A stretch of DNA of 64,000 nt from Dactylonectria macrodidyma (Eukaryota > Ascomycota > Sordariomycetes > Hypocreales > Nectriaceae). Below the pieces are notes generated by a model that made no database searches, was not told the DNA's origin, and saw only the letters and a list, made by a program, of their open reading frames with translations. Position numbers and translations under genes: made by a program. Each line of letters begins with the position of its first letter. The stretch's first letter is position 1. This document shows, piece after piece, positions 1-64,000 of the stretch. The stretch is taken from the NCBI GenBank assembly GCA_020744425.1, contig JAGMUV010000029.1:496001-560000 (forward strand), given 5' to 3'.

Positions 1-3000
1 TTGTACAAAGGCTGACATCTAGGATCTAGTTGCCCAGGTGGCGATGGTTGGTCTGGTCGAAAGTGTGCTGTTTGGGGAGCTGGGGGAACCAGGCAATAAG
101 CGACTCGACTACCGGAGACCTTTTGCCAATGAAGACAGAACAGGGCTCCAGGTGCTGTCTGTTGTTTGCTCAATTACAACAGACAGAGGCAGCAGAGTTA
201 CGGGGAGAGGCAGGGTTGGATTGCGATTTGCAAGAAGAGAAGGTATGGGGGGGTTCTCAAGGGGTTCAGTCTAGCGACTCTTAGCATCAGAAGCAACGAT
301 TCACGGCGGGGTTCTTCAGCGAGGGGCTAGGGACGATGAAATACGCATGGCCCTCTCGCAAGCCACCGACCAAAATGCGACTCTTGGCTACGCCCTAGTT
401 AGCATCCCGGGACGGCACAAGCAGAGGCTAGGCCGTGAGAGGGAAAATAAACCTCCCCGAATAGAGAGCGAGAGGTTCCGATACCCGGGGTCAGCCAGCA
501 AGCCTCTCGAGTTTGAGAGGAGAGTGGGCCACGTGCACGGAATGTTTCCGGAGGATAGCTCTTGGGTCTCTGCAGGGCCGCTGACGGCTCAGGAACATCT
601 TTTAACTTGATGTAATGCTGCCGACGTGCGCTGCATGTGGCCATATCAGTGGACCCTTGGCCCCTCTCGACAGGAACAACAATCATCTCCAGCTCCTGGA
701 CTTGACGCCTTGTGAGACTGACTAGGACACCAGGTCCAAGGTGGCAAGATCCCTGTTACGGCTGGATGGGCCTGTGGCATGAACATCTTTCCGGACACAT
801 GAGACGGCAGACTCCGAGAAGATTTGATGCCCGCCGGCTGCTCCAGGGCTGTTTGGGAGTCGGGATTACAACAAGAGACTTGGATGAAGCATGTGTCAAT
901 GCACCCTGTTAGTTGGTCACCATCGCCCAGAACGCTACCTGAGTCACACAAGAAAGACCAAGGCAGCCGGGCCAAGGTCCCATTGGCCGCGGCACCACGG
1001 GGCTGAAGCCTTTGTGCTCCGTGAGATGGGATTCGTCGGGAAGGTTAGCTTACACAGTAGAGGGCGGGCTGGATACGTCTCTCGCCGATGGGGATTGGCG
1101 CGCAAGGGTCCCCTCACAGCAAGGTTTCGACCGTCCTCTGGAACGACCCATTCTCCCAAAGAAACTGGTGCCTCACTCTGTCGCTCCAGCTGCTGAAACG
1201 CCCTCTCGGAATCCGGCCCATGGGCTTGGGCTTTGCCTCCACGGCTCCTGCGGGCCCGACTTGGCTTCGCGCCGGATTGATTCGTCCGCCTGAGTCGGGG
1301 GCAGATCATCTAAGTCCTTCACGGCCTAGAGACTTGCCGGCGCAGCGGATCGAAGGCACGCATCCCCATTTGCTGTCGGGACAAGTGCAAGTATGCCTTC
1401 TTTGTCGATGATTCGAACGTTGCGACGCATCTCCGAGATAGTTCCGAACGGCTAGCCTGTAAAACGATACTACTCTAACCCTCTCCCTCCAAGCGATAAT
1501 GGCTCCTAAACGACAACTGCCCTAAACTTGCCTAGCTTATCAGAGCTTTCGATCTGGAGTTCTGCAGATGATGGACGCTAACAACTACCAATCAAGCACG
1601 AACAAACCATCGCATCCTCAGCGATGAGGTTCTTACGGGACGATGATTCGGTCGACGGCGCGAACTTGTTTTGGGGGATGGATCGACTCGTTATTACAGA
1701 TACTGCTTGTGTGGGACCAGACTTCTCAGAATGACAGCTTTCAGTTAAGGAAAGGTTGATGAACAAGATTAGGGTCGCGTGGATGCTTGCCAAGGTGCAT
1801 GCTGCCGTTACTGTTGAGCAAACTCAGGGTTCGCCCCTTACACCCAACCACCACCCAAGCGGAGAACTTGGCGGAAAGTGCGGCACAGTGGCGCGCACCA
1901 GTCCCCTTCAATAACATTTGTCTGCTGCGGTGCGATTTCAGGATCAGGAGTGCATGATAGAGCCCAAAGAATTAAATCACCAGCCGGAGGGAGGGGGAGA
2001 CGTGACAATTAGTTTTGAGCTTTTACTAGAGCGTGGAGATGAATGGCCGTAGTGCAAGCCACAGGACCCCAAAACGAAAGACACGACCACCCACAGGCGA
2101 GGAAGGCTGTTTTCAGGGGGATGGTCCCAGCCCTAGCGGCCGATGTGTTCTTGTTTTTGGTCCGCGCGAATTTCCTGATCCCAGGAAGGGTTCGGATCAC
2201 TCATTCCCCCTCCACATCCATCCAGTTATGATAGATCGTATTATTCCACTCTGGCTGGCCCTCTCAAAGGTAGGGTCATCTCTAAGGTAGGAGAAGCATG
2301 CTAAGGTGATCTCCATCGCAGGGTCGAAAGATGTTTTGGCTGGTTCCCATACAATTCATTTTACCAATCCCGGGGAATTTCCCTGGTTCTCGTTTTAAAG
2401 AAGTTCTGAGTGCATGACTTTAGATCCTAAGGTGGTTGGTTCCCACCCTCCGTCAGACGTAGCGCCAGACTTTGTCAACCACTACGTCATGGTCGATGTC
2501 GACAAAGAGCACTACTGCAAAGCCGTCATAGAAAGCAATTCCTGCCTTTATGGAGGACCTGGTCAAATGATCTTTCCAACATTAAAGGTGCCACAACACA
2601 AAAAAGGGGGCCGAGCACACACATCATTGCTTGTATCTCGCAGCGGGGGGCCGCCATGTAACCATGTTGCAATCAAACGGAACACTAAACCAGCCACCAC
2701 ACACTTCTGCTCTTCTTGGGACATCGTTCGTAAACACATGACTCAATATCGGGTTTTTGTTCATTGCCCCGTATCGAGTGCATGCAATCTCATATGACAG
2801 CGGGATATGGAACTGTTGTCGGCGTCAAACTCCACATTAGTCACATTATTGCGCAATCCTGGGGAGTTCCGAGCCCAATGCAATGGTCAAATGATTCATC
2901 TTTCTGTGGTTGTGAGGTTCTAGGGCGTATAACGCTAGACATAGGCGAACAGTGCTCCCTGGACTCGTCGTATGTTCGAAGAGCATGACTGGAGTTCCCA

Positions 3001-3210
3001 GTGCAATCTAACGCTTTGATACAGTGGCGTGTAAGCAAACGCCACGTCGAGTCAGTCAAGAAGCATTGATGACTTCGATTCCAGGCTCACGCTCCGAACG
3101 AATATCGCCCGAATTACCTTGGACAAGATATACGAGTGGTGACAGCTCTCAAATTCTCTCGAACTCTCCGTCCATTATTTCCCGACATCCCAAATAAAGC
3201 ATTCGCAACT
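1..3210. other. Region without a supportable gene
   Basis: No reading frame here resembles a family I know. Open frames are short and overlap on both strands: the longest are about 121 codons on the minus strand (944-1309) and 127 codons from an ATG at 2414 on the plus strand (2414-2797). Neither has a domain, signal peptide or convincing composition. The first 1.4 kb is GC-rich and open in several frames at once, as old degraded sequence often is. Short host genes with introns cannot be excluded. Confidence 0.5.
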
Positions 3211-4738
3211 ATGGAAGACAGACGAACTTCGATCCTCGGGCTAAATGTCGCATTAATAATTCTTTCGATCCTCGCTATCACGTCGAGACTTTCCACCCGG
3301 GCCATCATTGTTAAGAATTTTGGAGCCGATGACGGTTGGTGCTGTCCTACACATTAATTCCAAATGGCGTAGTGATAATAATACAGTTCTCATTGCGATC
3401 GCATTCCTTTTTAGCCTGGCACTCTCGACACTCTATATGCTCTGTAGGTCGTTTCAGCTTTGCTGACTTCGCCTCGGTCTTTGCTAACGTAAAACCAGCC
3501 ACAAGATATGGAGAGGGGCTCCATATTGAATACCTGGAACCCGCTAATGTGCCCACATACACTAAGGTCATGTTGTCGCAAGGCGTGAGTCAACCACGCT
3601 CGCTCTGTGTTTCGGGGATTAGCACTAACAAGTGAGCAGTTAATTTACGGACTCTGTCAGATGTTTATTAAGCTATCCTACCTCAGCCTTTACCTGCGCA
3701 TTGCCCCTCATAAGACCTACCGACTAGCTTTATACGTCTCGATGGCCCTGGTCTTTGCTTTTGGCATTGCTACTTCGGTAGTATCTATGTTGTTATGTTT
3801 GCCTTTCGAGAAACTCTGGCAACCAGATATCCCAGGCCATTGCATCGACGTAAACACATTTTACATGTTTAGTACGGCCACAAACATTGTCTTTGACATT
3901 GCCATATATATCATGCCGCTACACATCCTCTGGAGTCTAAATCGTAAGTAGACAGATATTGGTGGCAAACACAGTATTGACCATTCGACAGTACCCAAAA
4001 GGCAGCGGCTCGGATTGGTATTGGTGTTTGCGCTAGGTTTCCTGTAAGTGTCTTCTCAGTCAAGTCAGTAAGTGATTTGCCATGGGTCCTAACGGTAAGA
4101 AGTGTTCTAATTGCAAGTGTTTTCCGCCTGGTAACTCTTGTGCGTTTGTTATATGCCCCAGATTGTAAGTCTCTTCCCTAGCCTTCCCAAACTTAGTGGC
4201 TTACCTTGGATCTAGACCGCGGAGATAATACCTGTAAGGAAACTTCAATATGCCTTTGAATGCCTACTGACAGTTACCTAGGGACAACTGTGCGCCCCTT
4301 TTGACACATCTTTACCCCATTGCCTGGTTCTAACTGAAATATTAGGTTGAATCATTGAACTGGTCATCTGTAGAAATCCATGTCGCCCTCGTCTTATCTT
4401 GCACGGCCACATTTAAGACACTGATTCAGAGATTCCTTCCGGGTGTTCTTGAGATAACTTCTCGGTCAACAAATAACATCACCTCTCGAAGTTGGCCACG
4501 CCGTACCAATCACGGCGGAGGTTACGTGCTCCAGTCTGTCGGCCACAATGAGCCGAGCGTCAACATTACCACAGGGGAGTATTCCAATGAAGCTGATGAA
4601 GTTGGAAGTCAGAAAGCGATTGTCGAAGATGTGGAGATGGTCAGGTTGGAGGGGGCAACCTCATGTCGCTCTTTGAATTTGAGCATAGGCGACCAGGCTG
4701 GTAGCAGGCAGTCGCCCACGGAGCAGGGCGGGTGGTAG
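3211..4738 (+). CDS. Pth11-like seven-helix membrane protein (fungal rhodopsin-domain family)
   Basis: This is probably an integral membrane receptor-like protein of the Pth11/Fung_rhodopsin family; in some plant pathogens such proteins sense surfaces. Exons I can splice in frame are 3211-3334, 3387-3443, 3499-3584, 3640-3943, 3992-4043, 4103-4164, 4216-4233 and about 4346-4738. Introns are short and have GT..AG ends. Family hallmarks are the GADD after helix 1, the YGEGLHI loop, the KLSYLSLYLRI helix, the cysteine in the loop near CIDV, and WSSVEIHVALV in the last helix. Exon 7 is only 18 nt. The phase of the last junction does not close by one nucleotide, so either a splice site is misplaced or there is a small indel. 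The hydrophilic C-terminal tail of about 100 residues is typical. The ATG at 3211 directly precedes helix 1. About 365 aa. Confidence 0.75.
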
Positions 4739-5220
4739 AGTACCTTTGGTCCAGGCAAGCAGCCTAAGAGGTCTGTTGGATACAGTGGCTTGCGCACAAA
4801 GAATCGTACCACACTATCATTACCGCGCCACCGGTGTCTTCCATTCGTGAAACGGTCCTTGGCTCCGTCCAGGAGGCGTTACGCTCGGCCCCTTCCCCAC
4901 CTCCGCCATATTAGCCCCTGGCCAGAGGCTGTTCCGCCTTCCGGGAGCACTGCTGATTTATATAGGCTACCTAGACCGTGTTTATAACGGACGTTTCGTA
5001 AGACCCGTGTCTATCCCAAAAATGGCCGTCAGTGATTCAGTCAGAAATAGAGGCGGTATTCTTTCAGTCAATTAATGTCTTATCTACAAAATCTGCAAGA
5101 TATGAGCCTGGGGCTGCTCCCTCTCCAATAATCCTGTCTCTGGCTGCCTCTCTGTTCGCGGCTCTCATGGGATCAGCCCAAGTTGGAGGAACTGAAACTT
5201 GAAAATATCACCTTCTAAAT
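4739..5220. other. Intergenic spacer
   Basis: It lies between two genes whose 3' ends face each other. I see no repeat pair, RNA gene or conserved frame. Confidence 0.5.
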
Positions 5221-6660
5221 TCATGCTGCGCTATTAGGTATATGTTCTTCGTCATCCTTAACACCAAGTCCGTTCTTCTTAAACCAAGGCCAATACACTT
5301 CCCTCGCCCACAGAGCCAGACGCTGCAGCCCCCATATCGCCTTATACACGCCAGCAACATCAGACGTCGACCCAAAGCAGTACTCCGTCCACAAGTCGGT
5401 CCTGTGGCCCTCCCTTGTCGTAGCCGCAAAGCTCCAGACGTGGCCTTGCACAATCACAGCCGGCAGAAAGGGCAAGCCGTCAAGAGAGCCACCAGTGCGA
5501 GAAACAAGGTCTTCTAGGAATCGCCACTGCGCTGCGTGCCATGTGCCCAGCTGTAGCTCGGCTGTCTCTGACTGCGCCCTGCCTCGGCTCTTGGTCTCGA
5601 TGCTGATGGCAATTGGGCGGTCGCGGAGGGGATGAAAGTCTGTGTGGTTGATCACCCCAGCTGGCAGCATTCTACGTAGGATCTGCACCGCGTCGGAGGC
5701 AGCCTCATCGACTGTCGAATTCATATATACGCAAAAGTCAACCATCTTTGGCTGCGAGGCTGTCGAGACATATTCCTTGATGATCTTTGCTGTCGTGCAA
5801 GGCGCGAACCCTACGAGCTGATCCTGTCGTCGCGGACCGTAAATGGCCGTTAATAACAGCGGGTGATGAACCATCATGTTCCACCCTGCCTCGTTTTGCC
5901 TTGACAGCTGGCATTCCGCCGCCTCGGCGACCAGATGGGTAACCAGATGAACTGGTGGCGTTGGACCGATCCGATCGCGGATTTTAGAATTCGCAAACAT
6001 GTGGTCCAGAAAGAGATGAAAATTGGGGTCTCTCTTGGCTTCCTCCCTAATCTCAGCTTTGTAGTCGCTGGATATTAGACCAAACCCACTGGTCGTCGTC
6101 ATTTGCAGCTCCATCAGCAGCTCAGTAAGTTTTTGCGGCATCCGCGGATCCCCAAGAGAGAGTGTCCGTCCCTTGATGCCATCGGGGTTGATTTCCAAAC
6201 TAGCGAGGGCTTTTGTTGGCGAGGACCGGCCGGATGCTTGTGACTGCGATTGTGACTGCGGCTCCGAAGGTGGAGGAAGAGAAGTCGTAGGCGAGCCGGT
6301 CCGGAAGGCCCCCACTCCTTGCCGGCTGCTGCTGCCTCTGGGTGTCTTGTTGGGATCCTCGTGCACCCTCTGCCTCTTAGGCTCCGGCGGCGCGCTCTCG
6401 CTCATGCTTCGCCGTCTCTTCTGAGACTCTGGCGGCGAAGGAGGATGATGTTGCTGGTGTTTGGGTCCGCAAGATGGGGTAGTATTAATCGAGTGCTCAG
6501 ATGGCGTTTCAAGTTGTTCGAGCCAGTCGTTAATGTATTCATGTCTCATTATGTCTGGCACATTGCTTCGGGCTTTTTTCACGACATTCTGTAGTGGCGC
6601 TGGTGTATGCTTTGGCGGTTGTTCTTTGTTATGCGGTTTGTTGACAGGATACGTCACCAA
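5221..6660 (-). CDS. PD-(D/E)XK nuclease-like domain protein
   Basis: A 479-residue single-exon protein. Residues 1-150 are disordered, with basic clusters (KRRR, PKRQR) that could be nuclear localisation signals and an SQSQSQSQ run. Residues about 190-465 resemble the fungal PD-(D/E)XK nuclease-like family (PDDEXK_12 type): an acidic residue at D308 in KMVDFCVYM, then a beta-strand IAISIETKS with the E355-x-K357 pair, then a conserved QWRFLEDL helix. These residues fit a restriction-endonuclease-like metal site, so a DNA-cleaving or DNA-binding role is inferred. The family is abundant near transposons in Fusarium accessory DNA (family knowledge); its function is unknown. The reading frame is intact. 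The ATG at 6660 is the first in frame. Confidence 0.7.
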   Translation of the reverse strand: MVTYPVNKPHNKEQPPKHTPAPLQNVVKKARSNVPDIMRHEYINDWLEQLETPSEHSINTTPSCGPKHQQHHPPSPPESQKRRRSMSESAPPEPKRQRVHEDPNKTPRGSSSRQGVGAFRTGSPTTSLPPPSEPQSQSQSQASGRSSPTKALASLEINPDGIKGRTLSLGDPRMPQKLTELLMELQMTTTSGFGLISSDYKAEIREEAKRDPNFHLFLDHMFANSKIRDRIGPTPPVHLVTHLVAEAAECQLSRQNEAGWNMMVHHPLLLTAIYGPRRQDQLVGFAPCTTAKIIKEYVSTASQPKMVDFCVYMNSTVDEAASDAVQILRRMLPAGVINHTDFHPLRDRPIAISIETKSRGRAQSETAELQLGTWHAAQWRFLEDLVSRTGGSLDGLPFLPAVIVQGHVWSFAATTREGHRTDLWTEYCFGSTSDVAGVYKAIWGLQRLALWAREVYWPWFKKNGLGVKDDEEHIPNSAA

Positions 6661-6969
6661 GTCAACTGAGCTGACCTAAGGTTTGTACTCTAGGGTTGAA
6701 AAGTGAGCTGACTCAGCAATTCTGACCAACCAAAACGGGTCGACCTCGTACTCCGGGAGAACCTTAGATCCGAAAGGACAGCCGAGTGAAGGTCTGTGCG
6801 TATCCAGGCTGGGATGCTGGGGTGCGAGAGCAGTCGATAAGAGACCATTTCGGATAAGATCATGTCGCACTGAGCGTGCTTAAAGGGTTAAAGTGAATAT
6901 GATGAGCAGCAGCAGTTGTGTTTGTTTTTTTCTAAGGTGCGGGGTACTCCATCCCACAGATTTTACTTG
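6661..6969. other. Intergenic spacer upstream of the transposon nest
   Basis: About 300 bp with no recognisable gene. It should contain the promoter of the PD-(D/E)XK-like gene on the minus strand. Confidence 0.4.
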
Positions 6970-7056
6970 GGCAATTGATAGGGGTGCCGCACCATTTTGA
7001 TACGGGTGCCGCAAGCTTACGGGTGCCGCACTTTTTACGCTTCTCATTGGTCCAAA
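6970..7056. repeat. 87-bp inverted repeat, left copy
   Basis: It is the reverse complement of 11441-11527, with two mismatches that I can see. It contains three copies of a GGTGCCGCAC-like motif spaced about 20 bp apart, a pattern expected of transposase-binding sites in a terminal inverted repeat. A relic of a MULE C-terminus ends about 200 bp inside it, so it may be the end of an older MULE-family element. No flanking target duplication is visible. Confidence 0.8.
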
Positions 7057-7252
7057 GACTCATCGGCCCCGTCAGGCCACCCCGCAGAAGGCGGTGAGCC
7101 AGTCCGCTCCACCACGCCTTAACAGTTGAAGGGGAGCCAATAGCTTCCCTTGAAATGCATCCAGTTTCCTTTTCGGGAGTCACGACTTTGCTGGGATTCG
7201 TTGCCCAAATTCGCTGCGGACGAGCTGTTCAACCCATAATTCTTCTGCTGCG

Positions 7253-7325
7253 TTACAGTTTGATTACAATAGACTGCTCCTTCTGCCTTTTGGCTGAGTA
7301 GAAGACCTCTTGTTCGGCGGCGAAT
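7253..7325 (-). pseudogene. Relic of a MULE transposase C-terminus
   Basis: The minus strand reads about 21 codons ending in EQSIVIKL and a stop. This matches the last residues (DQCIVVKP) of the two MULE transposases at 7468-11178 and 31804-34477. It lies outside the 3' terminal repeat of the intact MULE, so it belongs to a different, older copy, perhaps the one whose end is the 87-bp repeat. Confidence 0.5.
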
Positions 7326-7327
7326 TC

Positions 7328-7407
7328 ATGGGCACCCGGGCGCGCCACCACCCAACTTCCCAGCGCCCAATTGGTCCATCCAACACGCGCTCTGCAAACT
7401 TACAAGT
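7328..7407. repeat. 3' terminal repeat of the MULE at 7468-11178
   Basis: A GC-rich stretch starting near GGGCACCCGGGCGCGCC. It aligns with the left terminal repeat of the MULE at 31.7-34.6 kb and lies at the same distance (about 140 bp) from the transposase stop. I could not find the matching inverted copy beyond the 5' end of this gene (11179-11440), so the other end is lost or diverged. Confidence 0.6.
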
Positions 7408-7467
7408 ACGGTCTTCAGTTACAACGTGAATATGTCCCTGTTCATCCTTGGTAACATATATTACCAG

Positions 7468-10400
7468 CTACGGTTTGACTACAATACACTGATCTACCGA
7501 GCCAGTAGTCGAATGTAAGGCTTGCTGCTTCTTGCTGTCCCTTTCAACGCTCTTCCATATGTCTTTCACGCCTCTTCTCTTGCTTGCCAACGGATTGTCC
7601 CCCATCTCCTTGACGACTTGGGCTTCAACGCGTTTATCCTCCGCCTTGCCCCAATCTAAATACGCCATCATCTCTTCTTTCGTCCATTCCCTTGATCCTG
7701 TTGAAGTGATACAGCGCTTGGCCATTTGTTTGTAGTCCAGACACCACTCATAGCTCTGCTTGTCGTACCTTTGTGGCAGTCCCATCGCCCTACGATATTG
7801 CTGGTTTGTCTTGATGCTGCCAGTGGGCTGCGCTGCGAACCACGCGCTTCTCGTGGCAACATACTTTCCATATATAGCTTGCGGCGAGTCGTGCCTCAGT
7901 GGTGAATGCAGGAGGGGCTCGCGCAAATGGCATGGTTGTTGCACCACAGACTCTCCGCCGACGGAGCTTGGCGCAGTTCCTGCCGGACCGTCTGGAATGA
8001 TAGGGGAGTGGGGCCCTGTAGGGGAATCTTGTATAGTAGGCAAAGGCGGGACAAGTGGGGTTGGTACAGCAGCGATATGTAATGTGGTAGGTCGTGAGGC
8101 TGGCTCCGAAGCAAGGTCTGATTGCGAAAGTAATTCCGAGTGCCTCAAAGGGCACGCCTTTGAGGTCATTGTATGGCTAACCGTATGGCATTTGCTGCAT
8201 GTGCTTGGAGCCCGTGTCGCAGCTTTAACTGCTGTAGATCCTGTCTGGACAGAAAGCGTTGTCTCCCCATCACTCGATAGTTCCCATTGAGACCGCTGCC
8301 TTCGCACACTGGGCTGAGTCCTGCGCCCACTTGCCCGCATTCCGGTAGTCTTCCCAGACCCGAGAGGTAATGTCCTTCCCTGGCTTGACAGACTGCTTTG
8401 CGACTGGCTGGCCTTGCCCGCGAAGTGGGCCAGAGTCGTCTTGTTTCGACTTCCAGGTGATCGGCCGCGGCGCTCTGGCTGACTGCTTTGAGGCTGACTG
8501 TCTAAACCCTGACGGCTCCGGGTTTGACTGCTGGCCCCAACTACCATACTCGCCGGTAGAGGCTGGGGGTTGTTTTTGGGCCGTCCACGAAGATTGGTAG
8601 CGATCTTTGGGTCCAGGATCCGGCGATGTACGTCTTCGCTCACAGGCTCTCGTAGATGCCACCGCGGATGGATATCCCACTTGGCTAGAGGCGTTGCCGT
8701 GATAAGCTTCCTGTAGATGGTATGATAGCAGGGGACGCCAAGCTCGATAGACACGGTGCAATCGTCGTCACACGATCTTATGGCATCCGGCCACGGATTT
8801 GCCGGGCTTGGGATGCCTTTCAATGCCTTTCGGTGCTCCCTGGTAATCAAAGAAAGTGCCTTCTGAGACACCATCTTAGGAAGCTCGCCCAGATACTCTG
8901 AGCCGCGCCCCACGTGCTCTCGCGCTGTTAACACCTCGTCCTGGGCACAAGCTTGACGAAACTCCCTCTCCTGGTCTTCCAGCATACCTTGGATGGCCTC
9001 GACGAGCCGATACAAATGGCTCATGCCATTCAGGAGATAGCTCTTGATATTGTTGTTGCTGGCCTCTGTACCGGAGGTCACTCGAATGCCGAAGTTGCGG
9101 TACTTCCGGATGAAGCAGCGGGCCCACTGCGCCCTCACAGGCATGTACGTACCATATAGATACGTGAGGATCGCTCTCTGGTCACCGAATTGCGTACACA
9201 GGCATTCCCAGGCCTTCTCATGATCCTCTTCCGTCTCGGCAAACACCACCAGCCTCCACAGCATAAGCACTCCGTGGTAATCGTGGGTTATAGGCCGAGA
9301 CAAGTTGTCTTGGGAGATTGGCTCCTCTTGTCTTCCAGATGCCTGTACTGCCTGTCGATCGCGCTGGTTGAGGGTAGCATCGGGCTCGTCCGAACTGCTC
9401 TCTTCGCCAGTACTGCTGTCCCTCGTGGGATACACCCATTTCCGTTTGGACTGCAGCATTACATTGGAGTTGATATGGTGGATGCAAATCTGCTGCTGGG
9501 CATCTTGAAACTCAACCCCTAGTGCCTTCTTCGTCTGGTCGTCAAAGTCGGTAATGACAACGTCGGGGGATCGAATGCTGTATTGGTCAAGGAGCGTGCG
9601 TACACCGTTTGCAAGGAACTGGAACCCTTCAAGTCTCTCATTGTCGATCAACCCGAATGCGGCGTTAAAGACAGTACCCAAGCAGGTCTGTCCCGTAACT
9701 TGGAAGAGGGGCAACTTGAAGCGGTTCGTGTTGTATGTGTTGTCGAAACTGACGACCTCAGAGAAACGCCTCCACATCCGGATACAGTAAGGGAACGTCC
9801 AAACCAACCCCACCAGGCGGCCGGGTTCGTCCCTGGCCCACTCGGCAACGTAAGGGACCTCCTTGTCGTCGAACAACTTGATCAATGCAGCCGTTGAGCT
9901 GTAGCCACCCAGATTCTCTCTGTTAATCCGAGCTCTGGCGTTGTAGATATCTCTCTGGGTGTAAACCGAATCTGGGAAGTGATCTCGGACCATACCACCA
10001 ATGTCTCGTGCACGAATGCCAATCCGTCGACTGGACGACTGGATGGTCGCCTTGATAGGGCTAGTAAGTTGTCTATGAACTGGATGGGCGGCGGCATCGG
10101 TACTAGGGTTATGGTTATGGTAGTGGTGTTCCGCATCTGGGAAGTGCCGTAGAGTCCACTGGAAGCCGTTCTCTGGCAGGGCCTCGGCAATAATCTTCCA
10201 TAGGCACCCCGACTTTCGAGACTTTCGTTTCCGAAGGCCAGCACCCCTTCCTGGCCGGGGAGCCCCGTACCGATCGCATTGGAAGACATATCGACTTCGC
10301 TGTCCAGGTCGAATCATACCATGCGCCTTGATAACACCAAAGCCATGGGTTTTCGCAAAACTGTTAACCCTAGCAAAAAGGGCGTCAACCGACGGAGCTG

Positions 10401-11178
10401 GATCGCCAGGAATTGGTGGGTTTGAGATTGTTTCGATAGCGTTGGATCTCGAGCTGGCATCTGACAGTCCGTGCTGCTCACACTGCTCCTCGCCCTGGGC
10501 AGGCACCTCCGGAAGCAATGAGACGTGAACAGGGCTTGTGACTGGCTGTGAAAAAGTCACTCGGCCTCGTTGCTCTTGACGCCTTTGTTCGGCCCAGGCA
10601 AGGTCCCTTTCGTGGGCCAAGGCAAGTGCAGAGGCGAGGTGCCGGTCTGTTTGTACGAGCTGGCGACCCAATCCTAAGGCAGTCGGGAGGATCGTCATTC
10701 TCGTTACAGCTCGCGTTATACGCTCATTTCGGCTCTGTTGATTGGTACACTGCCTCTCCCGTATGGTCTTGGCCGGGTCTGGTATCAGTGTGTCAACGTG
10801 TTGGAACGGTTGGCTTGGTCGATACTGGGAGGTGCGATAATTATTCCGGAGGTATATATCTGATTTTCGCCACTGAACACCTGGAATATCCTTGCCGATC
10901 GAATCGTGAAGTTCAGGCAGAGAGTAAAAATGCTGATTGAGCCATCCTGCAGGCACGCCGCCCGTACCTTCCGTACCATATTGACATATTTCGAGGCTGG
11001 CCGTTAAACTGCCTGACGACTGGTCTGAGTTGCTCGACGAAGGCCGCGATGGCGTTTGACTAGGGGGATTGATCGTGCTAATTGGACTTCTGCGACGGCT
11101 TATATTGGCGGCAGCGGCATCAGGTGAAGGCATTGTAGAGCTGCTCCTTCTTATAGTCAGGTCGCCTGGACAGACCAT
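7468..11178 (-). CDS. MULE (Mutator-like) transposase, apparently intact
   Basis: A 1236-residue uninterrupted frame. Order of parts: a low-complexity N-terminus; a FAR1/WRKY-GCM1-like DNA-binding region at about 265-355 (C301, C325, then HYHNHNP); a MULE DDE domain with candidate triad D479 (SFDNTY), D544 (VITDFDD) and E705 (SGTEASNNN); a SWIM-like C807..C817-x-H819; a CX2CX4HX6C zinc knuckle at C994, C997, H1002 and C1009; and a C-terminal module (about 1098-1220) rich in Trp and charged residues. It cuts and pastes DNA; a nuclear site is expected. It is close to Hop-like elements of Fusarium. An internal ATG (residue 16) could be the true start. With no stop or frameshift it could still be active, unlike every other transposase here except perhaps the pogo at 40.4 kb. 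Confidence 0.9.
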   Translation of the reverse strand: MVCPGDLTIRRSSSTMPSPDAAAANISRRRSPISTINPPSQTPSRPSSSNSDQSSGSLTASLEICQYGTEGTGGVPAGWLNQHFYSLPELHDSIGKDIPGVQWRKSDIYLRNNYRTSQYRPSQPFQHVDTLIPDPAKTIRERQCTNQQSRNERITRAVTRMTILPTALGLGRQLVQTDRHLASALALAHERDLAWAEQRRQEQRGRVTFSQPVTSPVHVSLLPEVPAQGEEQCEQHGLSDASSRSNAIETISNPPIPGDPAPSVDALFARVNSFAKTHGFGVIKAHGMIRPGQRSRYVFQCDRYGAPRPGRGAGLRKRKSRKSGCLWKIIAEALPENGFQWTLRHFPDAEHHYHNHNPSTDAAAHPVHRQLTSPIKATIQSSSRRIGIRARDIGGMVRDHFPDSVYTQRDIYNARARINRENLGGYSSTAALIKLFDDKEVPYVAEWARDEPGRLVGLVWTFPYCIRMWRRFSEVVSFDNTYNTNRFKLPLFQVTGQTCLGTVFNAAFGLIDNERLEGFQFLANGVRTLLDQYSIRSPDVVITDFDDQTKKALGVEFQDAQQQICIHHINSNVMLQSKRKWVYPTRDSSTGEESSSDEPDATLNQRDRQAVQASGRQEEPISQDNLSRPITHDYHGVLMLWRLVVFAETEEDHEKAWECLCTQFGDQRAILTYLYGTYMPVRAQWARCFIRKYRNFGIRVTSGTEASNNNIKSYLLNGMSHLYRLVEAIQGMLEDQEREFRQACAQDEVLTAREHVGRGSEYLGELPKMVSQKALSLITREHRKALKGIPSPANPWPDAIRSCDDDCTVSIELGVPCYHTIYRKLITATPLAKWDIHPRWHLREPVSEDVHRRILDPKIATNLRGRPKNNPQPLPASMVVGASSQTRSRQGLDSQPQSSQPERRGRSPGSRNKTTLAHFAGKASQSQSSLSSQGRTLPLGSGKTTGMRASGRRTQPSVRRQRSQWELSSDGETTLSVQTGSTAVKAATRAPSTCSKCHTVSHTMTSKACPLRHSELLSQSDLASEPASRPTTLHIAAVPTPLVPPLPTIQDSPTGPHSPIIPDGPAGTAPSSVGGESVVQQPCHLREPLLHSPLRHDSPQAIYGKYVATRSAWFAAQPTGSIKTNQQYRRAMGLPQRYDKQSYEWCLDYKQMAKRCITSTGSREWTKEEMMAYLDWGKAEDKRVEAQVVKEMGDNPLASKRRGVKDIWKSVERDSKKQQALHSTTGSVDQCIVVKP

Positions 11179-11440
11179 CGGCAGGATTGGTAATGACGGG
11201 AATATGTGGTCACGTAATGTTAAACAGGGATAACGTCATTATCCAGCGGTTCTTTCTACAATTGGTTATGCTCGGTTTCAGTGTGGCCGTGTTGATAAAC
11301 GTATTGTCCTCGTCAGGCGTTGAGAGAAATAATGGCGATGGCCGAGATACCGCGATGTGACGCGATGTGACGCGAATTGTCAACCAGCTGGCAAGAATGC
11401 GGCAGAATTCTGGCGCGTACAGGTGCACTAACAGGTGGGA

Positions 11441-11527
11441 TTTGGACCAATGAGAAGCGCAAAAAGTGCGGCACCCGTAAGCTTGCGGCACCCGTATCAA
11501 AGTGGTGCGGCACCCCTATCAATTGCC
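11441..11527. repeat. 87-bp inverted repeat, right copy
   Basis: It is the inverted partner of 6970-7056. The reading frame of the following MULE remnant runs through it, and recognisable transposase sequence starts immediately after it at about 11528. This suggests that an element end has cut into the 5' part of that gene. Confidence 0.8.
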
Positions 11528-12759
11528 AATATAAGACTTCCTCGGCTAAGACGAATTGTCCCTTCCACATCGTTATTCATTTCATGAAAGACTCATCAAC
11601 CTATGGCTTCAAAATCATCTCCAATGAGCACAATCACGAACCATCGGCCGATGCGATATCTTCCACCTACCTACGAACCCAGACCCAGCGGGAATTTGGC
11701 CACGCTGCGCTTGAAACCATTGTCGAAGAGAGATCCAAGGCCGGAGGAACAACCGCCAGGGAGATCGCAAGGCAAATCTGTATCGATTTTCCTAGCGTTA
11801 GTATCAATCGGCATGACGTTCTTGCTATCCAGAAGCGGCTTCGAGAGGGCAGGTATGGGGCCCTAACCTCGACCCAAGCGTTCATTAGCCTTCTTGAACA
11901 GGATCCGGAAGTCTTTTACCACAACATATATCGTGGACCTGATAGGAAGCTTTGCCGCTTCTTCTGGACCTACACCCATTGCATTGAGGACTGGAAGCGA
12001 AGTCCCGAGTTGTTAATGATCGACTGTACGTACAAGGTTAAACGCTTTAACCTACCTTTGTTCCAGGTTATAGGAACTATGCCTTTGCACACCAATTTTA
12101 GCGCTGGCTTTGGCCTTTGCGATCGAGAAGATGCGGATGCCTTCACCTGGATGGCTCAACAACTCCGAGAGGCAGGGACAAAAGCCAATATCCCCGCGCC
12201 AAAGGTTATCATTACTGACTTTAACAAAGCACTAAAAAATGGCATTACTACTGCCTTTCCAGAAATACAGCAACAGATGTGCCTTTAGCATATCATGAAG
12301 AACGTCATTCTTAACATCAAGCGGAAGTGGAACGGATCCCTTGATGGATGTGAGATCATAGGCCGGGCCAGAGAGGGATACGATAACCCGCGAGCTATCT
12401 ATAAGAGATATATTGCGGCGAGAGAGGCTTGGTACAAAAGGCAGCCTCGTGGTAGTGTCAAGACTAACCAGCAGTACCGGAAGGCAATGGGTCTGCCTCA
12501 GCGTTACGATAAAGCAAGCTACCGTTGGTGTCTTGACTGGAAGCAAATGGGTAAGCGCTGTAGGACATCTACAGTTAATAGAGATTGGACTAAGGAAGGG
12601 ATGATAGCCTACCTAGATTGGAACAAGGCAGAAGACGATCGTGTTAAGGCTCGAGTTGCTGCCGAGATGGATCAAATGCCCTTTTCAAGTAGAGGAGGTA
12701 GGGGTGAGATCTGGGAGGCAGCCGCGAGGGATATCAAAGCAGTGTTGCAAATAATATAA
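11528..12759 (+). pseudogene. MULE transposase remnant (5' truncated, internal deletion, one stop)
   Basis: It opens inside a FAR1-like domain (CPFHIVIHF...NEHNHEPS), then has the first half of a MULE domain with D in LLMIDCTYK and D in VIITDFNK. A TAG at 12286-12288 sits where related proteins have Trp or His before HI; TGG to TAG would be one CpA-type change on the other strand. In the same frame it jumps from the region after the second Asp to the C-terminal module (NPRAIYKRYIAAREAW ... DYLDWNKAED-like), so several hundred codons (catalytic Glu, SWIM, zinc knuckle) are deleted. Its end is cut by the hAT element beginning at 12740. It cannot encode a working transposase. Confidence 0.85.
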
Positions 12760-12924
12760 ACAATGCGTATATTGGCAATATGGACCCCTCGCAATATTAT
12801 CGTATTGTCAAGGGGTGCATATTGTATTACCCAATATGAACATGGCCGATATTGTATTGTATTGCCAAGAATCCAATATATTGGCAGTGTGACAATATAT
12901 CCCATATATTACACGTGACCTTCA

Positions 12925-15103
12925 TTATTCAACTGCTGCAGCGAAAATACCGTCACCTTGAAAATCCCGTATCCTAAACCATGACTTCAAGCATTCTAAT
13001 GCTTCAATTATATCACTCCCAAGTCGATTTCGACGATCTGTAATGGTTATCTTTGCCCCAGAGAAGAGTCGTTCGGGCTCGGCAGACATTGCAGGAATTG
13101 ACAGTATATCCACGGCCATTTTGCTCAGGTTAGGATAGTTTTTTTACTGTGTCTCCTCTAGCCACCATGCAAGGGCGCTTATAAACCCATAAACCCGTTC
13201 AGACTTACAATAACGCTCATACTCATCTGTGATAAGCGCTGGTTGTAGATGCTTGTTTCTCCAACTCAAGAACTCGTTCGTAGTCGTCGACGGGACCTCA
13301 GATAGAGGAAGATGCGGTTCCACAGGTTTATATTCATCCCACAGTGTCTCCATCAACTTCTTTGACGACCCAGCCCACTCCTTCTTCCAGTTCTCGTGTA
13401 TGTAGTGCCATTTATGCGAAGGGTGCAGCACAATCGCAGCAACGTAGGCAGGCGATTCGTCAGTAAGGCGATAGTACTTGTCCATTTTCGCCCATCCCGA
13501 GTTATACATCGGTGCCATAATCCGGTCGTCGATATGTGCCTCCTTCCCTGCTTCGAATTGTGCCAATACGAAGTCCATAGCCAAGAGGACATTGTCGAGG
13601 GTTGCAAACGATGACTCGAGAGCCTTGGTAGTCATTTTGAGCTTCTCTAAAAAGGACTGGATCTTCTCGAGGATGATCCAGTCCTCCGAATAGAGCTCGT
13701 CTCCAGCGCAATCTGCTTCCGCCCATTTGTTAAATACCCGTCGATTGCGTCCCTAAGATGCAAGGCCGCTTGTAGCATAATATACCACGAACTCCACCTC
13801 GTGTCGTTATCTCGCGCAAGCTTGCGGTTATGGCTAATAGCCATAAACTTCTGGCAACGCTGAACACTTCGTTGGATGAAAACGACAAAGTTATGAAGCT
13901 TGCCAAGAGGACCTTTTGCCGCCATGCCTCGATCTCCTTTAGCGTCACAATATATGTACCAGGATCGTCGTGTTCGAGCTTCTCATTGTCGGTAACGAAG
14001 AGGAAAGCTTTGGCGGCGAGGTTGATGATGTGACCTTGGCAGCGAAGGCGGTGAGATCTGGGGTCGTATTGAATGTCAAATCGGCGCAGAAGGCCTGTGA
14101 ATCTTAGGCCAAATCCGAAGAAATAGTGCGTCGTACTGACCAAGAGAAAGAGATCTCATCATTGTATCGTTGTTGCCTGCATTGTCCATCACGAAATATC
14201 CAAGTTTTGAAGCAACCCCCAATCATCGACCACTTCCAAAACTGCCGCTGCAAGGTGAGAACCATCGTGCTCACTGTCGATGTCTTTCAAGGCCAAGACA
14301 TGGTGTTCCAGCTGTCCGTCTTCCGTAACATAGTGAGCGACTACGCCTAAGATGGCCAAAGAGTTGGGAGAAGTCCAAATGTCGCAGCTGATGTGAATCC
14401 TTGACTTTGCCGACTGTATGCGCTGCTTGACCTTATCCTTCTGGCCTTCATACTGCCGCATAATCCATTTCTTGATGGTTTCGTGTGTATCTGGAAGCCA
14501 AGTATCGATATCGGTATTGAGGCAAGCCAAGAGTGCTCGGAACTCTGGGCATTCCACAAGCCGAAGTGGGAGAGAACAGGCCGTAATAAACCTTACGTAT
14601 AACACTTCGAGCTGGTTTGGGTCGATCGAGTCTCCAGATTGATCGTTGAGCCGACGGCGTTTTCGGGGGTTTTCATCGGCCGTAAAACGAGCTTGTTCGA
14701 GAATAGTTCGTATACTTATGACTTTAGCTGTTCGTGGGGCGCCTTTTGGGAGGCCATGACCATCAGGAAGAGGATCTGTAAGGTGCTTGGCTGGAGCGGC
14801 AGTTCCACCAGAACAGGAATACGTTTTGTCACAATGCTTACAGCGCCACTCTTCTTTTCCGGTCCGTTGATTGTAGTATCTTGTCTCTATCTCCTCGTCT
14901 AGCATATGGGAGAAGACCCATGATGTTCTTGGCTTGGCCAAGGAGGTTCTAGAGACTGTGCGAGGTCGCGACGATTGGCAATTGGAGGTTTGGCTCTCGT
15001 CTGGGTCATGTAATTGCTGACTGGAGAGCTCCGAAAAGTCGTCTGATATTGACGACCCTCTTCGTTGCGACGTTTGAACAAAAGGCAGGCGTTGTTGAGG
15101 CAT
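12925..15103 (-). pseudogene. hAT transposase with BED finger, frameshifted
   Basis: Parts in order on the minus strand: a BED zinc finger (CKHCDKTYSCSGG ... KHL); the hAT core (HISCDIWTSPNSLAILG); a segment reading NLAAKAFLFV after an intron at about 14100-14145; DNDTRWSSWY; the DKYYRLTDESPAY region; and the C-terminal dimerisation domain (MAVDILSIPAMSAEPERLFS ... CLKSWF). At least three one-base frameshifts are needed to join these (near 14195 in an A-run, near 13910, near 13735), and a TAA at about 13141 interrupts the last part. It is not functional. The ATG at 15103 starts the BED-containing frame. Confidence 0.85.
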
Positions 15104-15246
15104 GGAGGTTGTCAGTAGTCTTCTGTAGAGTGACAGAAGAGGGTCTCGAGGGGCTGCCCGTGAAACGATACCCTACCCTGTAGACCATGAATTTATACTT
15201 TCACTACGCGTTTTCATGCCTATGACGTAAAACAATAAACCAGTTA

Positions 15247-15659
15247 CGCGTTTTCTTCGCAGGTGTCCCCACAAGTCGACGTTAATTGTCAACAAAACAA
15301 GTGCATTTCGCCCGAAGATCCGCCAGCCAATACAGACCATATATTGCCAATATGGATAGCATTATATTGTATTGTCACAATATCACAACCTGCGTATTAT
15401 ATTGGTGCAATATCAGAAAACGCATATTGTATTGCAATACAAACCATATAATATGGATTTTCTGATATTGTAACAATACAATACAGAGACTGTCATATTG
15501 TGACAATACAATATAAGGCTGCCCATATTGGCAATATATTGTCTGTTGGTTGACTGTTTTGGTGTAACAGGTTGGGGCAAGCCTGCTACATCTTGGGCAA
15601 AATTCACTTGTTTGTTGACAATTTAAAATCGACAAGTGAACACGCGTAGAAGAAACGCG
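15247..15659. mobile_element. 413-bp MITE with long terminal inverted repeats, TA flanks
   Basis: It starts CGCGTTTTCTTC and ends with the inverse GAAGAAACGCG, directly flanked by TA on both sides (15245-15246 and 15660-15661). About 75 bp at each end are inverted copies, including TTGTCAACAAAACAAGTG against its inverse. The core is a series of small palindromes around ATATTG and CAATAT. There is no coding potential. A TA duplication suggests mobilisation by a Tc1/mariner/pogo-type transposase. It sits just upstream of the hAT transposase start. A second partial CGCGTTTTC match lies at about 15206. Confidence 0.75.
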
Positions 15660-15799
15660 TAATTAAGGTATGAATTCAGGCTGAGTGGGTGGGCGTGTCT
15701 TCCAACAAGGGCCTTTCTCAGCCCCCACTTGTGTCCCACATCCCACAGACCAGTTAGACACTGAACTCCCTCGACGCCTCAACGCCGGCCTTTTGTTGA

Positions 15800-15900
15800 A
15801 AAGTCGCAAAGAAAGTATTAGAGTGCTTGAAGTCATGGTTTGGGATTCGAGATTTTCAAGGTGACAATATTTTAGCCGCGGCAGGTGAATAATAAAGGTC
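15800..15900 (+). pseudogene. Inverted fragment of the hAT transposase C-terminus
   Basis: The plus strand reads CLKSWFGIRDFQGDNILAAA, then GE and a stop. This matches the last residues of the minus-strand hAT transposase (ending at 12925). The two lie in opposite directions at the two ends of the same element, which makes the inverted ends unusually long. Confidence 0.75.
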
Positions 15901-16088
15901 ACGTGTAATATATGGGATATATTGTCACACTGCCAACATATTGGATTCTTGGCAATACAATACAATATCGGCCATGTTCAAAATTGGGTAATACAATATG
16001 CACCCCTTGACAATACAATAATATTGCGAGGGGTCCATATTGCCAATATACGTATTGTTTATATTATTAGCAACACTGCTTCGATGTG

Positions 16089-16222
16089 TCCATTTAGTGA
16101 TGCCAAATGCAATGGTGTCAACCCGTCAATTTTTATGACTGTAGCGTTAGCACCCTTCTCGATGAGCAGCTTGGCCACTTCGATGTGTCCATTCTGTGAT
16201 GCTAAAAGCAATGATAGCTTTA
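16089..16222 (-). pseudogene. Ankyrin-repeat gene fragment
   Basis: The minus strand encodes one and a half ankyrin repeats: LLLASQNGHIEVAKLLIEKG, then a repeat with DGLTPLHLASLNGHIEA. The frame runs straight into the hAT end at 16088. Upstream of about 16222 the repeat pattern is lost. It is either a broken host gene or a captured fragment. The rest of the gene is not found on the other side of the hAT element. Confidence 0.7.
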
Positions 16223-16803
16223 AGCGGCTCTGTTAATAGAAAAACTCGAAGGTATGAGTTTGCGGGGAAGTTAGGTGGCGGGCTAGATGAGGTTAGCAGT
16301 AAATTTTAGTGGTGGGTTAATTTGTATGCCTAAGGTTCTACTCTATGGTCGGATTTTGCGAGTTTTTATGGTAGTAAGGTCCTCATGAGGGTGTGATTGA
16401 CCAATCGCTTGTAAATTACACTACCCACCACTTTACTGATTATTCATCAAATAAGGTTGCGGGGAACCACTTAATGCAGAAATTGAATTTTTCAACAAGA
16501 GTTCATGATTTCAACCTTGCACCCTCGTGTAGAATATTGGGATTGCATCGCGTCATCTCCCTGAGTTCGCTTATCTTTCACTAGGGCCATAAAAGCGATA
16601 AACATCAATCTACACCGGATCACGGATATCGGAAGCCCAAGTGGGCCGACAGTAATAAGGGGCAAGCGGGGTATTTCATCTCGCTGAGGACTCACAAATA
16701 CTTCAAACTTGAGAATGCATAAAGGTACTTTTCCCCGTCGTCGTCCAGTGGTAGAATTTTGATAGTAATTATCGATTTAGCTCAGAATTCCGTTAGTAGC
16801 ATT
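16223..16803. other. Spacer before the transcription factor gene
   Basis: AT-rich, without a recognisable gene or repeat pair. It is likely to contain the promoter of the gene starting at 16804. Confidence 0.4.
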
Positions 16804-18657
16804 ATGGCTGCATCACCCGACAGGAATAATAACGAACGACCGCTTGAATTTGTCACTTTCAGCATCCCACCGCAAGACGCAGATCCGACCAAGCATGCGG
16901 ATTCATTAAGGGTGATTCGCTCCCACGCGATGAGGGACCACGTCTGGACACAAAATCACCCTTCAATTGCTAGAAAGGGATTGGGCGAGACCAATCGCAC
17001 CCTCAGGCAACAATCAGCGCATATGGGAAGGTATAGATTGAATGAAAAGCCGAACCCCGTGTCAAAGAGGCCACGACGTAGCAACAAAGGCACGACTAGT
17101 TCCGGCGATTGTACAATACCTCCGCAAGCTCGTTACTCCAATGCCATACTTTCGGAGTTGGATTTGGGTTCCGTTCTTCAGCACCAAGTACTGCATGGTT
17201 CAGAAGTTTCGTTAGGCACACGCTTTAACCCTTTTAATGCAACTTTGCTCAACCTGGGATCTAAGAGCCAAAGACTCATATTCTACTGTAAGTTTAAACA
17301 TCATATATATGTTTCCAAGTTATCTTAAGCTAGGGATACGATGCTAAAGTGTCTCCTTTGAAAATATGCACTAACATGCGCATAAAGACCACCAAGCCTA
17401 CTCCATGAACATCGTCGCCCTTAACTTTCAGGAACATTGCCTTTCGAACGCTATAGCCAATTCGGCGCTATTACATGCCATTTTGTACATCGTGGCCACT
17501 GACTATGACCTAAAACGAGGAGAGTCAGATTCTGCTTTATCCATTCATCATGGTGGCGAAGCGGTTCGAGCGATCAACATGCAACTGAATAACGGTGTTT
17601 TGGCCGACACGACAGTCGCAGCTGTTGCAATACTAGCAACCAGAGAGGTATGTCGAATTACAAGCACATTTCTGATTGCATGGTTTAACAAAAGCACGTA
17701 CCTGCAGAATCTCAACGGCAGGTTTCAATTAGCGAATATCCATATGAATGGATTGCAACACATGATTGCGAAAAAGGGAGGGATAGAAAACATAAAAGAC
17801 ATACATCAGCGAGTAGCCACTTGGTAAGGTGTAGCAAGCGGCTTATTTCCTGTTTTTTATACTAATGTAGAACTCCCAGGGCAGACTTCTGCGACTCGAA
17901 TGTGCGGAATTGTCGACCTCGTTTCTGCCAGCCGCCCATATCACCGCTAATGCCCTTAAATAATGCATCTATAAACCTCATGGGTGCGATGCTTAACCCA
18001 GAGGATATCCTAGGAGCTGCATCACCTATTATTCCTGTGATCCAAACCCTTCGACATATATCCCTGTCTATGGATTCAAGTCATTCTGGAATACTGGATA
18101 GGAGTTTGATCAGCCTCTCGATTTATGAAGCTGAATACAGTCTCAATCTATTGAATAGACCGATGGGTGGCGTTAGTGAGTATGGAAATGGCCAGCCGTC
18201 TGAAGTCGTACCGTTGAAGATTGCGGCACATATCTATCTCTATCTTATGATTAGGGAGCTTCCGGGCGGTTCACCAGTATTTGGAGAACTTACTAGAAGA
18301 TTTCGCGCTTCATTGGAGGCGCAGACGGAACAATGGTGGATTGCAAGCAGAGACCGACAGTGCTGGGTCCTTTGGATGCTATATATTGCTTTTGCGGCAG
18401 CACCAGAGGAACCTAATAAGCAGTGGTTCCTGACCAAAGGACTCTTATTGTGCGAGATGCTTAATTTGATGGCAAGAGATGAGCTGGAGCGCATCTTGAG
18501 GAGTGTGTTATGGAATGGTAGTCGATGCCATGATGAGCTTAATAAGGATTCTGGTTTTGGGGAACTCGTCAACATGGTGAGACTGCGATCAGTTTCGGAT
18601 AACAGCTCCGATGCAGTAAATGCGGCTGCACTTAGTACGTGGAACTGCGCAAATTAA
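16804..18657 (+). CDS. Fungal-specific transcription factor domain protein lacking a Zn2Cys6 cluster
   Basis: Four exons join in frame: 16804-17287, 17388-17647, 17708-17823 and 17880-18657, giving 545 aa. Introns are 100, 60 and 56 nt with GT..AG ends. The C-terminal two thirds look like the fungal-specific regulatory (Fungal_trans_2-type) domain: HCLSNAIANSALLHAILYIVA, then HHGGEAVRAINMQL and DTTVAAVAILATRE. The N-terminus (VTFSIPPQDADP...) has no cysteine cluster, so it is a family member without its own classical DNA-binding domain, or it acts with a partner. No stop interrupts the spliced frame. The first in-frame ATG is at 16804. Likely nuclear; targets unknown. Confidence 0.75.
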
Positions 18658-18878
18658 TTAATTAGGGAGGACTGGGTGATAAAGAATAGACGTAGGGTGT
18701 CAAATAAATCTCCAAACCGTTTTTACCCAAGCACCAAGAACTCTAGCAGAATTTAGACAAAAGCTATGGACAACTATGCTAGTGCCGGATGGTAATCCAC
18801 AACACGACAATGCGCCATTTGTCCCCAACCCCGGCCTTCATTGTTTCACCTTGGCAATCTTTCCCAGTCAAGTCAAAT

Positions 18879-19940
18879 CTAAATACCAACGAGATCTTTA
18901 GTATCCAACTCATTAGACACTGCAAAAATTTCATCGGCTTGGTCATCAACTGTCTTTAGCTTTCGGCCCAATAACTTCTCCAGCGTAGGGTCCAGAAAAG
19001 CCTTTTCACCTTGAGAAATTGCGGTATGCCAACTGGCCCAGTTGTCAAGGAAGCTTTCCTGCTCCGGAGGCACGCTCCCATTCTGTATGTGCCACTTGAT
19101 TGCCTCCTGAATAGGTAGTACGCGCACATTGACTTTTCTGCCGGTATGCTTCATAAACTTCTCAATGATATCCGCCCCTGACAAGAGCTCAGGGCCAGTC
19201 AAGTTGATTATCTTATTTATGTACTCTTGCTACTCTGAGGTTAGTTGCGAAGGTATGAACACAGACGCTCATTACTGAGAGATGCACTCACCCAGTTGGC
19301 AATGACATAGCCTGCAGCCTCGCCAAGTTCATTGCGATCGGCCCAATGTTCAAGCCCGTCATTCGGCATCACAGCCTCCAGAGTGGCCTCAGGGTCGCCA
19401 CTCAGATTTAAGAAACCAGCAAAGTTGTTCCAGAGATGTGCGTAGGATGCCATACGAAGGATCGTATACATAAGTCCACTTGCTTTCAAGTAAGACTCAG
19501 TCTGGAGATGAGCTTAAGCAACTTGTGCAACACTAGAAGTTCCTTCCGCACCACCACAGAATGAGAGTGAAGTATAGATCACATGGCGGACGCCGACTGC
19601 CTTGGCCGCGTCGATAGCATTGCGATGCAATGTAAAGCGTTCCTCGCCCATCGATAGGAACGACACAAGGAACAAGACGTCAGCACCAGAATAAGATTCC
19701 TCTAATGTTGATGGTTCGTAAAGGTTGCCCTTGCGAATCTCAACGCCCGTGTTCACAATTCTGGCAGGTATGGCGGATGTGTTGTAAGACGAGAGCCGGA
19801 GTTACGAAACCAGAATGAGTTTTTTATCCAAGATTGTCTGAAGGGCAGAGCGGCCAATGCCACCAGTTGAGCCTAGACCTTTATTAGCTTTACTACTGTC
19901 ACAAGGCAATTCTTGGACTATTACCTGTAAGGACAAACAT
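18879..19940 (-). pseudogene. NmrA-like / atypical SDR oxidoreductase with two premature stops
   Basis: The first exon encodes MFVLTG and joins, after an intron at about 19876-19923, to GSTGGIGRSALQTIL, a Rossmann nucleotide-binding loop. The protein then continues with SYNTSAIP, GVEIRKGNL, GADVLFLVS, VRHVIYTSLS and, after a second intron (about 19238-19301), NLTGPELLS. This order matches NmrA-like NAD(P)-binding proteins. Two in-frame TAA codons interrupt it (about 19800 and 19514-19516). Both sit where Gln (CAA) is plausible, so each needs only C to T at CpA. No other damage is seen, so inactivation is recent. The stop codon ends at 18879. Confidence 0.75.
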
Positions 19941-20263
19941 GCTTTGCTTCGAACGTATGGATGTGAACTTTGTAACGATATGCAACCGAATTGCTATGCA
20001 GAGTGTCGATCTCAATAGAATAGTGTGATATAAATCTATACAAAAGACTCTGAAATTTTTGAACGCTTGGGTTATATCAAGATTTTATATCCGCATGTGC
20101 CACACGTCTTGCTATCGCGCTGTGTAAATAAACGAGCACGACAAAGACGGGCCATGATTAAGCGACTACGATTACAAATGCAGGCGAAAGGAAAAGTATG
20201 CCAAATCATAGAAGCTGAATCACATGGAAACAAGCTCTAGGTCCCGTTTACTTATATGATTCT
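19941..20263. other. Spacer between the oxidoreductase and the palindrome
   Basis: No gene, repeat pair or RNA feature recognised. It holds the presumed promoter of the NmrA-like gene. Confidence 0.4.
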
Positions 20264-22125
20264 AATTTTCGTAATCACCGTATGACTGCCGACGATGCCG
20301 GGTTCGCAAATTGCCGAGTTCAGAAAATGCTCTGCGTGACGGCGCTAGTGACCATCAGAAAGAATTACCGGATCCGGATAATGGTCTGCATTAGTGCGCC
20401 GCAGGAAAGGCGGGGGTCGTCGCCCCACACATCTTAGGCCTGGCTCCGATCAATATTATTTGCTCATCTCTCCGGCGGAATGGTGCTTTGTACGTATTCA
20501 TGATGAAATCACTCAATCAAATCATGCCGATCACGTCATGGCATATAATGGATTACTGATATGCTAAAGCCGAGCCTTGTAAGATTTCAGGTATATTAAA
20601 GAATAAATAAATGGATGAATGTAACTTGTTCAGTTCTACTCATTAAGGAAAATTCCAAATCCTCAGATTACTTGCAATCTTCTGTTCACATACACATACA
20701 TATTCAACTTATCCACATTCCTAATAGCATCTGAATCAAAACGGGTCATTGTTGTAACCGGTGCCTCGAGAGGCCTTGGTGTGAGTTGATTCCAAAATTC
20801 ACTCATGACCTATCCTTAATACTATGAATTAGCTTGAATGGGTCGAGCAACTCAGTCAAAATTCAGAGAATTTTGTCATTGCTCTTGTCCGTAATCCGGA
20901 TACTGCTGAGAGGCTGAAGCCCCTTCTTAGACCACAAGTCGTTGCAGTCAAAGGAGACGTCAGCGACTTTGATTCGTTTCCGGTATGCCCGGTTCCTTGC
21001 GTGACCTTTCCCCGCTCCATGACTAAATGACATTACAGAGAGTTATTGAAAATATTTCCAAAGTTAGGGGTAGAAAGGTCGACTGGCTCATTAAGTAAGT
21101 CATACCGTCATCCAATTGTCCATCGTTGAACGCGCAGCTAATTTTTCTCGAGCAATGCTGGCGTTATGGCGGGTACCGGAGCAGAACCTATGACTGGCAT
21201 ATCAAAGTCTACCGTTAAGGAGTGGGAAGACCAGGTTTGGCTTTAACCTACCACCTTTAGAAGCATAAATACTGATTGCAACTAACGATAGTTCAAGATT
21301 AATGTTCTGGGACTTGTCTTTTTCACTATCGCACTCATTCTACTGCTTGAGAAAGGGAGTGAGAAGAAAGTTATTAACATCTCTTCTATGTTGGGCGATC
21401 TTAACTATACTAAAAAGAGCCTAAACCTCCATTTCTCATCATACTCGGCAACAAAGGCCGCAATCACAATAGCGAACGCTAAATTTCACCTAGAGTAAGT
21501 CAAGGATTTAGCATTTATCATTTTTTATGAAGAATCACATTTACTAATATATTGGCATAGTAGATTTAAAGATAAGGGATTTGTATTTTTGGCTTTGAAC
21601 CCTGGTTGGGTTAAGACAGAGCTTGGTCCGGAGGAAGTGCAATAATACGTAAGTAATTATCACCCTTTGGATAGTAATTCATCAAAAGCGGTTCATCGAA
21701 ACTAACAATTCTAAGGCACTACTCACTCCTTATAAGTCGATAAGTCGCTGTCTTAGTTTCATGTATCGCAGCAACAGTAATAACAGTAGGAAATTCTGAT
21801 CATTAGACGGACTAAAAGAGGCCATGACTGACTAATTACTATTTCAAATGAATAGTATATAGCTCTATATAAATATTTCATGTCTACAGGTACTATTATG
21901 GATTCTTATTTTGCGTTTATTTCGAGACTCCCCTGCCTATATAGATGAACGTCTTATAGCATATATCTCCAGTAAACTCGACCGTAATACTTAGCTACTA
22001 ATCTCACTATAGCTACATAACTACCATGCACAACCACCCTTTCGCCAACCCCACTCTTTCGCCACGCAAATAAAAAAAGCACCACCAAAACTCGTCAACT
22101 TCACTTACACAGAACTTGACCAAAA
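20264..22125. repeat. Left arm of a 5.7-kb palindrome (1,862 bp)
   Basis: It is the reverse complement of 24134-25995. Paired positions always add up to 46,259 at every landmark I checked (outer ends, an SDR intron donor, pogo ends), so the arms have no net insertions or deletions. The arm holds an SDR gene relic, a short AT-rich stretch and the 102-bp terminal repeat of the central pogo element. Most differences between arms are C/T or G/A. Confidence 0.9.
20733..21645 (+). pseudogene. Short-chain dehydrogenase/reductase relic, left arm
   Basis: Spliced in frame it reads RVIVVTGASRGLG (cofactor loop), LEWVEQLSQNSENFVIAL, GDVSDFDSF, LINNAGVMAG, FKINVLGLVFFTIAL, INISSMLG, then the catalytic YSATK and LNPGWVKTELGPEEVQ followed by TAA. 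Introns include 20781-20832 and 20983-21038. The glycine motif, NAG and YxxxK are present, so the ancestor was a classical SDR. No start codon is visible upstream, so a first exon is missing. The protein stops about 60 residues before the usual end, at a TAA where CAA is plausible. An NAD(P)-dependent role is inferred only for the ancestor. Confidence 0.8.
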
Positions 22126-24235
22126 TGATAGATATACGCAAAATTGTCCGTCTTATAAATAATAGTTGCGCATATCTATTGAATCCTGGGTCTTTTGATA
22201 AGCCGCCCTGATCGTGTGGTTGGTTGATGGGGTATGGTTCCCTCTCTGACCTCAATGACCGAGGCAGCCTCCGATTCTGACTCCGGCTCGCCTGAACAGC
22301 CACATTCCACCACAACAGGCATATTTTGAGTCTCCTCTTCGGGTATGGATTCTCCACCAGCTAGAGTCTCACCAAGAGTCATAAAACGTTTGTTAGGATT
22401 CGGCGCGGCCTTCCTCTTCTTCCCTCTCTTCAGACGAGCCAATTCCTCCTCTAGGTTAGCAATCCTCGCAGTATGCGCTGCTACCGTCTGCTGTTGAGCC
22501 TCAAAGCCCTTGGCTATTACGTTGTACCGTCTTCGTGTCTTTGGCGTTTTGTTCAGCCCAAGATCACGAATTTGACGGCTCGTCCTTGGTGTATCGTCCG
22601 AGCCAAAATACGCCGTGGGTTCGGGAGTCGCTCTTGGGCTGCCATTTGGCCTATCTTCCTGGATTTCTGGGTGCCGCAGCGCTTTTGCACGTGTGATCGG
22701 CCAATTCCCAGTAACCCTCCATCCAGAGAGTATGTTCTTCTCAGTCATTCCAACTCGACGCGCCTTGGCGTAGGCCCTAATGAAATTGACCTTGTCCATT
22801 GGAGTGGAATTAGTCAATGAAGCGAACTTTTCCAACTCTCGTCGATATGCTGCTTCGGAGGCATTGAATACTCCATTGTCCAACGGCTGGAGCCCATGAG
22901 AGCAGTGTGCTGGCAGATAGCAACAATAAACGTTGTTCAAAAAGCACGTGGCCATCTATTCATCCTACCGTCGCTCAGTAGTGATCTTGAGCTGAAGAAA
23001 ACGAAGAACATACCGTTGCATGACTCCCATGACCGTCTAAAATGATCAGTCTCGCGTCAGAGTCGTCGGCAGGCATGGTCTGGGGCAGATAGACTCTTTC
23101 AAGCCATTCAACGCCAATGTGGTCGTCCGTCCACCCGTTAGGTGAAGTTATGTAATACCAGTCTGCTATCTTCTTGAATTCCTTAAGAAACCACTGTTTC
23201 TGGAGTTCTTTCCCCTTGAATATTATGCCGGGGATTAAGGCGCGGCCGTCAGCGGTGACGGCTTCGATAAATGAAGTCCAATTTCGAGTTTGTGGTCCCT
23301 TGGGAAATGCCTTCCGTTTTGGGTCCGCGCTTCCAACAACCAGGCTATCTAAGCCTAAATAAAAAGGATTAGTGGGTCAAATTTCAAACACTGACAAGGT
23401 ATACAGATAGATGCTTGCCGAAACCAGTCATAATACCCCCTTCGTCAACGTTGACGGTGTTTTCAGGCTTGATCCAGCCATACTGGCCCTCCCTGATATC
23501 AAAGTACCAATGAACTGCCTTAGGCGTGAAAGAGTCGAACCTTTTGGCTTCTTGACGTCTACCCATCTTGGCCTTCAGGTCTGTGCGGCGCTTGATAAAT
23601 CTGGTCACCCAGTTGCGTCCTAACTCGGGATGTTCGCCCTGCTGTGTCAACAAGCCCATGAGGCAAGCGCGGATCTGATTGTGGGACGGAGCATAGCCTA
23701 AGGATTCCTGACGGAGTATCCAGAAAGCCAATCTGTCCTCTTGATTCTTGGACAAACGTCGGCGAGGCTGAATCTGCTCTTTCACGGCTGTCTGGCCGTT
23801 AAGTCTGTCGGTGAGAGTCTTTCGGGGCACTCCCCGTCTCTGAGCCGCTTGAGGGTGAAAAGCCATTATCGGTAATATCCAATATAGCCTCAGCCATGTC
23901 ATCCTCTGTATATTCCCATCGAATCCGCGAGATAGGCATTTTTTGGTCGTTGTCCGAGGCAAAGACCAGAAAACACGAGAAAGAGCGGTGAGGAGGTTGG
24001 TGATTAAACTGACAATATTTCAATAGCACGGCCTGCATATATCGCGTACCCCGCATAGCCTTATAGAGTCAAAACAATTACCTCCAATCATTTCTCTAAT
24101 CAATAGAGGTAACTTCTTTTAGGTAGCTATTTGTTTTGGTCAAGTTCTGTGTAAGTGAAGTTGACGAGTTTTGGTGGTGCTTTTTTTATTTGCGTGGCGA
24201 AAGAGTGGGGTTGGCGAAAGGGTGGTTGTGCATGG
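22024..24235. mobile_element. pogo/Fot-like transposon at the palindrome centre (2,212 bp)
   Basis: Ends read CCATGCACAACC inward and are flanked by TA on both sides (22022-22023 and 24236-24237), the target of Tc1/mariner/pogo elements. Terminal inverted repeats are about 102 bp. It carries a pogo-type transposase on the minus strand. Because the sequence outside its ends is also palindromic, the usual single-site flank test cannot be applied. A related, more decayed copy lies at 44109-46286 with the same TA and CCATGCA ends. Confidence 0.85.
22176..23939 (-). pseudogene. pogo-family (DDE_1) transposase, nearly intact
   Basis: From ATG 23939: an N-terminal HTH region, then HPQAAQRRGVPRKTLTDRL; a CENP-B-like segment; the first Asp in TVNVDEGG; the second Asp in LIILDGHGSH; the third in GLQPLDNGVF; and a charged tail ending in RSGRLIKRPRIQ. 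Two introns: 23355-23418, which on this copy has a GC donor, and 22965-23013. Lesions: one extra T in a T-run near 23862 shifts the frame, and GAT-GAA-TAG after the second intron replaces the Trp seen in the sister copy (GAGTGGATGGCT at about 45370). The element could be non-autonomous for these reasons only. Confidence 0.85.
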
Positions 24236-25995
24236 TAGTTATGTAGCTATAGTGAGATTAGTAACTAAGTATTACAGTCGAGTTTACTGGAAATACATGC
24301 TATAAGACGTTCATCTATATAGGCAGGGGAGTCTCGAAATAAACGCAAAATAAGAATCCATAATAGTACCTGTAGATATAAAACATTTATATAGAGCTAT
24401 ATACTATTCATTTGAAATAGTAATTAGTCGGTCACGGCCTCTTTTAGTCCGTCCAATGACCAGAATTTCCTACTGTTATTACTGTTGCTGCGATATACGA
24501 AACTAAGACAGCGACTTATCGACTTATAAGGAGTGAGTAGTGCCTTAGAATTGTTAGTTTCGATGAACCGCTTTTGATGAATTACTATCCAAAGGGTAAT
24601 AATTACTCACGTATTATTACACTTCCTCCAGACCAAGCTCTGTCTTAACCCAACTAGGGTTCAAAGCCAAAAACACAAATCCCTTATCTTTAAATCTACT
24701 ATACTAATATATTAGTAAATGTGATTCTTTACAAAAAATGATAAATGCCAAATCCTTGACTTACTCTAGGTGAAATTTAGCGTTCGCTATTATAACTACA
24801 GCCTTTATTGCCGAGTATGATGAGAAATGGAGGTTTAGGCTCTTTTTAGTATAATTAAGATCGCCCAACATAGAAGAGACGTTAATGACTTTCTTCTTAC
24901 TCCCTTTCTCAAGCAGTAGAATGAGTGCGATAGTGAAAAAGACAAGTCCCAGAACATTAATCTTGAACTATCATCAGTTACAATCAGTATTTATACTTCC
25001 AAAGGTAGTAGGTCAAAGCCAAACCTGGTCTTCCCACTCTTTAACGGTAGACTTTGATATGCCAGTCATAGGTTCTGCTCCAGTACCCGCCATAACGCTA
25101 GCATTACTTAAGAAAAATTAGCTGCGCGTTCAACGATAGACAATTAGATAACGGTATGACTTACTTAATAAGCCAGTCAACCTTTCTACCCCTAACTTTG
25201 GAAATATTTTTAATAACTCTCTGTAATGTCATTTAGTTATAGAGCGGGGAAAGGTCACGCAAGGAACTGGGCATACTAGAAATGAATTAAAGTCGCTGAC
25301 GTCTCCTTTAACTATAACGACTTGTGGTCTAAGAAGGGGCTTCAGCCTCTCAGCAGTATCCGGATTATAGATAAGAGTAATGACAAAATTCTCTGAATTT
25401 TAACTAAGTTACTCGACCCATTCAAGCTAATTCATAGTATTAAGGATAGGTCATGAGTGAATTTTAGAATCAACTCACACTAAGGCCTCTTGAGGCACTG
25501 GTTATAATAATAACCCGTTTCAATTCAGATACCATTAGGAATGTGGATAAGTTAAATATGCGTATATATATAAACAGAAGATTGCAAGTAATCTGAGGAT
25601 TTGGAATTTTCCTTAATAAGTAGAACTGAATAAGTTACATTCATCCATTTATTTATTCTTTAATATACCTAAAATCTTACAAGGCTCGGCTTTGGCATAT
25701 CAGTAATCCATTATATGCCATAACGTAATCGGCATGATTTGATTGAGTGATTTCATCATGAATACGTACAAAGCACCATTCCGCCAGAGAGATAAGCAAA
25801 TAATATTGATCGGAGCCAGGCCTAAGATGTGTGGGGCGACGACCCCCGCCTTTCCTGCGGCGCACTAATGCAGACCATTATCCGGATCCGGTAATTCTTT
25901 CTGATGGTCACTAGCGCCGTCACGCAGAGCATTTTCTGAACTCGGCAATTTGCGAACCCGGCATCGTCAGCAGTCATACGGTGATTACGAAAATT
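24134..25995. repeat. Right arm of the 5.7-kb palindrome (1,862 bp)
   Basis: Inverted copy of 20264-22125. In several stretches the differences are C in the left arm and T here, before A (for example CAACTCAGTCAA against TAACTTAGTTAA when read in the same direction). That is the CpA bias of RIP and suggests that this arm was mutated more heavily or differently. Confidence 0.9.
24610..25526 (-). pseudogene. Short-chain dehydrogenase relic, right arm (heavily mutated)
   Basis: It is the inverted copy of the SDR relic at 20733-21645. Intron positions are retained, for example a GTGAGT donor at 25473-25478. Many C-to-T changes alter conserved residues; the glycine loop region reads with a Ser for Gly. 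It is not expected to encode a protein. Confidence 0.8.
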
Positions 25996-26819
25996 TGTCA
26001 AATGTTTGAGTGAATTGCCTGTATTCATCTGTTGTATGTGACTTGTGTGTGTCCACTTGCTGCTTGAGGTTTTAGAGCAAGCTCTATATGCCTTTTCTGT
26101 GCTATGTGGAATCAACTGGAAGCTGCTTGCTAAGCCTGTGGCAATAGGTGGCAACTGTCATCTTTGATGACAATTTTATCAGCCTTTCAAGCTACTTCCA
26201 TGAGCTTCCTTTTGCCACTTATTCAACAGATTGGCTTAAAAGAGTAGCTAGTGTGCCCAGTAGTCGCCGCAATAGCGATTATTGACCAATCTTTTGCCCC
26301 ATGGTACAGCGCTCTAGCACAACCGTTACATATTAACTGCAATAACGCATAGCTTACGTAAGATATTGCTCCGTTAATGTAACTTGAGGTTAGAATGGTA
26401 AAAGAGAATAAATTAAGATATATGCTAGGTGTGAGCACTCTAATATACTACTGCAACATAGAAAATTGTTCTAGATGCCAACAAAGACCCCTGACAGTAG
26501 TGGTTAGCAACCATACTGACATTGCTGCCAATATCAGAGTGCTTGCTATTGAAATAGCCTGGTGTTGCCCGGTACAGAACCGTTTCAGCGCCTCGGAATG
26601 CTATCTGCCGTGGATACATAGGTATGGTGGTGGGGTTGGGATAGGAACGAGGCAGCCCAAGGTGCTAATCCTTGGCACCAACGGGCACCAACATCGAAAT
26701 TCTTGGTCGATTCGAAGAATGGCCTGTTGAAAACGTTTCATTGAAGCGCGTCACCGAGAGCGGCAAGACAACATTTAAATTGCAGTTGGGGCCCAAGTCT
26801 TGCGTATACCATCAGATCA
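25996..26819. other. Spacer right of the palindrome
   Basis: AT-rich to about 26,560, then of mixed composition. I see no gene. Short inverted words such as TCATCTTTGATGA (about 26158) occur, but no long repeat. Confidence 0.4.
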
Positions 26820-27074
26820 GTGTCAAGGCCTGACAAAGGCAGAAGACCGCTCAAGGCTTCATCCCGGGCTGCAAAATCGTCTGGTAGAAAGTGGACACCA
26901 GGAGGGGAAGACACAGTACGCAGGATGAAACAGGATGGCTGCTCTTGGGCCGAGATATACAAGGCTTTTCCATATCGCTTCCAGGGCACGATTCAGGTTC
27001 GCTACTCGACGAAATTAAAACTAGGTCGACCAGGTCTAACACGAGACTGGCTAGATAGGACACCAAGACTCTAG
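26820..27074 (+). pseudogene. SANT/Myb-like DNA-binding domain fragment
   Basis: An open frame with the pattern GRKWTPGGEDTVRRMKQDG, then SWAEIYKAFPYR and TIQVRYSTKLK. This matches one Myb/SANT repeat of the type found in many short fungal proteins with a WTPEED core. There is no ATG at the start of the frame and nothing recognisable follows the domain, so it is a fragment, or one exon of a gene whose other parts are lost. Confidence 0.55.
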
Positions 27075-27141
27075 AAAAATAAATGCATTTTTATTGTGGC
27101 TCAGTCTAAACTTCATCGACAGTAACAAGCATTGCAAGCGC

Positions 27142-28596
27142 CTAGTTCCGGGAAAATGCGTCACTAGCCAACTTTCCTACTGAGTGACCTTCACACGATG
27201 GGTATCTTTCACAATGACGCTCGTATGTCATCAAGGCCCAGGCCGGCAGTAGTGAGCGACATTGGCCCTCCGTTATCCCTTCACCTCTCACGATATTTTG
27301 GCCATATACAGGCTGTCTCAGGCCCTGTTTCAACTTTCGGGCCAGCTCATTGCACCCGTTTATAAACGATGTGATTCCATTGTAGTCGGAGCTGGCGGGA
27401 CATGAATGCAAATTCCTTTTTGCCCCGCATATTGAGCAAAGTTGAAGTAGCAGTCTCAATGACCAATACTCGACCTGCAAGAATACAGCATCTAACTCGC
27501 TCCTATTCGCATCGAAGGCAATGTCAATGGAACCCGGATCGTGTTGGAACTGGAGAACAGTGGCCGAGATCTCATCCAGGAGGTTTCTGTGCCATGAAGC
27601 GTACCAGCTGTCAAGACTAGCTTCTAGGGTCTCTAGCTTTTCAGTCATGTCTTCCAATGCGCCTGCTCCAACTGAAGCCGGATTATGTGCAAGGGCGTAG
27701 GCAACAGGGCCTGTCAGAAGTGCGGCGATATCGAAGAGGCGGTCCCGAGTTGTCTTTGGCACGTCTAGCCATGGTTCATTCATCCAATGAGGTTCTGCCA
27801 AGAATGACTTCTGACATGCACAGAATGAATCAAGAATGACCATCTCCCTCAATTTCTTGAATACAAGATGATCATCCCTTGCCGTAAACGTTTGCGGCCC
27901 GCACAGCTGCATGAAAAGAATTGCACCTTGGAGGTGTCTATTCTGGAACATCACGCCGCTGGAAAAGATGGTGCTCGGTGTGTGGTGCATTGCTTCGAAC
28001 ATGGTGTAAACTAACGATGCTGTAGCCAGGGTCGCAGCAAGATGCGGATTCCTCGTAATCTGGCCGTTCTCACAACAGCTTCGGAACAGGCGTAAGCTTT
28101 CCCCATAAGCAGTCAAGCTCATTATGCGGGCCTGCTTATCCCTGGTGGTCTGAGAGAGCCTGAGGGAGCTGAGTGCAATCAATGCAAGATCCAGGAATCG
28201 GTTCCGATTTATGAGCGTAGTAAATGATGGGGCCCAAGCATCACTTGAGCGAGAATGGCCAAGATTGAAATGGTCCCACAAACACATGACATGATTTCGA
28301 AAATCCAGTTTCGTAAGCTCCAGGGAATTAAGTGAATTTCGGTAGAGGTTTTCGGCGGGATGTTGGCTGTGGCTTGTCGAAGATGACGACACATTTGCCG
28401 CGAGACTTAAGGCTTCGGATAAAATTATTTTGCTTGAGGATTCAATAGTACCGGAGTCGACGTTTACAAAGACCATTTGTCCATCGCGATCGTAGCCTTT
28501 GCAGTGGAATCCGTTTTTCCAGCAGGTTCGGCAAACTGGTCGGGCTCTATCGCATTTTCTATGCCCTCCTCGGCAGGTTCGGCAGTTTCGAAACAT
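27142..28596 (-). CDS. Zn(II)2Cys6 transcription factor
   Basis: 484 aa from the ATG at 28596. The N-terminus holds a complete binuclear cluster, CX2CX6CX6CX2CX6C (C5-C8-C15-C22-C25-C32 approximately), followed by a basic RDG linker. The remaining 400 residues are helical and fit the fungal-specific regulatory (Fungal_trans_2/DUF3468-type) domain, e.g. HVMCLWDHFNLGHS and LRLLLQLCSICG. No intron or stop. The frame is open 16 codons further upstream, but that extension is hydrophobic and unlikely. The promoter contains a block repeated at 36640-36915. It lies 800 bp from an HD-domain gene on the same strand, so regulation of that gene is possible but unproven. Confidence 0.85.
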   Translation of the reverse strand: MFRNCRTCRGGHRKCDRARPVCRTCWKNGFHCKGYDRDGQMVFVNVDSGTIESSSKIILSEALSLAANVSSSSTSHSQHPAENLYRNSLNSLELTKLDFRNHVMCLWDHFNLGHSRSSDAWAPSFTTLINRNRFLDLALIALSSLRLSQTTRDKQARIMSLTAYGESLRLFRSCCENGQITRNPHLAATLATASLVYTMFEAMHHTPSTIFSSGVMFQNRHLQGAILFMQLCGPQTFTARDDHLVFKKLREMVILDSFCACQKSFLAEPHWMNEPWLDVPKTTRDRLFDIAALLTGPVAYALAHNPASVGAGALEDMTEKLETLEASLDSWYASWHRNLLDEISATVLQFQHDPGSIDIAFDANRSELDAVFLQVEYWSLRLLLQLCSICGAKRNLHSCPASSDYNGITSFINGCNELARKLKQGLRQPVYGQNIVRGEGITEGQCRSLLPAWALMTYERHCERYPSCEGHSVGKLASDAFSRN

Positions 28597-28623
28597 GGCG
28601 AAAAATCTTTTCAGAAAGACTAC

Positions 28624-28905
28624 GAAGAAATAAAGGGGGGACAAACTCGGCAGTTCATTGGGGGAATTTCTTGTCTTTTCTGGCTAGAATTTAGGGCAAC
28701 TGCGGGGTATTTAAAATACTGGTCGTCAGAACTGCTTGACGGGTGATCGGCACTTGCCCGTTTCAAGACCCAAGTGTTACGTGGGGAAGGTCCAATCAAA
28801 CGTGAGGGAACTAGCCGAAAATGGAGAATGAATCCTCCAATCATACGTTTGAGAAGCACAGACCCCGAGGATTGGTGTTTAGCCCCAGGAAAGACCTGTA
28901 CATCG
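28624..28905. repeat. Dispersed block, copy 1 (upstream of the Zn2Cys6 gene)
   Basis: It matches 36640-36915 in the same orientation, at roughly three bases in four by eye. Long shared runs include GGAATTTCTTGTC and AAAATGGAGAATGAATCCTC. In this copy it covers the promoter of the Zn2Cys6 gene. Confidence 0.75.
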
Positions 28906-29398
28906 CCATGTCGGTGACATGCCAACGTCCTCGTGGCGGAGATTCCCGCTTTAGCAAAGGAGGTGAACATCCTGACATTGTGGAGTATCGTAGGGGGGTT
29001 GATGAATCGGGATCGCTTATATTCATGCAGCGGGATTTCTAATCGCCGGGTCCGCTCAACCCTAGATGCCCACCCCTCTTCCCAAAAAAGGGCGTTCTGC
29101 TCAATGAGCTGGCAGCTAGGCTACCGAGTACTCCGTCCTGCATGCACATTCATTGAGGAGATTCGGCTTACGATCACTATACGCTAAAATATGAGGAGAC
29201 AACACTGCCGACCCCAATGCCCCGCCCTTTTATTGCAGCCTTACCGCCACGCGACGCAGCATTCACCCTTGGAAAGGGCAGAAGCCCGTCATTTGTCTTG
29301 ATGGTCTGTTGACGGTAATCCAAAGCCCTCATATCCACATGTATACAGTCGGCGGGGAAGCGGTTAGGGTATAAAGACTACACGGAGCACGTTGCTAT
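28906..29398. other. Intergenic spacer between the Zn2Cys6 and HD genes
   Basis: No conserved frame. It contains the 3' flank of the HD gene (minus strand). Confidence 0.4.
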
Positions 29399-30208
29399 CT
29401 ATTTATCGTCTCTTGAAATTTCCTCGTCAAGAACTTCGAGAGCATCCAATGCGAACTTGGAAAAGTTCACGAAACGCGCCTTCTGCACCTCCTCGGCGAA
29501 TTTATCTTTGCCGGATCCTTCGCCATTGACGCCAAACCGAACTCCAAACTCGCCCACAAAATTATCGTACGTAGTATTTGGCTTGGTCCTGCATATTCCA
29601 CACATTACCCGCTTCAGGCCTTCATATGTAAATCCACTGCGCGGAAATAGTTTTGTCACCGCGCGATACTCTTCCCTCGAAATCAGGTTTGGTCCGAGGC
29701 CGAGGTCAAGATTGGGACCCAAGAGATCGGCTGTGATACCCAAGTGCGTAAGAGCTACTTCAGCTGCGGCGTGCTGTGCAATGGACGGTGTCGCGTGTAA
29801 TGCGATTGCATCCCAAGCTCGTTGGATTCTTGCTGGGTCCCATACTTCGGTAGTCTCATTATCCTGATACTCCGACCCGGTATGACCCTTGAGGAATGAT
29901 GTAGCGATGTTTGCACCATCGACTTCGAAGCGTTTGTCTTGGGATAGGAGCTCTTTGGTCGCCGCCCATCCCATGTCGTGGAGCATAGAGCTGACGAAGA
30001 CAAGACTCAGGTCCACATTCGCAAACTGTGGAAGTTTTCTGGCTATGATCAAAGCCCAATAGGCTGAGCGAGCTACATGATTGTAGGTCATTGTGTCGCA
30101 GTGCTTCTTGACAAAAGAGGATGTTTTGGTAGCTAGAGCGGCGGATGGTATGATTAGACCCAATTGCGGAATGCCGGCAAGTATCAAGTCTCCGCGTTGA
30201 CTGCCCAT
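29399..30208 (-). CDS. HD-domain protein, cyanamide hydratase-like
   Basis: A 269-residue single-exon protein of the HD phosphohydrolase superfamily. Metal ligands are visible: H43 (YNHVARS), the H77-D78 pair (SSMLHDMGW), and H138 in WDAIALHATPS. The DKRFEVDGA motif and the overall layout resemble fungal cyanamide-hydratase/Ddi2-like proteins, which hydrate a nitrile-like substrate to urea. The substrate here is not known. There is no clear signal peptide. A paralogue with the same motifs is at 35292-36121. No lesion is visible. Confidence 0.8.
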   Translation of the reverse strand: MGSQRGDLILAGIPQLGLIIPSAALATKTSSFVKKHCDTMTYNHVARSAYWALIIARKLPQFANVDLSLVFVSSMLHDMGWAATKELLSQDKRFEVDGANIATSFLKGHTGSEYQDNETTEVWDPARIQRAWDAIALHATPSIAQHAAAEVALTHLGITADLLGPNLDLGLGPNLISREEYRAVTKLFPRSGFTYEGLKRVMCGICRTKPNTTYDNFVGEFGVRFGVNGEGSGKDKFAEEVQKARFVNFSKFALDALEVLDEEISRDDK

Positions 30209-31671
30209 GGTGCGCGGTAGTAATGAAAAAGAATTAAAGATGGAAGCCGCGAGATGAAAGCTTAAAGAGTTGAGTGGTTAGATATCAGTCATTCTGTAGA
30301 TGAGATGACATGCTACTATTATATATAGAAGTAGGAGGAGGTGCTCATTACTCGGCCCTGGTATTTCTCAACTGGGCTGCCATTAGCTTCTCCACATTTC
30401 TGTACTGAACATATTTCTCTCATTTCTCTCGTTTATATAATTGTCCGAGGAGTACAAATCCTCTATTCCCTCCTCCCCAGCGGAATGTGAGGAAGGATTT
30501 GCGGTACATCCGACGACGCCCGGGCGTTACAATTGACCTGCCAGTAAAAGGGGTGTCGGTCTCATCCTTGGATGCTTGGTTGGTTGCAAATGAGGATGGT
30601 CAAGAGCACATCGCAGCAAAATTATATCCGAGAGGTGTCGGGTCTTGTATGGATGCGGGGTGACGAGTTCCCCCGCGGCGGGCCACCCATGTATTACCAC
30701 AACGCCTTGACCGTGAGAAGAGACGTTTAGAGCAATTTAATTGACAGGATGATGCATTCCTCTCCGCAAACTGGAGTTTCGGGCCAATAGAGAGATAACT
30801 TGGCAGGAACCAAAAAGAGTCTAGGCAAATAGCAAGACAGCTGGCGTCCAGTACACACTTCGGAGAGCCATGGATAGCAATGCCTGGCTCAACTATTTTC
30901 AACATGGAGATTTTCGCACACTGACACCTTATTGAGAGTGTTTGATAGTACGGAGGCACCTCTCAAAAGTTCTCGGCCACGCTAAGGACGCCACGCTCCT
31001 CGATCCTTGCTAAGTACTTGACGATACATTGTTAATTAGGGAGCTGCGAGCAGGCATCCACCAAATGCGCTATAACTTTAGGGGTATTAAGGGCATGGTA
31101 CTGATGGCTAGTAGACTGAGTACGCTAAAATATAGGGCTCTTTATAGCGCTATAATTCGTAAGATGTTCTTAATGTTCTTTCTGAAAGAAAAAGCAATAT
31201 GTGGCTTTTTCTTGGCCGAAGACTTTTGGGGGCTACCTCCGTATACTGGAGCTAATTCTCGGTGCTTGCCTTGGCTTTTATAGAAGACAGAGACAATTGG
31301 GCCGGTTGGGTTAGTGCTTCCTCATGAGATAGTACTCCGTAGCTGCGAGCTTTTTTAGTTTCTTCGCACCGTCTCGCACGTATTGAATTTGGAACTAGGC
31401 CCCTTTTGCGTTAGCGCCGAGGCTAGTTAAAGTTTCTCAGGAGAGGTGGCGGCGGCCAATACTGTCGGAAAGCTAGCGTGGCACTTAGATGACTTGATTG
31501 TGTGTGTATTGTCTGTGTGTATCTGGGAGGTCTCCCGGCCGTGACTGCGTATGTGTTCCAATTACCACTAAAAGTGGGGGCCTGAGGTATCTGCACCAAT
31601 AGGCAGTCTCAACCCTGGAGGTCACCACGTGACCGCCCGATCAGGTGCTTTGTACATGATCCAATCTAACA
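30209..31671. other. Spacer between the HD gene and MULE 3
   Basis: No gene recognised. 30209-30400 holds the promoter of the HD gene, with several TATA-like stretches. 31000-31670 looks like old repeat sequence and may be LTR-like, but I could not find a second copy or defined ends. Confidence 0.4.
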
Positions 31672-34628
31672 AATACATGGGCGCCCGGGCGCGCCACCCA
31701 CAAACTGTCCGGCGTCCCATTGGCCCATGCAACACGCGCTGCAAACTTACAAGCGCAGTCTGAAGTTACTATGTCCTCATTTGATAACTGTAAGTATAAT
31801 CGGCTACGGTTTGACGACAATACACTGATCTACTGAGCCAGAAGTCGAATGCATGGCTTGCTGCTTCTTGCTGTCTCTTTCAACGCTCTTCCAGATGTCT
31901 TTCACACCTCTTCTCTTGTTTGCCAGCGGATTGTCTCCCATCTCATGGACGACTTGGGCCTTAATGCGTTCATCCTCCGCCTTGCTCCAATCCAAATACG
32001 CCATCATCTCTTCTTTCGTCCATTCCCTTGATCCTGTTGAGGCCGTGTAGCGCTTGGACATCTGCTTGTAGTCCAGACACCACTCATAGCTCTGCTTGTC
32101 GTACCTTTGTGGCAGCCCCATCGCCCTACGATATTGCTGGTTGGTCTTGATGCTGCCGGTGGGCTGCGCTGCGTACCACGCGCTTCTCGCGGCAACATAC
32201 CTTCCATATATAGCTTGTGGCGAGTCGTACCTCGGCGGTGAATGCAGGAGGGGCTCGCGCAAATGGCATGGTTGTTGCACCACAGACTCTCCACCGACGG
32301 AGCTTGACACAGTTCCTGCCGGACCGTCTGAAACGATAAGAGAGTAGGGGCCTATAGGGGAATCTTGTATAGCAGGCAAAAGCGGGACAAATGGGGTTGG
32401 TACAGCAGCGGGAGAGCGACAGCGTCGAACAGCTTCCGCAGGGCGTTCTAGTGTATCTCCGGCCAATGATAGCTCGCGAGTCACCGAAACACTTTCGGTA
32501 GGATCGGTAAGAGCTGGAATGGCGACTGCTGCTGCGTCCGGCTGCGGGACTGACTTCGAAGCCCGTGCTGTCTGTGTAAGCAACTCCTGGAGCCTCAGAG
32601 GACATGCACTCGAGGACTTTATGTTACCAACTACGTGACATCTACTATACGTACGGGGCTTTTTCTTGCCGGACTGGACGATTTCAAATCCAGAGGGTTC
32701 TCGTCTGGTGCTCGTTGTGGGCTGGCTAGTCGCCTGGATACCTTGCCTTAGGACTTTACGTGGCTCCAGCATAGGCCGCGGCCGATCCACATTCCGTTTC
32801 AATGCCCAATGAGGATGAAAATGCTCAAGCAAAAGGCTCTCCTTTTCCTCCTCAAGTTTCTTCAACGTGTGAGAACACGGCAGCCCATGTGAGGAAGTGA
32901 AGGACTGACGGCAAGGAGCTTTGAGAGGCGCCAGAAGTAACTTCCGCTGCTCTTGCACTTTGCGCAGGGCCTGGTGTGACACCCAACCCTACACTGCTTC
33001 GACCATTTCTCCCGAGACATCTAGAGGCGTCCGGATCCGTTGAGAGGTTCGTATGTGATTCAGCTCTTTTAGTTGGTTGGTGACCGCGTGGCGCATGGCT
33101 TGCCAAGAGTCGAAGAGGTCGAACGTAGATGTCTTGATATACGATTTGATCAAAGAGTGGATTCCTTCGGCCCTAGGAGGCAAACGTTAATTAGCTTTTA
33201 ATATTGATGTAAACCCTGGCTGACTACCTCGAAGTGGCTACATTGCCAAAATGCAAGTGTTTATCCACCCATGCTTTAACGATTCTCTCTTTGCGCGGCT
33301 CGAGCCAGTATAACTTAATATACCCAACCGCCCTGGGGTGGCTCTTGGCGTACTTGAGCTCAAACTTGGCCAACCGCTCTTTGAACACCACTTCGGTTGG
33401 CGAATCCACAATTGAGTGCCAAAATCTGTAGAATTCGTTCCATGCTTCTTCTGCTTGACCGCTCGATTGGCTACCGGTACTCTTCACTACAAAGTCAGGT
33501 TTACAGTACTGCAGAACTGCCTTGTTGACATGCTAGAGGCAAAGCAGTGCCTTGGAGGAAGGGAACCACGTTGCAGCCGCATTTATCGTAGCGAGACATC
33601 GGTCCGTTAAGACCACAGAAGGAAGCTCATGCTGGTAGAGTGATTTGAGATGACGAAGTGCCTATGAATAGTCCTCTTCTGATTCGCCTGATAGAAAGGC
33701 AAATGCGATGCAGAACGAACGCTGATAAGAATCAACTCCAACCATGTCAAGGAGCGGCATGGCGTGCTTGTTCGTCTTGTAGGTGCAGTCTAATAACAAG
33801 ACGTCTGGGTTGCATTGGAGGTAGGCAACGGAGTCCGGATGGGCGAAAAAGATGGCTGTGAGCCGATGGTCTGAATCCAGCCGAACTCGACACCAGAAGC
33901 CTTCTTCGTATAATTGGTCAACCAGCGCTTGGATACTGCTTTGCCCTTCACGTAGATCTCTCCTAGTTGCCGCAATTCGGTTGTAGACGTCTTGCTGAGT
34001 CGCGAGGCTATCGGAATTGTTATAGAGGTAGGTTCTGATATCTCGAGGAGCAGTACCAGCGGTCGTCAGATTTGAAATAATGGCAGCATCTCTCTCGTTA
34101 AGCTGGCGATGCGCCGGGTGTGCAGATGCATCTTCACTCGGTGGGTGATTGTGCTGGGCACACTCCTTGTCTGGTCGACGGCTTAGGACCCATGTACTTC
34201 CATCCAGTGACTGTTTGGCCAGTACTGAGAACTTGCATCCAGCTCTCCGGCTACAAGTGCGGCGTTTTCGTTCGATAGATGTACTCGGTGGCGGCTTATT
34301 CCGATCGCATGCAAACACGACTTTGATTCGACCGTTTGGGGTCTTCGTGGACTTTCCCGTCGTGAATGCATAACCTCGGGGTTTCGCCCAAGAATTGATG
34401 GCTGTGAGCAGAGATTCGCGTGATTCATATATGTCCTCCGGCGGCAGGGCGTCATCAACAAATGTCGTCTGATCCATTGTTTCTCCTGGACCCGAGGTGT
34501 TTGTCGCGGTTTAGGTTACAGTTGCAGAGCGCGCGTTGCGTGTTGGATGGGCCAATAGGACGCTGGACAGTTTGTTGTGGCGCGCCCGGGCGCGCAATTT
34601 TATTTGGGCGCCCGGGCGCCCATGTATT
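31672..34628. mobile_element. MULE transposon with terminal inverted repeats
   Basis: The left end (AATACATGGGCGCCCGGGCG at 31672) and the inverse of the right end (to 34628) match, and the match continues through AACTGTCCGGCGTC and CATTGGCCCATG for about 75 bp. The right end carries an extra copy of the GCGCGCCCGGGCGC word. No direct target duplication is evident. It carries a transposase on the minus strand. Confidence 0.8.
31804..34477 (-). pseudogene. MULE transposase with three in-frame stops
   Basis: From ATG 34477: a FAR1-like region (CDRNKPPP ... CAQHNHPPSEDA), the MULE domain with D in VLLLDCTYKTN, D in VVLTDRCLAT and E in SRAEGIHSL, a SWIM-like SSHGLPCSH, a zinc-knuckle remnant (CHVVGNIKSSSACP) and the C-terminal module ending in DQCIVVKP. 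One 55-bp intron (33173-33227) restores the frame. Three TAG stops break the spliced frame (about 33660, 33535 and 32985). The first two replace Trp-like positions and the third could be Gln; all fit CpA changes. Otherwise it is full length. The C-terminal part is close to that of the MULE at 7468, while the catalytic part is distant. Confidence 0.9.
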
Positions 34629-35291
34629 GGCCGCCAAGAGGTGACCTGTGGGATGTAACAGAAGGTGTGGTTAGAAGAGATTGGGTCCATTGAGCTACTG
34701 AGGAAGGCTCCTAGCGAGGGGATCCTGCCGAGGTCTATGTACTGCAACTTCCCTCTAGATGCATAGGAATTTTGTTGTAATCAACAGGGGGGGTTAGGAA
34801 TGCCCTTGGGGCATTTAATCTCACTCTTAGCTTCCTCCCTGCACCCCTCATCCTAGGCCCATTCTAGCAAAGTTAATGCTGCATACTGGGTGGCTTAAGA
34901 AAGTATACTAGCCCCGACTCACAAGCTCAACGTCCTCAAAACCCGGCACGATTTTCTATCCCGGCGATGCCGATTACGCCGCAAGCGTCCTAATATCCAG
35001 CCAGCTTCGGAATTTAAGTCCATACGGAAGAATTTTTGCTCCGTTGATCTGCAGTTGATGATTATTGATCAAGATGAAGTAATCATTTTCGGTTGAACGG
35101 CTGACGAAGAGGGATGCTTACAGCATCGTGAAATGAGGGTCACGCAGATGCTTTACAAATCGACCACTATGATATGTTGTATAAGTTCGATTTCTGTCCT
35201 AGTCAGTACTCGGGGGTCTGCCCAAAACAATCCAGCATCTTACTTCCACCCTTTTGAAGATATTGTCCAACTCCCAAAATTTCTTATCACA
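34629..35291. other. Spacer between MULE 3 and the secreted HD gene
   Basis: No gene recognised. It holds the presumed promoter of the gene at 35292. An in-frame ATG at 35133 exists but is less likely to be the start than 35292. Confidence 0.4.
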
Positions 35292-36121
35292 ATGGTGTAC
35301 CCTAAGGTAGCACAGCTTCTCTTGCTTCTGCTAGCTCTATCACTTGGGCCAGCTCAGGCTTCAATCACCGCAGGAACCGGCCTTTTTAACCATCATACTT
35401 TGCCTCGGCGAATGATTGCAGGTGTTAAAGTTGTCGATACTCCAATCGTGCGCGATGCCCATGACTACGCTCTCAAGCACAGCAGTGACTTTGCCTACAA
35501 GCATGTCATGCGGAGTTGGTTGTTTGGTGCCCTTGTTATCGAACACAACGAGACCCTTCGCAATACCGTCGACTTGGAGGTGCATGCTGTGGCTGCTCTT
35601 CTGCACGACTTGGGCTGGGACCAAACTCCCGGCTCGCCATTCGTTAGCCATGACAAGAGATTCGAGGTGGACGGTGCGATCGCTGCCAGAGAATTCATCC
35701 GGAATAACAAACATGGTAAAAAGTGGAATGAACGAAGAGCACAGCTTGTTTGGGACGCCATTGCTCTCCATACCCAACCTAGCATATCGAACTACAAAGA
35801 AGTCGAGGTTGTAACCACAGGCAACGGAATTACCTCCGATTTCCAGGGTCCCGTTCTCGGCATTACCAAGAAAGAGTATTCTGCCGTACTCTCCGAGTTT
35901 CCCAGCAACGGCATGAGAGATGGTCTGAACAATACTATCATTTGGTTTTGTCAGTCGAAGCCAGCTACGACATACGGTGGGTTAATATCAAATGAACCCT
36001 GAGAGGATTTACTGATAAACTTGCAGACACGTGGATGCAGCCTTGGGGAGACACCTATGTCCCAAGCTACAACTCTAAGGGAAACAGGTTTTTTGATGTC
36101 ACCTTCTTGAACTTTCCTTAA
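35292..36121 (+). CDS. Secreted HD-domain protein, cyanamide hydratase-like
   Basis: Two exons, 35292-35976 and 36027-36121 (50-bp intron), give 259 aa. The start at 35292 gives a clear signal peptide: Lys, then a run of Leu, then AQAS. HD ligands: H71 (FAYKHVMRS), H105-D106 (LLHDLGWD) and H160 (WDAIALHTQPS), with the shared DKRFEVDGA motif. After the intron the protein ends in DTWMQPWGD, then RFFDVTFLNFP. It is a paralogue of the gene at 29399 but probably enters the secretory pathway; the other copy lacks this leader. Whether it is an active hydratase is unknown. The reading frame is intact. Confidence 0.85.
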
Positions 36122-36639
36122 CGGCATTAGAAAGCACATCGGCCACGTCAAGTTGTCCGATTGAGATAGCAAATGAGGAGAGACGTTGAAATACAGACCG
36201 AGGGGGGATCTCGATATAAGTACATATCTCCTTCTGACCCACAGAGAGTCATAGTTCATCACCTATAGGCTACACTCCTAACTCTCTTCTCAAATGAATT
36301 CTTTCCACAATTTTGCAAATTTCACGCCATGTACGTTCGCGAAGATCAGGCTATGTAGGCCAAAGAACTTCTAAACAGCAGTGCAGATGAATGGGTGACC
36401 AAACGGCTTTGCAATTTCAATACTCCTTGTGTATGCCCGGCTTGTAGTTGACACTATGAATGATTAGATGAGCACCGAAGGAGGATCCATGCATACCGAA
36501 AGAGAGACCCACTCAAAACCAAGGTTTGCACTTGGCTTTTCCGCTTCCGACGTATCTCATCTGATTTGCCCAGCAAACTACCACAGCCAACCTCGTTCCT
36601 CAAGGCTCTTACGCGCAACCCGTGGTTGGGTTGCCTCCC
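36122..36639. other. Intergenic spacer
   Basis: No gene recognised. It is the 3' flank of the secreted HD gene. Confidence 0.4.
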
Positions 36640-36915
36640 CTGTGAAGAAATAATCTGGCGGCAAATCTGGCAGTTTATTGGCGGAATTTCTTGTCTCTTC
36701 TGGCCAGAATTGGGCAGCGGTGGGGTATCTAAGATATTGGTTGCTTGATGGATGATCGGCACTTGGCCGTTTCAAGGGTCAATTGTGACGTGAGGAAGGT
36801 TCAATTAAACATGAGGGAACTAGCTAAAAATGGAGAATGAATCCTCCAATCACACGTTAGGGGAACCCAGACCCCCAAGTACCTGTATTGGTGTTCACCC
36901 CAGGAAAGAGTTTAG
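36640..36915. repeat. Dispersed block, copy 2
   Basis: Second copy of 28624-28905, same orientation. By analogy a Zn2Cys6 gene should follow to the left on the minus strand, but that space holds no regulator: the match stops at about 36640. So the block was duplicated without the gene, or it is itself a mobile repeat. Confidence 0.75.
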
Positions 36916-38132
36916 ATGGTATTTTCTAGAGCCTGAGGCGCGCTGCAGATACGAGATATTTCGCTGTGGAAGAAACTTTCAACAGGTTCCCCATCTCGAT
37001 AGTGCCTGCCTTATTCTGTGGCTTTGGTCACCTTACATGATGTCACTATTCATCCTGTTTTCAAATGCCTAAAATGTAAGCAATGCATGGTGCTAAAATA
37101 GTGTTTACTAATCACGAATCATTCCTTCGACCCGGATCCTACTTTACTTTACTAAAGCAAGTCCTGTGTTGACAGGATGAGAAATGTTAAGTTAGTAATC
37201 GTGTTAGTACTTAGTGGGTGACTGCCATTTAGTCAGATGCGCTGTTGTGTTTTTATTCTATGTTCTTGATTGATGCTTGAGATTTTTTGTGCACACACTT
37301 GTTCCGGGGGGAGATGGAGCTCTCTCCTCAAAGTTTCTCGCCCGCATGCGCGGCGGGCGTATCAAGACGGCCGATTACCCGATTGGGCAAGTGGGCATCT
37401 GAGAGCACGGGGCGATTTCTAAGTTTGCCGAACTATGCGGCCTCGACGCGATAACGTGTGTGGCTCAACGGCACCTGGCAAGGGGATGACGTAGGAAGAG
37501 TTAATAGGATTAGTTAATAGGATGAGTGCGGATACGAGGGGGAAAAAAAGGGTTGGGGGGGTCCCTTGTGGCGCGACGTGGCGTCCACCAGTAGCCACCT
37601 CCACTCGAGTAATCCACCAAAGGGTCCCTAGAAAACCCACGCGACTATTACTGTACAAAGTTCTAGCAACTCAACGAATACCGAGCACGCCCAATCCCTG
37701 ATTGGTAATGGATACTGAAAGAGTTGGCCCGAGTGGCTTGCACGATGGGACCATACAGGCGACCAGAGACAGCGTGGATGAGGACTTTCGCCCGCCCTGC
37801 TTACTTAGTCCGAGCCTTCGATCCGTAGCGTCTCAGATGGTGAGTGAGGATGGAGCTTGATTACCCAGTAGATGAGAACCGGGGGGAGGGTTGGGTGCGA
37901 AGGCCAAGTGGTTGAGTGTCCGGCGGGTGGGTATAAGACGCGATGACATCTCGAGGGAAGATGCAAGCCTCTTCCGTTGCGTTAATCCAACAAGCTTAGG
38001 CTTATTATCTCTGAGAGTCTCTTTCCGAACTCCTTTCGACACATACGTTGCCATATCTTGATATCCTGTTGTATCTATACATACGCATCTTGATAACTCT
38101 ACCCCCAGCACGCCTCTCTGCACAGCAACACA
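36916..38132. other. Upstream region of the MFS gene
   Basis: About 1.2 kb without a recognisable gene. Pyrimidine-rich stretches near 38100, just before the ATG, are typical of fungal promoters. Frames antisense to the MFS gene are shadows. Confidence 0.4.
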
Positions 38133-40103
38133 ATGGCAGACATCATCCGAGACGCCCCTCTGGGGCAACTCATCCGTTTCCTCACCAATAACAAGTACTT
38201 CAAATACCCTGAAGAGAAGCCCGACTTTATGCTGCCCGACCCCTGGACCACCCTCATGAACAACCCCGATACCGTCGTCGACGAAGAGTCCTCCAAATCG
38301 GGCGACACGAACATCGCAGCCAACGCCTCCGCCGTCTCCTCCATCGTCCACGGCGACCCAGACGAAGAGGGCAAGTCCAGACCCAAGCCAGAGCAGGATG
38401 AGGACCCTGAGCGAGGAGCTCGGCCTGATGCTCCTCCTCTGAGACTCCATCGCACGCGGACTCAGCAGGAGACACAGGCTTATACGATCGAACGGTTCCA
38501 TGTCGATGAGCAGCATGATATCGAGAAGGTTCAGTCTATTCCTGTTGTGCCGAAGAGGACAAAGGATGGTGCTATTCTCGTCGACTGGTACTATTCAGAT
38601 GATGCCGATAACCCTCAGAACTGGACGAACAAGAAGAGACTTGGCATCTCGCTGGTTATATGTCTGTACACCTTTGTGGTGTATACATCGTCAGCTATCT
38701 ACACCTCCTCAACCGAAGGCGTCATGCACGCTTTCGGTGTAAGCCAACTCAAGGCCACGCTTGGTCTGTCTATCTACGTTCTAGGCTACGGCATCGGTCC
38801 TCTGCTGTTCTCGCCCCTGAGTGAGATCCCTCGCGTTGGCCGCAACCCTGTCTACATCATCACCATGTTTCTCTTCGTCATCATCTCGATCCCGACGGCG
38901 CTGGTGGGCAACTATCCCGGCCTCATCGTCCTGCGTTTCCTTCAGGGCTTCTTTGGTTCGCCTTGTCTGGCTTCGGGCGGTGCATCGCTCGGTGACATGT
39001 ACAGCTTAATGGCTCTGCCATATGCCCTGATGGCTTGGGTCGCCGCCGCCTACTGTGGGCGTAAGTCTCCTACTCTCTTGTCGCGTCGCTTCTAATAACA
39101 TACTGACTTATCTTTCAACAGCTGCCCTCGGCCCCCTGATTAGCGGCTTCGCCGTCCCTGCCAAGTCCTGGCGCTGGTCCCTGTACGAAAGCATCTGGGC
39201 TTCTGCTCCCATCTTCATCCTCATGTTCCTCCTCCTCCCCGAGACGAGCGGCGCCAACATTCTACTCCGTCGCGCTAAGCGCCTCCGCAAGCTCACGGGT
39301 AACAAACTCTTCATGTCCCAGAGCGAGATTGACCAGCTCAATATGAAGGTCTCGGCGGTTGTTATCGATGCTTTGATCAAGCCCATGGAAATCACCATCA
39401 AGGACCCCGCTGTTCTGTTCGTGCAGGTCTACACTGCTATCATCTATGGCATCTACTACTCTTGTAAGTGTCACTCCGCTCTACTACAGTCGGGGATCGG
39501 CCGCTAACTCGACACACAGTCTTCGAGGTCTTCCCCCGCGTCTACCCCGTTTATTACAACATGAACCTTGGCGAGATCGGTCTGGTCTTCCTCTGCATCT
39601 TGGTCGCCTGCATCATTGGCGTGGTTGTCTACTTCGCCTACCTGTACTACTACGTGGACCCTCGCATCGCGAAGCTAGGCTGGCCGGTCCAAGAGTCCCG
39701 CCTCCTCCCTGCGCTTCCAGCTTCGATTGGCCCCACCATCGGTCTCTTCCTCTTCGCATGGACAGCTCGTGCTTCAGTCCACTGGATTGTGCCGACCATC
39801 GGCATCACTATTTACGGTGCTACTGTCTTCGTCGTCATGCAGTGTATCTTCGTGTACATTCCTCTCAGCTACCCGATGTACGCTGCTAGCCTGTTCGCTG
39901 CGAACGACTTCTTCCGAAGTGCTTTTGCTTGTGGCAGCGTTCTCTTCGCCCAGCCACTCTTTGACAACCTCGGCGTTGCCAAGGGTACGAGTATGCTCGG
40001 TGGACTGAGCGTCATCGGGATCATCGGGATCTGGCTGCTGTACTTCTATGGCGCTGGGCTGCGATCGCTGAGCAAATTTGCGGTCTCTGAGCACGTGGAA
40101 TAA
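38133..40103 (+). CDS. MFS drug:H+ antiporter, DHA1 family
   Basis: Three exons (38133-39060, 39122-39463, 39520-40103) give 617 aa. Introns are 61 and 56 nt. A long acidic cytosolic N-terminus (about 160 residues) precedes twelve predicted helices. Markers: NPQNWTNKKR before helix 1, LGYGIGPLLFSPLSEIPRVGR (the motif A loop between helices 2 and 3), then RFLQGFFGSP and LGPLISGF (motif C-like). The layout fits plasma-membrane multidrug exporters of the Flr1/CaMdr1 type. Substrate unknown. The gene is intact, and codon use is GC-rich at third positions compared with neighbouring transposons, as for a maintained gene. Confidence 0.9.
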
Positions 40104-40388
40104 GTAGCTTGGACTATCAACTTCATAAGTTTTAGTTTGTTAGTCTAAAGCTGGATAATGGAGGATAGAGTTGATAGATGATGTAGATAATGTCAGGCGG
40201 AGATATGGACCACAATTGCACTACTGGCAAAAGGAGTGATCATTCCCTTTGCCGTAGCGGCATTGCGACAGATAATAGCACATGACTTTCGAGCAACCCA
40301 GGCATCTTTAGCTTCTCATTCGGCACATGAAGTGATCAAGAAATGCGAACATTTTTATGACAGTTGGTTTTCTCATGCGGGGTATCTA

Positions 40389-43227
40389 CCCGTTGGCATT
40401 GTGGGGCAAGCCGCCTACCAACCTCGTCCCGAGGTTGGTCCGGAAACCCTGTGTCAGCCGGGAAAATGTGTGTCAACGTAAGCGGCTGCCTTCAAGCTGT
40501 AAAATCATCAATTTCAGGATCATCATCTTTCAGACTTTATGACAGAGTCATTTAAAAAGGAAATAAGCTGTAACTAGGCTCGTTGGAAAGCTACGAAATA
40601 GCTAGAAACACACGAATTGATAGAAAATAGCGGAAATCGCATTTTCGGCCTCAATTGCGCCGCCTTTTCCTACGGCCTGATTCTGGCTGCCGATCAGGAC
40701 CCTGTTGACGATGTGTCGCCTCCACCTTCCTAGTGGCCTGATCGTCACGAAATTCCTTCAGCATCTTCTTGATGTCATCGTATCTTCGTACTGTTGGCAT
40801 TGGGTCGGGAAGTTGTGGTGTTGTGATGTTATCGTCATCGGCGTCATCGACTAGATCCAGGGCACCAGGGGGCGGCGATGATGTTATCCCTGGAGGCGTT
40901 GTAAGATCAGGAATTTCCTCGCCGCCTAGGTCACTGAACCCTATGAGATTGATTTCATCATCTTCATCGTCTTCCTCTTCTTGGAGCGGTCCTGTGAGGG
41001 TGAATTCGACGTTATCATCATCATCAGGCCAGGCACTCTGATCCATCGCGATAATCGGCCTTGCGGCACGGCGGGCTTGTTCTTGGGCTTCAGAAAGTGA
41101 CTTCTTTGGCCGCTGGCTAAGGGAGTCATTATGATGCTTTCGATTTGCTTCGAGGTCTTTGTATCGGTCGAGGTGGCCGGTCTCTTCGAGCCACTGGTTC
41201 CAAGTTAGTCTCGGCAGATAACTGACTCCCCGGGACTGAATTTCCTGCCGCCAAGCAGCCTTGAGAGCCCTTATCTCCTGAAGAATGATAGATCTGCCTG
41301 ACCGCAGTTGAGAACGCTGTTCCTTGGCCTCTGCTGCTGCCATAGCTGCTTCATGTTGAGCCCGAATCTCAGGAAATCCAACACTTGTGACGAAGTCACC
41401 ACTTGGCCGTACGCGCTGGCCGGGCCTCCTTCTTTTCCCGTATTTCTCGATACGATTAAGCCGGTGTGAGGCAACGGCTTCACGTTCTCGATGCAGCAGG
41501 CCCGCCTCAGTCACAACGTCGCGGATGTTGGCGATAGCTTCAAGTGTTGGGGAGCTCATGACCTCCTGGTACCGCCTGTAGATCCGCTCTATCTGGTCTT
41601 GAGCATCCTGAAATCGAGTCTTTGAAGGCAACATCTTAAGAACAGACGGATGGATCGCATTTCGCTCTCTGCGGTGCTTGGCGAGGATGCGGTCGATCAC
41701 GGGCTTCGAAGATGTGGGCCAAATACCGGCTTTTTCGAACCCTGACATGATGTTATGTCTCTTGAAGCCGTCTCTGTAGATCTTTGAGAATGCAGCGGCG
41801 AAGTCTTCGCGGGAAAACGTTATATTGCCTTTCCGAATAGATTCCCTAAGTTCCTTCTGATGTGAGTTCTTCATCGGCTGAAAAACACCAACATCAAGCG
41901 GCTGCGTAAGATGTGTTGAGTGTGACGGCAATACGCAAATGATGATATCAAATTGAATGCAATACTGAATAGCATCGAAGCCTAGGTGGCCGGAGAAGCC
42001 GTCGATCACGAGAAGTCGGTAGATTCTATCCTCATCGTTGCGAATAGCGGGAGGCGTTGTCAATGTGATATGTGGCGATGAGGCATCTCGAAGCCATTCA
42101 TCGCAGCGAACCACTCTGTAAGAGTTACGCCTTTCTGACTAGCCTTTGTAGAAGCAAGCCAGGAGAACGCATTGAAGTGATGAAGCCATTCGAATGTGAT
42201 AAGTTGGTTGCTGAAGCCGGTGTCTGACTGTGCGATCCTCATCCCTGGGATAGCATCCATATTGGCCCAAGACGTTGTTGCTAACGCCTTGAAGATCAGC
42301 CAAGGAGGGATGCTATTCCCAACCGCATTAGCACACCCAAGTTGTGTGCAAGACTCACGGTTCGAGGGATCAACAACTTCATAGCGTTGTGACCGCGTCG
42401 TGCGGACCACGAGTACTTGGATCCGTTCTCGAAGGCATCCGATGCGAATACCGCACTCGTCTTCATTCCAACACTCTGAAGGGCCGATGCCGTGGTCACA
42501 GATGACTCCCTGAAGGTTAGAGAAGAATTTCTCGATGTCTTTAACGTCAGAAACTTCGAATGCTTTGCGTGCCTTATCTATGCCCTTAAGGAATGACTTC
42601 CTAAGCTCGAGATGACGACCACGGAAGTCTGAGTACCAGGACTTTGACATATGGTCTTTCTCAATGCCTCTAGCATGTAGGAATTGTAGTGCAGTCTCTT
42701 CAATTTGTGACTTTTCTGCTGCAAAGCCGGATCTTTCCCACCAGATGATATATGCAACCAGGGCAGATTCTTCAGAGGCTGTCAGAAGCGGCGGACGGCC
42801 GGGAGGCTTCGGAGGAACATAAGATGATGATGATCTCTTAGCAGCACGTCGAACGGCCTCTCTATTCTCATCAATTTGGTCTGCAACAGCGCGCAATGAG
42901 GGTGGTGATGTAGCAGCTTTAGCAGCACTTCGTGTGTTATACGGCGTATTTGGATTGAGTGCAGCGAGCACCCGCTGTGTCAGATCGGCCCGATCTTTAT
43001 CCAACGGGTTCCTCAGAGGCTGTTTCACTATAGGAATGCCACGTCTACGAGGCATCTTGTGGTTGCGCGTGGTAGATCTGAAAAGACGATAATTTGGTGT
43101 GATTTTGGGCTGCGGTCGATGAAGGCCAGGCAGGATTTAGTGACACATAGTTTCCCGGCTGACACAGGGTTTCCGGACCAACCTCGGGACGAGGTTGGTA
43201 GGCGGCTTGCCCCACAATGCCAACGGG
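40389..43227. mobile_element. pogo-like transposon, 2.8 kb, with complete ends
   Basis: It starts CCCGTTGGCATTGTGGGGC and ends with the inverse, flanked by TA at 40387-40388 and 43228-43229. The inverted repeats are about 85 bp and nearly identical. Each contains a 21-bp palindrome of type CCAACCTCG..CGAGGTTGG. Its transposase lies on the minus strand. The near identity of the ends suggests recent movement. Confidence 0.9.
40651..43055 (-). pseudogene. pogo-family (DDE_1) transposase, one frameshift
   Basis: Two overlapping frames cover the protein. 43055 to 42060 holds the N-terminal HTH (DENREAVRRAAKRS), the CENP-B-like HTH (LTASEESALVAYIIWWERSG) and the first Asp (ECWNEDECGIRIG). 42114 to 40651 holds the second Asp (YRLLVIDGFSGHL), the third (LTQPLDVGVFQPMK) and a long acidic, Asp-rich tail. 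The switch must occur at about 42115-42150; one base or an unrecognised splice would reconcile them. No other stop is present. If the shift is a splice site, the element could be active. Confidence 0.85.
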
Positions 43228-43469
43228 TAGGTGGTAACAGGCTTTCTAACCATACGCCATACGCCATATGGGCCTGAATGGTTTATGGTGTATGATTTAT
43301 TCTCGTATGGCGAACTAAACCATATATTGCCCATACGGCAAATGACGTCAAACCGGTGAAGGGCCCACATCTTCCTCTAGAGCGCTGGTGCTTCCCTCCT
43401 CTGCTATGTACTCGTATTGTTCAACCTCGTCTACTTATAGCCCTACCATTATACCGCTGCGAATCCAGC

Positions 43470-44106
43470 TCTTCAAGCACTCCCCCTTTTTAATTGTCAA
43501 TACTCTAAGGAGCATTCGATCCTACGAAATTATACGCCGTGCTCTAGAGAATATACGCTCAGGGTCAGCAGACATAGCGGGTATTGAGAGAATGTCTATT
43601 GCCATCTTTAACAGTCGGGGAAAGCGCTCCTTCTGCTCATCGCGGAGCCACCAGGCAAGGGGGGAACAGTCGATTGGAATGGGTGGCTAGGAGGTGTAGG
43701 TTTCGTATTCGTTAACGTCGGGCTCTGTGCCTATAACATTAAGCTCCTGTGCAAGCAGGTCATACTCATCTAGTTCCAGTGCTAGAATAATGGAAGGAGT
43801 AGTATAAACGGTTAGCAGGTTTTATATTCGCCTTCCCACAACTTCTTCACTCCTATAAAGATCTTCTTATGCCATGCCTTCGGCCAATTTTTCTGTATAT
43901 AAGCCTTTCCTCGGGATGGACAGAGAATAAGCGCTGCACTATATGCCGGGCTCTCATCAGAAAGCTAGTAGTATTTATTAAAGACATGCCAGCTCGTCAG
44001 TACTGGACCAAGTAGCTGTTAGTTCATCTTGTATTTGTTGAATGCTTGCTAGTAATGCTTGTGAAGGATGTCTATTATAAATAATGTACGATCGAGCGTT
44101 GAATGA
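43470..44106 (-). pseudogene. hAT transposase remnant (C-terminal part)
   Basis: The minus strand shows NKYYLLSDESPAYSAAL, KNWPKAWHKK, then, after stops, SPLAWWLRDEQKERFPRL and MAIDILSIPAMSADPERIFS. This is the same order as the hAT element at 12740. The 5' part is cut off by the pogo element that begins at 44109. Several stops and shifts make it a relic. The 43240-43345 flank has palindromes around CCATACGCCATA, possibly its old terminus. Confidence 0.75.
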
Positions 44107-44108
44107 TA

Positions 44109-46286
44109 CCATGCAGTACCCACCTGCCGTACGTACCCACCTACCGTACAGCAAATTTTTTTTTTCCCTATACAAAATACTCATTTTCACTTACACGGTG
44201 CTTGCCCAAACTTGAAGCTATTGGCATGGGATAATTTCTGTTTTATTGAGAATTTCATGGCGTTTGATATTATCGCATTAATTTTTCGATTACGTATGCG
44301 GTATGGTCGCATGGCACTAACGTAAAATTTCTGCAGATGCCTCTCCGATGAACCCGCCTCGCCGAAGCTTTATCGAATCTTTATCTACACCAGCCTTCCA
44401 TAATTGCCTTAAAAATGCCTCAATTATCTTATACAGAGCATGAAGTTATAGAGGCTATACTGGATGTCACAGATAACGGCCCCTCACAGCACCAGGCCGC
44501 CCAGAGTCGTGGCATCCCTCAGACGACTCTTTCAGACCGATTATGAGGTCTACCGTCTAAGTCTGAGGTCACCCAGCCTACTCAGCTGTATATCCAAGTC
44601 CCAGGAGGCCAGATTAGTCACCTGAATACTTCGACAAGAGGCCTTAGGCTATGCTCCTTCCCACAGTCAAGTTCGCGCCACCGTCGCTGCCCTCTTGAGG
44701 CAACAAGGCCGGGAAAGGCCACGGTGTACACTGGCTAGCCAGGTTCATGAAACGTCATCTAAAGATCAAGGCGAAGGTAGGAAAACGTCAGGAGGCTGCA
44801 AGATTCAATTCTTTTACCCCAATGGCCGTCAATTGGTAGTTTGATATCCGGGAGAGCGAGTATGGCTGGATCAAGCCTGAGAACACTGTTAATGTTAACA
44901 AGGGCGGTATCATGGCTAGATTTGGTGAGTAATTATCGTTTTTGTTATAAAATTCACTAATCCATTCCGAATCTAGGCTTGGATTCCTTGGTTATCGGCA
45001 GTAGCGATCCTAAGAGGAAGGCCTTACTCAAAGGCTCCTAGTCCCGCGCTTGGACTAGCTTTATTAAAGCTATGATAGTAGATGGCCGTCTTCTAAAACC
45101 AGGGATTATTTTCAAAGGCAAAGAACTTTAGCAACAGTGGTTTATCAATGAGTTTAAGAGGATAGCCAACTGGTATTATATCACTTCTGAGAATGGCTGG
45201 ACAGATAACCACATCGCAGTTAAGTGGCTTAAAGAGGTCTATCTACTTTAAACCCAGCCGGCAGATGAGTCTGATGCCAGACTAGTTATATTAGATGGCT
45301 ATAGAAGTCATATATCTGCGAGTACTTACCTAGTCTGAATCATAAATGTCGCTAACTTAAAATCCAGGATGAGTGGATGGCTACCTGCTTCTTGAACAAT
45401 GTATATTGTTGTTACCTGCCGGCACATTACTCTCATGGCCTATAACCGCTAGACAATGGCGTTTTAAATGCCTCTAAGGCTACATATCGCAAAGAGCTGC
45501 AAAAACTGGCAAGCCTGACTGATTCTACACCGGTGGATAAGGTCAACTTCATCAAGGCTTATGCTAAAGCCAGGGAAGTGAGTATGGCTCAGAAAAATAT
45601 CCTCTCAGGCTAGAGAGTGACTAGAAATTGGCCAATCTCACAACAGAAAGCCTTCATGCATCCAGAGATTCAGCCAGATAAGAAGGAAACTACGCCTGAA
45701 TCAGAGGGTCTCAGAGACGTGCAACTCAACTCCGATAATACACCAAGAACTAGCCGTCATATCAGAGATCTGGGGGAGAACAAGAGCCCTTCAACCAGGA
45801 GACACTGTTCTATGATATCTAGAGGGTTTGAAGCCCGGTAGTTAAAGATAGCCTCCCTAACCACAAGAATAGCCAGCCTGGAGGAGGAAATCGGCCGGTT
45901 GAGCAGAGGCAAGAAGAGAAAGGGTATACCCAATCCCAACAAGAGGTTCATGACGCTAGCCGAGGCTCTAGTTGCTGGTGAAACTATTCCCGAGCTAAAC
46001 AAAGCAAATAAAGAGGCAGGGGCTATTAAGGATATGATCGAGGTGGGAGGGATGCAAGAGGATGAAAGTTCAAATTCGGAGGCGGAAGAGTTACCCGTCG
46101 TACGCACCCGCACAGGGCGTGAAGTTAAAAGACCGAGAAAATATTAAATTTTATTCAATTCTAAACTGAATTCCGGAAATCTTCTAACTTTTATTATTTT
46201 TAGTGACTTTTCCGCATGAGGTTAAAAACTTGCATTTTGTATGGGGGAATTTTCTTTTTGGTGTACGGTAGGTGGGTACTGCATGG
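44109..46286. mobile_element. pogo/Fot-like transposon, decayed (2,178 bp)
   Basis: It is flanked by TA at 44107-44108 and 46287-46288. Ends read CCATGCAGTACCCACC inward, the same start as the element at 22024. The left end holds a near-duplicate of its own CGTACCCACC word. Confidence 0.85.
44417..46147 (+). pseudogene. pogo-family transposase, heavily mutated
   Basis: From ATG 44417 (MPQLSYTEHEVIEAILDVT) the frame is broken by many stops (the first is at about 44545) and shifts. Recognisable parts: IKAKVGKRQEAARFNSFTP; GWIKPENTVNVNKGG, in which the first catalytic Asp is Asn; the conserved intron at about 44931-44978; VILDGYRSH; DEWMATCFLNN-like sequence in shifted frame; and the tail GKKRKGIPNPNKRFMTL, with RTGREVKRPRKY at the end. 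It is the sister of the element at 22176 and shows what that copy's Trp codon was. Not functional. Confidence 0.85.
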
Positions 46287-46288
46287 TA

Positions 46289-46979
46289 CTCGATCTGACC
46301 TTCTCAACCATCCCCCTTGTCACTGCCGAAGTACCGGTAGATGACGCCCTCCATGTATGGGCAGACCCATTCCAACCTCATAATCATCCATCACATCTCA
46401 CATCGTCTCATACAAAAAGGACGGGGGGCGCTTCAAGAGACAGGGAGTTCCAAGCGAACCCAAATCTCTGAGACAAAGTGCCATACAAGTCTATATGCTA
46501 TAGGAGAGGTGGTGTTGTTGGTTCCTGTTGGTGTTGTCGAACCCCAATTTGCGTCCCCTCCCCCACTTTTCAGTTTCTCCGCTGTCAAACATGTCAGATG
46601 TTCTTCGTGACAAGGGTCAGGGGGCCTTGTTCTTGCCGGGCACCGGCAGTCCTGGATGAAGTTGCTGAGCCACTGATCGGCGGCACAGGTTGGTGGGAAG
46701 GTGAACCAAGGAAGCTCCCAGAAGGCAGTGCCGGGCTGCCTTCTCAATGGACCGTGGACTGTTGGTAGTACACGGGCTGATACGTATTCCACGGTTCGTG
46801 AGGCAGGTATGGTTCACTCAAGGAGGCCTGACCTGCGGATGTTGGTGCGGCAGAAGAGTGTAACCAGCGTCTGCGGACTGTGGTTAACGTCTCAGAATTG
46901 CGCTGCAACGACACCAAGCCATTGGGAGAGTGAATTGGGGAAATGCCTACCAGAGTCGTCGACGTCGTCCTAGTCCATT
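46289..46979. other. Possible 3' continuation of the bZIP gene
   Basis: On the minus strand one frame reads SEPYLPHEPWNTYQPVYYQQ, then after a TGA EGSPALPSGSF. This has the low-complexity look of a regulator tail. It is not in frame with the bZIP exon as I splice it, so it may be a lost or damaged 3' exon. Confidence 0.3.
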
Positions 46980-47758
46980 TTATCGGGGACGCTCCTTGCC
47001 TCCATCATGGTTGCGGGGTAGGGATGTCGGCCTGTGGGCCGTACTCGTCTGTGCTGTAGTGGACAGAAACCGGCACAGTAGAGGCACAGGTCTCTGAGTT
47101 GTCGGGGAGGGAACGTATGAGGGGTCCAACTCCGCCCATGGCGCCGTACCCCCCTCCCCGCGTGGGAAAGGGGTCGATCGATGGCTCGGGGCCGCGCCGC
47201 TCACAGAACTGTTGTTGTTGTTGTTGTTGTTGTCGTACACTGGGAAGATTATGTCAGCATCGCTGAGGATGGTAGGCGGGGCGGCTGAGGCATCGTCCCC
47301 TAAGCTGGAGTATGAGTGCCCAAATGACTGCCTCATGGTCTCCTCGAGACGGAACATTTCCTCTTCCAAGGCCCTGTTCTTCTGGAGGAGCTCCTGAACA
47401 GTCCAGTCATGGCTGATCTTGCTCTTGAGCTCCGCAATCTCTCGCTCGAGTCTATCAATGTGTTCCTTTGTCCTGGCTCGGATGGCTCGTTGGGCCTCCC
47501 TGTCGCTTGCCCTCTTGCGCGCCAGTTGCGAGGGTGTCAAGGTCGAGACGCTCCTTGTGCCTGTGGCGGCTTAGGTTAGTTGCTTTAGGTCTATCATGAT
47601 GAGAGGAGACAGAGAGCTAGAACGCTCGCGAAGAGGAGCGCGTAATCTCAGCCCCAGCCTCTAGAAGCTTGCGTACCCTTCCTCTTGGTGACGCCTTGGT
47701 TGGTGGGGCCGGCGGCGGGAACAGCAACGCCGAACTCTGCTGAGGGTGGCCGCGTCAT
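46980..47758 (-). CDS. bZIP transcription factor (3' part doubtful)
   Basis: Exon 1 is 47677-47758 (28 codons, ending KRKG) and exon 2 is 46980-47560. The basic region RKRASDREAQRAIRARTKEH is followed by a leucine heptad (IDRLEREIAELKSKI, then LLQKNRALEEEM). This is the fungal bZIP type often followed by a DUF3425 domain, which is missing here. A (TTG)n repeat at 47212-47235 encodes poly-Asn. The last 40 residues (after about 47075) have unnatural composition, while another frame continues with plausible sequence, so a frameshift or missed intron is likely. Probably nuclear. 220 aa as annotated. Confidence 0.65.
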
Positions 47759-49489
47759 GGTGGTTTGGTTGGCCGTGGGATGACTTCGATTGGGATGGAT
47801 AGAGAGGAAAGGAGAGGATAGGGTGAGGTTTGTTGCTGTCGCTGAGATTCTCGGCCTCCTTAAGAATGGCACTTGGTGAAGGTGCGCCTTGGGAGACGTC
47901 TAGCGAATTGCGCTATCAAAACGATAAATGAGCCGCGCCCGTTGCGAAACCGCCGCGCAACTGGGCCGAGACCTAACGACAAACATCCCGTACGAACACG
48001 CTCAACGAGGGAGGCCCCGCTCCGCCAAAACCCCAGTGTCACGAAATGCCTTGGAGGACGCACAGGAGGGAAGGCCCCGCTGGTCAAAACAGGCTGACAC
48101 CAGAACGCCTTGAGGAACAAAGGGCTCTTTGTTCGTTCGTTCGTTCCTTCATCCCTATTCGGTTGTAGCTGATGACTCGGCAGCTATGACGATGATGATG
48201 ATGATGATGTACCACGGCCGGGGCATTAAGCCTAGGTATGCGACAGCTACCGTTTAATTCCACACCCCGTTCCTGTGATTCCTCCCAATACGGTAGCCCT
48301 TACACATGCCATATCCCCATCTTTAGTCGTGCCGTTTACTCCTTTCTCGGTGAGTTCTCGTGAGGTTAGTAACGAGTGTTCTATGAAGGCGAGTTTTCTA
48401 GGTGTTCAGCTTCCTATCTTCAGCCGCTGAAGTGAAACCTGCTGTCGTGGCACGAAGGTGCTTTGGGGGTTAGTCGGGAGCGAAAAAACAAGGGGTATGG
48501 AGGACGTGGTTGGAGCCACCAAAGGACCCCATTGAAACGTCCGTGGGCGTGCAACATTTGTGCAGTAGTAACGCTCCGTGGCGTTCAGGGAGATTGTTGA
48601 TGGTGGTGGTTTCGAATCAGGCTCGGTTTGTTAGGGAATCGACGTTCTGGGTCATGAATTGAGTGGACAGGAGACGAGGGTGGCGGGCAACGGTGCGGTG
48701 GCTATGCTGGCGTTGATTGTGTAGCTGCGGTTGAGGTTGTGGAGTTCTTAGTGACTGTGGCTTCCCCGAGAACAGATGCCGAGGTTTCGACGTAGGCGTG
48801 CCTGTGGTTGGTGGAGATCGGGCAGCCATGGCTGCGTCTGTGGGCCCCGCGCGGGCGAGAGCGGGGCGAATGGAGGGCAGAGGAGGGGAAGAGGCGATGG
48901 TTGTGTTTGTGGTTGGAAGAAGACACGGGAGGGGGAGGGATGGAGGTAGCTGCTTTTGGCCAGGGAATTTCTTGGGACGGGCTTTAGCGACATAGAGAAG
49001 GGGCCATCGGCAGCGCCGAACGGAAAGTTCCGTCCTTTGAGTCGCCCTACTTCTCGCCCGTCCTCTTCCTCCAACACAAGCTCCTCACAATCCCCCAGCA
49101 GGCGACTATTTCCTTCTATATACATTGGCCCGAGAGTTGGTCATTGGCAATTCTCAACCACTTGCGCGGGTCCTCAAATAGAACGATGTGAAGCATTCCT
49201 CGGCCCGTCTATTGGGCGGCTAGTTGAAAGCACGAGGAACCAACTTACGGGCTCTGAGATGACAAACGCGAGCAGATCAAACCCATGTGAAGCAGTGCTC
49301 AGGTGGCCGCTCTGGATGTCAACAGGCATTCTCCCGAGTCAGGAAAGTAGACGCCACTGCAGCCTCGCTTCTGACCGTACCGCCGGCACTGACTTCACAT
49401 GGCACCCTGTAGTAGGCACAAGCACTGCTGAAGTGATCAGAAGATCTTCCAGGTACAGACGGGGGCGGAGGAGTTCTCGACCGAAGAAG
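47759..49489. other. Intergenic region with simple repeats
   Basis: It contains the bZIP promoter, a GGCCCCGCT-bearing imperfect tandem repeat (about 48005-48085), (TTCG)n at about 48130, and (GAT)n at about 48190-48210. Long overlapping frames on both strands near 48600-49500 are GC-driven and resemble no family I know. Confidence 0.4.
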
Positions 49490-49906
49490 CTATAGTTGAT
49501 TCTTCCATGTCGTTCCAAACACAGCACCGAGCAAGATGAGCAGCGAAAGATATTCCGGCTGTGCAGGTGAGATTCCCTCGTCCCAAGCAGCGGTGTCGGT
49601 GCTCATGTTGACAGTCCAGTTGTCGATAAGGTCTCCATGGATCATTGAATCAGGACAGTCCTGGTAGTCCAGTGCGACAAATGATCCGTTCTAGGTCGGA
49701 TAATAGGCGATACCCTGTGATGTTTTTTGGGGTAGCACTATGCAGTGCTCTGTGAGAGACTTGATGTTTGAGGAAGATATCGCGTGGTTCGTTGGCGCCC
49801 AACGGTTGTTGCAAATTGAACAACCCCAGCCCTCCCATGAAGATTCAGGCGCAGCTGGGGCTACGTAAATGACTGTCGTAAGACCAAATACTACAGCAAG
49901 TCTCAT
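49490..49906 (-). CDS. Small secreted protein, unknown family
   Basis: From ATG 49906 a signal peptide is clear (MRLAVVFGLTTVIYVAPAAP). It is followed by CSIC, further cysteines (EHCI, QDCPDS), an NGS/NWT pair of glycosylation sites and a hydrophobic C-terminal stretch (YLSLLILLGAVFG) that could anchor it or serve as a GPI signal. A TAG interrupts the direct frame, but a 48-bp GT..AG intron (49691-49738) would remove it and keep frame, giving 122 aa. If the intron is not real, this is a pseudogene. I do not recognise a family. A secreted effector-like role is only a guess from size and leader. Confidence 0.45.
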
Positions 49907-51853
49907 CGTGTTCGATTAGAACAACCGCAGGTCCGCATATATCTCGAGACGGATGAAAGAAAAGCCGCTTCATAGGTCGACGCCACTTGAGTCGAGTTAG
50001 CTTTAGGATGCGGTAAGGAACAAGACTTTATATTGTACGGTCGGTCCTCAGAAACTAAATCCCATTATTTGCCAAGGGAGGAACGGCACCGCATGCCGGA
50101 GTGCTACTATGAGATTGAGGTATCACCTTCTAACGGTGGCATGTGAGCGTCGCTTATTTCCGAACGATACTTTCCGAGAGAGGAGCCACCAAAGCTCAGC
50201 GCTGACGAAGGGAATGCGAACAATGTGAGAATTTAAGACCGATGGGACATTTAGGGCGACAGTAAAAGGGAAACGATCAAGACTCAATCTATTGATAAGT
50301 ATTGAACAAATAGTACTGTTGACTTGCGCTACTTACATGCTCATACGTGGCTTTCACATCATCGGCTTTGTTTCTGCCCGCCCATCTAAGACTGCGAGGG
50401 ATGAGACCGTGAACTGGGTACAGTAACAAGTATTCAATAATTTATCGACATCTGGGAAAAAGCTCCTACGCATGCGGTCTTTCGTCAGAACTACGTGATG
50501 ACTCGGCAGGATGTGACCAGTTAGGGCAAAATAAACAAGTCACCACAGACTCTGGGCCAGAACCAGCAAGATCTTTTTGCGACGAGGAATCGCATGTGAT
50601 AAGTACTACGATAGTACAACAGCCCTTAAAATGATCCAAGTGTAGCCTCAGGCCTGATGAATACTGCACTGGTGCAGCGTGACGTAAATGTTCTCCTCTT
50701 GGGTTGCGTAGCTAGGATCGCGAATGACCTTTTGCCCCATTATATCATTCTCGCATTAGCGGCTCGACAATCTTGAGCGCAGCGTGGTAATTTTGCGCCA
50801 GGCAAATCCACACCTATGGCTCTATAATTCAAGTGCACCTCATCCGTCTTGATATTCACGTATTCTCGGATGTTTTCGGGATTATTGAACCTTGTCTAGC
50901 TTCACTGTATGCCATTTTCTGGAGCAAAAATAATCGATAACAGCCTGCTCTTGACTCCACCAGCGTGCTACGCTGACCTCTGTCTGGTTTCTGTAGGTTC
51001 TTCTTGATTCCCAGACTCTCAACTCTCCTTGCGCAAGTTTTTGCCTTTTTAAAAAGGATTTTTTTATTTATAACTTTTGTCAAACATCCATCGCTGCTGA
51101 AGTCGCAGAGGCTGTGGGCTGAAGTATACCACGCACTCATGTGGTATGACGATCGGTGAGTTGTCCACTTCTCTATTTAGAATACCTTACACCCACAACC
51201 ACCAAACATAAGGTTGAGAATTAGAGAGGCTGATAAAAGGCATAACTTATTAGAGGGTATCTGGGATGATATGGGAGTGATTGGCAAAGCACACGCCGTG
51301 GTCCATGCTATGAGCTGTGTGGCATACTCGTAGAGGTTGGGTGGCTGCAGCCTAGTTTAGGCCAGTGGGCCCGATGGACCATGTTTTCTAGGTCAGGCAA
51401 CGGCCAGAAACCTAGTCAGTTAGATGACTTCAACTTAAGCCTAATTCAGATGGCGTTTATAACGTGATTTCAAGAATTTGATTCGGCAGTTCGTGGTCGT
51501 TTTTTTTTGGCGGGGGGGGGGGGGGACGGGACACTGCGGACACTGGCGGTCCTGGGTATTCCATTCGCGAGATACTGTATTAGATCTTCACGGCACTGTT
51601 ACTGTAACTGTTCGTGGGTGTCACAGTGTGAAATATATCAACTACGATAAAAGCTCTGTATAGAAGGAGCGCTCCACTTTTGCTACGCAAATCAACAGTA
51701 ACAAACCAATGATTTCTTGACTTCAATTCTCGCCCCACGAACTAAGCGTCTTCTCCATGAGTCGTCATCTTCTAACTCGCACACTGTTCAAATAAACATT
51801 ACTTGCTGCTCGCCACACATGCCCCCCGGTAGTTTAGACAAAGCTGCCACATA
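49907..51853. other. Long intergenic region
   Basis: About 1.9 kb with no gene I can support. It has a poly-T/poly-G run at about 51500-51525 (TTTTTTTTGGC followed by 14 Gs). Short frames are not conserved in appearance. Confidence 0.4.
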
Positions 51854-53215
51854 ATGGTGCTTACCGTCAAGCAGCCACCAACCTACGGCTACAAGTCCGT
51901 CCATGACCTGCCGACTCCGCCATCGACCTCTAGACCTTCCCCAAGTCATTGCCGGCCACCCATCGGAGCCACAGCCCGCCCGCACAGACCATGTCGACAC
52001 CTCACCGTGGTCTGCCTCCCCCGGCGGCCATGACACTCCCTCCTCAGCAGCCTCCCACCATCGGTGTTCCTCCACCTGTACATCATGCACCACCGCCGCT
52101 ACCTCCACCACCCCCTTCATTGACTCCTCGTCACCAACCGAGGGAGTCCTGGCCCCAGCTTCCCGCCCCGCCCCAGCAATGGCAGGGCGCAGAGGAAACC
52201 ATGAAGCATTGGCTACAGGCCAGAGCAGAAGAGGACAAGCGGAGGCAAGAAGAGGAGCGCACGAGGCAGGAGAGTTTGCGGTTAGAGCAGCGCAAAGTTG
52301 AGATAGACATGTTGCGGACCTCTTTGTCGGGTGGCATTCCCCCCGCTATGGTGCCTTTTGTCTTTGCTGGCATGGGGAGTGGAGGAGCTCTTTCGCAAGG
52401 TGTTTTCGAATGGGCACAGCAGTTTCTGCCTCCATCACAAGCTCGTAGAGCGCAAATTATGCCTCCTCGAGGAACTGTCTCTCCAGAGCATCAACGAGAG
52501 GCGCAACCTGCTGGGCCCGGTCAGCACCATAACCTACCGCCATCAGTGGCGCCTCCTCCCGCTGGATACGCATATCCCGGATCGCCGACGAGATCAAGAG
52601 GCCAAACGGTGGCCGGGACTATCGGCCGCCCAATATCGAACCTTCCGAGCCTCAACACCAACGTACCGCAACCCGGACATGGTGCAACCCCTGCAATGGC
52701 ACCGCACCAACACCTGCAGCAGCCCCAGCCGCCGCCGCAGGAAACCCAAGCAAGCCCATCGATCTACTTCCACCACTGGCAGCCGCCTACGACGCAGGCC
52801 AGTGGCAGCTCAAATCGACCGGGAAGTCCTTCCGGTTCGTCCAAGACCAAGAGAAAGCGAGATTCTCTGTAGGCTAACGTGGCGTTGTGACCATAGGGGG
52901 AACTCCCAGAAAGCGCAAGGCCACGGGGCAACACCAAGCTGCACCCTCTCCACCCCGAGGCGAGACACGACTCCGATCTCCACCACCGTTTGTTCAGAGC
53001 AGCCTGTCGAACCCGAGCCAGCGAGGACGCCGCGGGCACTCGCGCCAACGGAGCGATCTCTCGCCTTACCGATCTTCAGGTCCAGGACGTGCTCGCCGAG
53101 AGAGCTTCGGAGGCCCAATCGACCGCATGTCGCCGTTACGAAGCCCATCTCTAGGCTCGGGGCCAGTACCGGAACATGTCGCTAGCGACCGCAGCAAATC
53201 GCAGAAGCACTCGGT
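51854..53215 (+). pseudogene. Proline-rich coiled-coil protein gene, frameshifted and cut
   Basis: The first frame (ATG 51854) reads VKQPPTYGYKSVHDLPTPPS; it must shift by one base near 51945 to continue in MSTPHRGLPPPAAM. A short charged helix follows (EEDKRRQEEERTRQES, then RLEQRKVEIDMLR), then IPPAMVPFVFAGMG and a proline/glutamine-rich region ending KTKRKRDSL. A stop at 52870 and a second shift lead into TPRKRKATGQHQ and RGRRGHSRQRSDLSPYR. The layout (proline-rich, coil, basic tail) recalls hypothetical fungal nuclear proteins, but I cannot name a function. The 3' end is lost where pogo sequence starts. Confidence 0.5.
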
Positions 53216-54420
53216 CTCGTCAATATATACTACAAAAGCCTCGCTGCTGCAGCTCGTGATCTCAAAGTCGGTTACTCGAAACTGTATTCTCGATCCAAGG
53301 GCGCTCATCCACGCAGTCAGAATGGCGGTGATCACACCCTATTCTCAAAGCAAGAAGAGTGTGCAATCGTCCTTTGGGCACATCGCTGTGTCACTCACGG
53401 ACATCACATACAGATCCGTGCCCTCCGTCAACATGCCAATTCTATTCTACGAGCCAAGGGGCAGCAACCAACTGCTTCTAGGAAGTGGGCAAGACGTCTT
53501 ATGACACATTGGAAGCACACCTTTCAGAAAAGGAAGTCTACAACTCGAGATGCCTAGCGGAAGTCAATGGAAGACCGCGGTCACATTTTTCAATCTTGGC
53601 GTAACTGATGCGGAAAACCCATGCAATGTGGGCAATTGCACCTTAAGCCTATGAAACTAGCAAGCTGTAATCGTTTAACCACGGTTATAGCAAGACCTTT
53701 GGACTCAGGCGGCTAGGATTCAGTCTTTTCGCATCAGTAACTACATGCTTTGTGTCAAGCCCGAAAACGTATGGAATATAGATGAGATCGGCTTCATAAT
53801 TGGATATCGTCTCAAAAAGACTTTTCTATGGACTTTTGCAGAGATTAAACGGCCAATTCTCACTGATGCACATGAACTTATGTCTATGACGGTCATTGGA
53901 GCTGTATCAGCAACTGGGAAGACAATTGCGCCGTTCCAGATCATGCCTGGAGTACAACTTCCTATCAAGTGGTTTGATAACAACTTACACGGGGATACGA
54001 CCATTGCCACGAGCCCCAAGGGATATATCACTGATATCATTGCCCTAGAGTGGATTGAACACTTCGAGAAGTTGACGAGACTCTAAAATCCGGGCGAAAA
54101 ATGAGTCATTCTCCTCGATGGATGCGAGAGTCACTTTACAAAAGCAACTCTCGGTATTCTGTGAACAGCATAACATCGACCTTTTCCCTTTTCCCACCCA
54201 TTTAAGAAGTCTACGATCCTCTCTGCCTGGGAAAAGTGCGGTCTCTACAGGGGTCTACATCTACCCACTTCTATCCACAACCACCTCAACAGTGATAGAA
54301 TAGATGACTTACTAAGCCGACCTCAAGTTGAATTGATAGAAATAGACCCTACCTATCAACGTAGATGCCATCTACGGTGATACAGAACGCCTCAAACTCC
54401 ACAGCGGATCAAGGATATCC
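53216..54420 (+). pseudogene. pogo-like transposase fragment
   Basis: The plus strand carries a CENP-B-like HTH (AARDLKVGYSKLYSRSKG, then SKQEECAIVLWAH and SRKWARRLMTHW), then ENVWNIDEIGFIIGY with the first Asp and ILLDGCESHFTKA with the second. The third Asp region is deleted: sequence jumps from NIDLFPFPTH to ILSAWEKCGLY. Stops occur in between. It belongs to a different pogo branch from the other three. I could not define its ends. Confidence 0.75.
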
Positions 54421-54434
54421 CGCCAGCATCAGCC

Positions 54435-54986
54435 TCACAATCCCTCAACGCCATCATCAGACCATCCACCCCCACTTCCCTCATCAAACTGCTGGCCCAG
54501 TTCATCCTCAAGCGCCTCGATCTCTGTAATCCTAAGGGCGATCCCATCGTAGTCTTCCATCAAGCCAGCCTTAATCCATGATCGGATCGTCTGAGTGGCA
54601 GAGATCACATCTCTTCCAAGTCGTGTCCGCCGGATTGTGACCATAGAGCCAGCAGCTGAGAAGGTCCTCTCACACTCAGCGGCCATTGGAAGCACGTTAA
54701 GTACGTCAAAGGCCATCTTGGCCAGCCGGGGATACTCAAACCGGCGTTCCATCCAGTACCTTCCTGGATCAGCCTTCGGGGAGAGCTCTGACTCCTGGAT
54801 AGAGAGCAGCCAACGATCTAATTCATCAGCTGGTGGTGTAAATGAATGTGATCTGCCGCCAAGTTTGCGTTTCAGGCGGATGACTCGCTCTTCCTCATCA
54901 AGATCTGAATCTTCCACATCTACAGAGGCAGGAGACACACACTCCAACGAGGATAAGGGTCGCGATCTCCACAGCGCTCTCAACAA
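54435..54986 (-). pseudogene. hAT transposase C-terminal fragment
   Basis: An open frame of 183 codons without an ATG start. It encodes the hAT dimerisation domain: YWMERRFEYPRLAKMAFDVL, PMAAECERTFSAAGSMVTI, TQTIRSWIKAGLM. The first two thirds of the transposase are absent. Upstream (54990-55060) are repeats of CTTGACTT and its inverse, possibly a surviving element end, so this may be an internally deleted hAT copy. Confidence 0.75.
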
Positions 54987-57297
54987 GTCAAGTCAAGTCA
55001 AACCAGAGCTCTGGCTTGACTTGGCTTGTTAATTCAGCGGTCTGGCTTGACTTGACTTGGCTTGTCTTGGTATCTTGTCAAGCCCATTCAAGCCGTGTTA
55101 GTGAGCAGGCAGCCTCGTCCAGCGCTCCTAACAGTTCAAGATAAATCAGTTCAATTCAATTCAATTCAATTCAATATCAGTTCAAGATGGGATTTCTACC
55201 AATTCAGTTCAGGATAAGTTCCATCTTGAACTGAATTGATAAATCTTGGTAAGTGTAGAAACCCATGATGCCTCTGGATCTCGGCTCTGACTCGGTCCGA
55301 AATACGTCTTAGGAGGTGGCGTTTCAGCCACCGGAGCACACGCTTCGATTCGTTCAATTGCCCGTAGCAAAATCGGCTCGTCGCAGCTGCAAATCCCGTT
55401 CCCGGGAGGTCGAAAATCAACAACACTACCAACCAACATGATCGATTGCGACGATAATGCGTCAGTATCTACTGACGTAGTTAGCCAAGCTTCTTCTTCG
55501 TCATCCTCGCTTTTTACTTTCCAAGCGGGCCGTCATAGCACCGCGATTTCACGGCTAGGGCGCGCCCGGAGCGTTGCTGACCAGCTCCAGGACCTTGCCC
55601 ATCAAGACTCGCCCGCCGATCTCGCCGAGTTACACAAGATATTCGTGGGCAAAGAGACGTTTGTGCTGGAATCTTCCACCAAGCGGAGCAAGAAGAGGTC
55701 CAAAATTGACGCGTTCGGCATCCGGCTGACGAAGATTGATGGCGCTGGTAATAGGAGAGGCGATTATTGGGTGTGTTCCAAGTGTGACTAAGCTGGTAAC
55801 CCATTTCCCTACCTCCTTAGTAACGGAGGCACGAGCGGAGCAAGAAACCATCTTCGGCGAGACCATTGTCTTCTCCTGAAGGCCGGTGGTGATGGCGGTG
55901 ACGGCGAGACCACGAGCGAGTCGATCGAGTCCGAACCTCCGCGAAAACGGCAACGAACGCTCGAAGATTCCTTCAAGAACAAGCCGGTGGTTAGCAAGGC
56001 GATAGACGAGGTTTTCAGTGAGACTCTCTTGGGATGGATTGCGAGCGCTGACTTGCCATTCACGGCGGTTGAACACCCCGACTTCATCAACCTTCTTCGG
56101 CACCTGAACGCGAAGCTCGTCAACGAACTACTACCGCAAAGCGGCGATACAATCAAGGCGTGGATGAAGCTCGAATATGGCGCGATGAAGGAGGAACTGA
56201 AGTGCCAGCTAGCGCTCTCGCCGTATAAGAAGCACGTCACATTCGATCTTTGGACCTCGCCGAACTCGTACGCGTTGCTTGGAGTGAACGCGCACTTCGC
56301 TGATCTGACTGGCAAGCTTTGTTCCGAGCTCTTAAGCTTGAAACGCGTTTATGGCGCCCATACTGGTGACAATATTGGCGAGCTTCTCCGTGCCGTTATC
56401 GCGGACTTCGAGATCTCTGACACGCTTGGGTATACTGTTTCTGACAACGCGAAGAACAATGACGATGCTGTTACCAAGCTCCTCGAACTAACGCTCCCTG
56501 ATGAAGAGCCCGCTCCCCGGAGGCTACGATGCGGCAATCACATTATCAACCTCGCAGCGACTGCTTTCAACGCTGGCAAGCTCTCCAAGACCCTCGCACG
56601 CCTCCCCGCCGACTCTGAGGAGCGCAAGGAACTACAAGAAGCGTTGCATTTCCTCGCCGTTTGGCGACCGACTGGGCCGCTTGCAAGGCTGCGAAAGTAC
56701 GAGGTTTGGGTCAGCGGCTCTACCCAACGAAGGGACGCGTTTCTCGATGCTACAAACGGCAAGATTTCTGAGGGGGATAAACAAGAGTTTGGCGAAGTTC
56801 TTTGGGATATTAGTGAGCTCGGTGGATTGAACCTAGTGAAGGAAAACACCACTAGATGGAACTCCGTCTATAATGCTGTAGCAAGAGCGCTCCGACTGCA
56901 AGGTCCAATCGGCTATCATCAGAGCCTGCTCGCTGCCAAAAGAAGCGCTGATAAAAGACCCCAGAGGATTGCTTTTTAAGTGCTGACGACTGGCACTATT
57001 TGGCCATTTACTTCGAAGTTCTAAAGCCATTCAAGGTCTTAACAAAGAAGTTCGAAGGTAGGTCGACATGCCTCCTGCTGAGCATTTTCTCCTGACAGAA
57101 GATTATGAACAGGTAATAAACCCACCTTTGCCGAGCTCGCCGGTGAGCTTCACTGGCTACTTGAGAAGCTCCGCGAGTTCCGGACCATCTACAGTGAAAA
57201 CCTTGTCAACGCTGAGATCACGGCTCCCGAGATACTGGGGCCGGAGACCGAGATTCGAGTCGGGGACCAACGACTAGCTGGAGAGCTTCCACCAAAC

Positions 57298-57305
57298 ATC
57301 CTTGT
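57298..57305. repeat. 8-bp target duplication, left (ATCCTTGT)
   Basis: Identical to 60458-60465. The two copies bound the inner hAT. Removing the insertion and one copy restores the outer reading frame (NIL|VDLPNHE). The length of 8 bp is standard for hAT elements. Confidence 0.85.
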
Positions 57306-57589
57306 AAGCCACTAAGCAGCCAGTAAGCAACTCGCAACGCACGGCAGTGGAGAAAAGGGTCGGCCAGTTACTTTGAATGGGGAAAAGGGGTAGAGGACTC
57401 CATACTCTGTATACTGCATCACGGCACCTTTTTTTCTTAACGCCTTCAGGTCCGCCACTACGCGGTCGCTGCTCTGTCCGAAGGCGAGCACCAGTTCTAG
57501 CCTGCCCGAGTAGGCCTATATAAGTGACCCTTCCGGCCTCGCAGTATTCGATTCGGCCTTTACGCTGTTTGTGGATGCTTCCTATCACC

Positions 57590-60313
57590 ATGGACTCGTT
57601 TGACGAAGAGTTAGAGGATATCTCCTCAACGCCGCCGCCTTCCGAGCCGTCCACCAGTTCTGCCTCAACTAAATATATACCCAGCAGGGTTCCAGATTAT
57701 GAAGCTTGGACGACTGACAAATTCAAGCGCTTCCCCGGCTTCACGACATGCCACGACCCTTCTCGAGAGCGGACATGGTGGTGGCAATTCGGATTCAGAA
57801 TGAAGGACAATACCTCCAAGTCCCACAAGATCGTATCGGTCTGCGAGAGATGCTTCCTCCGTGGCAAGCCGAAGGCCACACATTACACCTTCATCGCTTC
57901 AACTGCTGGAAGCATTGTCCGACATCTGAAAAAAGAGCACAAGATCATGGTTGGTGCCATCTCTCCCTGCCCTGTCTCCAAGTCGTCCAAAATGCCTGCT
58001 AACTTGTCAGCCACCTTCTGGACGAGATTCCAGCCCGGTTGCCGGGAGTGGAGGTACAGAACGGAACCTGCTTGATATGCTTCGCGCCGATCCGACGAAC
58101 CCTCGAGACCAAAGCCTTCTTAGCAATCTGCATACGTTATTCGATCCCACGATGAATCAGCTACTCCTCCTCGACTGGCTTACATACCATAACCTTCCCT
58201 TCAATCTCGTAAACTCCGAGCGCTTCAGACGACTCCTGCTCTATAATAACCCCTCTCTTCGGGAAGGGCAGATACCAAGCGACAGGACCCTCGTCAACCT
58301 CCTAACAATCGAGTATAATCGAGCTCTTGGTCCTATTCACGAGCTTCTTCAAAGAGCGAGAAGCATGATCCATTTTACTTTCGACGGCTGGACTTCCCGA
58401 CAAAACGCATCATTCCTTGGCATCAACGCCCCCTTTATCGACCGAGATTGGAAACAATGGAGAATCCTTTTGGCGCTACCAGCTCTCAGGAAGCGCCATA
58501 CTGGAGCGGCACTTGCAGATGAAGTTGCTGATACGATTTGTGCTCTTGGCCTTCAAGAAAGGTACAAAACCATGCCTAACAATTTCATGGGTCAGCAAAC
58601 TGAGTATGCTAACTATTATTCGGCTTCAGAATCGGGTACTATACGCTTGATAATGCTACGAATAATGATACGGCTATGGAAGCACTTGCCGGTGAGTTCG
58701 ATTTCGACAAGGACGAACGTCGCATTCGCTGCGCCCCTCATTTTCTGAATCTGGCAGTCAAGGCCATGATGTACGGCAGCAAAAGGGATAATTTCAACGA
58801 GCTGCTTGCGCATTGGGGCGATACGGACTTTATGACTGAAGAGGACGAGCAGCGCCAGTTGTCCGACGCTATCAATGAGCTACGGACCGACGACGACTTT
58901 GGCGCGCCGAGCATGGAAGAAGATTTCGAGCTTGATATAGCCCCAGAAGAGAGCCAGGATCGGTGCCCAGTCCCTGAGATTATCACCGCCGAGAAATTAG
59001 ATAAGTACCGTAAGTTTGGACCATTTGGCAAGCTGCACAATATTGGCGTCGCTCTCCGAATGAGCAGTCAACTTCTCGAGGACTTTCATGAAGCTCAACG
59101 GCAAACCGCCCCCGCTGAACCCGTCCTCGCGTGGGCACAAAATGTCTGTACTCGCTGGCAATCCTATGAGGCAATGGCGTCGCGCGCTTTGCTTAAACGT
59201 TCAGCGTTAAGCAGGATGCTTTCCATCATCGAGGAACGATGGGTTAGCCAAGGCGGCAAAGAACAGGACAGACTGGCGGTATTGAAGGAAAGGCTTTCCC
59301 TTGAGGAGTGGAAGGTTGTTGCTGCGGTCCAGAAGATCCTCCAGCCGTTCAAGGTCGCCTCAAAGCAACTCTAGGGCGAGGGAATTGCCAGTAAAGGCTC
59401 AACCTCAGGAGGGTTCGATAAGTATTTCCAAGTAGTAGAGATGCTTCTTAACCACCTCGAGCTGGCCGTTCAAGGTGTGATCATAGAAGAGAATGACGAC
59501 CAGATCATAGAAGAGGTTCATCTATTCGATGATATGGATGCGAAGACCCGGAGGCTTTTAAAGATTTACATCAAGCTCGGACGGAAGAAGCTGAACGACT
59601 ACTATGGCAAGCTGACCTCTACCGCCTACATAGCGGCAGTTGTATTCCACCCGTGCAAGAAATGGCGAGCTCTAGAGCAGCTTTGGAACCAGCTGCCGTC
59701 TCGTCAGACCTTGGAATGGAAGAAGACTTATGAGGGAAACTTGACGAGACTCTGGACAGAGACGTACAAGAACATGGCTCACGAGGAAGCCTGCAATGCC
59801 GTTTCGGCGTCTGGGAGCAGTAGTGCCTTGGACTATATTGAGCGACGGTTGGCATTTAGTCGATCACTTGTCCGTCCTAACTCTCGAGGGCGACAAAGCA
59901 CACAGCCAACGCAGTCAGCCGCGATGCCAGCACAGGACGAGCTTGATCAGTATCTATCAGAACCACCGGTAGACAACATCGCATACAAAGCTGACCCGAT
60001 TGCTTGGTGGAGGGATGTCGGCGTTGTGCGTTTTCCTCGGCTGTCTTATATGGCTGTTGACTTCCTCACTATCGCATCATCTTCCGCCAAAACGGAGAGA
60101 GATTTCAGCAGTTGCGGGAGGATGGTAACGCCACTTAGGTCTCGCCTGCGGCGCCATATAGTGGCTATGGCTCAGTGTCTTCGTTCATGGAGCAAGGCTG
60201 GCATCTATCAGCCATCCCTTCCTCTGAGTCTCCTTGAAGGGGACAATTGGAGGCAGGTACTTCAATTGGTAGGCAGGATCAGCGTAGATAGGGATAATGA
60301 AGACCAGCCCTGA
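57590..60313 (+). pseudogene. hAT transposase (inner), single premature stop
   Basis: From ATG 57590: a BED finger ([12 protein letters not shown] ... HLKKEH), intron 57950-58010 (61 nt), then [19 protein letters not shown], intron 58562-58629 (68 nt), [62 protein letters not shown] and the dimerisation domain (DPIAWWRDVG ... SSSAKTERDFSSCGRM). The frame is broken only by a TAG at 59372-59374, where CAG (Gln) is plausible; that is one CpA change. This is the best-preserved hAT gene here. Both introns were inferred from frame and splice sites. Confidence 0.85.
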
Positions 60314-60318
60314 ATCCC

Positions 60319-60425
60319 CTGATCGATTTCAATTTGTGATCGATCGATATCGATCGATTGAAGGTCATGATCGATATAAATCGATCGATCAGGGCTCGAT
60401 AATCGATCGATTCGATCGATTTCGA
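60319..60425. repeat. GATCGAT cluster in the inner hAT's right end
   Basis: About a dozen overlapping GATCGAT/ATCGATC words in 107 bp, all self-complementary. It sits between the transposase stop and the element end, where hAT transposases bind subterminal motifs. No similar cluster is seen at the left end. Confidence 0.8.
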
Positions 60426-61260
60426 AGCCTGGCGCGGCCAAGCCACCGGACCGGAGCATCCTTGTCGACTTACCCAACCACGAGCGCCGAGATCTCTGTG
60501 ACGATAACTTACGTGGTATTAACGCAAGCCTCCTCTGCGCTATCTACAAGCTCGAGAAGTACGTTAAGAAGTTGGAGGACTCGCCGGCTTACTGGGCAGC
60601 CATGATCCTTCACCCGGGCCACAAGACGAAATGGATCACTCAGAGTCATAAGGAGGATCACAGAGAGCATGTGGTTGCCATGTTTAAAGAACTCTTCAAG
60701 GAGGAATACCAGCATCTTGCTCCAGCTCCTGCCCCAGAGCCGGACCGGTCACCTACAAGCCATCTCGTCGACGATGACTACTACGACCCGCCGGAAGATC
60801 TCGCCAAGAAAGACGAAATCAAGGCTTATTTCGAGCTTCCACAGCGCCCAGTGGCCGATCCTCTTGCTTGGTGGATAGCGCGGAAGGACGAGTATCCTCG
60901 TTTGCCAAGATGGCGTTGGATTATCTCACGATACCCTCAACGGCTTGTGAATGTGAGCGCTGTTTTAGTCGAACAAACCTCACGATAGGCACGCAGAGAC
61001 ACTCGTTGAAAGCGGAAACTATCGAGATGCTCGCATGCTTGAAGATTTGGGTACGAAACAAGCGTGTTTAAAGCTCAGAGATAGGCAGATGTTATAGTAC
61101 GTTGTCCCGAGCTCTCTGATAACGGATTACTAATTATTTATCAAGATTTATCAATTCAATCCAATTCAATTCAATATCAGTTCAAGATAGAGCTCACGTT
61201 ACCAATATCAGTTCAATATGAAGCCCGATCTTGAATTGAATTGAACTGTTAGGAGCGCTG

Positions 61261-61879
61261 AAGGGTATATTCTTATCCATATGGCTAAGCTTAACAATAA
61301 TTATGCATTAAGCCTTAAAAATATATTTATTACTGGGATGTCTGCCGCAGCAGCATAGTCACGACATCACGATTCTAACCAGTCTTTTTGGGCGGAGTTT
61401 TGGGAGAACGCGGGGACCTTTTTATTTACGTTCTCACACGGGAACTTGACATCTCACACGGATATATGGCAATATATGGCAGACTGTTTCTCTGGATTTA
61501 CGGATCTTTGAGGCCTGACACATCATGCATTCATGTCTTGGAGTGTCAAAAGTGACGAGCATATGCCTGGGATGACGAAGATTCCCACCCCGACGAGTCG
61601 GGTATGAACAATATGACACATGGGATTTGTTACGGTTCAACCACAATGCCTTGAGGCTACTAAATGGTACGTGCTTGCCGCCTGCACCACAACCGTGGGG
61701 TATGTAGTGTCAGCCACACTACTGGCTCAACGTCTCTTGGAACCTCCAGGAGGATCTATCGAAATACAAGCGCTTATACCCGTTTATTAAAATATGCCTG
61801 GCGGCTCAACTTTTGTTACATGTTATAGTACCTTAGAATATAAGGTATAAGGTGGAGAGCCTTACTAATACCCATTTTT
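61261..61879. other. Spacer between the hAT element and the small membrane protein
   Basis: No gene recognised. The 5' exon of the next gene may lie here. Confidence 0.4.
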
Positions 61880-61951
61880 TTGCCTTCCCGGGACCCAACT
61901 TCAACTTCGCGGTTTATCTTGGCAGTAGTCAATGCGGCTGCAGTCGGCCTC

Positions 61952-62224
61952 ATGTACACTGCGGTATATCGTCTTTGGCAGATCGGCTACATTAATGGAA
62001 GTTTCCATCAGGGCACGAGCCTGGCGGCTGAGCCTTGGTGGGTCGTCGTGACAGCCACGAGCTACGTGGGTGGCTATTGGTTTCGAGTGAGCCCGCCCGT
62101 GGCAATTGTCATAGGAGCCGTCATGGTCCCGGACGAGGTCTGGAGGAACCTGCCACCTGATTCAGAAGTACTTGAGCTGGAGGCCCGCCGGGACAAGTTC
62201 AAGAATGGCCGGTGCCGGATTTGA
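61952..62224 (+). CDS. Small membrane protein, unknown function (5' end uncertain)
   Basis: The plus-strand frame has two hydrophobic segments (AVVNAAAVGLMYTAVYRLW and SPPVAIVIGAVM) around GYINGSFHQGTSLAAEPWW, ending in a charged tail. The only in-frame ATG is at 61952, inside the first segment; a 3' splice site (GGCAG at 61925) suggests an upstream exon I could not locate. I know of no function. It converges with the transporter on the other strand, 43 bp away. Confidence 0.5.
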   Translation: MYTAVYRLWQIGYINGSFHQGTSLAAEPWWVVVTATSYVGGYWFRVSPPVAIVIGAVMVPDEVWRNLPPDSEVLELEARRDKFKNGRCRI

Positions 62225-62267
62225 GGCACAAAGCACGAGGAAGAGGTACGAGGGCTCTCCAAAGGTC

Positions 62268-64000
62268 CTACCCCGCCGTAGTCAATATGTGCGACGTAAT
62301 AGCGCTCATTCGCTCGCTGGTGAGCTTCAAGGATATCCTCAATAGCTCCCGCGCGACTTCAGGCTCCTTCGCCTGAATCTTGGCCCAATGTTCCCGGTCC
62401 ATAAGCCAGACGACACAATCTCTTCCCACCGCAGCTGTTGCCGTCCGATCTGTGTCCGAGAAGAAAGGCAGCTCGCCACATGTCGTTCCCGCTACGATGC
62501 TCTCACACAGCCATCCCTGGGGAAGGTCGTACTCGGCGCGGATGATGCCTCGTTCCACAAGATAAAACCCATTGGCTTGCTCTCCGCGCCGGAAGATGAC
62601 AGTGCCGGCAAGGTACTCCCGGCGAGTAAAGTATGTGGTCGCCGGGAACCAAAAGTCCTCGTTCTTGTCGCTCAGGCCCTGGAAGATCTGCAGCATGAGC
62701 CTGAGAGGCTCCTTGAAGCTTTGCCGCGTGGTTGGGTGTTGGATATCGATACTGCTGAGAGCGTCGTGAGCCGCCTCGACGAGATGGTTCCGACGAGGCG
62801 AGTTGAACGGCGGGTCGAAGGACGACAGAGCCGAGGACTGCGCCGCAGGGACATCCAGATTTTGAACGGAAAGCCGCTTCAGGGAATTCAATTCCTCCTG
62901 CGTAGCATAGAGAGTCTTGAGGAGCTCGTTTTCGCAGCTTTCCAATGCAGAGTTAAGATTGGGGAGCATCAACACCTCGATCCCATCGCTCCCTAGCCCA
63001 ACAGCCCTCAGATTTCGCCAAAGCTGGCTTTCGGCGTCCACGCCGCTTAGGACGAGAACAACGTCCTTATTATCGAGCAACCGGCTGACGGTATTGAAAG
63101 CCTCGCCGGCAGAGTAATCGAGCCCAGTGACGCGCCACAAATCCAAAATCAGAAACTTGATGGGCTGCTTGGAAAAGGCGCTATCCTCCAAGAGGCCTCG
63201 AATCTTCTCCTCCACACTCACAATGGTGCCAAAGAAGAGGTACCCTGTAAGTTTCACGATATAAATCTGCCGGCCGACTTCATGCAGATAATGATACTGC
63301 GAGGGATTGCGCCTCACTGTGGATGTGACAACGTCGCCGGAATAGCTTGCACGAATAGCCGACACCCGGGACGTCTGCAGGATTAGCGACACAAAGGCCA
63401 GTAGAATACCGACCCCGATGCCCACCACGAAGTCATGAATGCCCATGGCAAGGACAATTACGACGACAGTAAGGTACTCAGCCAGCTTCAGCTTCTTGCG
63501 AGGGAGCCACAGCGCCTCCAGCAGCAGCTCAAAGCCGAGATCGAAGATCAGGGTGCCCACCATCATTACAGGAATGAACCCAATAAGTGATGGACCCACG
63601 ATCATAATTCCGAAGGTTGCTGCTGCTAGCATGTAGCCCGCAAGCCGAGAATTCCCGCCTAATCGCATGAAAAAGACGGTGTTGGCGTAGACCAGATAAT
63701 TCTGAACGCTGCCGAAGCAACCAGACAGGAAGTTGGAATAGCCGTGAAGCCTCAGCTCTTTATCGAGATCGGCATGGTCCTCGCCGCAATAGAGAGCCAA
63801 GGCAGGGACGTTGATCGGAATGTGGAGGATACCAAAGAAGGTCAAAGCTAGCATTGCGGGAATGGTCTTAATAACAGCATCCCAACGCACAAGTTTGAAC
63901 TCTGATGCAGTTGTCAGAAGCGTCATTAAAAGAAACGTGATTCTCATGAGCCCGAAAGACTTACTGTAGAGCGTGTAGAAGTACCACCACGGCTCACTAG
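62268..64000 (-). CDS. SulP-family transporter with STAS and cyclic-nucleotide-binding domains (3' part)
   Basis: The frame runs past the window end, so the N-terminus is missing; codons before the ATG at 63947 read EPWWYFYTLYSKSFGL. The membrane part of the SulP core follows (TFFGILHIPINVPALAL, GPSLIGFIPVMMVGTLIFD, GIHDFVVGIGVGILLAFV), then a STAS domain (FLILDLWRVTGLDYSAGEAF), a linker, and a C-terminal cyclic-nucleotide-binding fold (GTVIFRRGEQANGFYLVERG, then CGELPFF). This three-part order is that of yeast Vsb1 (YGR125W)-type vacuolar proteins rather than plasma-membrane sulfate permeases. The substrate may be a basic amino acid, but this is by analogy only. Intact as far as seen. Confidence 0.85.
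   Translation of the reverse strand, partial: SEPWWYFYTLYSKSFGLMRITFLLMTLLTTASEFKLVRWDAVIKTIPAMLALTFFGILHIPINVPALALYCGEDHADLDKELRLHGYSNFLSGCFGSVQNYLVYANTVFFMRLGGNSRLAGYMLAAATFGIMIVGPSLIGFIPVMMVGTLIFDLGFELLLEALWLPRKKLKLAEYLTVVVIVLAMGIHDFVVGIGVGILLAFVSLILQTSRVSAIRASYSGDVVTSTVRRNPSQYHYLHEVGRQIYIVKLTGYLFFGTIVSVEEKIRGLLEDSAFSKQPIKFLILDLWRVTGLDYSAGEAFNTVSRLLDNKDVVLVLSGVDAESQLWRNLRAVGLGSDGIEVLMLPNLNSALESCENELLKTLYATQEELNSLKRLSVQNLDVPAAQSSALSSFDPPFNSPRRNHLVEAAHDALSSIDIQHPTTRQSFKEPLRLMLQIFQGLSDKNEDFWFPATTYFTRREYLAGTVIFRRGEQANGFYLVERGIIRAEYDLPQGWLCESIVAGTTCGELPFFSDTDRTATAAVGRDCVVWLMDREHWAKIQAKEPEVARELLRISLKLTSERMSAITSHILTTAG

Follow-up and report, generated by a model that had tools for sequence, protein, structure and literature searches.

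Architecture of the palindromic locus

The window, i.e. the whole stretch of 64,000 nucleotides analysed here, comprises bases 496001-560000 of contig C22, and the genome searched consists of 77.3 Mb in 77 contigs. An inverted-repeat search identified a palindrome at window positions 20264-22125 / 24134-25995, which bears 1,862 nt per arm, is 95% complementary and has 2,008 nt between the arms. A pogo transposon lies at its centre. The locus is composed of the following features (window positions):

16424..21973, + strand: segmental duplication of ~5.5 kb, common to C76:511970-517525 (96.7%); its part 17542-21834 is also found on contig C4 (97.0%)
20264..22021, + strand: left arm outside the pogo element, read as the source copy; carries a relic of a short-chain dehydrogenase (SDR) gene
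22022..22023, no strand: TA adjoining the pogo element on its left side
22024..22125, + strand: left pogo terminal inverted repeat (TIR), 102 bp, same as the right TIR; a mosaic, right-type at 22091-22102 and left-type at 22111-22119
22024..24235, - strand (that of the transposase): pogo element with HTH_Tnp_Tc5 and DDE_1
24134..24235, - strand: right pogo TIR, same as the left TIR; inner part left-type
24236..24237, no strand: TA adjoining the pogo element on its right side, inside the copied arm
24238..25995, - strand: right arm outside the pogo element, read as the inverted copy of 20264-22021; bears the larger share of the RIP-like changes, plus an SDR relic
25996..26228, + strand: solo LTR, TG...CA, 233 bp; its flanks AAATT / GATTG do not match
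26229..26330, + strand: 3' part (102 bp) of a second LTR-like repeat, which reads TGTTACGG...CGTTACA in two copies

Base-by-base alignment of the arms revealed 97 differing positions out of 1,862, 100% of them transitions; there are no transversions and no indels, and the outermost 200 bp contain a single differing site. An earlier sequence-only reading of this DNA had described arms in perfect register that acquired many C/T changes but no net indel since their duplication, and the alignment bears out both statements. The self-comparison revealed neither indels nor separate origins of the arms, the right arm reading as a copy of the left. The terminal 102 bp of each arm are the TIRs of the transposon, which form the inner ends of both arms as had been claimed, so that the duplicated flank is 20264-22021 (1,758 bp).

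A scan for inverted repeats of at least 150 bp found three others in the window, shorter or weaker than the palindrome; at loci L009-L028 none was present besides this palindrome (in L011). We also considered the palindrome as a mobile unit or member of a repeat family. This was rejected, since among the best 40 of 143 candidates long matches to the arms were found only here (twice) and as single arms on contigs C76 and C4.

Other repeats were observed in the window. A 273-bp inverted repeat (93%) at 12733-13004 / 15813-16085 lies around ORFs, one of which matches a BED zinc finger below the Pfam cut-off; 35 further matches are listed for its right-hand copy. Positions 15332-15546 hold a 219-bp stretch that is an imperfect reverse complement of itself (81%). 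A direct repeat of ~750 bp (88%; 7323-8074 / 31672-32410) extends over the ends of two long - strand ORFs that are related to each other and in our impression resemble MULE-type transposases.

Short-chain dehydrogenase exons were recognized in both arms (PF00106, E=2.3e-6 for one left-arm exon and 4e-9 for the relative on C76). Comparison of four exon stretches showed that the left copy has ATA in place of the start ATG and a stop near the C-terminal end and that the right copy has internal stops; the relatives on C76 and C4 encode nearly the same protein without a stop. The SDR gene relic proposed for each arm is thus present, coding integrity being lost in both. Judging from these exons, both copies are relics, and the palindrome is without demonstrated function.

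Source and copy

The left arm runs unbroken across 20264 into the segmental duplication 16424-21973. The C76 and C4 copies of this segment have a single arm, and no pogo element was present in the 10 kb fetched at each. In a four-way comparison of both arms, C76 and C4 over 1,565 bp, the arms depart from both relatives by the same 37 substitutions and by two indels of 3 bp and 1 bp, and an additional 4-bp indel separates them from C76. Private changes number 17 in the left arm and 67 in the right arm; every one of these 84 is a C>T or G>A change, 5 more sites being ambiguous. The relatives have 10 (C76) and 15 (C4) private changes, transversions included.

Because the segmental duplication is continuous across 20264, the left arm is the source and the right arm its inverted copy. 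The indels and 37 substitutions common to the arms, followed by changes of C>T type only, indicate that the left copy diverged normally and was later copied in reverse. The order read from the alignment is thus ordinary divergence of the left copy, reverse copying and a phase in which C>T-type mutation alone is seen. The sequence-only reading had spoken of the capture of a host gene. This is too strong, as the SDR gene belongs to a segmental duplication that is older and recurs, without pogo, at two other loci, and there is no sign that the palindrome moves.

An empty pogo site was not found: the C76 copy ends 48 bp and the C4 copy ~187 bp short of the pogo site. The pogo junction pattern, searched with up to 3 mismatches, is present in the two arms only, and no single-arm allele of this very locus, break or intermediate was seen. 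On the other side of the palindrome, positions 26449-29500 match C4:1297295-1300966 in three pieces (90-97%), and C4 also holds a relative of the left flank. The region around the palindrome is, from its matches, a mosaic of segmental duplications.

RIP-like mutation of the arms

In the left copy, 47 of 677 C/G sites are changed inside the arm versus 24 of 1223 outside (p=1e-7); for CpA sites the counts are 31/214 and 15/395. The right arm, with four-fold more private changes than the left, is changed at 71 of 214 CpA sites versus 25 of 463 other C/G sites. Changes common to the arms are likewise CpA-enriched inside the arm (23/214 versus 15/395 outside, p=0.001), and some of these 'shared' changes may therefore be parallel hits. 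Of the 32 window-specific changes beyond the arm, 24 belong to the C>T or G>A class, and CpA sites are hit more often than other C/G sites (15/395 versus 9/828, p=0.003); judging from such counts, weaker RIP-like mutation has touched the dispersed part of the segmental duplication too. The private changes of nine pogo copies show no skew to C>T/G>A, which accounts for 43 of 124 overall and 8/31 in the window copy.

The C>T changes of the arms form a RIP-like pattern, from which we infer premeiotic RIP. A homologue of RID-type methyltransferases is encoded by a methylase ORF at C1:5131870, where the RID name rests on one relative, rid1, that is 56% identical. The genome contains a second methylase ORF, longer than the RID-type one, which we take to be Dim-2-like by its length alone. 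Over both arms the private changes show a strand bias: read on the + strand, G>A outnumbers C>T by 58 to 26 (p=0.0006). Deamination of single-stranded DNA during the event was considered instead of RIP; the strand bias fits it, but the CpA preference favours RIP. We also considered that the arms were once longer than now. The RIP density of the left copy drops outside 20264 and thus gives no sign of this; an edge effect is possible, given one difference in the outer 200 bp.

The mutations bear on the explanation that the palindrome is an assembly or library artefact. Long-read and amplification chimaeras can produce palindromes, and a palindromic chimaera could arise in this way. Its arms would be expected to be nearly identical, whereas here 97 differences were found, all transitions, CpA-biased and polarised by two relatives, and the flanks differ between the sides of the palindrome. 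We regard an artefact as practically negligible.

It is possible, although we think it doubtful, that the RIP machinery singles out cis palindromes here: the 1.76-kb inverted duplication is heavily mutated, the nine pogo copies (94-99% identity) carry no skew and the dispersed segment is weakly affected. The weak RIP-like skew outside the arm weakens a palindrome-only reading. In the available part of PMC5555474, RIP is reported on linked repeats from ~400 bp and on unlinked repeats from ~1 kb; by the latter threshold the dispersed copies would qualify for RIP by length. If palindromes were indeed singled out, fold-back palindromes made by TIRs would be preferentially destroyed by RIP, and this would conceal the true frequency of TIR-seeded inverted duplications of host genes. 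The locus is a natural test of what RIP targets, with a heavily mutated linked palindrome beside dispersed repeats of similar or greater length that are mutated weakly or never.

Identity of the pogo TIRs

The central pogo element (2,212 bp, 22024-24235) bears CCATG...CATGG ends and 102-bp TIRs and is flanked by TA on both sides. The right TA lies inside the copied arm and is therefore no independent target duplication. Its transposase, on the - strand, shows HTH_Tnp_Tc5 and DDE_1 over three separate ORF pieces, in agreement with the pogo identity that had been assigned from the letters alone. For comparison the best 40 of 316 genome candidates were scored, so that more copies exist than were compared. 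The sibling set consists of eight close copies (94-97% identical to the window copy), the more distant L017b and 20 further copies, compared at their ends only.

A few other pogo arrangements were observed. A second pogo-like stretch of the window (44430-45993) is 66% alike, lies in opposite orientation to the first and is 20 kb away. L017 (C25:445163-449967) contains two pogo copies of different subfamilies, head to tail with one TA between them. L023, L024 and L025 (C61, C60 and C35) hold equally truncated pogo copies of equal score ~15-17 kb from the contig starts; their surroundings are perhaps a duplicated block.

Counted up to column 97, the two TIRs of each of the eight close siblings disagree at 10-12 columns, compared to 0 in the window copy. 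Columns 69, 72, 73, 80, 90, 93 and 97 are fixed left versus right in 8/8 close siblings and column 89 in 7/8; all seven fixed columns are homogenised in the window copy. Both window TIRs match the right type at columns 69-80 and the left type at 89-97; slightly further inside, by a few bases, the sequence returns to the right-type interior. The TIRs of L017b differ at 20 columns and those of the 20 further copies at 5 to 31, a range that narrows to 5-18 for the 15 copies whose ends are clear. At the innermost diagnostic columns 89-97 the two ends differ in 8/8 close siblings, in L017b and in 15/15 clear-ended copies, but not in the window copy.

Two siblings without inverted flanks, L068/L069 (C26:356395-358615; 6 TIR differences) and L070/L071 (C8:1066418-1068638; 5 differences), carry the kind of mosaic seen in the left TIR of the window: their left-type end reads right-type in its outer part and left-type further in. 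TIR-to-TIR conversion seems to occur on its own within this pogo family, and the left TIR of the window may have been mosaic before the inversion event. Because of these two mosaics, homogenisation of the outer TIR alone proves nothing and the inner part alone is special; the left-end mosaic was dropped as proof of same-molecule pairing. The right TIR is identical to the left one throughout and has a left-type inner part, which suggests that the left TIR was its template or pairing partner. Such a pattern is expected if the left TIR guided recopying or correction of the right one along its full length.

Inverted flanks were found at 0 of 29 siblings (flanks of up to 2 kb were compared for 9 of them and of up to 300 bases for 20); among the 20, L038/39, L042/43, L044/45, L058/59 and L076/77 are weaker tests, with at least one end truncated or misplaced. 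The comparison left the window copy as the only one of the 30 pogo elements compared that combines inverted flanks with identical TIRs. The claim that the inversion was made through the transposon is supported by this absence among the siblings and by an inner-TIR identity that is unique among the copies compared.

The order could also have been the opposite one, in which pogo inserted at a TA at the axis of a pre-existing inverted duplication and later arm-to-arm conversion equalised the TIRs. A TA does lie at the axis. The 9/9 siblings compared with up to 2 kb of flank sit at TA, as the window copy does, and partial TIR conversion occurs in other pogo copies of this genome. Perfect palindromes without a spacer are unstable, so that central insertions could be selected. 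The insertion would have had to hit the axis rather than any of the 337 other TA dinucleotides of the arms (148 + 189), and a separate conversion of the inner TIR would be needed, which is absent from 24 other copies. We consider this order distinctly improbable.

Right outer junction

The right arm stops exactly at the start of the solo LTR, 25996 being the first LTR base. Among eight other copies of this LTR, the 5-bp target duplication is perfect in six, matches at 4 of 5 bases in one and is absent from one (L037), as it is from the window copy. A reading of 25996-26228 as a MITE was rejected on the grounds that the copies, ~233 bp long, begin with TG and end in CA and that 6/8 show a perfect 5-bp duplication. 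The start TGTTACGG of the adjoining second LTR-like repeat, present in two other copies read, is missing to the left of 26229.

The simplest account, as judged from these flanks, would be that the solo LTR is a recombinant whose sides come from different insertions. The right outer end is probably a secondary join made by LTR-LTR recombination, as suggested by the exact LTR boundary together with the mismatched target duplication. At 20264 the left arm carries no LTR, so the LTR would have entered the right arm after copying or come from a homologue, or the copied arm would have been joined directly to an LTR end. With a junction of LTR origin, 25995 need not mark the point at which copying stopped.

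Proposed origin by fold-back priming

Based on these sequence comparisons, we propose that the pogo TIRs seeded the inverted duplication, most likely via fold-back priming, an origin we hold to be probable. A break to the right of pogo would have been followed by resection, and the right TIR, now single-stranded, would have annealed to its left counterpart on the same strand (102 bp, ~10% diverged in siblings, with a 2-kb loop). After trimming of the overhanging 3' tail, the paired end would have primed a polymerase, which would have copied no less than 1.76 kb of the left flank in the outward direction. The copied end would then have been joined at the solo LTR, probably by LTR-LTR recombination, and the RIP-like mutation seen in both arms would have come afterwards, presumably as premeiotic RIP. 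Priming by paired TIRs would explain the turn, the register, the TIR identity and the polarity of source and copy in a single step. Later arm-to-arm conversion could also make the TIRs identical.

The two siblings that carry the same left-TIR mosaic without inverted flanks weaken the support for fold-back and strengthen a template switch between chromatids or homologues. Here break repair would have involved pairing of the right TIR with the left TIR on a sister or homologue; alternatively, crossing-over would have produced a dicentric that subsequently broke. The product would be the same as by fold-back; the left-TIR mosaic, as those two siblings share its type, may predate the event, and a homologue could supply the LTR that is missing from the left arm. 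However, nothing positive sets such a switch apart from a cis fold-back, and the yeast precedents, in the parts available (PMC10164571, PMC10622511), are cis fold-backs. We judge the switch unlikely, but one to be kept in mind. A hairpin or sister-chromatid fusion at the transposon ends had been put forward in the sequence-only reading; the hairpin fits the data, and the sister-chromatid version is inseparable from it.

The same reading had named aberrant transposition, for which we found no support. Reversed-ends or single-end reactions of pogo would have made the inverted duplication, and rearrangements from such reactions are described for maize Ac/Ds in the available parts of PMC3744419 and PMC4270019. 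Yet identical TIRs are not predicted by aberrant transposition. The reaction in the accessible text of PMC4270019 uses the termini of two nearby elements, while the sole other pogo found in the window is the one 66% alike and 20 kb off. Such an origin is very improbable.

Comparison with known systems

Engineered yeast has been shown to form fold-back inverted duplications, and the same has been inferred for human patients; the present locus looks like a natural fungal record of such an event. The record is readable thanks to the sibling transposons, which provide the unconverted TIR state, and to the two relatives, which provide the ancestral flank. In the literature searched, mostly titles and abstracts, we noticed no described case of fungal-transposon TIRs seeding an inverted duplication of host DNA. 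The locus suggests that a DNA transposon with long TIRs may be a latent fold-back site, able to copy a neighbouring gene in reverse.

The RIP-like mutation resembles RIP in that only C>T/G>A changes follow the duplication, CpA is preferred, the changes are denser inside the repeat and the genome has a RID-type methyltransferase homologue. It is unlike RIP in that nine pogo copies lack the skew and the unduplicated part of the window segment carries a weaker one. The transposon shares with fungal pogo elements (Tc1-mariner superfamily) DDE_1, a Tc5-type HTH, TA on both sides and terminal inverted repeats; among the 30 pogo copies of this genome compared, the window copy alone has inverted flanks and identical TIRs.

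In yeast, as described in the accessible portion of PMC10164571, inverted repeats of up to 25% divergence and up to 30 kb apart fold back in single-stranded DNA. Fold-back near a break leads to inverted duplications in which stem mismatches are corrected and secondary joins often lie at delta elements or PAU genes (PMC10622511, part available), and human inverted duplications have a spacer with short inverted sequences at the border (PMC3907307, part available). Compared to what these portions of the three sources describe, the locus differs in that it lies in a wild filamentous fungus and has transposon TIRs, those of a DNA element, as its inverted repeats, that only 1.76 kb of flank remains as the copy and that the LTR at the outer end is absent from the source arm. 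It resembles them in having an inverted repeat at the turn, a spacer that is not duplicated, one arm that runs on into the original chromosome, stem mismatches resolved to identity and, probably, a second junction at a repeat.
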